Shown here: piece by piece, positions 1 through 64,000 of the stretch
Numbering within the stretch: the stretch's first letter is position 1
Layout: each line of letters starts with the position of its first letter
Origin: Methylobacterium sp. Leaf465
Lineage (GTDB): Bacteria > Pseudomonadota > Alphaproteobacteria > Rhizobiales > Beijerinckiaceae
NCBI RefSeq assembly: GCF_001424705.1
Contig: NZ_LMRA01000045.1
Span: 1,115-65,114, forward strand
Reading direction: 5' to 3'
DNA length: 64,000 bases
Program-made: the position numbers and the translations under genes
The notes under the pieces: model-generated
Database searches by the model: none
Seen by the model: only the letters and a program-made list of their open reading frames with translations
What the model was told of the DNA's origin: nothing

Positions 1-46
1 AGGCTTGCGCATCGAAGTCCGATCGCAGCGGCACCGGAGCAGCCAT
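1..46 (-). mobile_element. IS630-family transposase, 5' end only (cut by window edge)
   Basis: The minus strand has an ATG at 46 with a GGAGGA ribosome binding site (complement of 51-56) five bases upstream. It reads MAAPVPLRSDFDAQA before the window ends. This start resembles that of IS630-family transposases in Methylobacterium and relatives, whose N-terminal helix-turn-helix follows a short 'PxPLRxDFDAxxLR' leader. Only 15 codons are visible, so the family call rests on this signature and the strong RBS. The terminal inverted repeat should lie between 47 and about 136, but I could not delimit it without the other end. Confidence 0.55.
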
Positions 47-136
47 CGCATCCTCCTCAGGCTCCAAACCCAGGAATGAATCACGACCGAGATGCCGACG
101 CTACCCCGCGTGAGTCCTGCTCAGCGAGGCTTGGTA
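47..136. other. Intergenic: transposase leader / probable IS end / glgB 3' flank
   Basis: This 90-base gap lies between the start of the transposase fragment and the TAA stop of glgB. It holds the transposase RBS and probably the terminal inverted repeat of the element. No convincing intrinsic terminator for glgB is visible. Confidence 0.4.
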
Positions 137-2440
137 TTATCCCTCTCGGAGAAAAATCGTCGTCGCGAGGGGCGGAATCGTCAGGGACACGGAATAGGGC
201 TGGCCGTGGCTCGGCACGGCTTCGGCCTGAACGCCGCCCATGTTGCCGACGTTCGAACCGCCGTAACGCTCCGCATCCGAGTTGATCGCTTCTCGATAGA
301 ACCCCTCAGCGGGAACGCCGACCCGGTATCCCTCGCGCGGCACTGGCGTGAAGTTGGACACCACGACCGCAATCTCATTGTGCTCGCGACCTTTCCGGGC
401 CCAGGCGATGACGCTGTTGTCCTGATCGTCCGACACCAGCCACTGGAAGCCACCGGCCTCGGTGTCCCGGCTATGGAGGGCCGGCGTCGCCGTGTAGAGG
501 TGGTTCAGGTCGCGGATCAAATCCTTGACGCCCTGGTGCAGCCCGTCTTCCAACAGGTGCCAGTCGAGGCTTTGGTTGTGGTTCCACTCCTTCTCCTGGC
601 CGAACTCGCAGCCCATGAAAAGCAGCTTCTTTCCAGGATGGCCCCACATGAAGCCGTAGTAGGCGCGAAGGTTCGCGAATTTCTGCCAGCGGTCGCCCGG
701 CATCTTGCCGAGGAGCGAACCCTTCCCATGCACCACCTCGTCGTGGGACAGCGGCAGGATGAAGTTCTCCGAGAAGGCGTAGAGCAGACCGAAGGTCAGG
801 TCGTGGTGGTGGTAGCGCCGGTGGATCGTCTCCTTCGAGACGAAGTTCAGGGTGTCGTGCATCCACCCCATGTTCCACTTGAATCCGAAGCCGAGGCCTC
901 CCGTATAGGTCGGGTGCGAGACGCCCGGCCAGGAGGTGGACTCCTCAGCCACCGTCAGAGTGCCGGGTGCATGGGCGTAGGTTGCCTCGTTGGTCTTGCG
1001 CAGGAACTCGATGGCGTCGAGATTCTCGTTGCCACCGTAGCGGTTCGGAATCCACTCGCCCTGACGACGGGAGTAGTCGAGGTAAAGCATCGATGCGACG
1101 GCATCCACGCGCAGGCCATCGAGGTGGTAATGCTCGAGCCAGAACCGTGCATTGGCGGCCAGAAAGCTGGATACTTCCGTCCGGCCGAAATTGTAGATGT
1201 AGGTGCCCCAATCCTGGTGGAAGCCCTGCCTTGGGTCGGCGTGCTCGTAGAGGTGCGTACCGTCGAACTGGCCCAGGCCGTGTGCATCGAGGGGGAAGTG
1301 GCCCGGGACCCAGTCGAGCATGACGCCGATCCCAGCCGCGTGGGCCGCATCCACGAAGGCGGCGAAGTCGTCCGGCGTACCGAAGCGACTCGTCGGCGCG
1401 AACAACGACACCGGCTGGTAACCCCATGATCCGTCGAAGGGGTACTCCGTGATCGGCAGCATCTCGATATGGGTGAAGCCCATTTCCTTCACGTAGGGAA
1501 TCAGGCGTTCACCCAGTTCCTGGTAGGTCAGGTAGCGGTTTCCCTCCTCGGCGACGCGCGCCCAGGAACCGAGATGAACCTCGTAGATCGAGATGGGGAT
1601 ATGGCGCGGGTCCTTCGCCCCACGCGTCGCCATCCACTTCTCGTCGTGCCACGCAGGATCGTTCGTACCCTGGAGAACGGAGGCGGTCTCGGGCGGCTTC
1701 TGGGCCGCGAAGGCGACGGGATCGGCCTTGAGGGGCAGAAGCGATCCATCGGCGCCACGGATCTCGTACTTGTAGTGCGCGCCGGCCTTCAGGCCGGGGA
1801 TGAACAGCTCCCAGATCCCGCCATTCTGCCAGAGCCGCATGGGATGCCGACGGCCATCCCAGTTGTTGAAATCGCCAACGACGCTCACACGGCGGGCATT
1901 CGGTGCCCAGACCGCGAAGCGGAACCCATCGATGCCGTCGACGGGGCGATGCTGCGCACCGAGGATGCGGTAGGTGACGTTGCTGCCGACCTCGCGCAGG
2001 TTGTCGATGTCCTCCTGGCGCAGGGAGGAGCCGAATCCATAGGGGTCATGGCGCGAGCGCTCCACGCCATCCCAGGTCTCGACGGACAGTTCGTAGAGCG
2101 GGCGCCCCTCGCTCGGCAGGCGTGCGATGAAGAAGCCGTCCGGGTGCTTGCGCTCGAATGGGATGCGCCGGCCGCCCACGAGGAGGCTGGCGGATTTTGC
2201 CTCGGGCAGGACGGCACGGATCTCCCACTGACCCGGACCGACCTGATGGGGGCCCAGCACCGAGAACGGATCGCCATGGTTCGCCGCCATGATGGCGGCG
2301 ATCGCGTCCGGGTGGAGAGAACCGGTCTCGGGCGCCGCCGCCTGCGGCGCCCGGGTGGCAACGGGCGCAACGTCCGCCGATTTGGAGGTGCCGGACGCTT
2401 GGCCCGTCCTGCTCGCGAACGTCTCGTCGATGCCCATCAT
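137..2440 (-). CDS. glgB: 1,4-alpha-glucan branching enzyme GlgB
   Basis: 767 aa, close to the usual 730-770 for full-length GlgB. It cleaves alpha-1,4 glucan chains and re-attaches them through alpha-1,6 bonds in the cytoplasm. Visible parts are an N-terminal CBM48 region (about residues 45-225, ending near FAVWAPNARRVSVVGDFNNW), the catalytic GH13 barrel with region I DWVPGHFP, nucleophile region GLRVDAVASMLYLDYSR, acid/base region AEESTSW and LPLSHDEVVHGK, and a C-terminal beta domain. The ATG directly follows the treS-mak stop (TGA then ATG ATG), so it is translationally coupled as the last gene of the block. With GlgE as polymerase it would make branched alpha-glucan without a nearby glycogen synthase. 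Confidence 0.97.
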   Translation of the reverse strand: MMGIDETFASRTGQASGTSKSADVAPVATRAPQAAAPETGSLHPDAIAAIMAANHGDPFSVLGPHQVGPGQWEIRAVLPEAKSASLLVGGRRIPFERKHPDGFFIARLPSEGRPLYELSVETWDGVERSRHDPYGFGSSLRQEDIDNLREVGSNVTYRILGAQHRPVDGIDGFRFAVWAPNARRVSVVGDFNNWDGRRHPMRLWQNGGIWELFIPGLKAGAHYKYEIRGADGSLLPLKADPVAFAAQKPPETASVLQGTNDPAWHDEKWMATRGAKDPRHIPISIYEVHLGSWARVAEEGNRYLTYQELGERLIPYVKEMGFTHIEMLPITEYPFDGSWGYQPVSLFAPTSRFGTPDDFAAFVDAAHAAGIGVMLDWVPGHFPLDAHGLGQFDGTHLYEHADPRQGFHQDWGTYIYNFGRTEVSSFLAANARFWLEHYHLDGLRVDAVASMLYLDYSRRQGEWIPNRYGGNENLDAIEFLRKTNEATYAHAPGTLTVAEESTSWPGVSHPTYTGGLGFGFKWNMGWMHDTLNFVSKETIHRRYHHHDLTFGLLYAFSENFILPLSHDEVVHGKGSLLGKMPGDRWQKFANLRAYYGFMWGHPGKKLLFMGCEFGQEKEWNHNQSLDWHLLEDGLHQGVKDLIRDLNHLYTATPALHSRDTEAGGFQWLVSDDQDNSVIAWARKGREHNEIAVVVSNFTPVPREGYRVGVPAEGFYREAINSDAERYGGSNVGNMGGVQAEAVPSHGQPYSVSLTIPPLATTIFLREG

Positions 2441-5698
<3,258 letters not shown>

Positions 5699-5870
5699 CG
5701 CGTCGTTGCCTCATGCGTCGAGTTCAAGGGCGTGTCCGGGGCATCCGCACCACTCTCAGCGGTGAGACTGGCGAGCGCGGCGTCCATCGGCGGGGTAGGC
5801 GCCGACAATCGGGCGACACGACGACGGCCCGCCTGGGCCGCCGGGTTTTTTGCTGACACGGGCACGCGGC

Positions 5871-8800
5871 TTACGCAACCCGGCTCGGGGCGCGAAGGCG
5901 CCAGATCACCGCCGAGCGCTCTGCGGGATCGAGAGCGATCCGGTGCGATTTCCCACGCAGCGCGAACTTGTAGCCGAGGAGCAGATCCTCGACCTCGACC
6001 GCGCCGTCATCGGGCTGTCCGAGCAGCCAGAGCGGCACCTCGTAGGTGCATTCCTGACGGTTGCGCGGGTCGAGGTTGACCAGCACGAAGATGCAGTTGT
6101 CCCCGTCCGGCGTCACCTTGGCGTAGCCGATGATCTGCTCGTTGTAGGCGCCGGTGAAGACGACGTTGCGGAAGTCCCATAGGGCCGGGTTGTCGCGCCG
6201 GATCTGATTCAGCTTGATGATGTGGTCGCGGATGTTGCCGGGGCGGTGGTAGTCCCAGGCCTTCAGCTCGTACTTCTCGGAGTTGAGGTATTCCTCCTTG
6301 CCTGGGTAGGGCTCGGCCTCGCACATCTCGAAGCCGTTGTAGATGCCCCAGACGCTCGACAGCGTGGCGGCGAGGGTCGCACGCACGACGAAGCCCGCCC
6401 GTCCACTGGTCTGCAGGTAGATCGGATTGATGTCCGGCGTGTTGGCAAAGAAGTTAGGGCGATAATATTCGCCCATCTCTCCGGCTAGCTCGGTCGAATA
6501 AGCAATCAGATCCTGCTTGGTGTCGCGCCAGGTGAAGTAAGTGTAGCTCTGCTGATAGCCGGCCTTGGCAAGCTTCTTCATCATCTTCGGCCGGGTGAAG
6601 GCCTCCGCGAGGAAAATCACGTCCGGGTAGCGGGCATTCACCTCGGCGATCATCCACTCCCAGAACGGGATCGGCTTCGTATGCGGGTTGTCGACGCGGA
6701 AGATCCGGGCGCCGAGCTCGGCCCAGCCCATGACGATGTCGCGCAGCTCGATCCAAAGGGACGGCAGCGCGCCGCCGTAGAAGTGGACGTTGGAGATGTC
6801 CTCGTACTTCTTGGGCGGATTCTCGGCGAACTTCAGCGTGCCGTCGGGGCGCCACTCGAACCATTCGGGGTGGTTCTTGATCCAGGGATGGTCGGGCGAG
6901 CACTGGATCGCAAAGTCGAGGGCGATCTCCATCCCGTAGGCGTGGCTCGCCGCCACGAGGCGGCGGAAGTCGTCGAGGGTGCCGAGATCCGGGTGCACGG
7001 CCTCGTGCCCGCCCTCTTCGGAGCCGACCGCGTAGACCGAGCCCACATCCCCGGGCAGGGCCTTGAGGGTGTTGTTCTTGCCCTTGCGGTTGGTCTTTCC
7101 GACGGGGTGTATCGGCGTGAAGTACAGCACGTCGAAGCCGAGTTCGCGGATCTCCGGCAAGCGTCGGATCACGTCGTCGAAAGTGCCATGGCGGTCGACG
7201 TCCATCGACTGGGAGCGCGGGAAAATTTCGTACCAAGCCGAGAATCGGGCGGCGAGACGGTCGGCGATCACCGGCACCTTCACCGGATAGCGCGAGAGGT
7301 TGTTGCGCGGGGCATGCCGACGGATCAGGTGCGCGTTGGCGGGCGCAAGCATGAGGTCGAGCTGCGCCGACGAGCCAGTCGGCTGCGCCGCGAGTTCGCG
7401 CACGAGCGCCTTCAGTCGGTCGCCGTCCGGGCCCTCGGCGTTCTCCACCGCGCCCATCACGAAGTCCACGCCCTCGATGGTCTCCAGACGGACGTCGACC
7501 CCGGCGTCGCGCTTCTTCAAGGTGTCGCGGACCCAGGACGAATAGCCATCGCGCCAGGCCTGGATCGTAAACTCGTAGCGGGCGTTGCGAAGGAGCGGGA
7601 AGTGGCCGCCCCAGCGATCGTTGTCCACGAAGACCATGCGGTCGGCCCGCCATTCGGTCTCGCCGACCACCCGCGAGAGAATCTCGGCGTCGATGATCTC
7701 GTGGCCGTCGCTGAAGATGTCGGCGGTGACGTGGACGCTCTCGCCGACGACGCGTTTGACCGCCGACCGACCGCCGTCGAGTTCCGGCATCACTGCCTCG
7801 ATCACCACCCGTCCCTCACCGGTGGGCGTGCTCGGCTCCGGCTCAACCTGTACGTCCGCGCGCTCCGCGGCGAGAATGCGGACTTCTCCCGACGCCAGAG
7901 TCAGGGCGACGCCCGGGCGTAAATCGATGGGCTCCGCCTCAGGGGTCCGATCGACGAAATCGCCGAGCATGCCACCGGTCCGGGCCAGAAGGACACCGGG
8001 CTCCACTGGCACCGGAGCCTCCGTCGGATTGTACAGGACAAGCGTGGCGCTGCGCGCGGAGGCGCCATGTCCGGTGTCGAAGCGCAGCAGAGCCGCATAG
8101 GGCGCGTCCGGCGAGGAGATGCGCGCCTGGGCGCCCTCGACGTTGGCAGCCGGAAGTTCGGCCCGCAGTGCGTTGATCGCTGCGATCGAAGCCGAGATGT
8201 CGATTCCGGTGTTCGATTCCCGCGCTTCCGGCGTCGTGTCGACCACATGCAGGGCACGCTGGTAGCCCCATTCGTACCCGATCGGCATCAGCACACCGGC
8301 CGAGAAGAACGCCGACAGCGCATAGCGTGCCGTGAGATGACGGGCGATGGCCGCCGCGTCGCCGTCGAGGTCAGCCGCCAAGCGGGCCATGTCGTGGTTC
8401 TCGGGGAAAGCGATCGAGGGCGCGATGACGCGCAGGCGCTCGTACTGGTCCAACGCCCAGGATGCCTTCAAGTCCCACCAGGCGAAACTGTTGAAGAGGT
8501 AATCGAACCCGGCGCCGGCGGTGGATTGCGCCTCCTCGAAGGTGCAGCCGAGTGTCTCGGCCGCGAACAGGCAATCCGGCTCCAGCGCCTTGGCAGCACC
8601 GATGAGGTCGCGCCACACCGTAGCCGGGACCTTGTAGGCGGCGTCGCAACGGAAGCCCTGGACGCCGAGATCCTGCAGCCGATTGACGTAGCCCGACCAG
8701 AAGGCGGTGAGTTCGCGACGCGAACCGTCCGAATGATAGTCGAGTTCGGCAAGATCGCCCCAGACCGTGCGTATCGACGGATCGTCGGGGTCGACCGCGT

Positions 8801-9251
8801 AGGGGCTCTCGATCTGGCCTTCGGCATCCCGCACGAACAGGTCCGCACGCTGGCTGGCAAGGGGGCCATCCATCGCGGTATGGTTGATCACGAGGTCCGT
8901 CATCACGCTGAGACCGTGCGCCGCAGCAGCGGCGCAGAACCGACGGATCTGCTCGTCGTCCGAAGTTCCGTCCTGGTCGCGGAAGCGCTCGTCCAGACGG
9001 TCCGGATCGGCCACGGCGTAGAGGCTGCGCGACCCACCGGTCTGGTGGAAGGGATTGAGATAGACCCAGTTGAAACCGAGGGCGGCGATCCGAGGCAGTT
9101 CGGCGGTCCAGGCGGACACCCGGCCGACGAGAAGCGGGAAGAGGTTGTAGATGCGGGGCCCCTCGGCCCGGGGCGCGAGGGCGGCGGGAAGCGGCACCTG
9201 ACCGGCGGCGGTCCGCTGGGCGGCGGTCGTTGCGGGACTGGGTGCGTTCAT
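5871..9251 (-). CDS. glgE: Two-domain GlgE: N-terminal GH13 module fused to maltosyltransferase GlgE
   Basis: 1126 aa against about 660-700 for a single GlgE. Residues about 480-1126 are a complete GlgE, which transfers maltosyl units from alpha-maltose 1-phosphate to alpha-1,4 glucans: DVLYFTPIHPVGKTNRKGKN, nucleophile in ARIFRVDNPHTKPIPFWEW, acid in FLAEAFTRPKMM, and NTPDINP. Residues 1 to about 470 form a second GH13 barrel with its own catalytic set: DLVINHTAMD, nucleophile GFRCDAAYKVP near residue 200, acid AAETLGCTFEEA, and SIAFPENHDMARL. I chose the ATG at 9251 because GGAG lies six bases upstream and the protein then starts MNAPSPATT. Longer in-frame reading to 9398 has no support. 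The activity of the N-terminal barrel is not evident from sequence. Confidence 0.93.
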   Translation of the reverse strand: MNAPSPATTAAQRTAAGQVPLPAALAPRAEGPRIYNLFPLLVGRVSAWTAELPRIAALGFNWVYLNPFHQTGGSRSLYAVADPDRLDERFRDQDGTSDDEQIRRFCAAAAAHGLSVMTDLVINHTAMDGPLASQRADLFVRDAEGQIESPYAVDPDDPSIRTVWGDLAELDYHSDGSRRELTAFWSGYVNRLQDLGVQGFRCDAAYKVPATVWRDLIGAAKALEPDCLFAAETLGCTFEEAQSTAGAGFDYLFNSFAWWDLKASWALDQYERLRVIAPSIAFPENHDMARLAADLDGDAAAIARHLTARYALSAFFSAGVLMPIGYEWGYQRALHVVDTTPEARESNTGIDISASIAAINALRAELPAANVEGAQARISSPDAPYAALLRFDTGHGASARSATLVLYNPTEAPVPVEPGVLLARTGGMLGDFVDRTPEAEPIDLRPGVALTLASGEVRILAAERADVQVEPEPSTPTGEGRVVIEAVMPELDGGRSAVKRVVGESVHVTADIFSDGHEIIDAEILSRVVGETEWRADRMVFVDNDRWGGHFPLLRNARYEFTIQAWRDGYSSWVRDTLKKRDAGVDVRLETIEGVDFVMGAVENAEGPDGDRLKALVRELAAQPTGSSAQLDLMLAPANAHLIRRHAPRNNLSRYPVKVPVIADRLAARFSAWYEIFPRSQSMDVDRHGTFDDVIRRLPEIRELGFDVLYFTPIHPVGKTNRKGKNNTLKALPGDVGSVYAVGSEEGGHEAVHPDLGTLDDFRRLVAASHAYGMEIALDFAIQCSPDHPWIKNHPEWFEWRPDGTLKFAENPPKKYEDISNVHFYGGALPSLWIELRDIVMGWAELGARIFRVDNPHTKPIPFWEWMIAEVNARYPDVIFLAEAFTRPKMMKKLAKAGYQQSYTYFTWRDTKQDLIAYSTELAGEMGEYYRPNFFANTPDINPIYLQTSGRAGFVVRATLAATLSSVWGIYNGFEMCEAEPYPGKEEYLNSEKYELKAWDYHRPGNIRDHIIKLNQIRRDNPALWDFRNVVFTGAYNEQIIGYAKVTPDGDNCIFVLVNLDPRNRQECTYEVPLWLLGQPDDGAVEVEDLLLGYKFALRGKSHRIALDPAERSAVIWRLRAPSRVA

Positions 9252-9420
9252 GCGTGCTCCATTTCGTCTCTGCGTGCACGGCTCTGGACCCCGGCAGGGA
9301 CCGCTTGAACCGGCGAGCGGCTGTCCCAAGAAGGCGAAGCCGTGACGGGGAAGGCCGATCCCTCCCCCGTGTCGATCGTGTCGGTGCGCCCTCGCCATGC
9401 GAGACGCGTTCGACGCGCCG

Positions 9421-12400
9421 TCAGCGGATCCGCTTCAAGACGGCATAGGGCAGACGCGCGAAGGCCCGTCCGAGTTCGATCCGGCCATCCTCGGCAGCAA
9501 TCTCGTCGCCGGTGACGAGATCGATCCAGGCCGAGGCCGGCGTCACCGCCACGCCCGTGCCCGCAAAAGCCTCACTCGACCAGAGGTCCTCGCCGACGAG
9601 GCCCGAGACAAGGCGCGGGACCGCCACGACGAGATCGCCTTCGCCCGTCGTCGCATCGGACCGTGTGAATGCGATGACATGCTCCGCCTGCGGACCGGAC
9701 GCCGGAAGTGCCTGATAATCGGCGTCGGCGTAGAAGCTCGGGCGAGCGGCGCGATCGGCCAGAAGTCTGGCAAGAGTCGCCTGCTTGACGCGCCCGTCCG
9801 TCCAGTGTGCCAGCAGGTCGGCGGCGGGCAGGCCCTCCTCGAGCGCACGGGCCAGGGCCGGATAGTTCACGGGGCGCCGGTTGTCGGGATCGACGAACGA
9901 GAAATCCCAGAACTCGGTCCCCTGGTACGTGTCGGGCAGGCCCGGTAGGGTCGCCTTCAGCACGGTTCGGCCAAGACCGGCAATTATGCCGAGATGGGCA
10001 AGGCGCTTCGCGAAGGGGCGCAGCTGAGCCAGGAACGCCGACCCCGGCGCGATGAGCTGAGCGAAGAGGGCGTGGACCGCGCCCTCGTAGTCCTCGTCGA
10101 CGTTGACCCAGCTCGACCGGCGCTTCGATTCACGCAGGGCCTTCTCGGCATAGGCGTCGAGGCGATGACGGAAATCCTCGATCGCCACGGGATCGTCCGT
10201 GTCCAAAAGCTCCAGCGGCCACGCACCGAGGATGGCCTGGAAGAACATCCACTGGTCGTTGGCGTCCGGCACCGGCTCCTTGTCGATTACCGTCAGGTGA
10301 GGCTGGGCGAGGTTCGTCCAGGCCTCCCACGCGGCGGCCCAATCCTGCGGGATTTCCGACAGGGCGAGCAGGCGGGAGCGGGCATCCTCACCGCGCTTGG
10401 TGTCGTGGGTCGCGGTTGTGATCATCGCGTTCGGCCAGTCGCGCGCCCGCGCCGCCTGGAGCGCATGGAAGTGCTCCGCGTCAAGGCCGTACTCGCCCGG
10501 ATCGCCACCGACCTCGTTGAGGGCGAGGAGCTCCGCGAAACGGTAGAACAGCGTATCCTCAAGGCTCTTGGCCATCACCGGGCCAGTGAGCTGCTGGAAG
10601 CGGCGGCGGAAACGCAGGATCACCTCCGGGTCCGGCCTGCCCGGGCCCATCACGTCGATGCGGCCGAGCATGGCGTCGGCGGCGAAGTCGTGCACGGAGC
10701 GGTCCGGCAGCGCGCTCCAGCGCTTGGCCTTCTTCACCGCCGTCTCGATGAGGTGGATATCCTCGTCCTCGACATCGCTCTCGTCGAGGTCGCCCGGCAG
10801 GTAGCTGCGATAGGTCGGGAAGCGGGCGATGGTCTCGATGAGCGCCCGCCGGATGGCGTTCACCGAGAAGTCACGCGTCCGCCGGTCGGCATCTGCCACC
10901 GCCTTGAGGTCGGAGGTCATCACCTCGAGCTCGGAGGCGAAGCTGATCTCAAGGATCTCGGCCTTGGCGGCACGAAGCATGAACTTGTAGGGCTCGTCGA
11001 ACTGCGTTCGGCTCTCGTAGAGCTTGCGGATCTCCGCGCGCTTACCCTTATCGACGAGAATACCGTCGAGCTGGTTCAGGACGTCGTAGCCGGTGGTGCC
11101 CGCCACGGGCCAGGGCCGCAGGCGCTCGCCGGGTTCGAGGATCTTCTCCACCACCACGTAGAAGCCCGGGCCGATGGCGGCCTGAAGAGCGCGCGCGTAG
11201 CCAAGGGGATCTGCGAGCCCGTCGATGTGGTCGATGCGCAGCCCATCGATCCGCCCGGCCGCGATGTGGTGGAAGATCGTCTCGTGCGATCGCCGGAACA
11301 CGTCTGACTTCTCGACGCGCAGGCCGGCGAGGCCGTTCACGTCGAAGAACCGGCGATAGTTGATGTCGCTCGCGGCGATCCGCCAATGGGCGAGGCGGTA
11401 GGATTGCTGCTCCAGCAGGCGGTGCAGCGGGCCGAAGCTGTCGGGGTGCCCCTTTGCGCCGTTGAGAAGCTTCAGCGTGCGGCCGATCGCGGCCGCGATG
11501 GCTGGCGAGGCCTCAACGGCCTCCACGAGGCGATCCTTCAATTCCTCGGCCTCCGCCGGGAAGGTGCGACGGCGCTCGTCGGTCGTTTCCTCGCCCATGA
11601 GGCGCAAGCGCTCGGAGATGCCTAAGACTTCCAGGGCAGCTGCGTCCTCGATGTCGCCGAGGGCCGCAAGCGAGCGGTTCAGGATCGTCGGATACTGCAA
11701 CGGGCAGATCGGGAATTCGTGCTCGTAGTGCCAGATGCTAAAGGCCCCCTTCTCCGGGTCGAACTTCAGCGCCAAAGTCCCCTTTTCCAGGGCCTCGCCG
11801 TAGCGGTCGCCGAGGAAGGGCACCACGAGCTTGTTCTTGGCGCCGAGCCGTGACCAGTCGATGTCGAAGGCCTCGGCCGAGGGGGAGAGGCCTCCCCATT
11901 CAAGCACGGAGAGCCACCAGGGATTGTCGGCGCCGCCCACGCCCATATGGTTCGGGACGATGTCGAGGAGGAGCTTGAGTCCGGCACCGTGCAGCGCGTC
12001 CGAGAAGCGGACGAAGTCCTCCTCGCCGCCGAGCTCCGGGTTGATGGTGGAGTGGTCGACGATGTCGTAGCCGTGCGTCGAGCCAGGCCGGGCCTTCTGG
12101 ATCGGCGAGGCGTAAACGTGGCTGATGCCGAGCTTGGCAAGGTAGGGGACGATCTTCTCCGCATCCGCGAAGGTGAAATCCTTGTGGAACTGAAGGCGGT
12201 AGGTCGATCGGGGGGGAGCCGATGCGAGGCGCGCGGCGCCCGAGCGCGGCCCGCGATCCTCGGCGGCAAGGGAGGCGGCGAGCTTAGCGAGCGGCCCCCC
12301 TGAGGCGGCGATGCTCTCCAGGGTGCGATCGAGCTTACGCCGCCAGTTCGGATAGCCTTCCGTCGAGCCCGGGACGTTGGCTTGGGACAGCTCGGACACG

Positions 12401-14322
12401 ACGTCTTCGTACTGGACCGCCGTCAGCATGGACGGCGCGCGCCCAAGATAACGGGCAGCAGCTTCGAACGGCGCGGCTTCGGGCGGATCATAGCTCGGCA
12501 GCAGCTGTTCAGCAGCGAGCGCCTCGGTGAGGCGGGCGCGCTCCTCGACGCGCTCGCGTCGCTCCGCATCGGCCCGCTCGGAATCGTAGAGTCCCAGCGC
12601 CTGACGTGTGTCGGTGTCGACGCCCCGCCACCATCCGACGAACGTCGGCAGGTCGTGCGTGGTGATGGCCGTGAGGGCATCGCGGGGATAGGCTGCCGGG
12701 GGCTTGAAGCGGGCGCCCTGCTCGCGCTCGAAGGCGAGGATCCGGTAGCTCAGGATGCCGGCCTGCATCAGGGCGTCTGAGAAGCCCTCCGGCGCAGTGC
12801 CAAGATCTTCCGCGATCACGAGGCACTTGGCGCGGTGGCTTTCCAGGCGCAGGACCGCGAGCATCGGCTCGAAAGGCATCGCGACGTAAGCCCCCTCCTT
12901 GGCAGATCGGCCGACCGGGATCAGGAACAGGCGCGCGAGCTGGAAGGCGTGGTCGATCCGGATCGCGCCGGCGTGGCGCATGTTCGCCACCACCAGGGCG
13001 CGGAAGGCCGCGAGCCCGTCGCGCTCCATCTCCAGGGGATGGAAGGCTGGCAGGCCCCAATCCTGACCCTTCGGCGCCAGAAGGTCCGGCGGTGCCCCGA
13101 TGGAGACGCCGTTCGCGAACCGCTCGGGATGCGACCAGATCTCCGAGCCGCCGCGGTCGGCGCCGACGGCGAGATCGCGGTAGAGCCCGAGACGCATGCC
13201 GGTGGCGAGCGCGGTGTTGGATGCGTCCTCCAGTTGGCGATCCGCAAGGTACTGCAGCCAGATGTGGTAGGTCACGGTCTCGGCGTGGGCCTCGGCGAAG
13301 GCGCGCACGGCGGGCGTCCCGTTGCGGCGCATCTCTTCCGGCCAGTCACCGAGCCACTGGGCGCCCTGTGCCTGATAATGCTCGGCGAGCGCCTCGAAGG
13401 TGCCGTGGGCTTCGAGATCCGGGCCGCCGGCGGCCCGGAAGGCGATAAAGCCCGCGTCCATCCCGTCGCGCGCCGCGGATTCCTGCCAGAGGGCCTGAAG
13501 CACCGGCGAGAGCACGGCCCAGATGCCAGCATGCTCGACGAGCTTGGCCTCGCGCAGGCTCTCCACGCGATCCGCCATGGAGGCGAGGAGAGCGGCCGCC
13601 TTCGAGCCGACGAAGCCCGGCAGGACACCGGGCTCGATGAACAGGGTCTCGAGAAAGAGCCGTGACGACGGCGAGTAGGGCGAGATCTTTGTGCGGTCGG
13701 TGGCGAACAGCGCGTGGACGGGGCTGAGGCCCAGGAAGGACGCACCGCGCAGGCCCGCAGCCCTCGCTGCCCGCCCCGCATCGGCGTAAGAGCCGATCCC
13801 GAGGTTGTCGGGTGAGCGCAGGCCATAGAGTTGTGCCGCGAGCCCCCAATCGCGGGCTCCCTCATCGGCGTAGGCCCGCGGGCGCCAACAGCGCTGCGGC
13901 GCCGAGATCACCCAAGCATCCGAGCGATGCTCACCAAGCGCGACGGAAAGGCGGTGATAGCCGGGAGTAAGTGGCGGCAACTCGAAGCTGGAGCCCGTGA
14001 CCGCGACACGACCCTCGCGGTGATGTCCACGCTCGTCGACCAGACGCCAGGACAAGGTCCCGCCGGCGCCTGCCACCTGGATCGGGACACTCGTGGCGCG
14101 GCGGGCCTCGGCTGGCAGCAGCGGCGGGATCAACCCGCTCCGCACGGCCGAGACTTCGGAGAGGCTCGCGGCGATATCCGCATCGGTCTCGGCGGGATAG
14201 CCGAGGGCGGTGATCATCCCGCGCCGGACGTCAAGAGCGGTCTCCACCGGCTGCCCGAAGGCGTCGGTGTAGCCGGCGGCGACGCCAAGGAGGTCGGCGA
14301 GGCGTTCGAGGTCGCGGCTCAT
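9421..14322 (-). CDS. treY: MalQ-TreY fusion: 4-alpha-glucanotransferase + maltooligosyl trehalose synthase
   Basis: 1633 aa. Residues 1 to about 690 are MalQ (GH77): KISPYSPSSRLFLETLFIEP, nucleophile AIRIDHAFQLARLF, acid LVIAEDLGTAPEG, and TTHDLPTFVGWWRG. Residues about 700-1633 are TreY (GH13 subfamily 26): RSTYRLQFHKDFTFADA, HGYDIVDHSTINPELGG, LLLDIVPNHMG, GLRIDHIDGLADP, VVEKILEPGE. TreY converts the reducing end of maltodextrins to a trehalose linkage. MalQ disproportionates short maltodextrins, which would supply chains long enough for TreY. The start ATG overlaps the treZ stop by one base (TGATG), so treZ and treY are coupled. An ORF extension to 14355 is possible but the coupled ATG fits better. 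Confidence 0.95.
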   Translation of the reverse strand: MSRDLERLADLLGVAAGYTDAFGQPVETALDVRRGMITALGYPAETDADIAASLSEVSAVRSGLIPPLLPAEARRATSVPIQVAGAGGTLSWRLVDERGHHREGRVAVTGSSFELPPLTPGYHRLSVALGEHRSDAWVISAPQRCWRPRAYADEGARDWGLAAQLYGLRSPDNLGIGSYADAGRAARAAGLRGASFLGLSPVHALFATDRTKISPYSPSSRLFLETLFIEPGVLPGFVGSKAAALLASMADRVESLREAKLVEHAGIWAVLSPVLQALWQESAARDGMDAGFIAFRAAGGPDLEAHGTFEALAEHYQAQGAQWLGDWPEEMRRNGTPAVRAFAEAHAETVTYHIWLQYLADRQLEDASNTALATGMRLGLYRDLAVGADRGGSEIWSHPERFANGVSIGAPPDLLAPKGQDWGLPAFHPLEMERDGLAAFRALVVANMRHAGAIRIDHAFQLARLFLIPVGRSAKEGAYVAMPFEPMLAVLRLESHRAKCLVIAEDLGTAPEGFSDALMQAGILSYRILAFEREQGARFKPPAAYPRDALTAITTHDLPTFVGWWRGVDTDTRQALGLYDSERADAERRERVEERARLTEALAAEQLLPSYDPPEAAPFEAAARYLGRAPSMLTAVQYEDVVSELSQANVPGSTEGYPNWRRKLDRTLESIAASGGPLAKLAASLAAEDRGPRSGAARLASAPPRSTYRLQFHKDFTFADAEKIVPYLAKLGISHVYASPIQKARPGSTHGYDIVDHSTINPELGGEEDFVRFSDALHGAGLKLLLDIVPNHMGVGGADNPWWLSVLEWGGLSPSAEAFDIDWSRLGAKNKLVVPFLGDRYGEALEKGTLALKFDPEKGAFSIWHYEHEFPICPLQYPTILNRSLAALGDIEDAAALEVLGISERLRLMGEETTDERRRTFPAEAEELKDRLVEAVEASPAIAAAIGRTLKLLNGAKGHPDSFGPLHRLLEQQSYRLAHWRIAASDINYRRFFDVNGLAGLRVEKSDVFRRSHETIFHHIAAGRIDGLRIDHIDGLADPLGYARALQAAIGPGFYVVVEKILEPGERLRPWPVAGTTGYDVLNQLDGILVDKGKRAEIRKLYESRTQFDEPYKFMLRAAKAEILEISFASELEVMTSDLKAVADADRRTRDFSVNAIRRALIETIARFPTYRSYLPGDLDESDVEDEDIHLIETAVKKAKRWSALPDRSVHDFAADAMLGRIDVMGPGRPDPEVILRFRRRFQQLTGPVMAKSLEDTLFYRFAELLALNEVGGDPGEYGLDAEHFHALQAARARDWPNAMITTATHDTKRGEDARSRLLALSEIPQDWAAAWEAWTNLAQPHLTVIDKEPVPDANDQWMFFQAILGAWPLELLDTDDPVAIEDFRHRLDAYAEKALRESKRRSSWVNVDEDYEGAVHALFAQLIAPGSAFLAQLRPFAKRLAHLGIIAGLGRTVLKATLPGLPDTYQGTEFWDFSFVDPDNRRPVNYPALARALEEGLPAADLLAHWTDGRVKQATLARLLADRAARPSFYADADYQALPASGPQAEHVIAFTRSDATTGEGDLVVAVPRLVSGLVGEDLWSSEAFAGTGVAVTPASAWIDLVTGDEIAAEDGRIELGRAFARLPYAVLKRIR

Positions 14323-16124
14323 CAGTTCACACCCGTCAGGAAAACACCCGTCCAAGACGGAAGTACGATCGATCCGTTGCCCGACCCGCTCGACCAGATG
14401 ACCTGACCGCTCCCACGCTCGACGGTAAAATCCTCGCTGCCGACATTGGCCACGAAGCGAAGCCAGCCGCCCGCGTAGGTCCAGGTGCAGTCAACGATGT
14501 CGGGCCGCGGGAGGGTCGTCTTCGCGCCGAGGTAGCGGTTCTTCGTCAGCGGCACCACGCTCTGATGACGGATCTGAAGCAGGTTGCGCGTATCGGCGAG
14601 CACCGCGCGGTGCGGCGCATCCGAGCGCTCGGACCAGTCGATCCGCGAATCCGTAAACGTATTCGCTTCGGTGGGGTCTGGGATCACCGACGTGTCGTCG
14701 GCGAAGGCGGCGAAGCTCTTGAACTCCCGGCGGCGGCCCTCACGAACGGCCTTGTTCAATTCCCCGTCCGGCGCGAAATCGACGAAAAACAGGAACGGCG
14801 CGGTCGCCGACCACTCCTCGCCCATCCACAGCATCGGGATCTGCGGGCTCAGGATCAGCCCGGCCCGGGCAAGCGCAAGCTTCTGCGGATCGCAGAGGTC
14901 GCTCAGTCGCTCACCCAACGCCCGGTTTCCGACCTGATCGTGGTTCTGCAGGAAGGTGACGAAGGCCGAGGGCGGCAGGTGCGCTGAAGGCTCGCCGCGC
15001 GGATGGTTGTCGAGGGTCGGGAACGACTCGCCCTGATAGGCGAAGCCTTCCGACAGGCAGCGAGCCAGATGCTCAACCGGCTTGTCGGCGAAGTTAGCAT
15101 AGTATCCGGCATCCTCGCCGGTCAGCAGCACATGCCAGCAATGATGCAGATCGTCGGCCCATTGTGCGTTGTGCTGGATCGCCTCACCCTGCGGATCGCG
15201 CTCAAGCCAGCGGGCTTGGTTCGCTTCGTTCTCGAGAACAAGGTGAATGTGGCGGCCGGGCAGCCTTGCGCGGATCGTCTCAGCGAGTTCTCCAATGAAG
15301 TGCTTCTCGGAATCGTCGAGAATCGCATGGACCGCGTCGAAGCGCAGACCGTCGAAATGAAACTCCTCGAGCCAGTACAGGGAATTCTCGATGAAAAAGT
15401 CGCGGACAACGCGTCCGCTGGTCTCGCCGTCGAAATTGATTCCGGCGCCCCAGGGCGTCTGGTGTCGTTCGGTGAAGAAGGTCTTGGCGTAAGCGTTGAG
15501 GTAATTCCCAGCCGGGCCGAAATGGTTGTAGACGGCGTCGAGGAATACCATCAACCCGAGGGCGTGCGCCTTGTCGATGAGGCGCTTCAGGTCGTCCGGT
15601 CGGCCGTAGACGCTGTCCGGCGCGTAGGGCAGCACCCCGTCGTAGCCCCAGTTGCGGGTGCCCTTGAAGTCGGCCAGCGGCAATAGTTCGATGGCCGTGA
15701 CGCCGAGGTCGCGCAGATCCTCGAGCTTGCCCTCCAGCGCCGCGTAGGTGCCTTGCGGCGTTGCCGTCCCGACATGGAGTTCGTAGAGCACGACCTCCTC
15801 CCAGGGGCGTCCGGTCCAGGCACTGTCGGTCCAATCGTAGGCGCGCGGATCGATCACCTCGCTGAAGCCGGAGACGTCGTCGGGCTGAAACCGCGATGCC
15901 GGATCCGGTACGACGAGATCGCCGTCGATGCGATAGCCGTAGCGCGCACCACCGCCGGCGTTCGGAACCGTGAGCCGGCGCCAGCCTGCACCGGCTTCCG
16001 GCATCGGATGGTCGGCCCCGTCGAGGACCAGGCTCACTTCCTGGGCCGTCGGCGCCCAGAAGGCGAAGCGAACCCCGTCCTTCGTCACTTCGCTGCCGAA
16101 AGCCATGCTGTGGGCGCGCTGCAT
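14322..16124 (-). CDS. treZ: Malto-oligosyltrehalose trehalohydrolase TreZ
   Basis: 600 aa from the ATG at 16124, usual for TreZ. It releases free trehalose from the maltooligosyl-trehalose made by TreY. An N-terminal CBM48-like domain (AFWAPTAQEVSLVLDG) precedes a GH13 barrel with YELHVGTATPQGTYAALEGK, region I FLDAVYNHFGPAGNYL, nucleophile in GLRFDAVHAILDDSEKHF, acid in LVLENEANQARWL, and TFLQNHDQVGNRALGERL. A GTG at 16151 and an ATG at 16106 are alternative starts, and none has a strong RBS. It is coupled to malQ-treY by a one-base stop/start overlap. A gap of nearly 500 bases separates it from glgX upstream, so it may have its own promoter. Confidence 0.95.
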   Translation of the reverse strand: MQRAHSMAFGSEVTKDGVRFAFWAPTAQEVSLVLDGADHPMPEAGAGWRRLTVPNAGGGARYGYRIDGDLVVPDPASRFQPDDVSGFSEVIDPRAYDWTDSAWTGRPWEEVVLYELHVGTATPQGTYAALEGKLEDLRDLGVTAIELLPLADFKGTRNWGYDGVLPYAPDSVYGRPDDLKRLIDKAHALGLMVFLDAVYNHFGPAGNYLNAYAKTFFTERHQTPWGAGINFDGETSGRVVRDFFIENSLYWLEEFHFDGLRFDAVHAILDDSEKHFIGELAETIRARLPGRHIHLVLENEANQARWLERDPQGEAIQHNAQWADDLHHCWHVLLTGEDAGYYANFADKPVEHLARCLSEGFAYQGESFPTLDNHPRGEPSAHLPPSAFVTFLQNHDQVGNRALGERLSDLCDPQKLALARAGLILSPQIPMLWMGEEWSATAPFLFFVDFAPDGELNKAVREGRRREFKSFAAFADDTSVIPDPTEANTFTDSRIDWSERSDAPHRAVLADTRNLLQIRHQSVVPLTKNRYLGAKTTLPRPDIVDCTWTYAGGWLRFVANVGSEDFTVERGSGQVIWSSGSGNGSIVLPSWTGVFLTGVN

Positions 16125-16620
16125 CAAGCCACCATCTTCCGTCTCTCGCACGCTTCGGGGGACATGAGCGTCCGTCGCACCTTGCAGAAGCCGGCGCGCA
16201 CCGTGTTGTTCCCTGCGGGATCACCGTCGAGGTAAGGCGTGGCTCGGGAGCGACAACCACCGGCCGAAAGAGTTTTGTGCACCGCACCGGCTTCTCGGCG
16301 TCAATACGGGCACGGTCCGACATTTGCCTTATGCGCGACGGACACGCTCGCCCCTGCTCTTAGATCCGAAATGAAAGAAACTGTTGCAGTCCTGGTCCTG
16401 GAGAGGGCCAAGCTCAATTTCGCCCGGAAGGGTCACGCAGAGCGATGCTGGGACGCCGACGGCGCCGACGCCCACCCGACCTCCGAATGCGCTTTGCTAC
16501 CGCTTTCGAATTCCGAACGCGAAGAGTTCCTCGAACAAGCGCGTCATCAGCTGTGCCATGAGGGATCGGCGGGATGAGCCCTCGTCCTAGCCCCGGCGAC
16601 GATTTCGATCCGCCCTGCGC
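16125..16620. other. 496-base spacer between treZ and glgX
   Basis: This is the longest gap inside the alpha-glucan block. It holds a possible small plus-strand ORF (16371-16577) and the presumed leader of treZ. On the minus strand a GGAAC (complement of 16208-16212) is followed 16 bases later by CTTC, which only partly matches an EcfG -10 element (CGTT). No clear intrinsic terminator for glgX is visible. Confidence 0.4.
16371..16577 (+). CDS. Possible small hypothetical protein, 68 aa
   Basis: An ATG at 16371 opens 68 codons on the strand opposite to the surrounding genes. The product starts MKETVAVLVLERAKLNFAR and is charged, with two Cys and several Glu/Arg, no signal peptide and no membrane segment. 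There is no good Shine-Dalgarno sequence. It does not overlap any recognised gene, and its codon use is less GC-biased than the neighbours, so it is either a small orphan gene or chance coding in a spacer. I recognise no family. Confidence 0.25.
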   Translation: MKETVAVLVLERAKLNFARKGHAERCWDADGADAHPTSECALLPLSNSEREEFLEQARHQLCHEGSAG

Positions 16621-18720
16621 TTATACCCGATAGGCAGAAGCCGGCCTCGCGCGCAGGACGTAAATTGCCTGCGAATCGAGGCGGATCCCGGCCCCTGGCG
16701 GAAACAGAGCCTGTCCGGCCGGTACCGCACCGGTCTGTTTGGTGGTGTCGAAAACGAGCGTCCAGGGGCCGCCGATGATCGGCGCCAGGGTGAAGTCGCA
16801 GGGCTCCTCAGCCGCGTTGACGAGGATCAGCAGGCGATCCGCCTGCGGTAGGTCATTCCCGATCTGCATGCCGAAGGCTTGCCGCTCGGAATCCTCCCAA
16901 TCGCAATCCGCCATCTCAGTCCCGCCCGGGGCAAGCCAATGAACGTCCCGTAGAGGCCCGTCATCGACCAGTGCTCCAGTGAGATAGTCGCGCCGACGAA
17001 GGGCGGGCTGCTCGCGGCGAAGGCGTGTCAGGTTGCTGACGAAGGTCGTGAGGCTCAGATCGGGATCGTTCTCCCAGTCCATCCAGCTGGTTTGATTGTC
17101 CTGCGCGTAGGCATTGTTGTTGCCGCGTTGGCTGCGCGAGCGCTCATCGCCCATAAGCAGCATCGGCACGCCCTGCGCGAGGAACACTGTCGCCAGGAGA
17201 TTGCGCTTCTGACGGGCCCGCAGGTTAAGGATGACTGGATCGGTGGTCTCGCCCTCGACGCCGTAATTACGCGAGAGATTGTGTCCATGGCCGTCGCGAT
17301 TGTCCTCACCATTCGCGAGGTTGTGCTTCTCCTCGTAGGCTACGACGTCGGCCAGGGTGAAGCCATCATGAGAGGCGGCGAAGTTGATGCTCGACAGCGG
17401 CCACCGCCCGGAGGCCGCGAAGATTTCGCGTGAGCCGGAGAGACCCTGCGTGACCTTGGCAAGGGTGCCGCGATCGCCGCGCCAGAAGCCCCGGATGCTG
17501 TCGCGGAACTGATCGTTCCACTCGCTCCAGCCGCGGGGATAGCCTCCGAGCTGATACCCCCCTGCGCCGATGTCCCAGGGTTCGGCGATCATCTTCACGT
17601 GGGCGAGGACGGGATCCTGCGCGACGGCCTGAAAGAAGGCCGCCTTGGGGCTGAAATCATACGGGTTGCGACCGAGACTCGTCGCCAGATCGAAGCGGAA
17701 ACCTGCGACGCCGTAGGCGGTCACCCAGTGCCGCAGGGAGTCGAGCACCATCTGCATGACGCGCGGATGGTCGAGGTCGAGGGTGTTGCCACAGCCGGTA
17801 CAGTCGATTTCCTCGCGGCGATTGTCCGGTTTCAGCTTGTAATAACTGGCGTTGTCGATGCCGCGGAACGACAGGGTTGGGCCGGTGTGATCGGCCTCCG
17901 CCGTATGATTGTAGACGACGTCGAGGATCACTTCGATCTCGGCGGCGGCGAGCTCGCGGATAGCCGCCCGCAGGCCGCCGATGCCGGCCGGGCCGCGGTA
18001 GCGTGGATCGGCGGCGAAGTAGTTCAGGGGCGAGTAGCCCCAGAAATTCACGAGGTTCTTCTCGACGAGGAAACGGTCGTCGGCGAAGGATTGAATCGGT
18101 AGGAGCTCGATGGCGGTGACGCCGAGTTTCAGAAGATGCTCGATGATCGCCGGATGGGCGAGCGCCGCATAGGTCCCGCGTGCCGCCTCCGGCACGTCCG
18201 GATGGGTCTGCGTGAGTGCCTTGACGTGCGCCTCATAGATCACCGTCTGCGACAGCGGTCGTCGAACCGGGCTCACCGCGAGGTCGGGCACCTCCGGCGG
18301 CGCCACGATGCCACGTGGCATGAATGCGGCACTGTCGCGCCGGTCGATCTGCTCCGCGCGCTGGAGTCCGCGGCGGTGACCGTAGAGCGAATCATGCCAA
18401 CGGATGCGGCCTTGAATGTCTCGGGCATAGGGGTCGAGCAGCAGTTTGGCTGGATTGAAGCGGTGGCCCTGAGCCGGATCCCAGGGACCGTGGACGCGGT
18501 AGCCATAGAGCTGGCCCGGGAATACGCCGCGCAGGTAACCGTGCCAGACGTCGTCGGTGCGACAGGGTAGCCGGATTCGACGAGTTTCGTGGCGTTCGCC
18601 AGGATCGAACAGGCACAGGTCGACGGCCGTGGCATTCTGCGAAAACAAGGCGAAGTTGACACCGCGCCCGTCGAAATGCGCGCCGAGCGGCGCCGGCACG
18701 CCGTCATCGACGCCGATCAT
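16621..18720 (-). CDS. glgX: Glycogen debranching enzyme GlgX (isoamylase type)
   Basis: 699 aa. It hydrolyses alpha-1,6 branches of glycogen or limit dextrins, feeding linear maltodextrins to MalQ and TreY. Landmarks are an N-terminal CBM48 (GRGVNFALFSQNATAVDLCL), VIYEAHVKALTQTHPDVP, the family-typical FWGYSPLNYFAADPRY, region I ILDVVYNHTAEADHTGPTLS, nucleophile GFRFDLATSLGRNPYDF, acid KMIAEPWDIGAGGYQLG, and INFAASHDGFTLADVVAY. I chose the ATG at 18720 because the alternative TTG at 18738 adds only six residues, and neither has a strong RBS. It lies 67 bases downstream of otsA, so co-transcription is likely. Confidence 0.96.
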   Translation of the reverse strand: MIGVDDGVPAPLGAHFDGRGVNFALFSQNATAVDLCLFDPGERHETRRIRLPCRTDDVWHGYLRGVFPGQLYGYRVHGPWDPAQGHRFNPAKLLLDPYARDIQGRIRWHDSLYGHRRGLQRAEQIDRRDSAAFMPRGIVAPPEVPDLAVSPVRRPLSQTVIYEAHVKALTQTHPDVPEAARGTYAALAHPAIIEHLLKLGVTAIELLPIQSFADDRFLVEKNLVNFWGYSPLNYFAADPRYRGPAGIGGLRAAIRELAAAEIEVILDVVYNHTAEADHTGPTLSFRGIDNASYYKLKPDNRREEIDCTGCGNTLDLDHPRVMQMVLDSLRHWVTAYGVAGFRFDLATSLGRNPYDFSPKAAFFQAVAQDPVLAHVKMIAEPWDIGAGGYQLGGYPRGWSEWNDQFRDSIRGFWRGDRGTLAKVTQGLSGSREIFAASGRWPLSSINFAASHDGFTLADVVAYEEKHNLANGEDNRDGHGHNLSRNYGVEGETTDPVILNLRARQKRNLLATVFLAQGVPMLLMGDERSRSQRGNNNAYAQDNQTSWMDWENDPDLSLTTFVSNLTRLRREQPALRRRDYLTGALVDDGPLRDVHWLAPGGTEMADCDWEDSERQAFGMQIGNDLPQADRLLILVNAAEEPCDFTLAPIIGGPWTLVFDTTKQTGAVPAGQALFPPGAGIRLDSQAIYVLRARPASAYRV

Positions 18721-18787
18721 GTGGTCAGTTGCGATCAAGAATCTGGTGTCGTCCCGGGTTTAGGCGTCGCCGGACGACGCCGACAGA

Positions 18788-20209
18788 TCATTCCGCAGCG
18801 GCGGCGGTACGGGGCGGCTCACGCTCGATCGTTCGAAAGTTCTCGAGTTCCGCCATGAAATTGCGCGCCCACCAGTCAACATCCTCGCGCGTCATACGCT
18901 CGACCATGGGCTTCCAGCGCTCGAGGCGCTCACCGCGTGGCATGTAGAGCGCGGTACGAATCGCCTCCGCGACTTCGAAGCGGTCATAGGGATTGACGAG
19001 AAGCGCCTCGGGCAACTGTCGGGCCGAGCCAGCGAATTTCGACAGCACAAGAACACCGGGATCCTCTTCCGTCTGCGCGACGACGTACTCCTTGGCGACA
19101 AGGTTCATCCCGTCGCGCATCGGCGTAACGAGACCGACGCGTGCAGCCCGATAGAGTCCGGCGAGGACAGGACGGGGATAGGCCTTGGTGACGTACTGGA
19201 TCGGCGTCCAGTTCGGCTCGCCCAGTGTTCCGTTGATGTGTCCGACGGTCTCGTTCACCTCGCGGCTGAGGTCCTCGTATTCCGGAACTTCGGTCCGGGA
19301 TTTCGGGGTGATCTGAAGATAGACCACGTTCCCGCGCTGGTCCGGGTTGGAGGCGAAGAAACGGTCCACCGCCTCCATCCGCTCCGGCACACCCTTGGAA
19401 TAATCCAGGCGGTCGACGCCGATCAGCAGCTTGCGCGTCCGCAGGCCCGCCATCGTCTCGCGGACGGTACGGTTGGACCCGGCATTCTCGGCCGCTTCCT
19501 TGAAGCCGGCCACATCGATCCCGATCGGGAAGCTGCGGATGCGCGTGCGGCGGCCGTCCACCATGAGGGAGCCACCGCCGAGGGGAATCGCTCGAAGCTC
19601 GTCGATGAGATTGCGTGTCAGGTTGTGGACGTCCGGATCGGTCTGCAGACCGATCAGATCGTAATCCGCGATGCCGCGCAGAAGATCGCCACTGGCGGGG
19701 AGCGTGTTGAACACGTCTGCCGCCGGCCACGGGATGTGATGGAAGTATCCGATCGGATTGGCGATCCCGAGCCCGCGAAGCTCGGAAGCCAGGGGCAACA
19801 GGTGGTAGTCGTGCACCCAAATGATGTCGTCGGGTTCGACGAGGTTCGCGAGAGCTCGGGCGAAGATGCGGTTCACACGCTGATAACCGGCATAATCGGA
19901 GCGCGAGAAGGCTCCAAGGCCGAGCCGGTAATGCATGATCGGCCAGAGGGCGCGGTTGGCGAAGCCGCTATAATACTCCCGATGGTCCTGCGGTGACAGA
20001 TCGACCACGGCGTAACTGATATGCCCCCGATCGATCAGGGTCGGTTCGCTGGATGGATTCTCGACGACATTGCCGCTCCAGCCGAACCAGAGGCCTTCAT
20101 AGGCGGTGAACGCCTCTTTGACGGCCACCGCGAGGCCACCTGCCGCAACGGCTTTTCCCCCTTCCTCGGGGATTGCAACGCGGTTCGATACGATGACGAG
20201 ACGTGCCAC
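18788..20209 (-). CDS. otsA: Alpha,alpha-trehalose-phosphate synthase OtsA (GT20)
   Basis: 473 aa from a GTG start at 20209. It makes trehalose 6-phosphate from UDP-glucose and glucose 6-phosphate. Features are the N-terminal [80 protein letters not shown], and the donor-binding end [18 protein letters not shown]. The GTG has GGAG eight bases upstream and yields the canonical OtsA N-terminus. An in-frame extension to 20338 would add 43 residues of no family similarity. It is the first gene of the block. No trehalose-phosphatase (otsB) lies beside it, which is unusual for otsA. Confidence 0.96.
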
Positions 20210-20622
20210 GAAGCCGGCTCCGGTCCTCACGGGTCCCGCGCAGAATTGCGCGCGACCAGACTGATACATTGGGTGAACGCGCGGAAGCCGAGCGCGATCC
20301 GTCGGTGCAGCCAAGCGCGTTCGATGGACCCGGGTCAAGACCTGAATGCGTGGGGTTCACGGCAAACAAACCCAGTTCAAAACCCGTCCTGTCTCATTCC
20401 GGCGCCCGGCGTTGCATCTCGCAGACATCGCCAAACACCCTACCGAACACCGCAACGCTCAAGCTTTCGCGCCTTGCCAGACCGCGGCTGAACGGAGCCT
20501 GACGCCGGTCGTCCCAGGCCTCGTCCGAGACGCGGTACCCCAAGGCGGAACCCTGTCTCTTCCGCTGCTGTTTAACCGTCGCAAATGCCGTTTCTTTTCA
20601 ACTCGTGCCGAGGAGTATCACC
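20210..20622. promoter_or_regulatory. 413-base divergent promoter region, otsA / DUF883 operon
   Basis: This is the only divergent spacer serving the alpha-glucan block on one side and the small-membrane-protein cluster on the other. It contains the otsA RBS (GGAG before GTG 20209), a candidate EcfG promoter on the plus strand at 20547-20572, and the RBS GAGGAG before GTG 20623. On the minus strand a TTGACC hexamer is present (complement of about 20332-20337), but I cannot pair it with a convincing -10. Confidence 0.55.
20547..20572 (+). promoter_or_regulatory. Candidate EcfG (general stress response) promoter
   Basis: GGAAC at 20547-20551 is followed by 17 bases and TGTT (GTT at 20570-20572). 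The alphaproteobacterial EcfG consensus is GGAAC, 16-17 bases, then CGTT. The -35 is perfect and the -10 differs at one position. It points at the GTG of the DUF883 gene (20623), giving an expected leader of about 40 bases. The products downstream are of a stress-associated type, which fits. Confidence 0.5.
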
Positions 20623-21102
20623 GTGACCGCAAACCAACCCCCAGGCCCCATGGGCGCGGAGCCGGCGAACCAGGCGGCCGATTGGAAGACTCTGCGCGGC
20701 GATGTCGAGGGGATCGCGGATGTTGCGGCGGAGCGTGGCCGCAGCTTCGTCGAAGCGGCTCGTTCGCACGCAACCAACTACATCGACCAGCGCAAGGGCG
20801 ACGCCGCGCGCTCCGTGACCGACCTCGCGACGTCCGTCCGGGAGTCCAGCAAGACCTTCGAGGCGCAGCCTAACATCAGGGCCTTCTTCGACAGTGCCGC
20901 CGATGGTCTCGAGCATCTCGGCACTTCGATCGAGGAACGCAGCTTCTCGGAATTCTACGAGGATGCAGAAGCGTTCGCACGGCGCGCTCCCGTGGCGGTT
21001 GCGGTCGCGACTTTCCTTACCGGCTTCGTGGTGGCCCGCTTCATCAAGTCGACGAGTGCCGCACCTCTGAACAGTACCCATCCGACCTCCCATCGCCTCT
21101 GA
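20623..21102 (+). CDS. DUF883 (ElaB/YqjD-like) membrane-anchored protein
   Basis: 159 aa from GTG 20623, chosen because GAGGAG lies seven bases upstream. An amphipathic, Ala/Arg/Glu-rich helical region (about residues 20-115, e.g. AAERGRSFVEAARSHATNY) is followed by one C-terminal membrane segment (PVAVAVATFLTGFVVARFI). This is the layout of ElaB/YqjD proteins, which in E. coli are induced in stationary phase and tether ribosomes to the inner membrane. Ribosome binding here is inference only. It is first in a four-gene plus-strand cluster. Confidence 0.75.
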   Translation: MTANQPPGPMGAEPANQAADWKTLRGDVEGIADVAAERGRSFVEAARSHATNYIDQRKGDAARSVTDLATSVRESSKTFEAQPNIRAFFDSAADGLEHLGTSIEERSFSEFYEDAEAFARRAPVAVAVATFLTGFVVARFIKSTSAAPLNSTHPTSHRL

Positions 21103-21112
21103 GGACCGTTCG

Positions 21113-21508
21113 ATGACCACCGGTCCGCAATCCAGTATCCAGGGCCTGATCGGCGACGCCCTGCGGGAAACCAACGAACTTGCACGGAAGGAGATTGCCC
21201 TCTTCCGCAATGAGATGACCAGCAACGTCCGAGCGCTGTTCATCGGCCTTGGGCTCCTCGTCGGCGCCGCCGTCTTCGGCGTCGTCGCCCTCTTCGTCCT
21301 CGTCGATGCCTTGGTGAAATGGCTTGCCACCATGGTTCACTCGGAGGCGCTCGCCGCCTTGATCGTCGGCGGCGTCCTCCTCGTCGTCGCTGTGGCGCTT
21401 GCCTTGATCGGGCGAAATGCCATGTCGCTCTCGACCCTCGCCCCCGTGCGCACGACCCGCCAAGTCCGCGAGGACGCCCGTACATTGTCTGAGAGGGTCT
21501 CGGGATGA
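21113..21508 (+). CDS. Phage-holin-superfamily (holin-X / DUF1469, YqjE-like) membrane protein
   Basis: 131 aa. A short amphipathic N-terminus (LIGDALRETNELARKEIALFRNEM) is followed by two membrane helices (about 40-68 and 78-100), then a charged tail. This matches the holin-X/YqjE family, companions of YqjD-like genes in proteobacteria. The holin name reflects fold similarity; no phage genes are near. It starts 10 bases after the DUF883 gene, and its stop overlaps the next start (ATGA), so translation is coupled. Confidence 0.75.
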   Translation: MTTGPQSSIQGLIGDALRETNELARKEIALFRNEMTSNVRALFIGLGLLVGAAVFGVVALFVLVDALVKWLATMVHSEALAALIVGGVLLVVAVALALIGRNAMSLSTLAPVRTTRQVREDARTLSERVSG

Positions 21509-21897
21509 CCGAATCGTTGAACGATCTGGAGAAGGACATCGAGGCGAGCCGTGCCCGTCTCGACCAGACCATTGACCAAATTCAAGAGCGGCTTTCAGTC
21601 TCCAGCATCGTCGACGAGATGCTGGGCAACGCTCGGCGTACGCCGCTCAGCGGCGCCTATGACGGGGCTCTGGAGGCGGTGCGGCGCAATCCGGTTCCGG
21701 TGCTCCTCATCGCCGCCGGAGTCGGCTGGCTTATCCACCGCATGTCGACCAATCCGACGACGCCGGGAATCCGCCGGCGCGCGCGCCTCGCGGTCGACGG
21801 CCTTCCAGTGACGAAGACGGGCGCCGACCGCGTCTACGATCCGGATCTTCCGACTCAGCATCCCGTCAACCATCTCGCCAGCGAAACCCAGATCTAG
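21505..21897 (+). CDS. DUF3618 family protein
   Basis: 130 aa. It opens with the DUF3618 signature, a helix like LNDLEKDIEASRARLDQTID, then IQERLS and a putative membrane-associated segment (about 65-85, NPVPVLLIAAGVGWLIHRM). The C-terminus is short and soluble. Function is unknown. DUF3618 genes commonly sit with holin-X and DUF883-like genes in Hyphomicrobiales, as here. The start codon overlaps the previous stop by four bases. Confidence 0.75.
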   Translation: MTESLNDLEKDIEASRARLDQTIDQIQERLSVSSIVDEMLGNARRTPLSGAYDGALEAVRRNPVPVLLIAAGVGWLIHRMSTNPTTPGIRRRARLAVDGLPVTKTGADRVYDPDLPTQHPVNHLASETQI

Positions 21898-21966
21898 GCC
21901 CTCGCGGACAACCGCACGTGACCCGATCCGGCCCATGCGGCCTTCGGCGACTCTCAGGAGCAACCC

Positions 21967-22695
21967 ATGAGTTCGACCCAGAAACCCGGTGACGAGCACC
22001 GCTCGCTCCCCGACGATATCGCTCTCGCCGCCGGGATGCCGCGCGGCCGTCAGGCCGAAGGCTCCCTGCACGATGTGCCGAGCCCGGGCTCCCACCACTC
22101 CGGCACCGAGGCACACAGCATCTACACGACGGAGGGCAGCCATGGCTCCTCGACCACCGACGAGGTGAAGGCCCGCGCCAGCGACCTCCGCGACCGCGCG
22201 GCTGAGACCGCAGGCGACGTCCGCGACCGCGTTTCCGACACGGTTCAGGACCTGCGTGAACGGGCTTCGGATGTCTACGACGACGCCCGAGGCTGGGCAT
22301 CGGATACCCGCCAGGAGGGGCGCCGCCGCATCAACGATCTCAGCGAGCGTAGCAGTGCGCGCCTCCAGGATGGCCGCTCGGCCGTCGAGGACTTCGTATC
22401 TGAAAACCCGCTCCTCGTTGGCGTCGTCGGACTCGCGGCCGGTCTCCTCATCGGCGCTCTGCTTCCGCGGACCCGCACCGAGGACGAGAATGTCGGTCCC
22501 TGGGCGGACGAAGTGCGTGACCAGGGCCTTCGCTACGCCCGCGACGTTACCCATCGCGGACGGGACTTCGTCGCGAGCGCCCTCGATCCAGAGAACCTCA
22601 ACGCCGCCGTTCAGCGGGCCGCCGGCAACGAGCAGCCGGAGACCGGCGCTCCGGCACAAGCTCGGTCACCGTCCTCCGCGCCCAAGGCGCATTGA
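21967..22695 (+). CDS. YqjD/DUF3618-related stress-type membrane protein
   Basis: 242 aa, with AGGAG nine bases before the ATG. A hydrophilic, probably disordered N-terminus (1-70) leads into repeated 11-residue-like amphipathic helices (KARASDLRDRAAETAGDVRD, DTVQDLRERASDVYDDARGW) reminiscent of group-3 LEA or apolipoprotein helices. One membrane segment follows (about 145-160, LLVGVVGLAAGLLIGALLP), then a hydrophilic C-terminus. It is the last gene of the cluster and is followed by a terminator hairpin. The function is not established. Confidence 0.65.
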   Translation: MSSTQKPGDEHRSLPDDIALAAGMPRGRQAEGSLHDVPSPGSHHSGTEAHSIYTTEGSHGSSTTDEVKARASDLRDRAAETAGDVRDRVSDTVQDLRERASDVYDDARGWASDTRQEGRRRINDLSERSSARLQDGRSAVEDFVSENPLLVGVVGLAAGLLIGALLPRTRTEDENVGPWADEVRDQGLRYARDVTHRGRDFVASALDPENLNAAVQRAAGNEQPETGAPAQARSPSSAPKAH

Positions 22696-22726
22696 TCGAT
22701 CACGCGGATCTTTCGCGTCAGGCACG

Positions 22727-22758
22727 AAAGGGGCGGCACACAATCGTGCCGCCCCTTT
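22727..22758 (+). terminator. 13-bp hairpin terminator after the stress cluster
   Basis: AAAGGGGCGGCAC pairs perfectly with GTGCCGCCCCTTT across a six-base loop. The 3' arm ends in TTT, with no longer U tract. It lies 31 bases past the stop at 22695. Confidence 0.75.
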
Positions 22759-22816
22759 CCACATCGAGAATTTCGAACGACTCGACGACGCGGAGCCCCG
22801 CCGGTATCGCAGAGCC

Positions 22817-23368
22817 ATGAAGATTGCCGACTGCGAGATCCTAATTTTGCCGGGCTATGCCGGCTCTGAAGGCGAGCATTGGCAGGCTCGCTGGGCCGAT
22901 CGGCTTTCCACGGGTCGAATCGTTGTACAAGACGACTGGCATCACCCTGATGCTCAAGCTTGGCGCGCGCGGATCGTCGGGGCTGTGAACGGCGCGACCC
23001 GCCCCGTGATCCTGATCGCGCACAGCCTCGGCGTCGTGGCCGCGGTGCAGGCCGCCTCGGACTTCGCGCCGGGCGTTGTGCGCGGTGCGCTTCTCGTCGC
23101 CTTCCCGGACGTGGAGACGACGCCGAACCTGCCCGCCAGCGTCACCGCCTTCGCACCGGTGCCGCGCTCTCCCTTGCCCTTCCCGTCCCTGGTGGTCGCC
23201 AGCCGCAACGATCCCTATTGCAGCTACGCCCGTGCCGAGGACTTCGCTTATGCCTGGGGTGCCGTCGTGGTCGATGCGGGGGAGGCCGGGCACATCAACG
23301 TGGCGAGCGGGCACGGTCCCTGGCCGGAAGGCCTGATGCGCCTCGCCGGCTTCATGAAGACCCTGTAG
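22817..23368 (+). CDS. RBBP9/YdeN-family alpha/beta hydrolase
   Basis: 183 aa, the usual length. N-terminal EILILPGYAGSEGEHWQARW is typical of the family. The serine nucleophile sits in LIAHSLGVVAA (the first Gly of GHSLG is Ala), the Asp is in VASRNDPYCSY, and the His is in AGEAGHINVASGHG. These are small cytoplasmic serine hydrolases of unclear physiological substrate. The RBS is weak. It converges with the TIGR01620 gene, only three bases between stops. Confidence 0.88.
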   Translation: MKIADCEILILPGYAGSEGEHWQARWADRLSTGRIVVQDDWHHPDAQAWRARIVGAVNGATRPVILIAHSLGVVAAVQAASDFAPGVVRGALLVAFPDVETTPNLPASVTAFAPVPRSPLPFPSLVVASRNDPYCSYARAEDFAYAWGAVVVDAGEAGHINVASGHGPWPEGLMRLAGFMKTL

Positions 23369-23371
23369 CGA

Positions 23372-24403
23372 TCAGCCCTTCGCCTCATCCGTCAGCGGCT
23401 TGAGCAGTTCGCCCGCCACGTCCGAAAGTCGCGGCGGCGCCTCACGCACGAACGGCAGCGGCCGGCAGACCGCCAGCGCGGCAAGGCCGAAGCGGGCCGT
23501 CATCAGGCCGTTAAGGACACCCTCGCCCAGCTTCGCCGAGACGCGGGCGGCGAGGCCGAGGCCGAGTACCTGCTGGATCATGCTTTCGCCGACCGCCATG
23601 CCCCCCGTCACGGTGAGATGGGCGAAAGCGGCGCGCGCCAAGCGCAGGAAGCCAAAGAAGCCCGGGCGTCCGCCATAGATCGTGGCGATCCGGCGCAACA
23701 GGCGCACGGCGGCAAAGATCACGAAGGCGACGTCGACGATGGCACGTGGGCTCAGGGCGGTCACCGCCGACACCTGCTTGGCCGAGGCCGCGATGGCGTT
23801 GCGAGCCTGGCGATCGAGGGGCGCGAGCAACTCGTGTTCGGCGAGGCCGATGCGGTCATCCACATCGAGGATCGCGTCGCCGAGGGTGGCGAGACGAGCA
23901 CGGCCCGCCGCCAACGCGGTACGCTCGGCATAGAGACCCGTCAGGTCACGCACAACGGCCTGCGCGGCGGAATGGTCGCGGGTGGCAATCGCCTCGATCG
24001 CCTTGGCGCGGACCCGCTCGATCTGGCGCTCGCGCCAGATCCCCGACAACTCCCGGGCGACGAGGGCCAGGAATGCGACTGCCGCGACGGCCAGCAGGAC
24101 CAGGGCGACGGTGCCGAGCCAGGGGGCGGCGCTGAACAGGTCTGCGATCAGGCGCTCCACCGACAACCCGACGCCGAGGGATACGAGACCTCCGAGAGCG
24201 ATGAGAAGCAGGCTGAGCCACGGAGCGCGCGCCTTGGGGGCGACAGGCACCGCAACACCGTCGGCCGCATCGACGACCTCGAAGGGCTCCTCGACGATGC
24301 GGACATGGGCCGCCGCCGCGGGAGACGGCGCAATGCCGTCGGCGATCTCCTCGGATCCGCTCGGCGGAATGCGAAAGGCACGGGGGCGGTTGCTCGAGCT
24401 CAT
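23372..24403 (-). CDS. TIGR01620 / YcjF-family (DUF697) inner membrane protein
   Basis: 343 aa. A proline-rich N-terminus precedes two membrane helices (about 85-135: WLSLLLIALGGLVSLGVGLS and LGTVALVLLAVAAVAFLALV), and the C-terminal DUF697 region has further hydrophobic stretches (ALSPRAIVDVAFVIFAAVRL). It pairs with the YcjX-like GTPase gene immediately upstream (22-base gap). The ycjXF pair of E. coli is induced by phage-shock and heat stress; its biochemical role remains unclear. Confidence 0.85.
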   Translation of the reverse strand: MSSSNRPRAFRIPPSGSEEIADGIAPSPAAAAHVRIVEEPFEVVDAADGVAVPVAPKARAPWLSLLLIALGGLVSLGVGLSVERLIADLFSAAPWLGTVALVLLAVAAVAFLALVARELSGIWRERQIERVRAKAIEAIATRDHSAAQAVVRDLTGLYAERTALAAGRARLATLGDAILDVDDRIGLAEHELLAPLDRQARNAIAASAKQVSAVTALSPRAIVDVAFVIFAAVRLLRRIATIYGGRPGFFGFLRLARAAFAHLTVTGGMAVGESMIQQVLGLGLAARVSAKLGEGVLNGLMTARFGLAALAVCRPLPFVREAPPRLSDVAGELLKPLTDEAKG

Positions 24404-24424
24404 GACTGGGACATCCCGGAGGTC

Positions 24425-25864
24425 TTAGGCGAGTTTGTCGCCGATGAGGAACTGCATGGCGCGATCGAGCCGGATCTGCGGCAGGTTACCAGGCCGGCCG
24501 AGGGCATCGGGTTTCACGAGGGGCGGTCGGAAGCGGGGAAACCGTAAGGACCCGGGAGGGACGGCTCCTTCCAATACCAATTCCGGGCGCTGCGGCAGCT
24601 CACCGGGGAAGATCGCCGCCTCGCTCAAGCCGTCGAAGATCTCGTCCCCGACGCGCTCACCCGCTTCCGGCGTACCGGATACGGCACGGAGGATCTCGTC
24701 TCCGTCATGCACGGTGGTCTCACGCGTTGCCCGGACCGAGGCCAGGGCGACGGTGCCGACCCGTGCGCCCGCCGCCTCCGTCCGCCGCATCGCCCGCGAA
24801 ACGAGCAGCCGTAGCAGGGCGTCGAGGCGATCGTGGCTCGTCTGGTGCAAATGGTCAGCCTTGGTGGCGGCGAACAGGATCCGCTCGGCGCGTGGCGCAA
24901 ACAGCCGGGACAGAATCGTGTTGCGCCCGATGCGGAAGCTGAGAAGCACGGCATCGAGCGCCTCCTCGAGCTCGGCCAGCGCGGCCGGCCCGGCATCCAC
25001 CGCCGCCAGGACATCGACGAGGACGATCTGCCGATCGACTCGCTGGAAGTGGTTGCGGAAGAACGGCTCGACGACCTTCGCCTTGTAGGCCTCGAAGCGG
25101 CGTTCCATGAGTCCGGCGAGACTGTCCGGCGCCAGGATCTCAGGCAGGTTGTCGAGGGGCGCGAAGGTCAGGGCCGGCGAGCCGGCGAGATCGCCAGGCA
25201 TCAGGAAGCGTCCGGGCGGCGTGGTCGCCACGGCTTCGGGACCGGCGCGTAGGGCCGAGAGATAGGTCTTGAAACCGGTGCTGGCGCGCTCGGCCACCAC
25301 CTCATCAAGGGGGCCGTGCGGGTCGAGACCCCTCAGCATCTCGAGCCAGGGCGCGGCCATCGCTCCGCGGCCACTTCGGCGCGTGCCCGCGATGGTGGCG
25401 CGCGACCAGGCGGTGTAACTCTGATCGATCAGTGCGAGGTCGAGAAGCCACTCACCCGGATAGTCCACGACATCGAGCATCAATGTGCCCGGACCGGAGC
25501 GCCAGCCTCCGGATCTCTCATACTCGATGGCGAGGCGGAACTGGCTGATCCGGTCGGTCGAGCGCGGCCAGAGTCGCTGCTCGGTCAGGGCAGCGTAGTG
25601 GTCCTCATAGGGAAAGCGCGGAATGTCGTCGTCCGGCTGCGGCACGAGGCGCGCCCGGCGCAGGCGGCCCTCGTGGGCCGGCGCAAAGGCCGGAAGGGCA
25701 TGGGCTTCGACGAGGTGATGGATCAGGGCCGTCGTGAAGACGGTCTTGCCCGATCGTGCGAGACCGGTGACGCCGAGCCGCAGGGTGGGCTGGATCAGCA
25801 GGTCGCTCGATGCCTCGGCGAAGGCCTTGACCGCGGAACCCGCACGCGCGGCGAAGCTGTTCAT
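24425..25864 (-). CDS. YcjX-family P-loop NTPase
   Basis: 479 aa. The Walker A motif GLARSGKTVFTTAL lies near residues 32-46, and a basic, charged region with IVLVDVLAAVDAG lies mid-protein. It continues to the family C-terminus, with GSLRFPRFRPPLV near the end. YcjX proteins are dynamin-like or Ras-like stress GTPases that co-occur with YcjF. The gene sits between the secreted hypothetical (113 bases upstream) and the TIGR01620 gene, so probably one operon. Confidence 0.88.
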   Translation of the reverse strand: MNSFAARAGSAVKAFAEASSDLLIQPTLRLGVTGLARSGKTVFTTALIHHLVEAHALPAFAPAHEGRLRRARLVPQPDDDIPRFPYEDHYAALTEQRLWPRSTDRISQFRLAIEYERSGGWRSGPGTLMLDVVDYPGEWLLDLALIDQSYTAWSRATIAGTRRSGRGAMAAPWLEMLRGLDPHGPLDEVVAERASTGFKTYLSALRAGPEAVATTPPGRFLMPGDLAGSPALTFAPLDNLPEILAPDSLAGLMERRFEAYKAKVVEPFFRNHFQRVDRQIVLVDVLAAVDAGPAALAELEEALDAVLLSFRIGRNTILSRLFAPRAERILFAATKADHLHQTSHDRLDALLRLLVSRAMRRTEAAGARVGTVALASVRATRETTVHDGDEILRAVSGTPEAGERVGDEIFDGLSEAAIFPGELPQRPELVLEGAVPPGSLRFPRFRPPLVKPDALGRPGNLPQIRLDRAMQFLIGDKLA

Positions 25865-25977
25865 GGCAACCTTCTCATGGGGCGGGTTGGGAAAGGCGAG
25901 GCTGGACGCCGCAGCGGTGTCGCTGAGGTGGCGCGACCACGACGCCGCTGCAAGACGTGCGGGTCAAGCCTCGCTGC

Positions 25978-27225
25978 TCAGGGTGCCGTGACCGGTGCGT
26001 TGGCGGCGGCAAGGGTGTTGGCATCGAGACGCTCAATGGCGGTCTCCACCAGGGCCGGGGCAGCGCGCAGGGCCCCGAGCTCCACGCTCGACATCGCCTG
26101 CATGACCGGGCGCAGGTTCGGCAATGGACGTCCGTCGGGTCCGAACAGCTCGAGGTCGTCTTCGACTTTCAGGCCGACGCTGGCGGCGATCCGCGTGGCA
26201 TAGTTGCGGATGCGGGTCTCATCGTTGCCGCAGACCGGCGCCGGCACGCTCAGATCGAGAAGCGGCAGGCTCGACGCGCCCGCCGCAATCGCCGGCAGAG
26301 CGGCGGACTCCGCCACGAAACGCTCCTGAAGACGCGCCACCGACCCGGCTTTCGGGGGCGGCACACGCCGTTGGCCCGTCGATGCGGCACTGAGAACAGC
26401 GCTCGGCTCGACGAGAAGCACGGATGGCCTGGCGATCATCGTCGAGGGCTTCACCAAAATTTCGGAAGGGCGGACCAGCAGTGCCGATTTCGATGGGGTC
26501 GCCGCTGCCAACTTCGTGAAAGCTGGACCTTTGGCTGTCTCGCGCACCGGGCTCGGACGCCCCCGTAGGCGCGCCAGGGGCGACCAAGGCTGAATCCGCA
26601 GAGGGCCGCCCCGTCCCACAATGGCCGCGCGGGAGATGCCGCCGCGCGAATGGCGAGCCAGGAAGCGGGCCCGGAGCGTGCCGCCGATCCCGCGGGGCGC
26701 GATCTCCGGAGAAATCCTCGTGCCCGTTCGACGGCTCGCGAGGGGTGCGACCGACCCGCCGATCCGGCACTCTGCGGGAGCCCAGCGCCGCACGATGGCG
26801 AGGGCCGACCGGCGGCCGAATTCGCGATAGTAGCGCCGGAGCAGCTGCGCCGCCGCATCGGCGCCATCGGCCGCGGTGGCGAATCCGGTATGACCCTCGC
26901 TGTCCGCGCCGATCTCTCCGTTCCAGCGGGCCTTCTTGATGCACCAGTAATTGTTCAGCTTGACGCAACGGGCGACGAAGGCCGGGGCGCCGGACGTGTA
27001 GCGGGCCACTAGAGCGAGTGAGGCGGGGCGCAGGCTTTCGGCTGCCTCATAGCGCCAGTTCGAGACGGCCCGGCCCTCGGATTCGAAGACCGGGAAGGGC
27101 GCAGAATTCCTTTCGGATGCCGCAGATGCCATCCGCCAGCGCGTCGCGTCCGGTCGAAGATCTTCGATCGTCCCCTCCAGGCGCGGCAGCAGCGTCGAGA
27201 GGACGAGGAGCGTGGTCAGGAGCAC
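25978..27225 (-). CDS. Exported hypothetical protein with a lysozyme/P5-like central segment
   Basis: 415 aa from GTG 27225, without a clear RBS. The first ~20 residues are hydrophobic (LLTTLLVLSTLLP), suggesting a signal or anchor. Residues about 85-155 contain NNYWCIKKARWNGEIGADSE and GFATAADGADAAAQLLRRYY ending RRWAPAEC. This pattern recalls the glycan-associated 'structural protein P5 / lysozyme-like' segment (N..NIK, FA.P.DG.RA, I.RWAP). The rest is a basic, low-complexity linker and a C-terminal Cys-containing segment. I cannot assign a function; a cell-wall role is inference. Confidence 0.6.
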   Translation of the reverse strand: MLLTTLLVLSTLLPRLEGTIEDLRPDATRWRMASAASERNSAPFPVFESEGRAVSNWRYEAAESLRPASLALVARYTSGAPAFVARCVKLNNYWCIKKARWNGEIGADSEGHTGFATAADGADAAAQLLRRYYREFGRRSALAIVRRWAPAECRIGGSVAPLASRRTGTRISPEIAPRGIGGTLRARFLARHSRGGISRAAIVGRGGPLRIQPWSPLARLRGRPSPVRETAKGPAFTKLAAATPSKSALLVRPSEILVKPSTMIARPSVLLVEPSAVLSAASTGQRRVPPPKAGSVARLQERFVAESAALPAIAAGASSLPLLDLSVPAPVCGNDETRIRNYATRIAASVGLKVEDDLELFGPDGRPLPNLRPVMQAMSSVELGALRAAPALVETAIERLDANTLAAANAPVTAP

Positions 27226-27279
27226 GGGATCTGCGAAGCTTGTTCGGGATCAGGGCAACGGCGTCCGGGCCAGAAGGGT

Positions 27280-27798
27280 TCAATCCGCGATGTCGATGTC
27301 CCTCGGGGCGACGAACCGCTCCAGCCGTCCCATCCCGGCAGCGACCGCATTCCAGGCGTCCCCGTCGAAATCCAGGACCACCACGGAAGCGGTGGGAAAC
27401 TCCAGCGCCAGCCGCTTGCGCCCGTCCTTGTCGCCGGAGCCGGCCAGCCGCATCGCCAGACCCTGCAGGCCGGGATTGTGACCGATCATCAGGAGGCTCC
27501 CCTTCATATTCGGCGTCGACCGCACGACGGCGAGCAAGGCCGTTTCCGGCGCCTCGTAAATCGATGGGACGATCTCGGCCTCGGGCCCCTGCAGGGCGCT
27601 CTGTATCGCATCCCAGGTCTCGCGGGTGCGCTGCGCCGGAGACACGACGACCGCCTCGGGAATCAAGCCTTCGGCCGAAAGGTACGCCCCCATCTGCGGG
27701 GCGGCGCGCTTGCCGCGATTGTTCAGCGGGCGATCGAGATCGGCGATGCCGGGCGGACGGTCGGACTTAGCGTGACGCAGGAGGATCAGGCGACGCAT
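27280..27798 (-). CDS. SixA-type histidine phosphatase
   Basis: 172 aa. The histidine-phosphatase signature LILLRHAKS places the catalytic His at residue 9, with DRPLNNRGKRAAPQMGAYL and VSPAQRTRETW following. The second conserved His is in LLMIGHNPGLQGLAMRL. Family members dephosphorylate phosphohistidine proteins (for example PtsP/Npr or Hpt domains) or small molecules. The target here is unknown. It lies 14 bases downstream of the aldo/keto reductase gene. Confidence 0.9.
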   Translation of the reverse strand: MRRLILLRHAKSDRPPGIADLDRPLNNRGKRAAPQMGAYLSAEGLIPEAVVVSPAQRTRETWDAIQSALQGPEAEIVPSIYEAPETALLAVVRSTPNMKGSLLMIGHNPGLQGLAMRLAGSGDKDGRKRLALEFPTASVVVLDFDGDAWNAVAAGMGRLERFVAPRDIDIAD

Positions 27799-27812
27799 GC
27801 GGGCTTGGACTT

Positions 27813-28793
27813 TCAGGTGAATCCGACGACGGGATGCGGGGTATAGGGCGCTTCGAGGGCACTCACCTCCTCGCTCGTAAGGTCGAGATCAAGAGCCGCG
27901 ACGGCATCCGCGAGATGGCTCGGCTTCGACGCGCCGATGATCGGCGCGGTCACCACCGATTTCTGGAGCAACCAGGCCAGGGCGACCTGGGCGCGCGGCA
28001 CGCCCCGCGTGGTGGCGATGGTCGAGACCTGGACGACGATGGCCCGATCGGCCGCATCCGCGGAGGCGTAGAGATGCCGGCCGACCTCGTCGCTATCCTG
28101 ACGCGCGCTGCGCACATCCCAGTCGCGGGTCAGCCGACCCCGGGCCAGAGGGCTCCAGGGCAGCACCGCGATGCCCTGATCCAGACAGAGCGGCAGCATC
28201 TCGCGCTCCTCTTCCCGGTGCAGCAGGTTGTAGTGGTCCTGCATCGTGGCGAAGCGGGTCCAGCCGTAGCGGTCGGCCGTGAAGAGCGCCTTGGCGAACT
28301 GCCAAGCGTACATCGATGAGGCGCCGATGTAGCGGGCTTTTCCGGCCTTCACCACGTCGTGGAGCGCTTCCAGCGTGACCTCGATCGGCGTCCCGTAATC
28401 CCAGCGGTGGGTCTGGAAGAGGTCGACATAGTCGGTGCCGAGGCGCTTGAGACTGGCATCGATGGAGGCGAAGATCGCCTTGCGCGAGAGTCCACCGGCA
28501 TTGGGCTGGCTCTTCAGAGGAAAGAAACACTTGGTGGCGAGCACGACGGCGTCGCGGTCGGCATAGTCGTGCAGGGCGCGCCCGACGATCTCCTCACTGG
28601 TGCCGTCCGAATAGGCATTGGCGGTGTCGAAGAAGTTGATGCCGAGATCGAGCGCCCGCTTGATCATCGGCCGGCTCTCGTCCTCGCGCAGGGTCCAGGG
28701 ATGGGGACCGCGCTCGGGAACCCCGTAGGTCATGCAGCCGAGGCAGAGAGGCGAGACGTCGAGGCCGGTGCGACCGAGCTTCTTCAGATTCAT
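27813..28793 (-). CDS. Aldo/keto reductase
   Basis: 326 aa from ATG 28793, chosen because it gives the family N-terminus MNLKKLGRTGLDVSPLCLGC. Catalytic residues are visible: Asp in FFDTANAYSDGTSEEIVG, Tyr in the same NAYS motif, Lys in VVLATKCFFPL, His in LFQTHRWDYGTPIEVTLEAL. NADPH-binding elements lie near the C-terminus (APIIGASKPSHLADAVAAL). It is closest to the YajO/'AKR11-like' group with unknown physiological aldehyde or ketone. A 13-codon upstream extension is open but unlikely. Confidence 0.92.
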   Translation of the reverse strand: MNLKKLGRTGLDVSPLCLGCMTYGVPERGPHPWTLREDESRPMIKRALDLGINFFDTANAYSDGTSEEIVGRALHDYADRDAVVLATKCFFPLKSQPNAGGLSRKAIFASIDASLKRLGTDYVDLFQTHRWDYGTPIEVTLEALHDVVKAGKARYIGASSMYAWQFAKALFTADRYGWTRFATMQDHYNLLHREEEREMLPLCLDQGIAVLPWSPLARGRLTRDWDVRSARQDSDEVGRHLYASADAADRAIVVQVSTIATTRGVPRAQVALAWLLQKSVVTAPIIGASKPSHLADAVAALDLDLTSEEVSALEAPYTPHPVVGFT

Positions 28794-28891
28794 CGGAAGC
28801 GTTCCACTGGAGACGAACCTTGCGCGGGCCACCCGATCTATCTGGGTTCCGCCGATGCGCCGGGCCAGGGGCCGACGCCCGATGGTGCGGC

Positions 28892-29776
<885 letters not shown>

Positions 29777-29841
29777 CCGGGGTTAGAGCGCGGCCGGGAT
29801 CCCCGCAAGGCACCGTCCGCGGCCGACAAAGACCGGTCGTG

Positions 29842-30492
29842 CTAGAGCGTCTTTCCGTCGTGCCAGACGCAGTTCGATGCCAGGATGCCGAGGTTAACGT
29901 CGGATTTCTGCGGTTGGGGCAGCGTCTTTCCGTCCATAGCGAGATCGATCTTGATCTCGACCTGCCCCTTCGCCTCGTTCTGGCGCCGGGAGAAGTAGCA
30001 GTATTGCTGGAACGGCTGGTCTTCGTTCGCACGAAAGTTCCAGCCGGTGACGATTTGGCCGTCCATGTAGGGCACCTGCTTGAACACGGTGAAGGTGGTG
30101 TTCACGGGGGCCTTCGAGGCCGGCGCGGCGTCGTTGCCGAGCTGCGCCTTCGTCGGAATCGGCGCTCCACCCGCCTTCGGCACCCCGCCCTCGAGCTTGA
30201 GGACGTTATCCGTCAGTGTGACCTCGCCCTTGGTCTTCAGGGTCACGTCGGACAGGGCCGCCTGCATCGCGGCCGCAATCTTCTCCGCCGCCGAATCGAA
30301 CTGGTTCATGTAGGCATAGCCGTAGGACGCCGCGCCAAGTCCGGCGCCGGCGAGAAGCAGGAAGGCGCCTGCCCCGATGGAGCGGAACAGGAAAGCGCGC
30401 GCGGCGATGATGCGCGCCTCGGCCCGAAGGCGTCCGTTCACGCTCTGAGCGAGGACGACATTCTCGGGGGTGCCGGAGGTATGGATGCTCAC
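29842..30492 (-). CDS. Single-pass membrane protein of unknown function
   Basis: 216 aa. A cytoplasmic N-terminus (residues 1-38) is followed by one membrane segment (about 39-62, IGAGAFLLLAGAGLGAASYG). The predicted periplasmic domain of about 150 residues has two Cys (YCYFSRRQ and SNCVWHD). Its start overlaps the stop of the upstream membrane-protein gene by four bases (ATGA), so the two are translated together and probably act together. I recognise no family. Confidence 0.7.
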   Translation of the reverse strand: MSIHTSGTPENVVLAQSVNGRLRAEARIIAARAFLFRSIGAGAFLLLAGAGLGAASYGYAYMNQFDSAAEKIAAAMQAALSDVTLKTKGEVTLTDNVLKLEGGVPKAGGAPIPTKAQLGNDAAPASKAPVNTTFTVFKQVPYMDGQIVTGWNFRANEDQPFQQYCYFSRRQNEAKGQVEIKIDLAMDGKTLPQPQKSDVNLGILASNCVWHDGKTL

Positions 30493-31730
30493 GCGCCGGC
30501 TCCTGCGCTTGCGGCCTGTGTCGAGCCACGTCGATCGATCGGGATTACCGCGCCGCCGGCCGCGGCCGTTGCCGGAGCAGGAGCCGCGGGGGCCGGCGCC
30601 TGGGCAGCGACGGAAGGCTCATCCGGCACGCCTCGAGGCTGGCTCAAGGCCATTTCCTGGCGCAGGGCGTCGGTGATCGAGTCGAGCATGTAGGGGGTCG
30701 CGGCCGGGTCGACGGTGGCACCGAGGTCATCCTCGTCCATGAAGGTCTTGCGCACCGACACGGCGCAGAGGGCGAGGATCGTCGACGCGAAAGCGGCACA
30801 GACCGCCGGCACGAACACGAAGATCCGCAGGAAGGCGTGGACCTGCGCCTCGCTCACGTCGATCGGGTCGACGCCGTAGACCATGGCGGTGAAGGAGTGC
30901 AGCTGCGAGCGGTTGACCGAGTTGCGATAGGCCTGCTCGGCGTCGGCGACCTTGCGCTCCGCCGCGCCCCGATCGAGGTCGCCGCGGGCCTTGCGTGCCT
31001 CTTCGAGCATCTTCGTCACGGCGCCCCGGTCGGAGCCGGCCTTCGCGACGCTCGCATTGAGGGTCGCCGTGCGCGGATCGGTGACGCACTTCATGTTCGA
31101 GTAGCGCTGACCACGGCTGTTGGTGCCGTAGACGCGTTCGCAGCGCTGCGCCGGCAAGCCGGCGAGCTGGCTGGCGTTCTCGGCAGCGCGCTTCTCGATC
31201 TGATCGAGCTCGGTCGTGTACTGCGCGACCCGCGCATCCGCCGTGGCGATGCGGTTGTCGATGGTGCCGCGATCAGCCTGTGCGTCCTTCAGGGCGGTCT
31301 TCGCCTTGGCGGCGTCCATCAGGCGCGGATGAAACATCATTTCGCCGAGCTGGGACACCGACTTGGTGGTAACGCCGGCAGCGAAGATGATGCCGACGAT
31401 CGCCAGCGCGCGGATGAAATAAGAGCGCTGCGTGCGGGCCAGAATCCCGAGGGGGACGCGGCACAGCTCCACCGCCGCGTAGACCAGCGGGGCGAGGAGC
31501 ATGAAGTAGAACGCCTGCGAGTCGCCGTCGCTGTAGACGCCAGCGAACAGCCACGCTCCCCAGAGCGAGGCACCGATGACCATGAACTCGACGAGATAGG
31601 CGATCGCGACGTAGCCCCACTTGATGCGGTAGCCCCTCTCGATGTGTCGTTCGTGAGTCCAGCGGTCGGACTCCCGGCGCCAGTCTCGGGCTTCACGTTG
31701 CACGTCGCGGTTGGGCGGCGTCTTTCGCAT
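30489..31730 (-). CDS. Multi-pass membrane protein with internal coiled coil
   Basis: 413 aa from ATG 31730. The N-terminus is charged (about 35 residues), followed by three membrane helices (about 38-60, 70-92, 105-125). A long soluble helical stretch (about 135-290) carries a Cys-bounded loop (QRCERVYGTNSRGQRYSNMK). Another membrane region lies near 315-340 (IFVFVPAVCAAFASTILALC), and the C-terminus is Pro/Ala-rich. The layout resembles DUF4407-type membrane proteins but I cannot confirm that. Coupled to the downstream single-pass protein. The upstream ORF extension to 32009 is not supported. It faces a divergent spacer with a CtrA-like box. Confidence 0.7.
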   Translation of the reverse strand: MRKTPPNRDVQREARDWRRESDRWTHERHIERGYRIKWGYVAIAYLVEFMVIGASLWGAWLFAGVYSDGDSQAFYFMLLAPLVYAAVELCRVPLGILARTQRSYFIRALAIVGIIFAAGVTTKSVSQLGEMMFHPRLMDAAKAKTALKDAQADRGTIDNRIATADARVAQYTTELDQIEKRAAENASQLAGLPAQRCERVYGTNSRGQRYSNMKCVTDPRTATLNASVAKAGSDRGAVTKMLEEARKARGDLDRGAAERKVADAEQAYRNSVNRSQLHSFTAMVYGVDPIDVSEAQVHAFLRIFVFVPAVCAAFASTILALCAVSVRKTFMDEDDLGATVDPAATPYMLDSITDALRQEMALSQPRGVPDEPSVAAQAPAPAAPAPATAAAGGAVIPIDRRGSTQAASAGAGA

Positions 31731-31994
31731 GGGGCACTCGTGTCTCGAAACGCGACGCTGCGCGCTTAACCGTCCGTTAAGGCTTTGCCTTATGCGCATA
31801 TTGTGCCGTTTTTGCGCCGCATCAGCGGTGCTGACCAGCACGGTCTCCCCATCCGAATGGTCGCAGCCGACCATTTTGTTGTTTCCGCGTGTGTGCGCTG
31901 TTGCGCCGGGATGGCCCCGGTGCCCATGGTCATGGACGGACTGGGCCGGGGCGCGCCCGTCCATTGCTCCGGCCGCTGGAGACATCCCCGACTG
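31731..31994. promoter_or_regulatory. Divergent promoter spacer, membrane pair / antiporter
   Basis: 264 bases between two divergent starts (ATG 31730 on minus, ATG 31995 on plus). It is less GC-rich near 31760-31830 than the flanking genes, as expected for promoters, and contains a CtrA-like box at 31766-31780. No other motif is clear. Confidence 0.5.
31766..31780. promoter_or_regulatory. Candidate CtrA-binding box
   Basis: TTAA at 31766-31769, seven bases, then TTAA at 31777-31780 matches the core of the CtrA full site TTAA-N7-TTAA. The left half reads TTAAC. It lies 36 bases from the minus-strand gene start, so it would most directly affect the membrane-protein pair. Confidence 0.45.
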
Positions 31995-33836
31995 ATGACG
32001 GACGTGCACGCCGGCTCCTACAAGGAAGCGATCCTATTCCTCGTCACCGCGGGCGTGGTGGTGCCGTTGTTCCATCGGCTGCGCATCAGTCCGGTGCTGG
32101 GCTTCATCGGGGCGGGCGCACTCCTCGGTCCCTTCGGTCTCGGACGCTTCGCCGAGACGCACCACTGGGTCTCGACCTTCACCATCGCCAACCGGGCGGA
32201 GATCGCGCACCTCGCCGAGTTCGGCGTGATCTTCCTCATGTTCATGATCGGCGTCGAGCTCTCGTGGGAGCGTCTGCGAACGCTCCGCCGCCTCGTCTTC
32301 GGCCTCGGCTCCATCCAGGTCCTTGCCTCCTCGGTCGTGATCGGCCTGATCCTCCTGTCCCTGTCAGTGCCGCTCGCCGCCGCGATCATCGTCGGACTGG
32401 CCCTCGCTCTGTCCTCGACCGCGATCGTGCTGCCGGTCCTGGCGGACCAGAAGCGACTGAATACCCCGGCGGGCCGCGCAAGCTTCGCGGTCTTGCTGTT
32501 CCAGGACCTCGCGGTGGCCCCGGTCCTGTTTGCCATCGCGGTGCTCGGCAGGAACGACGGCTCGGATGTGGGGGGCGCCCTCGCCCTCGCTCTCGGTCAG
32601 GCGGCTGTCGCCATCGTGGTAATCGTCGTGGTGGGACGCGTGGCGCTGCGGCCGCTGTTCCAACTGGTGGCCCGAACGCGCTCGCCCGAGCTGTTCATGG
32701 CGGCCTGCCTCCTGGTCATCATCGGCACCGCCGTGACGGCTGCCGCCGCCGGGCTCTCGATGACCCTCGGCGCCTTCGTGGCCGGGCTGTTGCTGGCGGA
32801 GACCGAGTATCGCCGCGCGATCGAGGCGACGATCGACCCGTTCAAGGGCCTGCTGCTGGGGGTATTCTTCGTCTCCGTGGGCATGAATCTCGATCCAGCC
32901 CACCTCATGTCGGCCCCGGGCGCGGTGCTGGGGCTCGCCCTGGCCCTGATCCTCATCAAGGGCGCCATCATCGTCATCGCCGCGCGTTTCCTGAAGCTGT
33001 CCCGGGCAGTGGCCGTCGAAGCAGCCCTTCTGCTGGGTCCCGGCGGCGAGTTCGCCTTCGTGCTGATCGGTGGCGCCTTGGCGGGCGGGCTCGTGCCCGA
33101 GGAGGTCGGGCAGGCCGCCCTGGTCGTGACCACGGTGACCATGATCGCGATCCCGGCCCTCGCAGTGCTGGCACGACGCCTCGGCAAGCGGCTCTCGACC
33201 GCGCAGCTCGGCCGGGCGCGGGCCGAGCCGGTGCCGGATCGTCAGCAGAACCGGGTCATCATCGCGGGATACGGCCGCGTCGGGCGGCTCGTTGGCGAGA
33301 TGCTGGTCCGACACAAGATCCCATATCTCGCCCTCGACGCGGATGCGGCCCGAGTCTCGGAACATCGGCGTCTGGGTAATCCGGTCTACTTTGGGGATTC
33401 GGCCAATCCCGAGCTGCTGCGCCGCTGCGACATCGCCAATGCCCGGGCCCTCGTCGTTACCCTGGACAATCCCAGGGCCGTCGAGGCGGTGGTGGAAGCA
33501 GCCCGGGCCGAGCGGCGCGACATCACCATCGTGGCGCGGGCGCGCGATGCCCGACACGCCACCGCGCTCTACGAGATGGGCGTCGATGATGCGGTTCCCG
33601 AAACCATCGAGGCATCGCTCCAGCTCTCTGAAGCCGTCCTCGTCGATGTCGGCGTGCCGATGGGGCTCGTGATCGCTTCGATCCACGAACGACGCGACGA
33701 GTATCGGGCGATGCTGAAGCGGAAGGAGACCGAGGTCCGGCCGGCCTTTCGGGCTCGCCGCACCGTCGGCAAGGTCGTGGAAGTCCGGGACGCGACGCCT
33801 GCGGACGAGGCCAAACCGGTCAGCAAGACCGCCTGA
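31995..33836 (+). CDS. CPA2-family cation/proton antiporter (Kef type) with TrkA-N domain
   Basis: 613 aa from ATG 31995. About twelve membrane helices fill residues 8-385, with family motifs (SPVLGFIGAGALLGPFGL, ALSSTAIVLPVLADQK, FQDLAVAPVLFAIAVL). A cytoplasmic RCK/TrkA-N NAD-binding domain follows from about 415 (VIIAGYGRVGRLVGEMLVRH, YFGDSANPELLRR). Such proteins exchange K+ or Na+ for protons and often protect against electrophiles or pH change; KefB versus KefC cannot be decided. An extension to 31785 has no RBS and no family similarity. The gene is divergent from the membrane pair. Confidence 0.9.
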   Translation: MTDVHAGSYKEAILFLVTAGVVVPLFHRLRISPVLGFIGAGALLGPFGLGRFAETHHWVSTFTIANRAEIAHLAEFGVIFLMFMIGVELSWERLRTLRRLVFGLGSIQVLASSVVIGLILLSLSVPLAAAIIVGLALALSSTAIVLPVLADQKRLNTPAGRASFAVLLFQDLAVAPVLFAIAVLGRNDGSDVGGALALALGQAAVAIVVIVVVGRVALRPLFQLVARTRSPELFMAACLLVIIGTAVTAAAAGLSMTLGAFVAGLLLAETEYRRAIEATIDPFKGLLLGVFFVSVGMNLDPAHLMSAPGAVLGLALALILIKGAIIVIAARFLKLSRAVAVEAALLLGPGGEFAFVLIGGALAGGLVPEEVGQAALVVTTVTMIAIPALAVLARRLGKRLSTAQLGRARAEPVPDRQQNRVIIAGYGRVGRLVGEMLVRHKIPYLALDADAARVSEHRRLGNPVYFGDSANPELLRRCDIANARALVVTLDNPRAVEAVVEAARAERRDITIVARARDARHATALYEMGVDDAVPETIEASLQLSEAVLVDVGVPMGLVIASIHERRDEYRAMLKRKETEVRPAFRARRTVGKVVEVRDATPADEAKPVSKTA

Positions 33837-33854
33837 GGAACGAACCCGAGCGCT

Positions 33855-34397
33855 TCAGAGCAGCCGGCCCTGGCCACGGGGGGGCATCACGGGCACGGAC
33901 AGGGAGTTCGAAGCGGATGGTTTGGATGGACCGGGGACCGTGCCGCTCCGCCCGGCCTTGAGCCCCGGTGGCGGCTTCGGAGATGCCGGCTTGAGGGCAT
34001 CGGGCGGCTTCGGCGTTCGGGCCTTGCCCCGACGGACGGACGAATGGGCTGCCGGATCCATGCCGGGCGCGTAGCTGCAGCGATAGACGATCTCGTCCGG
34101 CGGACCGAGGCCGGTGTCGAGCGGGATCGTCACCGTATCTTCGTTGAAGCGCCATTTGCGCGTGCCCTTGTCCCAGTAAAGCCAGATCGTCGTCGGATGC
34201 CCCTGGATCGAGAAGATCGCCGCCTTCTTGGAGACCGCCCGGATGGTGCGCGGCTCGTACATTCCCTTGGCCCGGTAGGCGTCCGCGAAGGAGGCGGGTT
34301 GCCGGTCGATGAAGGTGTTGCGCACCACCTGAATCGTCGCGCCCGGCTCCGAAAGGAACCGCTTGAAATCGCTCAACGAGCGCAACGCGAGCGCCAT
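33855..34397 (-). CDS. Hypothetical protein
   Basis: 180 aa from ATG 34397, with GGAG eight bases upstream. The N-terminal ~110 residues look globular (LSDFKRFLSEPGATIQVVRN, GHPTTIWLYWDKGTRKWRF). The C-terminal ~70 are Pro/Lys/Ser-rich and probably disordered. It lacks a signal peptide or membrane helix. No family is recognised. It converges on the antiporter gene (18 bases between stops). Confidence 0.65.
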   Translation of the reverse strand: MALALRSLSDFKRFLSEPGATIQVVRNTFIDRQPASFADAYRAKGMYEPRTIRAVSKKAAIFSIQGHPTTIWLYWDKGTRKWRFNEDTVTIPLDTGLGPPDEIVYRCSYAPGMDPAAHSSVRRGKARTPKPPDALKPASPKPPPGLKAGRSGTVPGPSKPSASNSLSVPVMPPRGQGRLL

Positions 34398-34636
34398 GTC
34401 GGTCACTCCCAACTCAACCCGAAGACCATGCGCCCTGACGACTTGCCCTGACTTGCACGAGACCGTGGGGCCAAGATGTTCGATTCAGATGACAAGTCCT
34501 GTTCGCTGGAATAACGTCCGCTTGGCACTATCAACAGAAATCCTGGGTTATACCCAGCTTAACGTATGTGACTCGGCCAGGCGTCGGGCGCGGGTCGGGT
34601 CTTGACCACGACACCGGCTTCCCGCGTTGTCACCCC
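34398..34636. other. Divergent spacer with a 15-base palindrome
   Basis: 239 bases between the hypothetical gene (minus) and the VWA gene (plus). It is AT-richer around 34470-34570 than the surroundings. It contains a perfect inverted repeat CTGGGT-TAT-ACCCAG at 34543-34557, about 80 bases before the VWA start, which is a candidate operator. No gene is visible. Confidence 0.45.
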
Positions 34637-35812
34637 ATGCTGCTCCAGTTCTTCACCGCCTTGCGCGACGCCAAGGTCCCCGTCACGCTGCGGGAGTTCC
34701 TGACGCTCCTGGGTGCGCTCGACCGGGACCTCGCCGAGAAGCGGATCGAGGAGTTCTACCTCCTGGCCCGTACGACCCTGGTGAAGGACGAGCGCAACCT
34801 CGACCGTTTCGACCGCGTGTTCGGCACCGTGTTCAAGGGCATCGAGACCCTGGGCGCGGCATCCGAACCGACGCCGATCCCCAAGGAATGGCTGCGCAAG
34901 CTCGCCGAGAAGTACCTCACCGATGCGGAGAAGGCGGAACTGCAGGCGCTCGGCTGGGACAATCTGTTCGAGACCCTGAAACAGCGCCTCGCCGAACAGC
35001 GCGAGCGCCACCAGGGCGGCAACAAGTGGATCGGCACCGGCGGCACCTCGCCGTTCGGGGCCTACGGCTACAATCCGGAGGGCATCCGGATCGGCCAGGA
35101 CGGCAACCGCAACTTCCGCGCCGTGAAGGTCTGGGACAAGCGAGAATTCCGGGACCTGGACGACACGGTCGAGCTCGGCGCCCGCAACATGCGGGTCGCT
35201 CTGCGACGCCTGCGCCGCTTCGCCCGCAGCGGCGCGGCGGACGAACTCGACCTCGACGGAACGATCCGCGAGACCGCCGCCAAGGGCTATCTCGACGTGA
35301 GGCTCCGGCCGGAGCGGCGCAATGCCGTGAAGGTCTTACTGTTCCTCGACGTGGGCGGCTCGATGGACTTCCACGTGGCTTTGGCCGAGGAGTTGTTCTC
35401 CGCTGCCCGCTCGGAGTTCAAGCACTTCGAGCACTTCTACTTCCACAACTGCCCCTACGAGCGCGTCTGGCGCGAGAACCGGCGCCGGCACGACGAGACA
35501 CTGCCACTCCTCGACGTGCTGCGGACCTATCCGCCGGACTATCGCGTGGTGTTCGTCGGCGACGCCTCCATGAGCCCGTACGAGATCGCCATGGCGGGCG
35601 GATCGGTGGAGCACTGGAACGAGGAACCCGGCGAGGTCTGGCTGAACCGCATCCTCGAGCGGTTTCCGAAGACGGTCTGGCTGAACCCCGTTCCGGCGGA
35701 ACACTGGGCCTACACCCAGTCGATCGGGATGATCCGCCGGCTGATGGGAGAGCGCATGTTCCCACTCAACCTCGAAGGCATCGATGCGGCGATGCGGACT
35801 TTGGTCCGGTAA
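34637..35812 (+). CDS. CoxE-like VWA-domain protein
   Basis: 391 aa from ATG 34637. The N-terminal half is the CoxE/DUF-type region (MLLQFFTALRDAKVPVTLRE, VFKGIETLGAASEPTPIPKE). The VWA domain carries the variant MIDAS LFLDVGGSMDFHV near residue 238 and VVFVGDASMSPYEIA. VWA proteins of this kind partner MoxR ATPases in metal-centre insertion or complex assembly. The only MoxR gene in view is at 28892-29776. The client complex is not evident from neighbours. Confidence 0.9.
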   Translation: MLLQFFTALRDAKVPVTLREFLTLLGALDRDLAEKRIEEFYLLARTTLVKDERNLDRFDRVFGTVFKGIETLGAASEPTPIPKEWLRKLAEKYLTDAEKAELQALGWDNLFETLKQRLAEQRERHQGGNKWIGTGGTSPFGAYGYNPEGIRIGQDGNRNFRAVKVWDKREFRDLDDTVELGARNMRVALRRLRRFARSGAADELDLDGTIRETAAKGYLDVRLRPERRNAVKVLLFLDVGGSMDFHVALAEELFSAARSEFKHFEHFYFHNCPYERVWRENRRRHDETLPLLDVLRTYPPDYRVVFVGDASMSPYEIAMAGGSVEHWNEEPGEVWLNRILERFPKTVWLNPVPAEHWAYTQSIGMIRRLMGERMFPLNLEGIDAAMRTLVR

Positions 35813-35886
35813 GTTACTCTACCGCCATCGGAAATCCGGCGCCGGGCTCGGGCGGCCTTGCGCGCTGGCGGGCTCCGAGCGCCCCT

Positions 35887-36207
35887 TCAGCCCTGACGCG
35901 CCGGCGTCGTGACGCTGAGCCCGTCCAGCTCCGGGGTGATGCGGATCTGGCAGCACAGCCGCGAGGTCGCGCGCACGTCGGAGGCGAAATCGAGCATGTC
36001 CTGCTCCATCGCCTCGGCGGGACCCACGACCTCGGCCCAGGCCGCATCGACGTAGACGTGGCAGGTGGCGCAGGCACAGGCGCCGCCGCATTCCGCATCG
36101 ATCCCCGGTACGTTGTTGCGGATCGCCGCTTCCATCACGGTCGATCCCACGTCGCCCTCCACGGTCCTGGCCGTTCCGGCGTGGTCGACGTAGGTGATCT
36201 TGGGCAT
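35887..36207 (-). CDS. 2Fe-2S ferredoxin (adrenodoxin type)
   Basis: 106 aa, the usual length. Cluster ligands fit the C-x5-C-x2-C ... C pattern: Cys40, Cys46, Cys49 (AECGGACACATCHVYV) and Cys86 (SRLCCQI). Such ferredoxins donate electrons to cytochrome P450s, oxygenases or assembly systems; no partner is adjacent. The ATG at 36207 has GGAG about six bases upstream. The upstream ORF extension is not supported. Confidence 0.95.
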   Translation of the reverse strand: MPKITYVDHAGTARTVEGDVGSTVMEAAIRNNVPGIDAECGGACACATCHVYVDAAWAEVVGPAEAMEQDMLDFASDVRATSRLCCQIRITPELDGLSVTTPARQG

Positions 36208-36388
36208 CGGGGGCTCCGGGCTCGGACAACGCGTAGTACGGCCGGTTGTGCGGCGCAGAGCCTGCCTTGAAGGGGCAGGCCTCCGAATGCAAGCGCGCTC
36301 GCCGACCGGGCGATGTTTCCTGCGCTTACGCCGCAGCGGCCGCGCCGTTCCATCGACGATCCGCGACGCGACGTCCGGGCTCGGTATT

Positions 36389-36739
36389 TCAGAGGGGTCG
36401 CGTCGAGGTCGCGAGGGTTTCGGCGATTGCGGCGGCGAGCGTTTCGGCGGGGACGTCCGTCCCACCGGCGCGCAGCGCGTCCTCGATCGCCCCCGAGATC
36501 CGGGCGACGCGGACCGCGCCGATCCCGAGAGCCGAGCCCTTCAGGGTATGGGCGAGGTCGGCCCGCTCGGCCGGCTCCCGGTCCGGATCGACGATTCCCG
36601 GCAGGAGGCGGTGGCACTGGGCCGCGAAGAGCCCGAGGAGCTCCGCGGCCAGCGCGGCGTCGCCGAAGGTCTGGCGCGACAGGTGGTCGGCATCGAGGAG
36701 CACCGCCGCCGACGGGTCTGGGAAATCCGGTTCTCGCAC
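36389..36739 (-). CDS. Hpt-domain phosphotransfer protein
   Basis: 116 aa from GTG 36739 (GAGGA close upstream). It is almost entirely one histidine-phosphotransfer four-helix domain, with phospho-acceptor His64 in DLAHTLKGSALGIGA. No histidine kinase or response regulator gene is adjacent, so it is an orphan Hpt. It lies divergent to the giant polar-growth-type gene. In alphaproteobacteria stand-alone Hpt proteins can serve CtrA-controlling relays (ChpT is a different fold), so the partner must be found elsewhere. Confidence 0.85.
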   Translation of the reverse strand: MREPDFPDPSAAVLLDADHLSRQTFGDAALAAELLGLFAAQCHRLLPGIVDPDREPAERADLAHTLKGSALGIGAVRVARISGAIEDALRAGGTDVPAETLAAAIAETLATSTRPL

Positions 36740-37018
36740 TGCATCCTCGCGCGCCTGCGGCGGCGGCCATCCTGGCTATCCACAGCTGAGCCCCGCCGTC
36801 GTTCGCTTCCGTCTACGCGTTGAGGCATCATGCAGAAAGACGACGGCGCGGTACCGGCCCTCGGCTTGGTAACCATTCCGTTAAGGTTTTTTGGGCGCTG
36901 CGGCCGGCTCGGGTATCCGAGCCCTGTGCCGAAGTCTAAAGTTCCTTGGTAAATTGGTAAAAGTAACCTTGATCGACGGGCGCGGCCGCCGATCGGGATA
37001 CGCGTAACGAGGCGTTGA
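36740..37018. promoter_or_regulatory. Divergent promoter spacer, Hpt gene / giant repeat protein
   Basis: 279 bases with an AT-rich core at 36870-36970 (for example TTTTTT near 36887). It holds a 7-bp hairpin GGCTCGG-GTAT-CCGAGCC at 36906-36923 and an exact tandem octamer TTGGTAAA TTGGTAAA at 36946-36961. A DnaA-box-like CTATCCACA lies at 36776-36784. The giant gene's RBS GAGG sits seven bases before ATG 37019. Confidence 0.5.
36946..36961 (+). repeat. Tandem octamer TTGGTAAA x2
   Basis: Two exact head-to-tail copies of TTGGTAAA, followed by AAGTAACC, about 57 bases before the start of the giant gene. Spacing of one 8-base unit and the AT-rich setting suggest a regulator binding site or core promoter. 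Confidence 0.5.
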
Positions 37019-40000
37019 ATGGCCACGGAAAAGAAGCTCAAGGACCCGGCCGAGGCGGCTCTGTCGGCGATCGAGCAGGCTCTCAACCTCGACGCTTTCG
37101 CTCAGGGCGACGAGGCATCCCGGGTGGAACCCCGCCTGCCGGATGTCGGCGACGGCGATCCCTTGCGCGATCCCAGCGGTCGCCTCGCGCCGCCCCGCCT
37201 CGACCTCGACCAGCCCCTCGCCTCGGACCTGCCGCCGCCGGACCGCAACCGGCCGCGCCGCGAAGGCGGCCTCCTGCCGCCCGACCGTTCCATGGTGGCC
37301 AACGACGATCGCCAGAACATCGGCATCCTGCAGCAGACCCTGCGCGTGCGCCCCTCGCGCACCCCCTACCTCATCGCCGCCGCGGCGGGCGCCCTCTGGA
37401 TCGCCGGCCTCCTCGCCCTGGCCTGGGTGCAGTCCTCCGGCGACCTGCGCGGCTTCTTCCAGGGCCTGACCGCGCTCCAGGGCGCCGTGGCGGCGACCGC
37501 CCTCGTGGGCCCCGTGGTGCTGTTCGCCATCATGGGGATGCTCGCCGTGCGCGCCCAGGAGATGCGCCTCGTCGCCCGCGCCGTGGGCGAGGTGGCGATC
37601 CGTCTGGCCGAGCCCGAGAACTTCTCCACCGACGCGGTGCTCACCATGTCGCAGACCGTCCGGCGCGAGGTCGCGGCGGTCGGCGACGGCGTCGAGCGTG
37701 CCCTGGCCCGGGCGGGCGAGCTCGAGACCCTGGTGCGCGGCGAGATCGCGACCCTGGAGCGGGCCTATTCCGACAACGAGATCCGCATCCGCTCCCTCGT
37801 CGAGGAGCTCGTCGCCCAGCGCGAGTCGATCATCGCCAATGCCGAGCGCGTGCGCGGGGCCATCACGGGCACCCACCAGAGCCTGACGGCGGAGCTCGAC
37901 GGCGCCGCCGAGCGCATCGTCTCCGCGGTGAACGGCGCCGGCGACCGGGTCACCAGCGCCCTCGATGCCCGCGGCGAGGCCATCACCTCGGCCCTCGGCG
38001 ACCGCGGCGACGCGATCACCGCCGCCCTCGGCGAGGCCGGCGACCGGGTGGTCGAGCTGGTCTCCGGCCGCGGCGACGACCTCGTGCAGCGCCTCGCCTC
38101 CACCAGCGAGGGGGTGCGCGGCAGCCTCGCGGAGGTCGGCAGCGCCCTCACCCTGTCCCTGGAGACCCGGGCCGACGAGGTCACCCGGGCCTTCGAGCGC
38201 ACCGGCGGCATCCTCACCACCACCCTGGCGGAGAATGCCGGGCAGGTGGCGCGGACCCTGGCCCAGACCGGTTCCGAGGTCATCGAGGCCCTGAACCGCC
38301 AGGGCGGCGAAGTCCGCCAGACCTTCGAACTGTCCGCGCGCGGCCTCGAAGAGGCCTTCCTGGCCCGCGGCTCCGAGCTGACGGCCCAGTTCTCCTCCAC
38401 GGGCGGCGAGATCACCGCGCGCTTCGCCGAGACGGGCGATGCCCTGCGCGCCCACTTCGCCGAGACCGGCGCCGCCCTCACCCACGACATCTCCGTGCGC
38501 GGCGATGCCCTGCGCAGCGAGATCGAGACCGCCGGCACCGGCGTGTCCGCCCTCATCGAGGCCCGGGCCCGCGAGGCCCAGACGGGTCTGGCCGCCGCCG
38601 CCGGCAGCATCATCGAGACCTTCACGGCCCGCGCCGACGGCGTGCGGGAGGACCTCGTCCGCTCCGTCGACGGCATCGCCTCCGGCCTCGACACCCAGGG
38701 CGGCGCCCTGGCCGATCGCATCGAGACCGCCGCGGCCCGCCTGCACGAGACCATCACGGTCCACGGCTCGGAAGTCTCGAACCTGTTCGAGACCCGCGGC
38801 CGCGACACTCAGGCCGGCCTGGCGCTGGCCGCCAGCGCGATCATCGAGAGCTTCGGCGCCCGCGCGGACGCCCTCCGGGAGACCCTGATCGGCTCGGTGG
38901 AGGACGCGACGACCCGCCTCGACGAGCGCGGCGGCACCCTGGCCGAGCGCATCGAGGCCGCAGCCACCCGCCTGCGGGAGACGATCGACGTGCATGGCGG
39001 TTCGGTCTCCGAGCGCATCGACGCGTCGGGCCGCGAGGCCCAGGCCGCCCTGGCCCTTGCCGCCAGCGCCATCGTGGAGACCTTCGGCAACCGGGCCGGC
39101 GGCGTGCGCGACGACCTCCTCCGCTCGGTGGAAGGCCTCGCCAACGGTCTGGACCAGCACGGCGCGGCCCTGGCCGAGCGCATCGAGACGGTGGCGAACC
39201 AGCTGCATCGGACCGTCACGGTCGAGGGCGCGACCCTGGAATCCACCCTTGGGGCGACCGGCGATCGCGTCGGCGAACTCGTGCGCCTGCGGACGCAGGA
39301 AGCCACGCAGACGCTCGAGGGCGCCCTGTCGGCCCTCGGCTACACCTTCGAGACCCGGGCCCTGGAGGCGGTGGACAGCCTGCGCGCCACGGCCGCGACC
39401 CTCGAATCCGAGATCGGCAACCGGACGTCCGAGGCCGCCGACACCTTCCGCCGCAGCGCGGAGGAGACCACCGTGGCCCTCGGCGCCAGCACCACCGAGG
39501 CCGCGCAGTCCCTGCGCCGCGCCTCCGCCAGCGCCACCGGCGAGCTGGAGGCCCGCACCGTCGAGGCGGTGCAGATCTTCGAGACCCGGCTGGCCGCCAC
39601 GTCAGCCGATCTCGCGGCCCGGACCGCCGAGGCGGCCGAGCTCCTGCGCAACGCCGCCGACGGCCTCGGCGGCACGGTGGGCAGCAGGGCCAGCGCCTCC
39701 ATCGAGGCCCTGCGCAGCACCCTGGATGCCGTCAACGACGAGCTGGCCCGGCGCGCCGAGGAGGCCGCCGGCACCATCGCCCGCGCGGCCGACGGCCTCG
39801 GCGGCGATCTCATCGCCCGCATCCGCGACGTCGAGACGGTCTTCGACAACCACGGCCGGACCCTGGGCAACCTCATCGCCTCCCAGGCGCAGGACGCCCA
39901 GACCCAGCTCGCCAATACCGGGCGCGACATCGTGCTGGCCGTCACCGCGCAGGGCGCGCGGGTGAACGACGCCCTCAACCAGACCGGCGCCAGCTTCGCC

Positions 40001-43000
40001 GACACCACCGAGACCCGCGTCCAGGCGATCGACCGCGTGCTCAACGACCGCCTCGCGACCCTCCAGGAGACCATCGCCCGCGGCGACATCCTGGCCGAGC
40101 GCATCGCCCGCGACACCGCCGCCCTCACGGAATCCGTGTCCGGTCGCCTTGAGGAGATGGACCGCGTCATCACGGTGCAGGGCAAGGTGGTGGCCGACAG
40201 CATCGCCGCCCGCACCCGGGAGGCCCAGGAGACCGTCGAGAGCCAGCTCGGCGCCCTCGAGGAGCGCTCCGCCCGTCGTTCGACCGAGATCGGCGAGACC
40301 TTCGCCAACCTGGTCGCCCAGATCGACGGCCATCTCGGCGGCCGAGCCACCGCCCTGAACGAAGCCCTGATCGTGCGGACCGCCGAGATGGCCCGCGTCA
40401 TGGCCGAGGGCGGCCGCGACCTGGTCCAGGCCCTCGACACGCGGGCGGACACCATGGCCCTCGACATCGCCCAGCGCGGCGCCAGCCTCGGCGACGTCCT
40501 CGGCGAGCGCTCGGCGGACATCGCCCGCCGCCTCGACGAGCAGACCCTGGAGCTGTCCCGCCGCCTCGACGAGGGCGCCGGCCGCTTCGATGCCGGCGTG
40601 CTCGGTCGCCTGGAAGCGATCGGCACCGCCCTCGAGGAGCGCAGCCGCCTCATCGAGGAGTCGTTCGGAGCCCAGGCCTTCGAGGCGATCCGCCTGATCG
40701 AGAGCCGCACCCGCGCGGTGGACGAGGATCTGGCGACCCGCACCCGCGAGCTCGTCGACATGATCGTCGAGCGCACCGGGAGCGCCAACCAGGCCCTCGA
40801 CACCCAGGCCGTGGCCATTCGCGAGGCGTTCTCGCAGCGCGCCGACGAGCTCGTCCGCCTCATCGATGCCCGCACCGCCGCGATGGGCACCGAGCTCGAC
40901 GAGAAGGGGCGCGCCGTGTTCGGCGCCCTCGGCGGCCGCATCACCGAGCTCGCCCGGCTGTTCGACCTCGGCAGCAATTCCCTCGGCGCGGTGCTGGAGC
41001 AGCGCGGCGAGACGATCCTCGCTCGCCTGCGCGACATGGTCACGGAGGCCGATCGCCAGCTCAGCGAGGGCGAGGGCCGCCTCGGCACCACCCTCGACCG
41101 CCGGACCTCCGACATCAGCTCGCTCCTCGACGAGGGCGTGCGCACGGTCCACCAGCTGCTCGACGACCGCACGGGGGAGATCCGCGCGCTGCTCGACAAC
41201 CACGCCAGCTCCCTGGGCTCCAACTTCAGCGACCGCATCGCGCCGCTGCACGACACGCTCGACCAGCGCGGCCGGGCGTTCGTGGACACCATCGCGGCCA
41301 GCCTCGGCAGTGCCGCCGAGGCGGTCGAGGCGCGGACGCAGGCCCTGGCCACCCTCTTCGAGGAGCGCATCGAGCACCTCGACGAGGTGGTCGACCGTCG
41401 CGGCGGCAGCCTCGCGGACTCGGTCGAGGCCAGGACCCGCGCCCTCGCGGAGACCTTCGACCAGCGCATCGGTGTGCTCGACGAGCTCGTGGACACCCGC
41501 GGCAGGCGCCTCACCGAGACGCTGGGGGCCCAGGCCCAGAGCCTGGTCGAGCAGTTCGACCAGCGCCTCGGAAGCCTGGATGACGTGGTCGAGCGCCGGA
41601 GCGGCGAGATGGCCCAGGCCGTGGACGAGCGCACCCGCGCGCTCGCCAACCTGTTCGACCATCGCATCAACATCCTGGGCCAGCTCGTCGACCATCGCGG
41701 CGCACAGCTGACCGAGACCCTCGAGGGCCGGACCGAGGCCCTGACGGCCCTCCTCGACCAGCGCATCGGCGCCCTCGACGCGATCGTCGACGGCCGCGGC
41801 AACCACCTGACCCAGTCGCTCGACGCCCGGGCCCAGGGCCTGCGCGGCCTGTTCGACGAAGTCCTGAGTGCCCTCGACGGCCTGATCGACGGCCGCGCCG
41901 AGGCCCTGACCGACCGGGTCGAGACCCAGACGCGCGGCCTCACCACTCTGTTCGACGAGCGGCTCGGCGCCCTCGACCGCCTCGTCGACCACCGCACCGG
42001 CACCCTGTCCGACGAAGTCGATGCCCGCGCCCAGGCACTGGTCTCGCTCATCGACACGCGGGTCGGTGCCCTCGACCAGGTGGTGGATGAACGGGCGGGC
42101 GCCCTGCGCCAGCAGGCCGAGGCCATGGCGCAGGCCCTGGTCTCCCTCTTCGAGGAGCGCGCCACCGGCCTCGCCGCACAGGCGGACGACCGGACCCGCG
42201 CCCTCGTGGCGATCTTCGACGAGCGCCTGGGGGCCCTGGAGGGCCTGGTGGACGGGCGGGCCGGCACCCTGGCCGACCGCGTCGAGGAGCGGACCCGCAC
42301 CCTCGCCTCGGTGTTCGACACCCAGCTCCGGACCCTCGACGAGACGGTCGAGCACCGGGCCGACAGCCTCTCCCGCCAGACCGAGGAGCGCGGCCTCGCG
42401 CTCGCGGCGATCTTCGACGAGCGCCTGCGTGCCCTCGAGAGCCTGGTGGATGGACGCGCCGGCGCCCTGGCCGACCGCGTCGCGGAGCGGACCCACACCC
42501 TCGCTTCGGTCTTCGACAGCCAGCTCCGGACCCTCGACGAGACCGTGGATCACCGCGCCAACGTCCTGGCCCAGCAGGCTGAGGACCGCGGCAGCGCCCT
42601 CGCGGCGATGTTCGACGAGCGGCTCACGGCCCTCGGCGGCCTCGTGGAGGCCAGCGCGGCGGAGTTCGCCCGCACCATCGACACGCAGGGCCAGGCCCTG
42701 ACGGAGGCGGTGGACAGCCGGTCGGAGGCCTTCACGAGCCGCATCGACACCCGGATGAAGGTGTTCGCCACCCTCGTCGCCTCGCGCGGCGACGCCCTGG
42801 CCACGGCCTTCGACGACCGCCAGGACGCCTACGCGTCCCTGGTCGACCAGCGCACCGCGGCGATGCTGGCGGCCTTCGACGCGCGGGTCGACCGCCACGC
42901 GGCCCTCGCCGAGGCGCACAGCCAGGCCCTGGCCGCGGCCCTCGACCAGCGCAACGAGGCCGTGGCGGCCCTGCTCGACACCGGCACCGGCGCCATGACC

Positions 43001-45079
43001 GAGGCGTTCGACCGTCGCTCGACGGCCCTGGCCGGACTCATGGAGGCCCGTGGCCAGGCCCTCGCCCGCCGGCTGGCGGAGAGCGCCGAGACCATCACCC
43101 GCGCCATCGAGACGGGGGGCGGTGCCCTGGTCGAGACCCTCGACGGACGCGGGAACGCGGTGGTCGCCCAGCTGACGGACCAGTCCGAGCGCCTGCGCGA
43201 GATCGTGGACGGACCGGCGGCCCAGCTCGTGGAAGCCCTGGCGCTGCGCGGCGACGCCATCGAGCGCGCCCTGCAGGAGAGCGGCGCGCCGCTGGTCGCC
43301 GCCATCCGCGAGCGCACCGATGCCCTGGCCGCCCAGTCCCGCGCCTCCGCCGAGACGCTGCTCTCGGCCATCGACGGCGGTGCGACCCGGGCCATCGCTT
43401 CCCTGAACGACGCCAACGCCCAGATGCGCGGCGAACTCGCAGCCATCCTCGAGCGGATCGACGGGGCCAACGACGCCCTGCGCGAGCTCCTGGCGGGGAC
43501 CGGCCAGAACCTCGGCCATATCGAGGCGGGCCTCTCGCACCGGATCGCCGACATCCGCGACGGCCTGGCGGCCGTGGCCAGCGAGACGGATCGGGCCAGC
43601 GCGGGCGTGTCCGAGCAGGTCCACCTTCTCCGGAACGTGGCCGAGGGCGCCCTGCGGGACGCCGCCGAGCTGGCGGCCTCCCTCGACGAGCGCGGCCGTG
43701 CCCTCGACGAGATCGGCCGCACCCATGCGGGGACCCTGCGGCAGGCCGTCGGCCACCTCGAAGGCGCCGCCGGGCAGCTGCAGGGCGCGGCCGGCCAGAT
43801 CCAGGGCGCCGAGAGCCGCCTCGCGGACCGTCTGGGCGAGCGCGAGGCCGCCATCGCCAGCGTGCTGTCGCGGATCGAGGAGCGCTCCGGCACCCTCGAC
43901 GCGCAGACCGCGCGCTTCGACGCGATGATCGGCGAGACCCTGCGCGCCGCCGAGGAGCGGGCGCGGGCCCTGGGCACCAGCCTGTCCGAGACCGCCGCGG
44001 GCGCCGGGACCGCCGTCGCCGCGGCGTTCGAGGGCCTGCGCGCCAGCGCCGACAGCGAGAGCGGACGCACTGCCGAGGCCGTGCGCACCGCGATCGAGGC
44101 GGCGTCGCAGCAGATGATGGGCGTCCTCGAAACCGCCTCCGGCCGCTTCGGGGACTCCGTCTCCGGCCTGCGCGAGATGGCGGCCGAGATCCGGCGCGAG
44201 CTCGATGCCACCCGGGCCGACCTCCAGCGCGGGGTGCTGGAAATCCCGCGCGAGACGCAGGACGCCACCGGCGAGATGCGCCGAGTGGTCTCCGAGCAGC
44301 TCAAGGCCCTGACCGAGCTTTCCGGCCTGGTCCAGAGCGCGGGCCGCGCGGTGGACGCGGCGGTTCCGCAGGTGTCGGAGCCGAAGCGCCCCGCCGCCCC
44401 GCCGCCGGCCCCCGCTCCCGCCGCGACCGCTCCGGCGAAGGCCGCCCCGGCCAAGCCGGCTGCGGCCCCGGCCAAGCCGGTCGCGGCAACGGCGACGAAG
44501 GCCGCGGCTCCGGCGGGCCGCCCCGGCACGTCGATGAACCTCGTCTCCGCCCCCGCGGCGGGACGGACCGGCCCGGCGTCCCGCGCCGAGGCCCGGCCGG
44601 GCGAAGGCCGCGGCTGGCTCTCCGACCTGCTGACGCGGGCCTCCCTCGACGAGGATGCGGACCCGGCGCCGGACGCGCCGGCTGCGGCCACGACGCAGCA
44701 GGCGGAAGCCCAGAAGAACGCCGCCGAGCGCGGGCGCACCGCCCTCGAGACGATCTCCAGCGACATCGCCAAGATGATCGACCACCAGACGGCGGTGGAG
44801 CTGTGGGAGCGCTATCGCCGGGGCGAGCCGAACCTGTTCGACCGGCGGATCTACACGGCGCAGGGCCGGCAGACCTTCGAGGAGGTGCGCCGCCGCTACG
44901 CCGCGGACGCCGATTTCCAGCGCACGGTCGACCGCTACGTGGGCGAGTTCGAGCGCCTGCTCGGCGACGTCTCGAAGAACGACCGCGACTCCTCGCGGGC
45001 GGATGCCTACCTCACCTCGGAGACCGGCAAGGTCTACACCATGCTGGCCCATGCCAGCGGCCGCTTCGACGGGGCGTAG
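37019..45079 (+). CDS. Giant apolipoprotein-repeat membrane protein, Growth Pole Ring (GPR/RgsE)-like
   Basis: 2686 aa. Residues 1-115 are hydrophilic; two membrane helices follow (about 117-138 and 155-176). Then come some 2200 residues of amphipathic helix built on 11-residue units, with three tandem 77-residue repeats (7 x 11) at residues 507-737 and 33-residue repeats (FDERLGALEGLVDGRAGTLA type) dominating about 1400-1900. A Pro/Ala/Lys linker (about 2455-2520) precedes a C-terminal globular domain (AVELWERYRRGEPNLFDRRI). This matches GPR of Agrobacterium and RgsE of Sinorhizobium, huge apolipoprotein-like proteins forming a ring at the growing pole. The homology is inferred from architecture. 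Large open frames on the opposite strand are codon-bias artefacts. Confidence 0.75.
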   Translation: MATEKKLKDPAEAALSAIEQALNLDAFAQGDEASRVEPRLPDVGDGDPLRDPSGRLAPPRLDLDQPLASDLPPPDRNRPRREGGLLPPDRSMVANDDRQNIGILQQTLRVRPSRTPYLIAAAAGALWIAGLLALAWVQSSGDLRGFFQGLTALQGAVAATALVGPVVLFAIMGMLAVRAQEMRLVARAVGEVAIRLAEPENFSTDAVLTMSQTVRREVAAVGDGVERALARAGELETLVRGEIATLERAYSDNEIRIRSLVEELVAQRESIIANAERVRGAITGTHQSLTAELDGAAERIVSAVNGAGDRVTSALDARGEAITSALGDRGDAITAALGEAGDRVVELVSGRGDDLVQRLASTSEGVRGSLAEVGSALTLSLETRADEVTRAFERTGGILTTTLAENAGQVARTLAQTGSEVIEALNRQGGEVRQTFELSARGLEEAFLARGSELTAQFSSTGGEITARFAETGDALRAHFAETGAALTHDISVRGDALRSEIETAGTGVSALIEARAREAQTGLAAAAGSIIETFTARADGVREDLVRSVDGIASGLDTQGGALADRIETAAARLHETITVHGSEVSNLFETRGRDTQAGLALAASAIIESFGARADALRETLIGSVEDATTRLDERGGTLAERIEAAATRLRETIDVHGGSVSERIDASGREAQAALALAASAIVETFGNRAGGVRDDLLRSVEGLANGLDQHGAALAERIETVANQLHRTVTVEGATLESTLGATGDRVGELVRLRTQEATQTLEGALSALGYTFETRALEAVDSLRATAATLESEIGNRTSEAADTFRRSAEETTVALGASTTEAAQSLRRASASATGELEARTVEAVQIFETRLAATSADLAARTAEAAELLRNAADGLGGTVGSRASASIEALRSTLDAVNDELARRAEEAAGTIARAADGLGGDLIARIRDVETVFDNHGRTLGNLIASQAQDAQTQLANTGRDIVLAVTAQGARVNDALNQTGASFADTTETRVQAIDRVLNDRLATLQETIARGDILAERIARDTAALTESVSGRLEEMDRVITVQGKVVADSIAARTREAQETVESQLGALEERSARRSTEIGETFANLVAQIDGHLGGRATALNEALIVRTAEMARVMAEGGRDLVQALDTRADTMALDIAQRGASLGDVLGERSADIARRLDEQTLELSRRLDEGAGRFDAGVLGRLEAIGTALEERSRLIEESFGAQAFEAIRLIESRTRAVDEDLATRTRELVDMIVERTGSANQALDTQAVAIREAFSQRADELVRLIDARTAAMGTELDEKGRAVFGALGGRITELARLFDLGSNSLGAVLEQRGETILARLRDMVTEADRQLSEGEGRLGTTLDRRTSDISSLLDEGVRTVHQLLDDRTGEIRALLDNHASSLGSNFSDRIAPLHDTLDQRGRAFVDTIAASLGSAAEAVEARTQALATLFEERIEHLDEVVDRRGGSLADSVEARTRALAETFDQRIGVLDELVDTRGRRLTETLGAQAQSLVEQFDQRLGSLDDVVERRSGEMAQAVDERTRALANLFDHRINILGQLVDHRGAQLTETLEGRTEALTALLDQRIGALDAIVDGRGNHLTQSLDARAQGLRGLFDEVLSALDGLIDGRAEALTDRVETQTRGLTTLFDERLGALDRLVDHRTGTLSDEVDARAQALVSLIDTRVGALDQVVDERAGALRQQAEAMAQALVSLFEERATGLAAQADDRTRALVAIFDERLGALEGLVDGRAGTLADRVEERTRTLASVFDTQLRTLDETVEHRADSLSRQTEERGLALAAIFDERLRALESLVDGRAGALADRVAERTHTLASVFDSQLRTLDETVDHRANVLAQQAEDRGSALAAMFDERLTALGGLVEASAAEFARTIDTQGQALTEAVDSRSEAFTSRIDTRMKVFATLVASRGDALATAFDDRQDAYASLVDQRTAAMLAAFDARVDRHAALAEAHSQALAAALDQRNEAVAALLDTGTGAMTEAFDRRSTALAGLMEARGQALARRLAESAETITRAIETGGGALVETLDGRGNAVVAQLTDQSERLREIVDGPAAQLVEALALRGDAIERALQESGAPLVAAIRERTDALAAQSRASAETLLSAIDGGATRAIASLNDANAQMRGELAAILERIDGANDALRELLAGTGQNLGHIEAGLSHRIADIRDGLAAVASETDRASAGVSEQVHLLRNVAEGALRDAAELAASLDERGRALDEIGRTHAGTLRQAVGHLEGAAGQLQGAAGQIQGAESRLADRLGEREAAIASVLSRIEERSGTLDAQTARFDAMIGETLRAAEERARALGTSLSETAAGAGTAVAAAFEGLRASADSESGRTAEAVRTAIEAASQQMMGVLETASGRFGDSVSGLREMAAEIRRELDATRADLQRGVLEIPRETQDATGEMRRVVSEQLKALTELSGLVQSAGRAVDAAVPQVSEPKRPAAPPPAPAPAATAPAKAAPAKPAAAPAKPVAATATKAAAPAGRPGTSMNLVSAPAAGRTGPASRAEARPGEGRGWLSDLLTRASLDEDADPAPDAPAAATTQQAEAQKNAAERGRTALETISSDIAKMIDHQTAVELWERYRRGEPNLFDRRIYTAQGRQTFEEVRRRYAADADFQRTVDRYVGEFERLLGDVSKNDRDSSRADAYLTSETGKVYTMLAHASGRFDGA
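38537..39229 (+). repeat. Three tandem 231-bp (77-residue) coding repeats
   Basis: Units start at 38537, 38768 and 38999 inside the giant gene. Protein units begin TGVSALIEARA, SEVSNLFETRG and GSVSERIDASG and end IxVHG or TVEG. Each is seven 11-residue blocks; units diverge enough that homogenisation is not very recent. Confidence 0.85.
42218..42613 (+). repeat. Near-identical 198-bp (66-residue) tandem duplication
   Basis: Copies at 42218-42415 and 42416-42613 inside the giant gene share long identical stretches (for example FDxQLRTLDETV, LVDGRAGxLADRV). Each copy is two 33-residue units. This is the most conserved repeat pair and so probably the most recent duplication. Confidence 0.85.
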
Positions 45080-45110
45080 GGCCCCGCACGCCCCGGACCG
45101 GACGAACGGA

Positions 45111-45143
45111 CCCCCGCCCTCCCCCCGGAGGGCGGGGGTTTTT
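45111..45143 (+). terminator. Strong intrinsic terminator after the giant gene
   Basis: A perfect 12-bp stem CCCCCGCCCTCC / GGAGGGCGGGGG with a CCCC loop is followed by TTTTT. It starts 32 bases after the stop at 45079. Confidence 0.95.
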
Positions 45144-45163
45144 CCGTCGCGGACCGGCGCGCG

Positions 45164-45628
45164 TCAGATCAGGCCGAGGCCGGCGAGTTCGCGGCGCAGG
45201 GATTCCGGCATCTCGGCGAGCCCGCCCGCCGTGCGGGCGTCGAGGTCGGCCGGCGCATCCTCCGCCTTCAGGTAGCGCCAGCCCTGGAACGGCCGGCAGG
45301 GACGCGGCGACACGGCGGTGACGTCGGGCTGCAGGATCAGCCGGCAGCGGCCGATCCCGTCCGCATCCGTGAACGGCGTGATGGCGGTGATGGACTGGCG
45401 GCACAGCAGCGTGCCCTTGATGACCCAGTAGATCGAGCCGCGCCCGACGATCTCGGCGGCGCGGGTCGGCACCATGCGGGTGGTGTGCACCGGGGCGGGA
45501 TCGCGCCCCTCGCGCAGCGCCGCCGCGCGGGTGTGGGCGATGCGCGCCTCGAGATCGCCGATGCTGGCGGGACCGACGCAGAGCTTCAGCAGGTGCAGGG
45601 TTTGGGCGGCGGGCATGAGGGCGGGCAT
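45164..45628 (-). CDS. DUF1489 family protein
   Basis: 154 aa. TLHLLKLCVGPASIGDLEAR and the GRGSIYWVIKGTLLCRQSI segment are hallmarks of DUF1489, a small cytoplasmic alphaproteobacterial family of unknown role, often near DNA- or RNA-metabolism genes. ATG 45616 (MPAAQTLHLLK) is an alternative start and neither has a clear RBS. It converges with the giant gene, sharing the terminator region. Confidence 0.88.
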   Translation of the reverse strand: MPALMPAAQTLHLLKLCVGPASIGDLEARIAHTRAAALREGRDPAPVHTTRMVPTRAAEIVGRGSIYWVIKGTLLCRQSITAITPFTDADGIGRCRLILQPDVTAVSPRPCRPFQGWRYLKAEDAPADLDARTAGGLAEMPESLRRELAGLGLI

Positions 45629-45710
45629 GGCGGCGTTGTAGCAGCCGCGCCGCAGCCGCGCGCCTCCTTCCGTGGACGGCGCGACCCCGCGCCGCTCACG
45701 GGTTCGGTCC

Positions 45711-46835
45711 TCAGGAGAAGAGCGCGCGCTTCTCGTCCTCGGACAGCGCATCGATCTCGGCGAAGGCCGTCGCGATGTCGGTCTGCGCCTGCTCCGAGAC
45801 CCGGATCGTCGCCGTCGGCAGCGTCTCGGGCAGATCCCCGGCCGGATCGGCCTCGTCTTCACCCGTCGGGCTCGGCTCGGCCTCGGGCTCCTCCGGCGCG
45901 ACCATCGCCTCGGCCGCATCCGGGGCCGCGGGCTCGGCCGCTTCGGAGACAGCGAAGGCGGCCTCGCCGGGCGAGGGCGCGTCCTCGGCGTGCGGGTCGT
46001 CCGCGCGCGCGGACGCCTCCGGGGGCGCCGTCGCGGAGGCGCTGTCCGCCAGGGCGTCGGTCGCCTCCAGGAAGACGATGTCGTCCTCGGCGGACGGGTC
46101 GTCCGACAGCGGCGCCCGGGCGAAGGCCACGGGCGGCACCGGCTCCGCGGACGATCCGTCCATGTCGATGTAGCGGTCGACGTCGCTCTGGCAGAGATCG
46201 GCCTGAACCTCCGGCGCGCTCGACCCCCCGGGGCCCGCCGGGACCGGATCGAGGGCATCGCCCCAGATCGCCATCATGGCGGCGAGGCGCTCCTCGAGGT
46301 AGCGCAGGGTGTGGATGATGCGCGCCGTGCGCTGGGCGGTGAGGTCCTGGAACGAGCAGGCGGTGTAGATGGCGGTGGCGCGCCGGTCGAGCTCGTCGCA
46401 GATCGCGGCGTCGGAGCCGGATTCCCGCAGGGTCCAGGCGGCCTCCTGCACGTGCTCGGCGGCGCTGAGGATATCGGAGGTCGCGTTCTCGGTGGAGCGC
46501 ACGATGGCGTCGAGGGCCGCGGAGGCGCCGCCGAGCCGGCTCTGATCCTGCTCGGGTGCGTTGATGGCGGCGATCTCGGCCTTCGTGCGGGCGATGGCGT
46601 GGGCCATGTCCATGAGGTCGCCGCGCACGCGCCCCATCTGGCTGCTCTCGCGATCGCGGGTGACCACGCTCTCCAGGCGGGCGATCGCGTCGAGGAGGAT
46701 CCCGGTGTCGCTGGTGCGGTTGCGGCGGAGATAGGCGTCGAGGAACCAGCGACCGCGCTCGCTCTCGGTCATCGCCGCTTCGATGCGATCGTATTCCGAG
46801 ATGTCGAGGGACGTCAGCGAATGGGAACTCGACAT
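45711..46835 (-). CDS. CheZ-like protein phosphatase
   Basis: 374 aa from ATG 46835 (AAGGA upstream). Residues about 1-200 are helical and contain the CheZ signature CSFQDLTAQRTARIIHTLRY, including the Asp and Gln that in E. coli CheZ (D143, Q147) remove phosphate from CheY. Residues about 205-374 are acidic, Pro/Glu/Ala-rich and probably disordered, ending DIATAFAEIDALSEDEKRAL, a possible CheY-binding tail. No che genes are adjacent, so it is an orphan. GTG 46868 is an alternative start 11 residues upstream. Confidence 0.82.
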   Translation of the reverse strand: MSSSHSLTSLDISEYDRIEAAMTESERGRWFLDAYLRRNRTSDTGILLDAIARLESVVTRDRESSQMGRVRGDLMDMAHAIARTKAEIAAINAPEQDQSRLGGASAALDAIVRSTENATSDILSAAEHVQEAAWTLRESGSDAAICDELDRRATAIYTACSFQDLTAQRTARIIHTLRYLEERLAAMMAIWGDALDPVPAGPGGSSAPEVQADLCQSDVDRYIDMDGSSAEPVPPVAFARAPLSDDPSAEDDIVFLEATDALADSASATAPPEASARADDPHAEDAPSPGEAAFAVSEAAEPAAPDAAEAMVAPEEPEAEPSPTGEDEADPAGDLPETLPTATIRVSEQAQTDIATAFAEIDALSEDEKRALFS

Positions 46836-46983
46836 CAAGTACGTGTCCTTGGCCGCGGGGGCCGGCACGCGATGGCCGGGTCCAAGCCGTCTCAGGTTGA
46901 CAGGATCGTTTTAACGCCGGCTTTACGCAGCGTCCGCCTGACGCGACGTTCCCACAGGCCCCCCTCGTCCCAGTCCGGTCGCT

Positions 46984-48210
46984 GTGTCTGACCCTTCTCC
47001 TGCTCCCCCGGAGCCGAACGCCTTTCGGCTCTCGGTGCTCTACGCCGTCGTCTTCGTCGAGATCGGCATCGCCATGCCGTTCATGCCGGTCTGGCTCAAC
47101 GCCCTCGGGCTCGACGCGGCCGTCATCGGCGCCCTGCTGGCCCTGCCGATCGCGATCCGCATCGTCGCCACCGCCCCCCTGGTTGGGCTGATCGACCGGG
47201 GGATCGCCGCGCCGCGGATCCTGCTCGCCGGCAGCTTGGTCCTGGCCGGAACCTACGGGCTGATGCCCACGGGCGCCGCCCTCGGCTGGCCCGTGCTCGC
47301 CCTCCTCATCGCGCTGAATGCCGTCGCGGCCGCCCCCCTGGTGCCCAGCATCGACTACCTCACCCTGGGGGCCGTGCGCCGGAGCCGCCGGCTCGACTAC
47401 GCGCGGATCCGGATGGCCGGTTCCATCGGCTTCCTCCTCGCCAACTTCGCCGGCGGCGCCGCCCTCGGGGCGATGGGCGAGCGCCTCGCCGTGCCCCTCC
47501 TCCTCACCGTGCTGGCGCTGATCGCCGCCGGGGTCGTGGCGGCGGCCCGCATCGACGCGCCCCCGGTCCCGCCCCGCCACCCCGAGGCCGGCCGGCCCGC
47601 CCTGCCCCGCGTCCTGTGGTTCTCGATCGGGGCGGCGGCCCTGATCCAGTCGAGCCACGCGGCGATCTACGCCTTCGGGAGCATCCACTGGAGCACCCAC
47701 GGCATCGCCCCTGCGTGGATCGGCACCCTCTGGGCCATCGGCGTCGCCTCCGAGATCCTGCTCTTCGCCGTGGTCGGCCGCCTGCCCGCGCGCTGGCGCA
47801 ACCCCTTCGTCCTGCTCGGCCTCGGCGGCGGTGCCGCCCTCCTGCGGGCGTTCGGCATGGCCGCGTTCGGGGATCGCCTCGGGGCGGTGATCGTCCTCCA
47901 GGTCCTGCACGGCCTCACCTTCGGGGCGACGCAGCTCGGCGCCATGGCGGCGGTGTCGCGCTTCGCCCCGGACGGCGCCCGCGGGCGGGCCCAGGGCACG
48001 GTCAGTTCCGCGGGCGCCCTCGCCTCGGCCAGCGCCACCCTGATGACCGGCGCCGCCTACCAGGCCGGGGGCGGGCCTCTCGCCTTCGTGTTGATGGTGC
48101 CCCTGGCCGGCCTCGGCTTGTGCCTCGCGGCACGCGCCGCGCAGGCCGCCCGCGCGTTCAGCCTTCACAGCACCACGATTGTGGGTCAGGGGGCAGGACA
48201 ACCCGATTAA
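46984..48210 (+). CDS. MFS transporter (PPP/HcaT-like MFS_1 group)
   Basis: 408 aa with about twelve membrane helices. The first is in LSVLYAVVFVEIGIAMPFMP, with the ALPIAIRIVATAPLVGLIDR loop typical of the 3-phenylpropionate/nucleoside-symporter-like branch and a second half opening PRVLWFSIGAAALIQSSHAA. The substrate cannot be deduced. Start is GTG 46984. It is divergent from the CheZ-like gene and 33 bases before mlaE, but the functions do not obviously connect. Confidence 0.85.
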   Translation: MSDPSPAPPEPNAFRLSVLYAVVFVEIGIAMPFMPVWLNALGLDAAVIGALLALPIAIRIVATAPLVGLIDRGIAAPRILLAGSLVLAGTYGLMPTGAALGWPVLALLIALNAVAAAPLVPSIDYLTLGAVRRSRRLDYARIRMAGSIGFLLANFAGGAALGAMGERLAVPLLLTVLALIAAGVVAAARIDAPPVPPRHPEAGRPALPRVLWFSIGAAALIQSSHAAIYAFGSIHWSTHGIAPAWIGTLWAIGVASEILLFAVVGRLPARWRNPFVLLGLGGGAALLRAFGMAAFGDRLGAVIVLQVLHGLTFGATQLGAMAAVSRFAPDGARGRAQGTVSSAGALASASATLMTGAAYQAGGGPLAFVLMVPLAGLGLCLAARAAQAARAFSLHSTTIVGQGAGQPD

Positions 48211-48243
48211 CCTTGACCGTCCGGTAACCCGGATCGGTGTACC

Positions 48244-49413
48244 GTGACCGCGGCATGGAGTGCGGCGTCATTGGCTAGAGCCGAGATCAGGACCCTTCCG
48301 GAAGCTGCCGACGCCGCGATCCTCGCGGGCGGTCGCGTCGGCCTGTCCGGACGCTGGACCGCCGACCAGGGCGCGGCCGTGGAGGTCGCCGCCGCGCGCA
48401 TCGCCGGCAGCGCCGCCGGCACGGCCCTCCTCGTCGATCTCAGCGGGGTCGCCCGCCTGGACACCCTCGGCGCCTGGGTGCTGGAGCGGACCCGCGCGGA
48501 GATCGAGGCCGCCGGCGGGCGCCTGGCCTATGCGGGCGCGACGCCCGAGCACCGCATCCTTCTGAGCGAGGTGAAGCTGCGCCCCGCCGAACCGCCGCCG
48601 CCCCGGCGCGGCCGCCTCTTCGGCTTCCTCGACGATCTCGGGCGGCGCGTGGTCGGCGCGAAGTCGGATTTCGTCACTGGGCTCGCCTTCTTCGGCGAGG
48701 TCGTCACCGCCTGCATCCGGGTCGCGGCCCGCCCCGGCACCTTCCGGGGAACCGCCCTCGTCAACCAGATCGAGCAGGTCGCCTTCCGGGGCGTGCCGAT
48801 CATCGTGCTGATCTCGTTCCTCGTGGGCGGCATCGTCGCCCAGCAGGGCATCTTCCAGCTCCAGCGCTTCGGCGCCCAGAGCTTCGTCGTGAACCTGATC
48901 GGGCTCCTGATCCTGCGCGAACTCGGCGTGCTGCTCACCTCGATCATGGTGGCGGGGCGCTCCGGCTCGGCCTTCACGGCCGAGATCGGCTCGATGCGGA
49001 TGCGCGAGGAGGTCGACGCCCTGCGGGTCATGGGCCTCGATCCCATCGAGATCCTGATCGTCCCGCGCATCCTCGCCCTGGTGATCGGCCTGCCGATCCT
49101 GACCTTCCTCGCCTCCCTGGCGGCCCTGGCCGGCGGCGGCCTCACCGCCTCGCTCTACGGCGGCATGACCGTCGACGCCTTCCTGGCACGCCTGCAGGCC
49201 GCGGTCTCGCTGCACCACGTGGCGGTGGGGCTGATCAAGGCGCCGTTCATGGCGCTCATCATCGGCATCATCGCGACCATCGAGGGCTTCGCCGTGGAGG
49301 GCTCGGCCGAGTCCCTGGGCCGCCACGTCACGGCCTCAGTCGTCAAGTCTATCTTCATGGTGATCGTCCTCGACGGATTGTTCGCCGTCTTCTTCGCTGC
49401 GATCGATTTCTGA
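48244..49413 (+). CDS. mlaE: MlaE-family lipid ABC transporter permease with N-terminal STAS domain
   Basis: 389 aa. Residues about 1-115 are a STAS-like domain (ALLVDLSGVARLDTLGAWVL), corresponding to the separate MlaB of E. coli. The remainder is an MlaE permease with membrane helices around PIIVLISFLVGGIVAQQGIF and the conserved cytoplasmic EIGSMRMREEVDALRVMGLD. It moves phospholipid across the inner membrane. It is first of mlaE-mlaF-mlaD-lipoprotein, with short gaps. GTG 48244 is the start used; a TTG at 48271 is possible. Confidence 0.92.
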   Translation: MTAAWSAASLARAEIRTLPEAADAAILAGGRVGLSGRWTADQGAAVEVAAARIAGSAAGTALLVDLSGVARLDTLGAWVLERTRAEIEAAGGRLAYAGATPEHRILLSEVKLRPAEPPPPRRGRLFGFLDDLGRRVVGAKSDFVTGLAFFGEVVTACIRVAARPGTFRGTALVNQIEQVAFRGVPIIVLISFLVGGIVAQQGIFQLQRFGAQSFVVNLIGLLILRELGVLLTSIMVAGRSGSAFTAEIGSMRMREEVDALRVMGLDPIEILIVPRILALVIGLPILTFLASLAALAGGGLTASLYGGMTVDAFLARLQAAVSLHHVAVGLIKAPFMALIIGIIATIEGFAVEGSAESLGRHVTASVVKSIFMVIVLDGLFAVFFAAIDF

Positions 49414-49427
49414 GGCTCGGCCCGAAC

Positions 49428-50261
49428 GTGTCCGCCCCGCACCCGCAGACGAGCCTCAGCCATCCGGCGCCCGCGGTCGCGCCGGAGCCGATCATCCGCG
49501 TGCGCGATCTCGTGGTCGGCTTCGGCAGCAAGATCGTGATGAAGGGGCTGAACCTCGACATCCGGCGCGGCGAGATCCTGGGCTTCGTCGGCCCCTCCGG
49601 CCAGGGCAAGTCGGTCCTGACCCGGACGATCCTCGGCCTCGTGCCGAAGCGGGCCGGCACCATCGAGGTGTTCGGCGAGGACGTGGACGGCCTCACCGTG
49701 ACCCGGCGGCGCCAGATCGAGCAGCGCTGGGGCGTGCTCTTCCAGCAGGGCGCGCTGTTCTCGGCGCTCACCGTCAAGCAGAACATCCAGATGCCGATGC
49801 GCGAGCATCTGAACCTGTCCGACCGCCTCCTCGACGAGTTCGCCCGCCTGAAGATCGAGATGGTCGGGCTGAAGCCGGATGCCGCCGACAAGCTGCCCTC
49901 CGAACTCTCCGGCGGCATGATCAAGCGCGCGGCCCTCGCCCGCTCCCTCGCCCTCGACCCCGAGATCCTGTTCCTCGACGAGCCGACCTCGGGCCTCGAC
50001 CCGATCGGCGCCGGGGAGTTCGACGAGCTCGTGGCGACCCTGAAGCAGACGCTGGGCCTCACCGTCTTCATGGTCACCCACGACCTCGACAGCCTCTACA
50101 CCGCCTGCGACCGCATCGCGGCCCTGGGCGATGGCCAGATCATCGCGCAGGGCACGATCGCGGAGATGCTCGCGAGCGACCATCCCTGGCTGCGCGCCTA
50201 CTTCCACGGCAAGCGCGGGCGCGCGGTCGTCTCGCCCGGCACGTCTCATGCGCCGGCCTGA
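49428..50261 (+). CDS. mlaF: MlaF-family lipid ABC transporter ATPase
   Basis: 277 aa. Walker A GFVGPSGQGKSVLTRTIL near residue 57, signature LPSELSGGMIKRAALARSLA, Walker B ILFLDEPTSGLDPIGAGEFD, switch His in FMVTHDLDSLYTACDR. It powers MlaE-mediated lipid movement. The GTG start lies 14 bases after the mlaE stop. Confidence 0.95.
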   Translation: MSAPHPQTSLSHPAPAVAPEPIIRVRDLVVGFGSKIVMKGLNLDIRRGEILGFVGPSGQGKSVLTRTILGLVPKRAGTIEVFGEDVDGLTVTRRRQIEQRWGVLFQQGALFSALTVKQNIQMPMREHLNLSDRLLDEFARLKIEMVGLKPDAADKLPSELSGGMIKRAALARSLALDPEILFLDEPTSGLDPIGAGEFDELVATLKQTLGLTVFMVTHDLDSLYTACDRIAALGDGQIIAQGTIAEMLASDHPWLRAYFHGKRGRAVVSPGTSHAPA

Positions 50262-50329
50262 CGCCCGCCGCCCATGGCGTGCCGCCGCGCACCGCCCGCG
50301 CCCCACCCCGTCAAGGTATTGCTGATCCG

Positions 50330-51412
50330 ATGGAGACTCGTGCGAATTACGCGCTGATCGGCGCCTTCACCCTCGCGGTCCTGGTGGCGGCCTTCGGCTT
50401 CGTGTTCTGGCTGCAGGGCGGGTCCCGGAGCCAGGTCCGGCAGGCCGTGCGCATCGTGTTCTCCGGCAGCGTCGGCGGGCTCGCCAAGGGCTCGACCGTG
50501 GCCTTCAACGGCATCAAGGTCGGCGAGGTCATGGACGTGCGCCTGCTGCCGCAGGACCCGCGCCGCGTCGTCGCCATCGTGGAGGTCGAGCGCACCACGC
50601 CCCTGCGCGCCGACACCCGCGCCCGCCTCGATTCGGCGATGCTCACCGGCGTCTCGACGATCTCCCTGTCGGGCGGCAACGCCGACGCCCCGGCCCTGAC
50701 GCCGGGCTCGGGCGACCAGATGCCGACGATCTTCGCCGACAGCTCCGACATCCAGGACATGATGGCGGCGGCCAAGCAGATCGCCCAGCGCGCCGACGAC
50801 GTGCTCCAGCGCCTCGACAAGGTGGTGGCCGGCAACGAGGGCGCGATCACCCGGACCCTGGCCAACGTGGAAACCTTCTCGAAGACCCTCGCGGAGGCCG
50901 GGCCGGCGGTGAGCGGCCTCGTGAAGGCGATCGACGGCCAGAAGCTGAATCGCGTGATCGACAATGCCGAGCGGTTTTCGAGCGCCCTCGCCGCCGGGAG
51001 CCCGGACATCGAGGGCGCCCTCAAGGACGCCCGGTCCCTGGCGGCCAAGCTCAACGCCTCCGCCGACCGCGTCGATGCCGTCCTGAAGGGGGCCGAGGGC
51101 TTCCTCGGCTCGGCCTCCGGCTCGGCCGGCACCAGCACCTTCACCGAGGTGCGCGAGGCGGCGATCTCCGTCCGCGACGCCGGGCGGGCCTTCCGGACCC
51201 TCTCCGAGAACCTCGACAAGCGGACCTCGAACATCGCCACCAGCTTCAACCGCCTGAGCGGCACCGGACGGCGCGAGGTGGAGGCGCTCTCGACCGACGG
51301 CCAGCGCACGCTCAACACCCTGAACCGCACGGTGAAGAGCCTCGAGCGGGATCCGTCGCAGGTCATCTTCGGCGGCAAGCCATCGTTGCCGGAATACAAC
51401 GGTGGTCGTTGA
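50330..51412 (+). CDS. mlaD: MlaD/MCE-domain lipid-binding protein
   Basis: 360 aa from ATG 50330. One N-terminal membrane helix (about 7-27, YALIGAFTLAVLVAAFGFVF) and one MCE domain (about 38-118, VRIVFSGSVGGLAKGSTVAF) are followed by a long helical periplasmic region (120-360). The length fits the MlaD/Ttg2C-type extended form of alphaproteobacteria. MCE domains form hexameric lipid channels with MlaEF. Confidence 0.92.
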   Translation: METRANYALIGAFTLAVLVAAFGFVFWLQGGSRSQVRQAVRIVFSGSVGGLAKGSTVAFNGIKVGEVMDVRLLPQDPRRVVAIVEVERTTPLRADTRARLDSAMLTGVSTISLSGGNADAPALTPGSGDQMPTIFADSSDIQDMMAAAKQIAQRADDVLQRLDKVVAGNEGAITRTLANVETFSKTLAEAGPAVSGLVKAIDGQKLNRVIDNAERFSSALAAGSPDIEGALKDARSLAAKLNASADRVDAVLKGAEGFLGSASGSAGTSTFTEVREAAISVRDAGRAFRTLSENLDKRTSNIATSFNRLSGTGRREVEALSTDGQRTLNTLNRTVKSLERDPSQVIFGGKPSLPEYNGGR

Positions 51413-51521
51413 AGCAACCGCTCCCCGGCCATGCGTGCTGCGGCGCACGGCAACATTCCGGACTTGAGTTAGTTTACCGCCACGCTGTGCGTCAGTGCGG
51501 CGACGGGTTTCCGGAATGCGT

Positions 51522-52109
51522 ATGACACTTCACCAGACGGCCCCCGCGCTCGTCGCGATGCTTCTCGCCACCGGCCTCGGCGGCTGCGGCGGCGGCGCGG
51601 TGCCGCTCACCTTCGATCTCGCCGCGCTGCCCCCCAGCGGGCGGGCCGTCGGCGCGGCTCGGTCGTTCAGCGTGGCCGAGCCCGTGGGCATCCAGCCCTT
51701 CGAGGCGGACCGCATCATCGTGCGCGAGCCGGGCGGAGCCCTGTCCTTCCTCGGCGGCGGCCAATGGGCCGACCGCCTGCCGCGCCTGATCCAGACGCGG
51801 CTGATCCAGAGCCTGGAGAATTCCGGCCGCCTGAAGTCGGTGAGCCGCCCGGGCGACAAGATCGTGTCCGACTACCAGCTCATCAGCGAGATCCGGGCCT
51901 TCGACATCGCCGCCGGTTCCGGCGAGGCGGTGGTCGACATCTCCGCCAAGATCATCGCGGAGGGCACGGGCAAGGTGATCGCGGCGCGGATCTTCACCGC
52001 CCGCGTGCCGGTGCAGAAGGTCGATGCCGGCACCGCCGCCGTGGGCCTCGATGCCGCGCTGGCGCGGGTGCTGGGCGAGATGGTGGCCTGGGTGAATTCC
52101 GGCCGCTGA
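51522..52109 (+). CDS. ABC-type transport auxiliary lipoprotein (PqiC/YmbA-like)
   Basis: 195 aa from ATG 51522, six bases after GGA; ATG 51516 is possible. A lipoprotein signal ends at lipobox ATGLGGC, then the ABC_trans_aux (DUF330-like) fold with FSVAEPVGIQPFEADRIIVR and LPRLIQTRLIQSLENSGRLK. Such lipoproteins complete MCE-type lipid transport systems at the outer membrane. It closes the mlaEFD operon, 109 bases after mlaD. Confidence 0.88.
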   Translation: MTLHQTAPALVAMLLATGLGGCGGGAVPLTFDLAALPPSGRAVGAARSFSVAEPVGIQPFEADRIIVREPGGALSFLGGGQWADRLPRLIQTRLIQSLENSGRLKSVSRPGDKIVSDYQLISEIRAFDIAAGSGEAVVDISAKIIAEGTGKVIAARIFTARVPVQKVDAGTAAVGLDAALARVLGEMVAWVNSGR

Positions 52110-52137
52110 GGCTCGCGGGGCCGACGCCCTCCCGGCC

Positions 52138-52767
52138 TCATTCCATCACGGCCGCCTTCATGATGACGACCATGATGGCCTTGGCCGGCTCCGGCCCGAC
52201 GCAGCGCACGGTGTGCGGCCGGTCGCAGCGGTAGCGCAGGGTCTCGCCGGCCCGGGCGCGCTGGACGGTGCCCGCGACCTCGACCTCGAGCAGCCCCGAC
52301 GTCACCGTCAGCGATTCCACCGAGCCGCGCTGGTGCGGGTCGGAATCGAGCACGCCGCCCGGATCGGCGGTGAGGTCGTACCATTGCAGCCACTCGACGG
52401 TCTTGATCCAGCCGATGATGGCGAGGCGGACCCTGCCGTCGTCCGAGACCAGGATCGGCGTATCGGCGCGGGAGGTCTTCTCGATGAAGGGCTCCTCGTC
52501 GCTCGTCGCGAGCACCCGCTCGATCGAGACGTCGAGGGCCTGGCTCAGGCGCCAGATGGTGGCCAGGGTCGGGTTGGTCTCGTTGCGCTCGATCTGGCTG
52601 ATGATCGACTTGGCCACCCCGGACTGCTCGGCCAGCTCCGACAGCGACAGGTTGTAGGCCTTGCGCAGGCGCTGGATCGTCTTGCCGAGCTGCCCGGAGA
52701 GCACCTGCGCCCCGGTAAGTATGTCCCGCTGCCGCCCGCGCTCGGGCGTCGTCACCTGGTCGTCCAT
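52138..52767 (-). CDS. XRE-family regulator with C-terminal cupin
   Basis: 209 aa. A helix-turn-helix at about residues 28-85 (IQRLRKAYNLSLSELAEQSG, SIISQIERNETNPTLATIWR) is followed by a cupin_2 sensor domain (about 125-205, GSVESLTVTSGLLEVEVAGT). XRE-cupin proteins are ligand-responsive repressors of amino-acid, polyamine or aromatic metabolism; the effector cannot be read from sequence. It is convergent with the lipoprotein gene and upstream of thiD on the same strand, divided by 86 bases in the other direction. Confidence 0.9.
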   Translation of the reverse strand: MDDQVTTPERGRQRDILTGAQVLSGQLGKTIQRLRKAYNLSLSELAEQSGVAKSIISQIERNETNPTLATIWRLSQALDVSIERVLATSDEEPFIEKTSRADTPILVSDDGRVRLAIIGWIKTVEWLQWYDLTADPGGVLDSDPHQRGSVESLTVTSGLLEVEVAGTVQRARAGETLRYRCDRPHTVRCVGPEPAKAIMVVIMKAAVME

Positions 52768-52853
52768 CTGTTCCGAGATCCGCGCGTCCGTTCCGTTAAC
52801 CGGACGCTTGTGCGGTACTTCAAACGCAAACGGCGGGGCGACGCAAGGCGCGG

Positions 52854-53660
52854 TCAGACCCAGAGGGCATGGAAATGGTGCACCGGGCCGTGGCCGTGCC
52901 CGACGGGAACACCGTCCGCCCCCGCGATGGCGGCGGAGACGTAGCGCTTGGCCTGCGCGACCGCCTCGACCATCGGCAGGCCCCGGGCGAGGCCCGCCGC
53001 CACGGCCGACGACAGGGTGCAGCCGGTTCCGTGGGTGTTGCGGGTGCGGATGCGCGGGGCGGCGAAGCGCCGGAGCGTGCCGTCGCCGCGCATCAGGTGG
53101 TCGACGCTCTCGTCGCCCTCGCCGTGGCCGCCCTTCACCAGGACGGCCCTGGCCCCGATGGCGAGGAGGCGGCGCCCCTGGGCCACGGCGGCGTTCTCGG
53201 TCTCGGCGGTGGGTTCGCCGATCAGGGTCGCGGTCTCCGGCAGATTGGGGGTGACGAGGTCGGCCAGCGGCAGGAGGTGGCGGCGCAGGGCCTCCACCGC
53301 GGCCTCCGAGATCAGCCGGTCGCCCGAGGTCGCCACCATCACGGGATCGAGCACGATCGGGATCCGGCCCGCGTGGCGGGCGAGGCCGGCCGCCACCGCC
53401 TCGATTGTGGCCACCTGCGACAGCATCCCGATCTTCACCGCCCCGACGGCGAGGTCGGAGAACACGCTGTCGATCTGCGCCGTCACGAAATCGGCCGGCA
53501 CGTCGTGGATGGCCTGGACGCCGCGGGTGTTCTGCGCGGTCAGGGCGGTGACGACGCTCGCCCCGTAGACCCGCAGGGCCGCGAAGGTCTTCAGGTCGGC
53601 CTGGATGCCGGCCCCGCCGCTCGAATCGGATCCCGCGATGGTGACGGCGATGAAGGTCAT
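52854..53660 (-). CDS. thiD: Hydroxymethylpyrimidine/phosphomethylpyrimidine kinase ThiD
   Basis: 268 aa, typical. It phosphorylates HMP twice for thiamine synthesis. Ribokinase-fold motifs AGSDSSGGAGIQADLKTFAA and NTHGTGCTLSSAVAAGLARG (anion hole and catalytic Asp region) and KIGMLSQVATIEAVA are present. It follows thiE by 29 bases. A longer in-frame reading through thiE to 54566 is an artefact. Confidence 0.96.
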   Translation of the reverse strand: MTFIAVTIAGSDSSGGAGIQADLKTFAALRVYGASVVTALTAQNTRGVQAIHDVPADFVTAQIDSVFSDLAVGAVKIGMLSQVATIEAVAAGLARHAGRIPIVLDPVMVATSGDRLISEAAVEALRRHLLPLADLVTPNLPETATLIGEPTAETENAAVAQGRRLLAIGARAVLVKGGHGEGDESVDHLMRGDGTLRRFAAPRIRTRNTHGTGCTLSSAVAAGLARGLPMVEAVAQAKRYVSAAIAGADGVPVGHGHGPVHHFHALWV

Positions 53661-53689
53661 GGCTTGGAGATCCCGGCGTTTTCCGCAGC

Positions 53690-54400
53690 TTAGGCCGCGA
53701 CGCCCCGCGCGGCGAGGGCCGAATCGACCCGGAAGCGCAGGTCGCGGGCGCGCCCGGCCACCGACTCGCCGGAAAAGAGCGAGGAGATCACCGCGATCCC
53801 GTCGGCCCCGGCCTCGATGACGGCCGCCGCGTTGCTGGAATCGATGCCGGCGATCGCCCCGAGGGGGAAGGCGGCGCCGCGGGCGAGGCGCCCCCGGAAG
53901 ACGATGCGGGCGAGGCCGTCGAGCCCCACCGGCGGGTCGGGATTGTCCTTGCTCGTCGTCGCGAACACCCCGCCGATGCAGGCGTAGTCCACCGGCAGGC
54001 GGTAGAGCTCGTCGGCCTGGGTGCCGGTCTTCAGGGTGAGGCCGATGATCGCCTCGCGGCCGAGCAGGCGGCGGGCCTCGGCCGGGTGCAGGTCGCTCTG
54101 CCCGAGATGCACGCCCTCCACGCCGGCGGCGAGGGCGAGGTCGACCCGGTCGTTGATCAGGAGCGGCACCCCCGTGCCCGCCAGCGCCGCGTGGATCGCC
54201 CGGATGCGGGCCAGGGCCGCCCGGGCATCCGCGATCGCCTTCTCCCGGTACTGCAGGAGCGTGCACCCGCCCTGCACGGCCTCCGCCGCCATCGCGGCGA
54301 GGCGCGCGCCGTCGGTGCCGGAGACGCCGGTATCGAGGAGGCCGTAGAGCCGCAGGTCGACCGGCCGGCCCCGTCCGATGGCTTCGTCCCGTCCGATCAC
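53690..54400 (-). CDS. thiE: Thiamine-phosphate synthase ThiE
   Basis: 236 aa from GTG 54400. It joins HMP diphosphate and thiazole phosphate. Key segments are CTLLQYREKAIADARAALAR, LLINDRVDLALAAGVEGVHL, GQSDLHPAEARRLLGREAII and GAIAGIDSSNAAAVIEAGAD. It forms a thiE-thiD unit. I see no THI-box (TPP riboswitch) before it, so expression is probably not TPP-riboswitch controlled. Confidence 0.95.
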   Translation of the reverse strand: MIGRDEAIGRGRPVDLRLYGLLDTGVSGTDGARLAAMAAEAVQGGCTLLQYREKAIADARAALARIRAIHAALAGTGVPLLINDRVDLALAAGVEGVHLGQSDLHPAEARRLLGREAIIGLTLKTGTQADELYRLPVDYACIGGVFATTSKDNPDPPVGLDGLARIVFRGRLARGAAFPLGAIAGIDSSNAAAVIEAGADGIAVISSLFSGESVAGRARDLRFRVDSALAARGVAA

Positions 54401-54555
54401 GCTGCGTTTCCCCGGTTCCGTCGCTGGTGTGCCGCACTGTAGGGCTGCGCCGCCGCGATCGGAAGCTCCGGCACGGGCGGAGCTTTCCGGCGCGGTGTCG
54501 CGTTGCCACCCCCGAACCCGACCGCCAGCCAGCCAGACAGGGACACGCTCCGCGC

Positions 54556-55119
54556 ATGGACCGCACGCAGAAGCAGAAGATGCTCGCCGGCGAGATCTAC
54601 GATCCCGACGACCCGGAGCTTCACGCCGACAGCCATGCCTGCAAGGTCTGGATGCAACGCTACAACGCGGCCCTGGCGGAGACCCCCGCGATCCGCCGCG
54701 ACCTCCTGCGCGAACGCCTCGCCGCGGTGGGCGACGGCGCGGTGATCCGGCCGCCGTTTCACTGCGATTACGGGCTGCACATCAGCCTGGGCGCCCACGT
54801 CTTCCTGAACTTCGGCTGCGTCATCCTCGATTGCGCTCCGGTCAGCATCGGCGACCGCACCCAGATCGGGCCCGGCGTTCAGATTCTCACGCCGGACCAT
54901 CCGCGCGAGCCCGGTCCGCGGGAGGCCGGCCTCGAATTCGCCCGCCCGATCCGGATCGGCCGCAACGTCTGGATCGGCGGCGGCGCGATCCTGCTCCCCG
55001 GCATCACCGTGGGCGACCACGCCATCATCGGCGCCGGCAGCGTCGTCACCCGCGACGTTCCCGAGGGCGCCACGGTGGTGGGCAACCCCGCCCGCCCGCT
55101 GCCCCGCAGCCAGCCCTGA
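54556..55119 (+). CDS. Maltose O-acetyltransferase-like hexapeptide acyltransferase
   Basis: 187 aa. The N-terminal Mac domain (TQKQKMLAGEIYDPDDPELH) precedes left-handed beta-helix hexapeptide repeats (GAHVFLNFGCVILDCAPVSI, WIGGGAILLPGITVGDHAII), with the catalytic His in the ILTPDHPR region. Family members (Maa, NodL, LacA) acetylate sugars. Given the alpha-glucan block elsewhere a maltodextrin substrate is possible but unproven. ATG 54556 starts at the family N-terminus. Confidence 0.9.
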   Translation: MDRTQKQKMLAGEIYDPDDPELHADSHACKVWMQRYNAALAETPAIRRDLLRERLAAVGDGAVIRPPFHCDYGLHISLGAHVFLNFGCVILDCAPVSIGDRTQIGPGVQILTPDHPREPGPREAGLEFARPIRIGRNVWIGGGAILLPGITVGDHAIIGAGSVVTRDVPEGATVVGNPARPLPRSQP

Positions 55120-55125
55120 GGCGTC

Positions 55126-55148
55126 CGCCCCGATCCCGACTCGGGGCG
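55126..55148. other. 8-bp hairpin downstream of acetyltransferase gene
   Basis: CGCCCCGA and TCGGGGCG are separated by seven bases, seven bases after the stop at 55119. No U tract follows, so it is at best a weak terminator or an mRNA 3' stabiliser. Confidence 0.4.
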
Positions 55149-55277
55149 TATGCACCGATACCCCCCTTGGGACGAATGCGCCGCGGCGGTTTTTCCACAT
55201 TCATCACGCCGCCGCGATGTGCCATGAGCAGGGGTAGGCAAGGCGGACCAGACGGATAGCGGCGGGGATCGGGGCGC

Positions 55278-56276
55278 GTGACCACGGCGGAGGAGACCCA
55301 GCGGGATTCGGAGGGGGCGCTCTCCAATCCCTCCGCCGTCGGGCTCGTGGCCGTCATCGTCGCCGCCACCGACGGCGAGCCGCGCGCCCTCACGGTCCAG
55401 GTCGGAGGCCAGGCCAGGGGCCGCTCGGACGGCCTCCCGGCGGGGCCCCTGGTGCCCGAGCACCCGACGCTGGAGCGCGGCCTGCGCGCCTGGGTCGAGC
55501 GCCAGACCCACCAGCGCCTCGGCTACGTCGAGCAGCTCTACACCTTCGGCGACCGCGACCGGCAGGGTGACGATGCCGGCGGCCTGCACTCCCTGTCGGT
55601 GGCCTATCTCGCCCTGGTGCGCGAGGTACGTCCCGGCGGACTGGCGGAGGCCTCCTGGCGCAACTGGTACCGCTACCTGCCCTGGGAGGATTGGCGGGAG
55701 GGCCGGCCCGAATCCCTCGGCGAGATCGAGACCCAGCTCCTGGCCTGGGCCGAGCAGGCCCCCGACCCGAAGCTGCGCCGCCGGCGGGAGGACCGCCTCG
55801 GCCTGACCTTCGGCCTCTGCGGCGGCGCCTGGAACGAGGAGCGGGTGCTGGAGCGCTACGAGCTTCTGTTCGAGGCCGGCTTGATCCCGGAGGCGCAGGG
55901 CCAGTCCGGCGAGGCCCGCGAAGACGACCTCGCGATCACCGGCCAGCCCATGGCCCTCGACCATCGCCGGGTGCTCGCCACCGCGATCGGCCGCCTGCGG
56001 GGCAAGATCAAGTACCGCCCGGTGGTGTTCGAGCTGATGCCCCCGACCTTCACGCTCTTCCAGCTGCAGCGCACGGTGGAGGCCCTGTCCGGCACCAACC
56101 TGCACAAGCAGAACTTCCGCCGCCTCGTGGCGCAGCAGGGTCTGGTGGAGGAAACCGACGACGTCACCAGCGGCGCGACGGGTCGCCCGGCCCGCCTGGT
56201 GCGCTTCCGCCGCGAGGTTCTGCTGGAGCGCCCGGCCCCGGGCTTCCGCCTGCGCCCGGTCCGCCGCCCCGCCTGA
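55278..56276 (+). CDS. nadQ: NadQ-type (COG4111, NrtR-like) regulator of NAD synthesis
   Basis: 332 aa. The N-terminal half is a Nudix-like domain with a degenerate Nudix box (TLERGLRAWVERQTHQRLGY, VEQLYTFGDRDRQ), and the C-terminal part a winged helix (LFQLQRTVEALSGTNLHKQN, FRRLVAQQGLVEET) like NrtR. COG4111 members in alphaproteobacteria are predicted repressors of nadABC (NadQ). Location directly upstream of nadABC in the same orientation, with a palindromic operator in between, supports this. The effector is probably an NAD-related metabolite. Confidence 0.85.
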   Translation: MTTAEETQRDSEGALSNPSAVGLVAVIVAATDGEPRALTVQVGGQARGRSDGLPAGPLVPEHPTLERGLRAWVERQTHQRLGYVEQLYTFGDRDRQGDDAGGLHSLSVAYLALVREVRPGGLAEASWRNWYRYLPWEDWREGRPESLGEIETQLLAWAEQAPDPKLRRRREDRLGLTFGLCGGAWNEERVLERYELLFEAGLIPEAQGQSGEAREDDLAITGQPMALDHRRVLATAIGRLRGKIKYRPVVFELMPPTFTLFQLQRTVEALSGTNLHKQNFRRLVAQQGLVEETDDVTSGATGRPARLVRFRREVLLERPAPGFRLRPVRRPA

Positions 56277-56430
56277 CCCCCCTGCCGGACCCGAATGACA
56301 TTCGCGGTGCAGCGTCATTTTCGCATCGCAAAAACGTTATGCTCAAACCCTGTATATCTGGACAAGGCGATCGGGGCCGCCTACGTTAGTCGGCACAATG
56401 CTCAGTTTGAGCATAAGTGAGGACGCGTCA
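56277..56430 (+). promoter_or_regulatory. nadA promoter/operator region
   Basis: 154 bases between nadQ and nadA. A half-site ATGCTCA lies at 56339-56345 and a full palindrome at 56398-56414, start to start 59 bases apart. Between them lies TATATC (from about 56353) and an AT-richer stretch before 56340, consistent with a promoter there. The RBS GAGG precedes ATG 56431 by seven bases. Confidence 0.6.
56398..56414. promoter_or_regulatory. Candidate NadQ operator (perfect palindrome)
   Basis: ATGCTCA-GTT-TGAGCAT: two perfect seven-base arms around a three-base centre, ending 16 bases before the nadA ATG, so a bound dimer would block transcription or initiation. The left arm is repeated exactly at 56339-56345. 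Confidence 0.7.
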
Positions 56431-57456
56431 ATGGCGGCGACCAGTCTCCCGATCGGCCCGGCTTCCCGAGGCCTTCCCGCGGGCTTTCCCCTGCCGGACA
56501 TCTACGCCCGCGTGAGCCGTCACGTGCCGGCGATCGAGTGGCCCGCCCTGGCCGAGGACGTCGCCGCGATCCTCGAACTGAAGAAGACCCGCAACGCCGT
56601 CATCCTGGCCCACAATTACCAGGCGCCGGAGATCTTCCACACGGTGGCGGACATCGTCGGCGACAGCCTGGCGCTGGCCCGCGAGGCCGTGACCGTGGAT
56701 GCCGACGTCATCGTGCTCGCCGGCGTCCACTTCATGGCGGAGACGGCCAAGCTCCTGAACCCGGGCAAGACGGTGCTGATCCCCGACAGCCGGGCCGGCT
56801 GCTCCCTGGCCGACTCGATCACGGCGGCGGACGTGCGCGGCCTGCGGGCGAAGTACCCGGGCGTTCCGATCGTCACCTACGTCAACACCTCGGCGGCGGT
56901 GAAGGCCGAATCCGACCTGTGCTGCACCTCCGGCAACGCCGTCGAGGTGGTGCGCTCGCTGAACGCACCGCGCGTGCTGATGATCCCGGACGAGTTCCTG
57001 GCGCAGAACGTCCAGGCGATGGTGCCCGAGGTCGAGATCCTGACCTGGGCCGGCCATTGCGAGGTGCACGAGCAGTTCACCCCCGCCGACATCCGCGAGG
57101 TGCGCGAGAGCTATCCGGGCGTCACCGTCATCACGCACCCGGAATGCCCGCCGGAGGTGGTCGCCGAGGCCGACTTCTCGGGCTCGACCGCGATGATGAT
57201 GAACTTCGTCCTGGAGAAGCGGCCCAAGCAGGTGGTGCTCGTGACCGAGTGCTCCATGGGCGACAACATCGCGGCGGCCAATCCGGACATCGAGTTCATC
57301 AAGCCCTGCAACCTGTGCCCGCACATGAAGCGCATGAGCCTGAAGAACATCCGTCACGCCCTGGAGACCATGACGGAGGAGGTCACGGTGGAGCCCGCCC
57401 TCGCCGAGCGCGCCCGGATGGCGGTGGAGCGCATGCTCGCGGTGCGGACGCGATGA
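56431..57456 (+). CDS. nadA: Quinolinate synthase NadA
   Basis: 341 aa from ATG 56431 (GAGG upstream). The 4Fe-4S enzyme condenses iminoaspartate with dihydroxyacetone phosphate. Conserved segments include [79 protein letters not shown] and [16 protein letters not shown] (C-terminal cluster ligand). Start 56398 would place the operator inside the gene and is rejected. The stop overlaps nadB's start by four bases (ATGA). Confidence 0.97.
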
Positions 57457-58997
57457 ACGCGCACGCCCCGATCTCCTTCGCGCTTCCGGGCTCGGACCGG
57501 ATCATCGTGGTCGGCGCCGGCATCGCCGGCCTCGCCACGGCCCTGCGCCTCGCGCCGCGCGCCGTCACCCTGGTCACCGCCGCGCCCCTCGGGTTCGGCA
57601 CCGCCACCGGCTGGGCGCAGGGCGGCATCGCCGCCGCCATGGGGAGCGACGACGCGCCGGCCCTGCACGCCGCCGACACGGTGGCGGCGGGGGCCGGGCT
57701 GACCGAGGCCGACGTGGCCCTGCGCGTCGCCGAGGCCGGCCCCGGCCTGATCGACTGGCTCGTCGGCCTCGCGGCCCCCTTCGACCGGGACGCCGCCGGC
57801 GCCCTCGCCCTCGGCCTCGAGGCGGCACACTCCCGCCGCCGCATCGTCCGGGCCGGCGGGGATTCCACCGGCCGGATGGTGCTGGAAACCCTGGTCCGGG
57901 TTGTCGCGCGCACGCCCTCCGTCACCATCCTCGTGGCCTCGGCCCGCGACCTGATGCGGGATGTCCGCGGCGCCGTGGCCGGCGTGGTCTGCGAGCGCGA
58001 CGGCGTGCGCTTCTCCCTGCCGGGCCGCGCCGTCGTTCTGGCCACGGGCGGGGTCGGGGCGCTCTATGCCTCGACCACCAACCCGCGGGGGGCCACCGGG
58101 CGCGGCCTCGCCCTGGCGGTCCGGGCCGGCGCCGTGCTGCGCGACATGGAGTTCGTGCAGTTCCACCCCACCGCCATCGCCACCGGCGCCGATCCGATGC
58201 CCCTGGCCACCGAAGCCCTGCGCGGCGAGGGGGCGCGGCTGATCGACGAGACCGGCGCGCCCGTCATGGCGGGCATCGCCGGGGGCGATCTCGCCCCGCG
58301 GGACGTGGTGGCGCGGGGCATCTTCCAGGCGCAGGCCCGCGGCGCGCGGGTCTTCCTCGATTGTCGCGGCGATCTCGGCGCCCGCATGGCCACGCGGTTT
58401 CCCACGGTCGCCGGCCTCTGCGCCGCGGCCGGCATCGATCCGCGAATCCAGGCGATCCCGGTCCGGCCGGCCGCGCACTACCACATGGGCGGCGTGAAGG
58501 TGGACGCGACCGGCGCCAGCACCGTGCCGGGCCTGTTCGCCTGCGGCGAGGTCGCCTCGACCGGGCTGCACGGCGCCAACCGGCTCGCCAGCAACTCGCT
58601 GCTCGAAGCGATGGCCTTCGCCCCGGCGATCGCCGAGGCCGCCTCCGCGGTCCCGGCCCCGGGCCAGGCCCGCGCCGAGGCCGCGACGCCCCGAAGCGAG
58701 GGCGACCCCGACGCCCTGCGCACCGTAATGGAGCGGCAGGTGGGCGTTGTGCGCGCGGCGGACGGTCTCGCCGAGGCCGTGCGCCACCTCGCCCCGGCGG
58801 CGCGGGGCGGCTGCGACGTCGCCCTGACCGGCCTCGCCATCGCGGCCTCGGCCCTGTCGCGGCGGGAGAGCCGCGGCGCGCACTGGCGCAGCGATCATCC
58901 CGCCCAGGAGGCGCCGGTACATACCGAGCTGGCGCTGTCCGACCTCTGGGCGATGGCCGAGGCGGTCGCGCCCGGCCGGGCCGTCGCCGCCGCCTGA
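57453..58997 (+). CDS. nadB: L-aspartate oxidase NadB
   Basis: 514 aa. The FAD-dependent oxidase forms iminoaspartate for NadA. It has the N-terminal dinucleotide fold [59 protein letters not shown] and [32 protein letters not shown]. Start is coupled to nadA (ATGA). Confidence 0.96.
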
Positions 58998-59065
58998 GCC
59001 TCGCGAACCCGGTCCGGTCCCCAGGGGCGGGGCCGGCCCTCGTCCTCCATCCCGGAAGCTGGACC

Positions 59066-59929
59066 ATGTCCGATCCCTCAGAGCTGCCTCCCCTGCCCCG
59101 CCTGATGGTGGAGCCCATCGTCCGCGCGGCGTTGCTGGAAGACCTCGGCCGGGCCGGCGACATCACCACCGACGCCATCGTGCCGGCCAGCGCCCGCCTG
59201 GAGGGCGTCATCGCCGCCCGCCAGGACGGGGTGATCTCCGGCGTCGACACCGCGATGATCGCCTTCGGGCTGATCGATCCGAGCGTCGCCGTCACGGTGG
59301 AGCGGGGCGACGGCACCCGGGTGAAGCCGGGCGACGTGGTGATCCGCCTCGCCGGCCCGGCCCGGGCCATCCTCACGGCCGAGCGCGTCGCCCTCAACCT
59401 GCTGTGCCGCCTATCCGGCGTCGCCACCGCGACCGCCTCCCTCGTCGAGGCGGCCCGGCCCCACGGCAAGGCCCGCATCGTCTGCACGCGCAAGACGACC
59501 CCGGGCCTGCGCGCCCTGGAGAAGCACGCGGTGCGCGCCGGGGGCGGCTCGAACCACCGCTACGGTCTCGACGATGCCGTGCTGATCAAGGACAACCACG
59601 TCGCCGTCGCCGGCGGCATCGTGCCGGCGATCACGCGCGCCCGGGCCTATGCCGGCCACCTCGTGAAGATCGAGGTGGAGGTCGATACCCTGGAGCAGCT
59701 CGCGCAGGCGCTCTCGGTGAAGGCCGACGCGGTGCTCCTCGACAACATGTCCCCGCAGCAGCTCACGGAGGCGGTGGCGATGATCGACGGGCGGGCCATC
59801 GCGGAGGCCTCGGGCCGGATCAACCGCGACACCGTGGGCGCGGTGGCGGCTTCCGGCGTCGACCTGATCTCGTGCGGCTGGATCACCCACAGCGCGCCGA
59901 TCATCGACCTCGGCCTCGACGCCGTCTGA
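59066..59929 (+). CDS. nadC: Nicotinate-nucleotide diphosphorylase (carboxylating) NadC
   Basis: 287 aa. It converts quinolinate and PRPP to nicotinate mononucleotide. Motifs are LLEDLGRAGDITTDAIVPAS, LNLLCRLSGVATATASLVEA, ARIVCTRKTTPGLRALEKHA, GGGSNHRYGLDDAVLIKDNH, IEVEVDTLEQLAQAL and LLDNMSPQQLTEAVAM. It lies 68 bases after nadB and completes the nadABC operon. Confidence 0.97.
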   Translation: MSDPSELPPLPRLMVEPIVRAALLEDLGRAGDITTDAIVPASARLEGVIAARQDGVISGVDTAMIAFGLIDPSVAVTVERGDGTRVKPGDVVIRLAGPARAILTAERVALNLLCRLSGVATATASLVEAARPHGKARIVCTRKTTPGLRALEKHAVRAGGGSNHRYGLDDAVLIKDNHVAVAGGIVPAITRARAYAGHLVKIEVEVDTLEQLAQALSVKADAVLLDNMSPQQLTEAVAMIDGRAIAEASGRINRDTVGAVAASGVDLISCGWITHSAPIIDLGLDAV

Positions 59930-60120
59930 GGGACGCCCGCACGGCCAAGGTGCCACGGTGTTGCCATGAAATCACGACGCGGCGGCAAGCGTCGTTGCAG
60001 TGCGAATTCGGCTTGGCTTTGAAGCGTGAGCGTTTACGTCTTGGGCACACTTCGCACCGTAACGTGCGTCAAGTTTTCCAAGTCGTCTCCACAGACTACG
60101 TTCGCCTTTGAGAGGCTCCG

Positions 60121-60786
60121 ATGCGCCGTTTCGCCCCCGCCCTGACCGGGCTCGTCTGCGCGCTGGGCGCGTGGGCGTCGCCCGCCGCCGCCTACGAGAT
60201 CGACCCGCTCACCCGTCAGCCGCTGGATAACGCCCTGGTCATCCGGGTGCGGCCGCAGAACGAGCCCGTCGCGCTCCCCACCGCCAACGCCTCCCTGCCC
60301 GTCGCCGACCCGATGGCTCCGTCCTCGGCCGTGCCGCAGATGTCGGCGATCCAGCGCGAGGAAGTCGCCTATGCCGGCGGCTACGCCCCGGGCACCATCG
60401 TGGTCTCCACCGGCGAGCGTCGCCTCTACTACGTGCTCGGCGACGGCAAGGCCCTGCGTTACGGCGTCGGCGTCGGCCGCCCGGGCTTCACCTGGGGTGG
60501 CGTGCAGACCATCACCATGAAGCGCGAGTGGCCCGATTGGCGTCCCCCGGCCGAGATGCTGCGCCGCCGCCCCGATCTGCCGCGCTTCATGAAGGGCGGC
60601 ATCGAGAACCCGCTCGGCGCCCGCGCCATGTATCTCGGCAACTCGATCTACCGCATCCACGGCTCGAACGAGCCGGAGACGATCGGCACCGCCGTGTCCT
60701 CGGGCTGCATCCGCATGACCAACGACGACGTGGCCGACCTCTACACCCGCGCCAAGGTCGGCGCGAAGGTCATCGTCCAGCGCTGA
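60121..60786 (+). CDS. L,D-transpeptidase (YkuD domain)
   Basis: 221 aa, exported: signal peptide through about residue 24 (FAPALTGLVCALGAWASPAA). The YkuD domain (about 90-221) has IYRIHGSNEPETIGTAVSSG and CIRMTNDDVADLY, with the catalytic Cys near residue 197. Such enzymes form 3-3 peptidoglycan crosslinks or attach lipoproteins, important for polar-growing Hyphomicrobiales. The gene stands alone between nadC and a terminator. Confidence 0.94.
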   Translation: MRRFAPALTGLVCALGAWASPAAAYEIDPLTRQPLDNALVIRVRPQNEPVALPTANASLPVADPMAPSSAVPQMSAIQREEVAYAGGYAPGTIVVSTGERRLYYVLGDGKALRYGVGVGRPGFTWGGVQTITMKREWPDWRPPAEMLRRRPDLPRFMKGGIENPLGARAMYLGNSIYRIHGSNEPETIGTAVSSGCIRMTNDDVADLYTRAKVGAKVIVQR

Positions 60787-60814
60787 ACGCGCCGTACGCG
60801 TCCTGACTTTCCCG

Positions 60815-60843
60815 AGGGGCCGGTGGACACACCGGCCCCTTTC
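60815..60843 (+). terminator. Intrinsic terminator after the L,D-transpeptidase
   Basis: An 11-bp perfect stem AGGGGCCGGTG / CACCGGCCCCT with loop GACA is followed by TTCT. It lies 28 bases after the stop at 60786, near the convergent DUF6460 gene end. Confidence 0.85.
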
Positions 60844-60857
60844 TCGTGGGCGACGCG

Positions 60858-61205
60858 CTACTTCGACACCGCGAAGAAGCGGGACAGGAGCCAGAGGGGC
60901 ACCACCACGACCGCGCCGGCCAGGATCCAGCGGCCGAAATCGTGGAAGGTGGCGAGACCGAGGTCGATCAGGGTCCGCACCGCGTCGTAGGCGTGCCAGA
61001 ACAGCAGGCCGGGGGTGACGCCGAGGGTCGCCATCACGGCGCCGACCAGCACCGACAGGAACAGGAGCTTCATGAAGACGGCGGCGGGCGAGCCGCCGAG
61101 GAAGCGCCGCAGGGCCGAGCGCCGGCCCTGCTCCGGGATCGGTGCGCCGGCATAGGGCTGCCCCCCGTAGGGCGGCGGGCGGCGCGGATCGTGGTCGAGC
61201 GTCAT
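60858..61205 (-). CDS. DUF6460-type small membrane protein
   Basis: 115 aa. A Pro/Gly/Tyr-rich N-terminus (1-35) and two membrane helices (about 45-70 and 88-110, ILAGAVVVVPLWLLSRFF). It resembles DUF6460, a short alphaproteobacterial membrane family with no known function. Its ATG overlaps, as CGATGA, a preceding reading frame rich in Lys-Asn-Thr-Ala tetrapeptides (see repeat at 61217-61300). Confidence 0.7.
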   Translation of the reverse strand: MTLDHDPRRPPPYGGQPYAGAPIPEQGRRSALRRFLGGSPAAVFMKLLFLSVLVGAVMATLGVTPGLLFWHAYDAVRTLIDLGLATFHDFGRWILAGAVVVVPLWLLSRFFAVSK

Positions 61206-61537
61206 CGGGTCCTATCCTTGGCCATGTTCTTCGCCGTGTCCTTGGCCGGGTTCTTGGTGGTGTTCTTGGCGGTGTTCTTGACCGTGCTCTCGGCCGGGTC
61301 TTCGGGCCGTGCCCTCGGGGCGGGCGGTGCCGCCTCTCAACCCGGCGAACCCGGCGGAACCGTGACGCGGGCGACACAGTTTGCACGAAACACGACACAT
61401 GCGAGAGCGTTCGGCGTTTTCGCACGGGGGACGGATGGCACCGTCGCGTGCAGGGTCCCATCTTAACGATGCGATCTGCGTCGTCCCCGACCGCCCCTCG
61501 CCCCGCAGACTGACCCGTCCATGAAACGAACCGCTCC
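61206..61537. other. 332-base spacer with a 12-bp tandem repeat
   Basis: Between DUF6460 (minus) and the esterase (plus), and so a divergent spacer. It contains seven 12-base units at 61217-61300. The rest shows no gene that I can support. Plus-strand ORFs here would encode only low-complexity hydrophobic peptide. Confidence 0.5.
61217..61300. repeat. Seven tandem 12-bp units (consensus CTTGGCCGTGTT)
   Basis: Units begin at 61217, 61229, 61241, 61253, 61265, 61277 and 61289, each within a few mismatches of CTTGGCCGTGTT. Being a multiple of three, the array stays open: on the minus strand it encodes an imperfect Asn-Thr-Ala-Lys repeat whose frame ends at a TGA overlapping the DUF6460 start. 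That frame has an upstream stop and only an ATG six codons before its end. Confidence 0.85.
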
Positions 61538-62500
61538 ATGATCGACCACGCCCTGTTCGATCCGGCGATGATCGACCCCGAGACCCAGCGCCTGAACGCC
61601 GAGATCGTGGCCGCGCATGCCGCGCAGGCGGATCCCTGGTCGATCCCCATCACCGAGGTCCGGGCGCGCCGCCGCCAGGGCACGCAGGCCTCGCCGGCCA
61701 TGCCGCGCAGCGCCCGGGCCGAGATCCTGACCATCGACGGGCCCGCCGGCCCCCTGCAGCTGCGCGTCATCCGCCCCGATGCGCGGAAATGGTCGAAGCT
61801 GCGCGGCGCCTACCTGCACATCCATCGCGGGGGCTGGGTCTGGGGCTCGGCCGACGAGCAGGACCCGTGGCTGGAGCGCATCGCGGACGTCTGCGGCTTC
61901 GTCTGCCTGTCGGTGGAGTATCGCCTCGCGCCCGAGCACCCCTACCCGGCGGCCCTCGAGGATTGCGAGGCCGCCGCCCTCTGGCTCGCGGGTCCCGGCC
62001 GGGCCGAGTTCGGCATCTCCGCCCTGACCATCGGAGGCGAATCGGCCGGCGCGCAGCTCGCCGTGATGGTGCTGCTGCGGCTGCGCGACAGGCACGGCCT
62101 GCCCCGCGCCTTCCGGGGGGCGAACCTCAATGCCGGCTTCTTCGACCTCGGCCTCACCCCGAGCGTGCGCAACTGGGGCGACGAGCGCCTGGTGGTGAAC
62201 ACCCGGGACCTCACCAACTTCGCCAACGTCTACGTCCGCGAGGGCATCGACCGGCGCCGGCCCGACGTCTCCCCGGTCTATGCCGACCTGAAGGGCCTGC
62301 CGCCGGCCCTGTTCACCGTGGGCACCCACGATCCGCTCCTCGACGACACGCTGTACATGTCGGCCCGCTGGGCGGCCGCCGGCAACGGCGGACACACGGC
62401 GATCTATCCGGGCGGCTGCCACATCTTCGTGCGCTATCCCGGGGCGATGACCGAGCGGGCGCTGGAGCTGATCGACCGCTTCCTGATGGCCCTGGCCTGA
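61538..62500 (+). CDS. HSL-family alpha/beta hydrolase (esterase/lipase)
   Basis: 320 aa. The oxyanion motif is a variant, YLHIHRGGWVWGSADEQDPW (HRGG in place of HGGG). Serine nucleophile is in TIGGESAGAQLAVMV (GESAG), the acid in VGTHDPLLDDTLYM and the histidine in YPGGCHIFVRYPG. Family IV esterases hydrolyse short acyl esters; the substrate is unknown. It overlaps the helicase start. Confidence 0.9.
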   Translation: MIDHALFDPAMIDPETQRLNAEIVAAHAAQADPWSIPITEVRARRRQGTQASPAMPRSARAEILTIDGPAGPLQLRVIRPDARKWSKLRGAYLHIHRGGWVWGSADEQDPWLERIADVCGFVCLSVEYRLAPEHPYPAALEDCEAAALWLAGPGRAEFGISALTIGGESAGAQLAVMVLLRLRDRHGLPRAFRGANLNAGFFDLGLTPSVRNWGDERLVVNTRDLTNFANVYVREGIDRRRPDVSPVYADLKGLPPALFTVGTHDPLLDDTLYMSARWAAAGNGGHTAIYPGGCHIFVRYPGAMTERALELIDRFLMALA

Positions 62501-64000
62501 GCAAGCGCGCGGTCGCATCCCCGCTGCCGGAACGCTTCGCCGCGTGGTTCGCCGCGCGCGGCTGGACGCCCCGGCCCCACCAGCTCGAACTCCTCGACAT
62601 CGTCGGGGGCGGCCGCTCGGCGCTCCTCGTGGCGCCGACGGGCGCGGGCAAGACGCTGGCGGGCTTCCTGCCGAGCCTCACGGCCCTGGCGGCGCGGCCG
62701 GCGTCGGCGAAGCCGCGGGGCCTGCACACCCTCTACGTCTCGCCCCTGAAGGCGCTGGCCGTCGACATCGCCCGCAACCTCGATGCGCCCATCGCCGAGA
62801 TGGGCCTTCCCGTCCGCGTCGAGACCCGCACCGGCGACACGCCCTCGCACAAGCGCACCCGCCAGATCGCGCGACCGCCCGACATCCTGCTGACCACGCC
62901 GGAGCAGCTCGCCCTGCTCATCGCCCATCGCGAGGCGGCGGACCTGTTCGCCGGCCTGTCCTGCGTCGTCCTCGACGAGTTGCACGCCCTCGTCACCTCG
63001 AAGCGCGGCGACCTCCTGTCCCTGGCGCTCGCGCGCCTGCACCGCCTCAGCCCCGGGCTCACGGCCATCGGCCTCTCCGCCACCGTGCGCGAGCCGGACG
63101 AGCTGCGACGGTATCTCGTTCCGCAACACCCCCCCTCCTCCACCGAAGCGGAAGAGGGCGGCCCGGCCATGGCCGAGCTCGTGGTGGTGAAGGGCGGCGC
63201 CGCCCCCGACCTCCACATGCTGGAGACCGGCCTCACCCTGCCCCTGGCCGGCCATACCGCCTGGCAGGCGATGCCGGCGATCTACGACCTGATCGGGCGG
63301 CACCGCACCGTGCTGGTCTTCGTCAACACCCGGCTCCAGGCCGAGTACACCTTCCAGGAACTCTGGCGCATCAACGACGCCAACTATCCCATCGCCCTGC
63401 ATCACGGCTCGCTCGATGCCACCCAGCGCCGGCGGGTCGAGGCCGCCATGGCGGCGGGCCAGCTGCGGGCGATCGTCTGCACCGCCACCCTCGACCTCGG
63501 CATCGACTGGGGCGACGTCGACCTCGTGGTGAATATCGGCGCCCCCAAGGGGGCGAGCCGGATCATGCAGCGCATCGGCCGCGCCAACCACCGCATGGAC
63601 GAGCCGTCGAAGGCCTATCTCGTGCCGGCCAACCGGTTCGAGATGCTCGAGTGCCAGGCCGCCCTCGACGCCGTGGAGGCCGCCGCCCAGGATACGCCCG
63701 ACGCCCGCCTCGGCGCCCCCGACGTGCTGGCCCAGCACGTCCTCGGCATGGCCTGTGCCGATGCCTTCGACGCGGTGCAGCTCTACGCCGAGATCGTCTC
63801 GGCCGCCCCCTACGCCACCCTGTCCTGGGAGGATTTCGAGGCGGTGGTCGATTACGTCGCCACCGGCGGCTACGCCCTTCGGGCCTACGAGCGCTTCGCC
63901 AAGATCCTGCGCGGGCCGGACGGCCTGTGGCGGGTGCGGGATGCCCGCATCGCCCAGCAATACCGGATGAACGTCGGCACTATCGTCGAATCCGCCAAGG
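62497..64000 (+). CDS. Lhr-like DEXH helicase (ligase-associated type), 5' part, cut by right edge
   Basis: At least 501 codons, open at the right edge. It shows Q-motif RPHQLELLDIVGGGRSALLV, Walker A LLVAPTGAGKTLAGFLPSLT, DEXH box VVLDELHALV, motif III GLSATVREPD, and RecA2 motifs TVLVFVNTRLQAEYTFQELW, CTATLDLGIDWGDVDLVVNI and QRIGRANHR. This matches the Lhr-family helicases that sit with an ATP-dependent DNA ligase and an exonuclease-type protein in a DNA-repair gene set. No ATG or GTG is in frame near the N-terminus; the family-like start is the CTG at 62497, overlapping the esterase TGA. Confidence 0.9.
   Translation, partial: MSKRAVASPLPERFAAWFAARGWTPRPHQLELLDIVGGGRSALLVAPTGAGKTLAGFLPSLTALAARPASAKPRGLHTLYVSPLKALAVDIARNLDAPIAEMGLPVRVETRTGDTPSHKRTRQIARPPDILLTTPEQLALLIAHREAADLFAGLSCVVLDELHALVTSKRGDLLSLALARLHRLSPGLTAIGLSATVREPDELRRYLVPQHPPSSTEAEEGGPAMAELVVVKGGAAPDLHMLETGLTLPLAGHTAWQAMPAIYDLIGRHRTVLVFVNTRLQAEYTFQELWRINDANYPIALHHGSLDATQRRRVEAAMAAGQLRAIVCTATLDLGIDWGDVDLVVNIGAPKGASRIMQRIGRANHRMDEPSKAYLVPANRFEMLECQAALDAVEAAAQDTPDARLGAPDVLAQHVLGMACADAFDAVQLYAEIVSAAPYATLSWEDFEAVVDYVATGGYALRAYERFAKILRGPDGLWRVRDARIAQQYRMNVGTIVESAK

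Follow-up and report, generated by a model that had tools for sequence, protein, structure and literature searches.

In Hyphomicrobiales, a single growing pole is selected and built in the absence of MreB, and how this is done is a question on which GPR/RgsE, a central polar-growth scaffold hitherto called apolipoprotein-like, has a bearing. The architecture of GPR resembles that of TipN of Caulobacter. GPR of Agrobacterium tumefaciens (Atu1348, 2115 aa) is described in PMC8262873 as carrying two membrane segments, a helical body, a P-rich region, and a C-terminus required for function. RgsE of S. meliloti is named as its homologue, with 42% identity between the two, in PMC7327166.

Here, we analyzed the window, a 64,000-nucleotide stretch of DNA from Methylobacterium sp. 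Leaf465, in which one ORF encodes a protein of 2686 aa. This protein belongs to an important, already known family and is not unusual in it, but its comparison across species shows two features, new here, that were not found described elsewhere: length changes during evolution that preserve the helical phase, and an Hpt gene conserved next to it. Ring formation and phenotype are established for GPR; the sequence of the window protein indicates that it is probably a membrane-anchored, phase-kept helical rod, the GPR/RgsE growth-pole scaffold of an MreB-less Hyphomicrobiales bacterium, linked to an Hpt protein.

Both ends of the giant ORF match RgsE

The features of the protein are as follows.

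37019 to 45079, plus strand: assigned gpr/rgsE orthologue, 2686 aa from ATG; the sole whole-protein match in its own genome
37361 to 37432, plus strand: predicted membrane segment 1 (residues 115 to 138), from a hydropathy scan
37466 to 37558, plus strand: predicted membrane segment 2 (residues 150 to 180), from a hydropathy scan; the conserved N-terminal region comes next
37820 to 43444, plus strand: hendecad coil, residues 268 to 2142, from a register HMM, with a register shift at residue 1020
38543 to 39235, plus strand: three 77-residue (7 x 11) units, residues ~509 to 739, from self-comparison
42212 to 42607, plus strand: 66-residue (6 x 11) tandem duplication, residues 1732 to 1863, from tandem repeat rows
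43445 to 44338, plus strand: coil segment whose helical periods differ (3.57 to 3.61 in the best windows), residues 2143 to 2440
44339 to 44698, plus strand: Pro/Ala-rich linker of variable length, residues ~2441 to 2560, with indels of arbitrary size
44741 to 45076, plus strand: conserved C-terminal domain, residues ~2575 to 2686, from conservation and the RgsE match

The first-pass annotation had related this ORF to GPR/RgsE, and that relation, singled out beforehand as the test that could refute it, held when each end of the protein was compared with RgsE of S. meliloti: residues 1 to 323 are 37% identical (E 3e-51) and the last 109 residues are 56% identical (E 9e-44). The S. meliloti gene used encodes 2089 aa, is annotated "kinesin," and lies on a record filed as a plasmid; we took it as RgsE because its product has the length given for RgsE in PMC7327166. 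The direct comparison was made with this protein, and GPR was linked through RgsE as its named homologue. The two proteins share a long coil, a linker, and a C-terminal domain, although RgsE is ~600 residues shorter. We thus identify the ORF, from its sequence, as an orthologue of RgsE and hence of GPR.

Of the 21 same-genus proteins, that of the window included, 20 share the N-terminus MATEKKLKDPAEAALSAIEQALNLD unchanged, and the remaining one (locus L070) differs from it by one residue. The two predicted N-terminal membrane helices would anchor the scaffold in the inner membrane. At the other end, the C-terminal domain was present in 39 of 41 genomes, the window's own included, and in 190 of 199 genomes of the order, with one match in each of the 190. 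Searches for its relatives in the PDB gave none at E 0.001 (best sequence E 0.043); the best fold hit in the PDB library reached E 0.41, obtained with a poor structure model (pLDDT 64). Given its conservation, this region of 110 residues may serve as a docking domain carried on a flexible linker.

A predicted, almost uninterrupted coil of 11-residue units

The coil comprises ~170 eleven-residue units between residues 268 and 2142, and phase is held from 268 to 1020 and again from 1020 to 2142, with only one shift. The register model gained 1273 bits of log-likelihood over the modeled residues 226 to 2440, shifts becoming frequent after residue 2142. Hydrophobic residues of the stretch from 216 to 2440 follow a best period of 3.663 with a power of 194; the highest power among 200 shuffles was 9.9. 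At every multiple of 11 from 11 to 231 (21 in all), self-identity exceeds expectation by 11 to 23 s.d. Within the hendecad, hydrophobic residues occupy position 1 in 85% of the units and position 5 in 91%; Arg fills position 8 in 48%, and half of the units have Ala or Gly at position 9. Two of the 11 positions are strongly hydrophobic, and residues 226 to 2240 carry a net charge of -117 with 3 lysines. The RgsE coil (residues 261 to 1760) showed 16 register shifts, 10 of which are seven-residue steps, against the single shift in residues 268 to 2142 of the window protein; the RgsE model used a laxer shift penalty than the one for the window protein.

Larger repeats proposed in the first-pass annotation were recovered in this coil. 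The 77-residue units are 53 to 59% identical between adjacent copies and 64% identical two units apart (best windows), and the 33-residue units placed later in the coil are borne out by strong repeats at lags of 33 and 66 residues at ~1416 to 1935. The 66-residue duplication (residues 1732 to 1797 and 1798 to 1863) is also present, but its description as near-identical was overstated, the copies sharing 79% identity in protein and 85% in DNA.

From this periodicity we infer that ~1,870 residues would form one long, almost uninterrupted helical coil of 11-residue units. The coil would be near-straight or slightly right-handed; the periodicity itself is observed, and the coil, its handedness, and its oligomer state follow from it as predictions. 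At the 0.15-nm rise per residue of an alpha-helix, a continuous rod would measure ~280 nm if fully helical.

Between close relatives, coil length changes mostly in phase-preserving steps

Indels were counted in 53 disjoint orthologue pairs drawn from 135 proteins, with the duplicate strains L110, L111, and L152 removed and L056, whose gene is not in one frame, left out of the length and indel counts. Multiples of 11 residues made up 84 of 168 coil indels, compared with 4 of the 301 indels that fell in the N-terminal region or the linker; when indels of at least 5 residues were counted, the respective figures were 84 of 161 and 4 of 94. Apart from these multiples, the sizes seen most often in the coil were 29 (12 cases), 36 (8), 58 (6), and 65 (4). 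Since gap placement within repeats is biased, an alignment-free phase test was run, in which the difference in length between two conserved anchors was expressed as a number of helical periods, with the period taken from the pair concerned. The N anchor is residue 238 of the window protein, within the conserved N-terminal region after membrane segment 2, and the C anchor is residue 2391, in the non-hendecad coil part from 2143 to 2440. The test covered the 40 pairs with at least 75% identity, 7 of which had no length difference; 13 pairs below 75% were excluded.

All 22 differing pairs with at least 89% identity fell within 50 degrees of phase, a result reached by 0 of 100,000 null draws, and their R was 0.954, with a mean direction of -7 degrees (V-test p 2e-10). 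R was 0.787 for all 33 differing pairs at 75% identity or above. The linker control, in which the length between the C anchor and the end of the protein was tested in this way, gave an R of 0.23 (p 0.33, n 35), and it is weaker than the main test, most of its differences being below 10 residues. Against phase-locking stands the nearest pair of the window protein itself: it and the L050 protein differ by 30 residues and are 66 degrees out of phase, owing to a difference of 14 residues located at residue 2242, where the hendecads have already ended. Besides this pair, five of the 11 differing pairs at 75 to 89% identity are off phase by 61 to 102 degrees, namely, L126/L173 by 61 degrees and L068/L069, L064/L067, L117/L182, and L150/L168 by 84 to 102 degrees.

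Coil periods form two groups, 3.62 to 3.63 in 27 of the 135 proteins and 3.65 to 3.67 in 96. Among the close pairs (at least 89% identity), the difference was a multiple of 11 in 10 of 12 pairs with a period of 3.65 to 3.67 and in 1 of 10 with a period of 3.62, where differences of 36, 94, 29, and 18 residues occurred instead. These data indicated that, among close orthologues, the coil changes length mostly in steps preserving the phase of its hydrophobic stripe and that the steps follow the helix period of the clade. Of the loci titled Rhizobium, 12 of 13 fall in class 10 modulo 11, with five distinct coil lengths (1407 to 1847 residues), and L172 is in class 2. In the window's genus, 12 of 21 coils share one class; the 9 of 21 outside it, like L172, count against phase-locking. 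A coil length constant modulo 11 was not found across the whole order, because some clades have a period of 3.62; the 114 proteins from outside the genus cover all 11 classes, the largest of which holds 29.

Growth and shrinkage by whole repeat units is thus supported by the comparison of orthologues. Unequal crossing-over, by which the first-pass annotation suggested that the protein grew, is one candidate mechanism, and units may be gained or lost either in that way or by slippage followed by selection. The phase-keeping steps suggest that selection maintains a continuous rod and not a chain of independent lipid-binding domains.

The strongest alternative, which we consider a serious contender although somewhat short of even, is that the 11-residue steps mirror the repeat structure of the DNA through slippage or unequal crossing-over, coil length and phase being nearly neutral. 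Tandem repeats alone yield unit multiples without selection, and the window protein has 33-, 66-, and 77-residue units in tandem, their DNA being up to 85% identical; moreover, anchor-to-anchor coils within the genus span 1486 to 2702 residues. However, apart from the 66-residue pair, repeats at lags of 33, 77, 99, 132, and 154 residues are only 58 to 75% identical in DNA even in the best windows. The steps of 29 and 36 residues in the clade with a period of 3.62 also track helix turns and not a single unit, though older duplications of that size could explain them. The phase-locked length changes point toward a continuous rod.

In two coil pieces, 11-residue composition accounts for the apolipoprotein match

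An eleven-residue periodicity is also found in lipid-binding helices. Pfam family PF01442 (apolipoprotein A1/A4/E) matched 12 stretches of the window protein (E 6.5e-84) and 12 of RgsE (E 7.6e-77), and the coil weakly matched a solved apoA-IV (E 4e-4). We then permuted residues of 440-residue pieces only among identical hendecad positions. The native window piece scored 77.9 bits, below the cutoff of 90, and its in-phase shuffles scored 72.3, 78.3, and 110.3 bits; the corresponding RgsE piece scored 109.9 bits natively and 101.7 and 97.4 after in-phase shuffling. Full shuffles, two of the window piece and one of the RgsE piece, gave no PF01442 match. The family thus resembles the window coil by its 11-residue amphipathic periodicity, without a signal of sequence order beyond in-phase composition in these two pieces. 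Apolipoprotein homology was rejected as a sequence argument for the two tested pieces, since in both the composition of the 11-mer alone reproduces the PF01442 score, and it was kept as a functional alternative. A Heliquest-type discriminant, for which we assumed the formula, scale, and threshold of 0.68, averaged -0.02, and 1.2% of 169 windows exceeded that threshold.

These results bear on the proposal, made for Agrobacterium GPR, that the coil consists of apolipoprotein-like amphipathic helices binding or sorting lipid at the growth pole. Its case comprises the PF01442 and apoA-IV matches together with the GPR deletion phenotypes and the lipid proposal given in PMC8262873, where the apolipoprotein label rests on PF01442. 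We regard it as unlikely for the window coil; in the two 440-residue pieces, shuffling that preserved nothing but the residue composition at each of the 11 positions still gave comparable PF01442 scores. A near-straight coiled-coil rod is preferred over lipid-binding helices because of the two hydrophobic positions in 11, the net charge of -117, the three lysines, and the low discriminant obtained with the assumed formula, and this preference remains a reading of sequence properties.

A 1,700-residue alpha-helix would be ~255 nm long at 0.15 nm per residue. The helical part of GPR, of that size, is said to span 600 nm when extended (PMC8262873, section 12), and the fold-back argument of that section is therefore weaker than stated. 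The 50-nm foci of GPR, also described in PMC8262873, still need explaining.

Length varies widely among relatives

The protein had been singled out as longer than described homologues. This holds against GPR, which is 571 residues shorter, and against RgsE; within the genus, however, the length is ordinary. The genus set comprised 27 genomes including that of the window, and 21 usable full-length proteins ranged from 2033 to 3281 aa, the window protein being 14th from the shortest. Left out were G019 (locus L056, gene not in one frame), G011, G015, and G023 (contig edge), and G012 and G014 (no match). Clear anchors were found in 114 of 118 proteins from outside the genus and 4 were dropped; the anchor-to-anchor coils of the 114 measured 776 to 2321 residues, and 7 of the 114 exceeded the 2153 of the window protein. 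The ~25% of extra length is therefore real but not exceptional. Proteins at other loci extend from ~1,000 to ~3,000 residues (open frames of 934 at L098, 1064 at L109, and 3050 at L182); all lengths come from a stop-to-stop recount, other open-frame values being larger for some loci (for example, 3503 for G130, recounted as 2690 at L072). A length near 2,100 residues is thus not a defining feature of GPR/RgsE, whose family varies widely in length.

Such variation bears on the idea, from the first-pass annotation, that the extra length alters how wide a polar ring is or how far it reaches. On its side is order-of-magnitude arithmetic, 1,870 residues at 0.15 nm giving ~280 nm, whereas PMC8262873 (section 3) puts the diameter of the Agrobacterium GPR ring at 200 nm. 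A spread of ~1,250 residues inside one genus, without a known matching change, makes the idea quite improbable.

A conserved divergent Hpt gene adjoins the scaffold gene

The genes upstream of the ORF are as follows.

34568 to 35812, plus strand: VWA CoxE-like protein (PF05762, E 8.1e-8)
35887 to 36207, minus strand: 2Fe-2S ferredoxin, start inferred at MPKITY (PF00111, E 3.3e-10 on a longer frame)
36389 to 36739, minus strand: divergent single-domain Hpt phosphotransfer protein, 116 aa (PF01627, E 1.3e-8)
36740 to 37018, no strand: hpt-gpr intergenic region of 279 bp, read directly

The Hpt protein scored 35.4 bits against a PF01627 cutoff of 24.6, and its motif HTLKGSA, of the HxxKG type, contains the candidate active histidine 64. 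It is one of five Hpt domains above the cutoff in its own genome, two of which, this one included, lie in short frames. Its conservation was followed in 139 eligible loci, made up of the window, its relatives in the order, and 80 named loci, which are the best matches and so no random sample, L056 and the duplicates L110, L111, and L152 included. A divergent Hpt frame lay within 2 kb upstream in 120 of the 139 and elsewhere in 2; the profile search, whose profile was trained on the same loci, found none at 19, one of them being a misplaced gene (L056). A plain search with the Hpt sequence of the window detected it at 78 of 127 loci. In the alignment, 120 of 123 rows have His at the active-site position. 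The RgsE locus is built like that of the window, with a divergent hpt upstream and a gene for a 2Fe-2S protein beyond it, and the ferredoxin was found upstream in 124 of 127 loci (duplicates kept, L056 dropped).

Other neighbors are less constant. The VWA CoxE-like gene was present at 21 of 127 loci, including 2 of 107 outside the genus, and so is mostly genus bound. DUF1489, the ORF at 45672, and MFS, which follow gpr directly in the window, were beside it at none of 100 loci from outside the genus, and MlaE lay within 4 kb in 37 of those 100.

The conserved adjacency and the intact histidine are observed, and they suggest that the scaffold is tied to a His-Asp phosphorelay via the divergent Hpt protein. 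The adjoining gene is thus a concrete candidate for the link between phosphorelays and polar growth. Among the matches listed for open-licence GPR/RgsE papers, Hpt was mentioned only in PMC9022086, in passages about another kinase; Atu1347, Atu1349, SMc00189, and SMc00191 were not mentioned in the open-licence GPR/RgsE matches, and none of those listed combines the hendecad with GPR/RgsE.

The shared neighbors, the single copy, and the specific homology at both non-coil ends leave next to no room for an unrelated long coiled-coil protein of the kinesin, SMC, or ZorA type with a superficial resemblance to GPR, for which one could cite the "kinesin" annotation of S. meliloti rgsE and weak ZorA matches (E 3e-4); the two-ended homology already refutes this reading at the sequence level, unless the ends came by fusion. 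The ZorA, SMC, and kinesin labels were themselves rejected, their matches being weak and located in the coil.

As a separate observation, the CtrA-type site TTAACC occurs in 83 of 120 upstream regions versus 2 of 119 downstream controls, the downstream control not being a promoter. In the window, the region upstream of the gene lacks TTAACC, and CtrA-type sites are not claimed as a general promoter rule, given that absence and the nature of the control.

Relatives in other orders coexist with MreB

Distant RgsE homologues in Emcibacterales and Rhodospirillales have already been reported in PMC7327166. Of 140 genomes from other alphaproteobacterial orders, 54 matched the C-terminal domain profile. 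Sphingomonadales can be added through a 774-aa protein of Sphingomonas parapaucimobilis, whose C-terminal domain is 34% identical (E 5e-7). We fetched 20 members from the class, 19 of them from outside the order, and a simple hydropathy scan predicted one or two N-terminal membrane segments in all 20. An N-terminal profile matched 9 of 21 proteins (those 20 plus the Sphingomonas protein, which was unmatched), 8 of 20 outside the order, and 0 reversed decoys. The proteins of other orders thus resemble GPR/RgsE in the C-terminal domain, the N-terminal membrane segments, and sometimes a divergent Hpt; they differ in being shorter than the window protein, mostly 700 to 1500 residues, and in a coil period of 3.56 to 3.60 in 15 of 17 measured, unlike the 3.663 of the window protein.

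MreB was not found in any of the 7 order genomes tested, the window's own included, and was found in all 18 tested genomes of other orders. The family is therefore not tied to the loss of MreB, and the genomes from other orders that carry the C-terminal domain (54 of 140) let an older scaffold role be studied alongside MreB. One broader interpretation, which we put forward tentatively and hold to be well short of even, is that GPR/RgsE is the Hyphomicrobiales branch of an alphaproteobacterial family of membrane-anchored, phase-locked coil rods that is older than polar growth and coexists with MreB elsewhere, and that it works with a dedicated Hpt; with such a partner, a His-Asp phosphorelay would control the growth-pole scaffold. 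A divergent Hpt frame was found at 6 of 20 loci outside the order (L221 to L225 and L235); the L221 match lies below the Pfam cutoff and lacks the histidine, and L235 has no Pfam match. At the locus of genome G302, from another order, the frame immediately upstream runs in the same direction and encodes a hybrid kinase whose last domain is an Hpt.

Gene neighbourhood and upstream motif

The most conserved neighbour of the scaffold gene gpr/rgsE is a 2Fe-2S ferredoxin gene adjoining hpt, the divergent single-domain Hpt gene, and it was found at 124 of 127 loci. Its positions in the window and in L220, the S. meliloti rgsE locus, are as follows.

Window 35887-36207, 2Fe-2S ferredoxin
L220 1358-1678, 2Fe-2S ferredoxin

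Two genomes from other orders (loci L235 and L232) likewise have the window's VWA CoxE-like neighbour near their scaffold homologue, with 62-63% identity. As for the hpt-gpr intergenic regions, TTAACC, which resembles a CtrA half site, was present in 83/120 of these upstream regions versus 2/119 downstream controls; the motif is absent from the window's own hpt-gpr intergenic region.

Antisense frames opposite gpr/rgsE

Two very long antisense open frames lie opposite the gene, which is repetitive and rich in GC; they probably represent its shadow frames.

39602-45052, minus strand, 1816 aa
36881-39208, minus strand, 775 aa

A 1853-aa minus-strand frame in this antisense stretch even gave a weak match to PF01442, the apolipoprotein family.

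Other observations

A fused frame was detected elsewhere in the window.

9421-14355, minus strand, 1644 aa, MalQ-type 4-alpha-glucanotransferase plus an alpha-amylase-family half

The former part matches PF02446 and PF21226, and the latter, TreY-like as judged by eye, matches PF00128. Its neighbours, likewise named by eye, are further alpha-glucan/trehalose genes.

Among the comparison loci, the 3.7-Mb S. meliloti record holding L220 (CP090106.1) is filed as plasmid pSymB; it appears to be the chromosome, since it carries rgsE and cytochrome bc1 genes. In the single-contig genome G019 (L056), the two ends of gpr/rgsE fall in different open frames, indicative of either a sequencing error or a real break. 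Open-frame lengths of 3503 and 3486 obtained for L072 (G130) and L073 (G094), respectively, are greater than those from a stop-to-stop recount, which gave 2690 for each.
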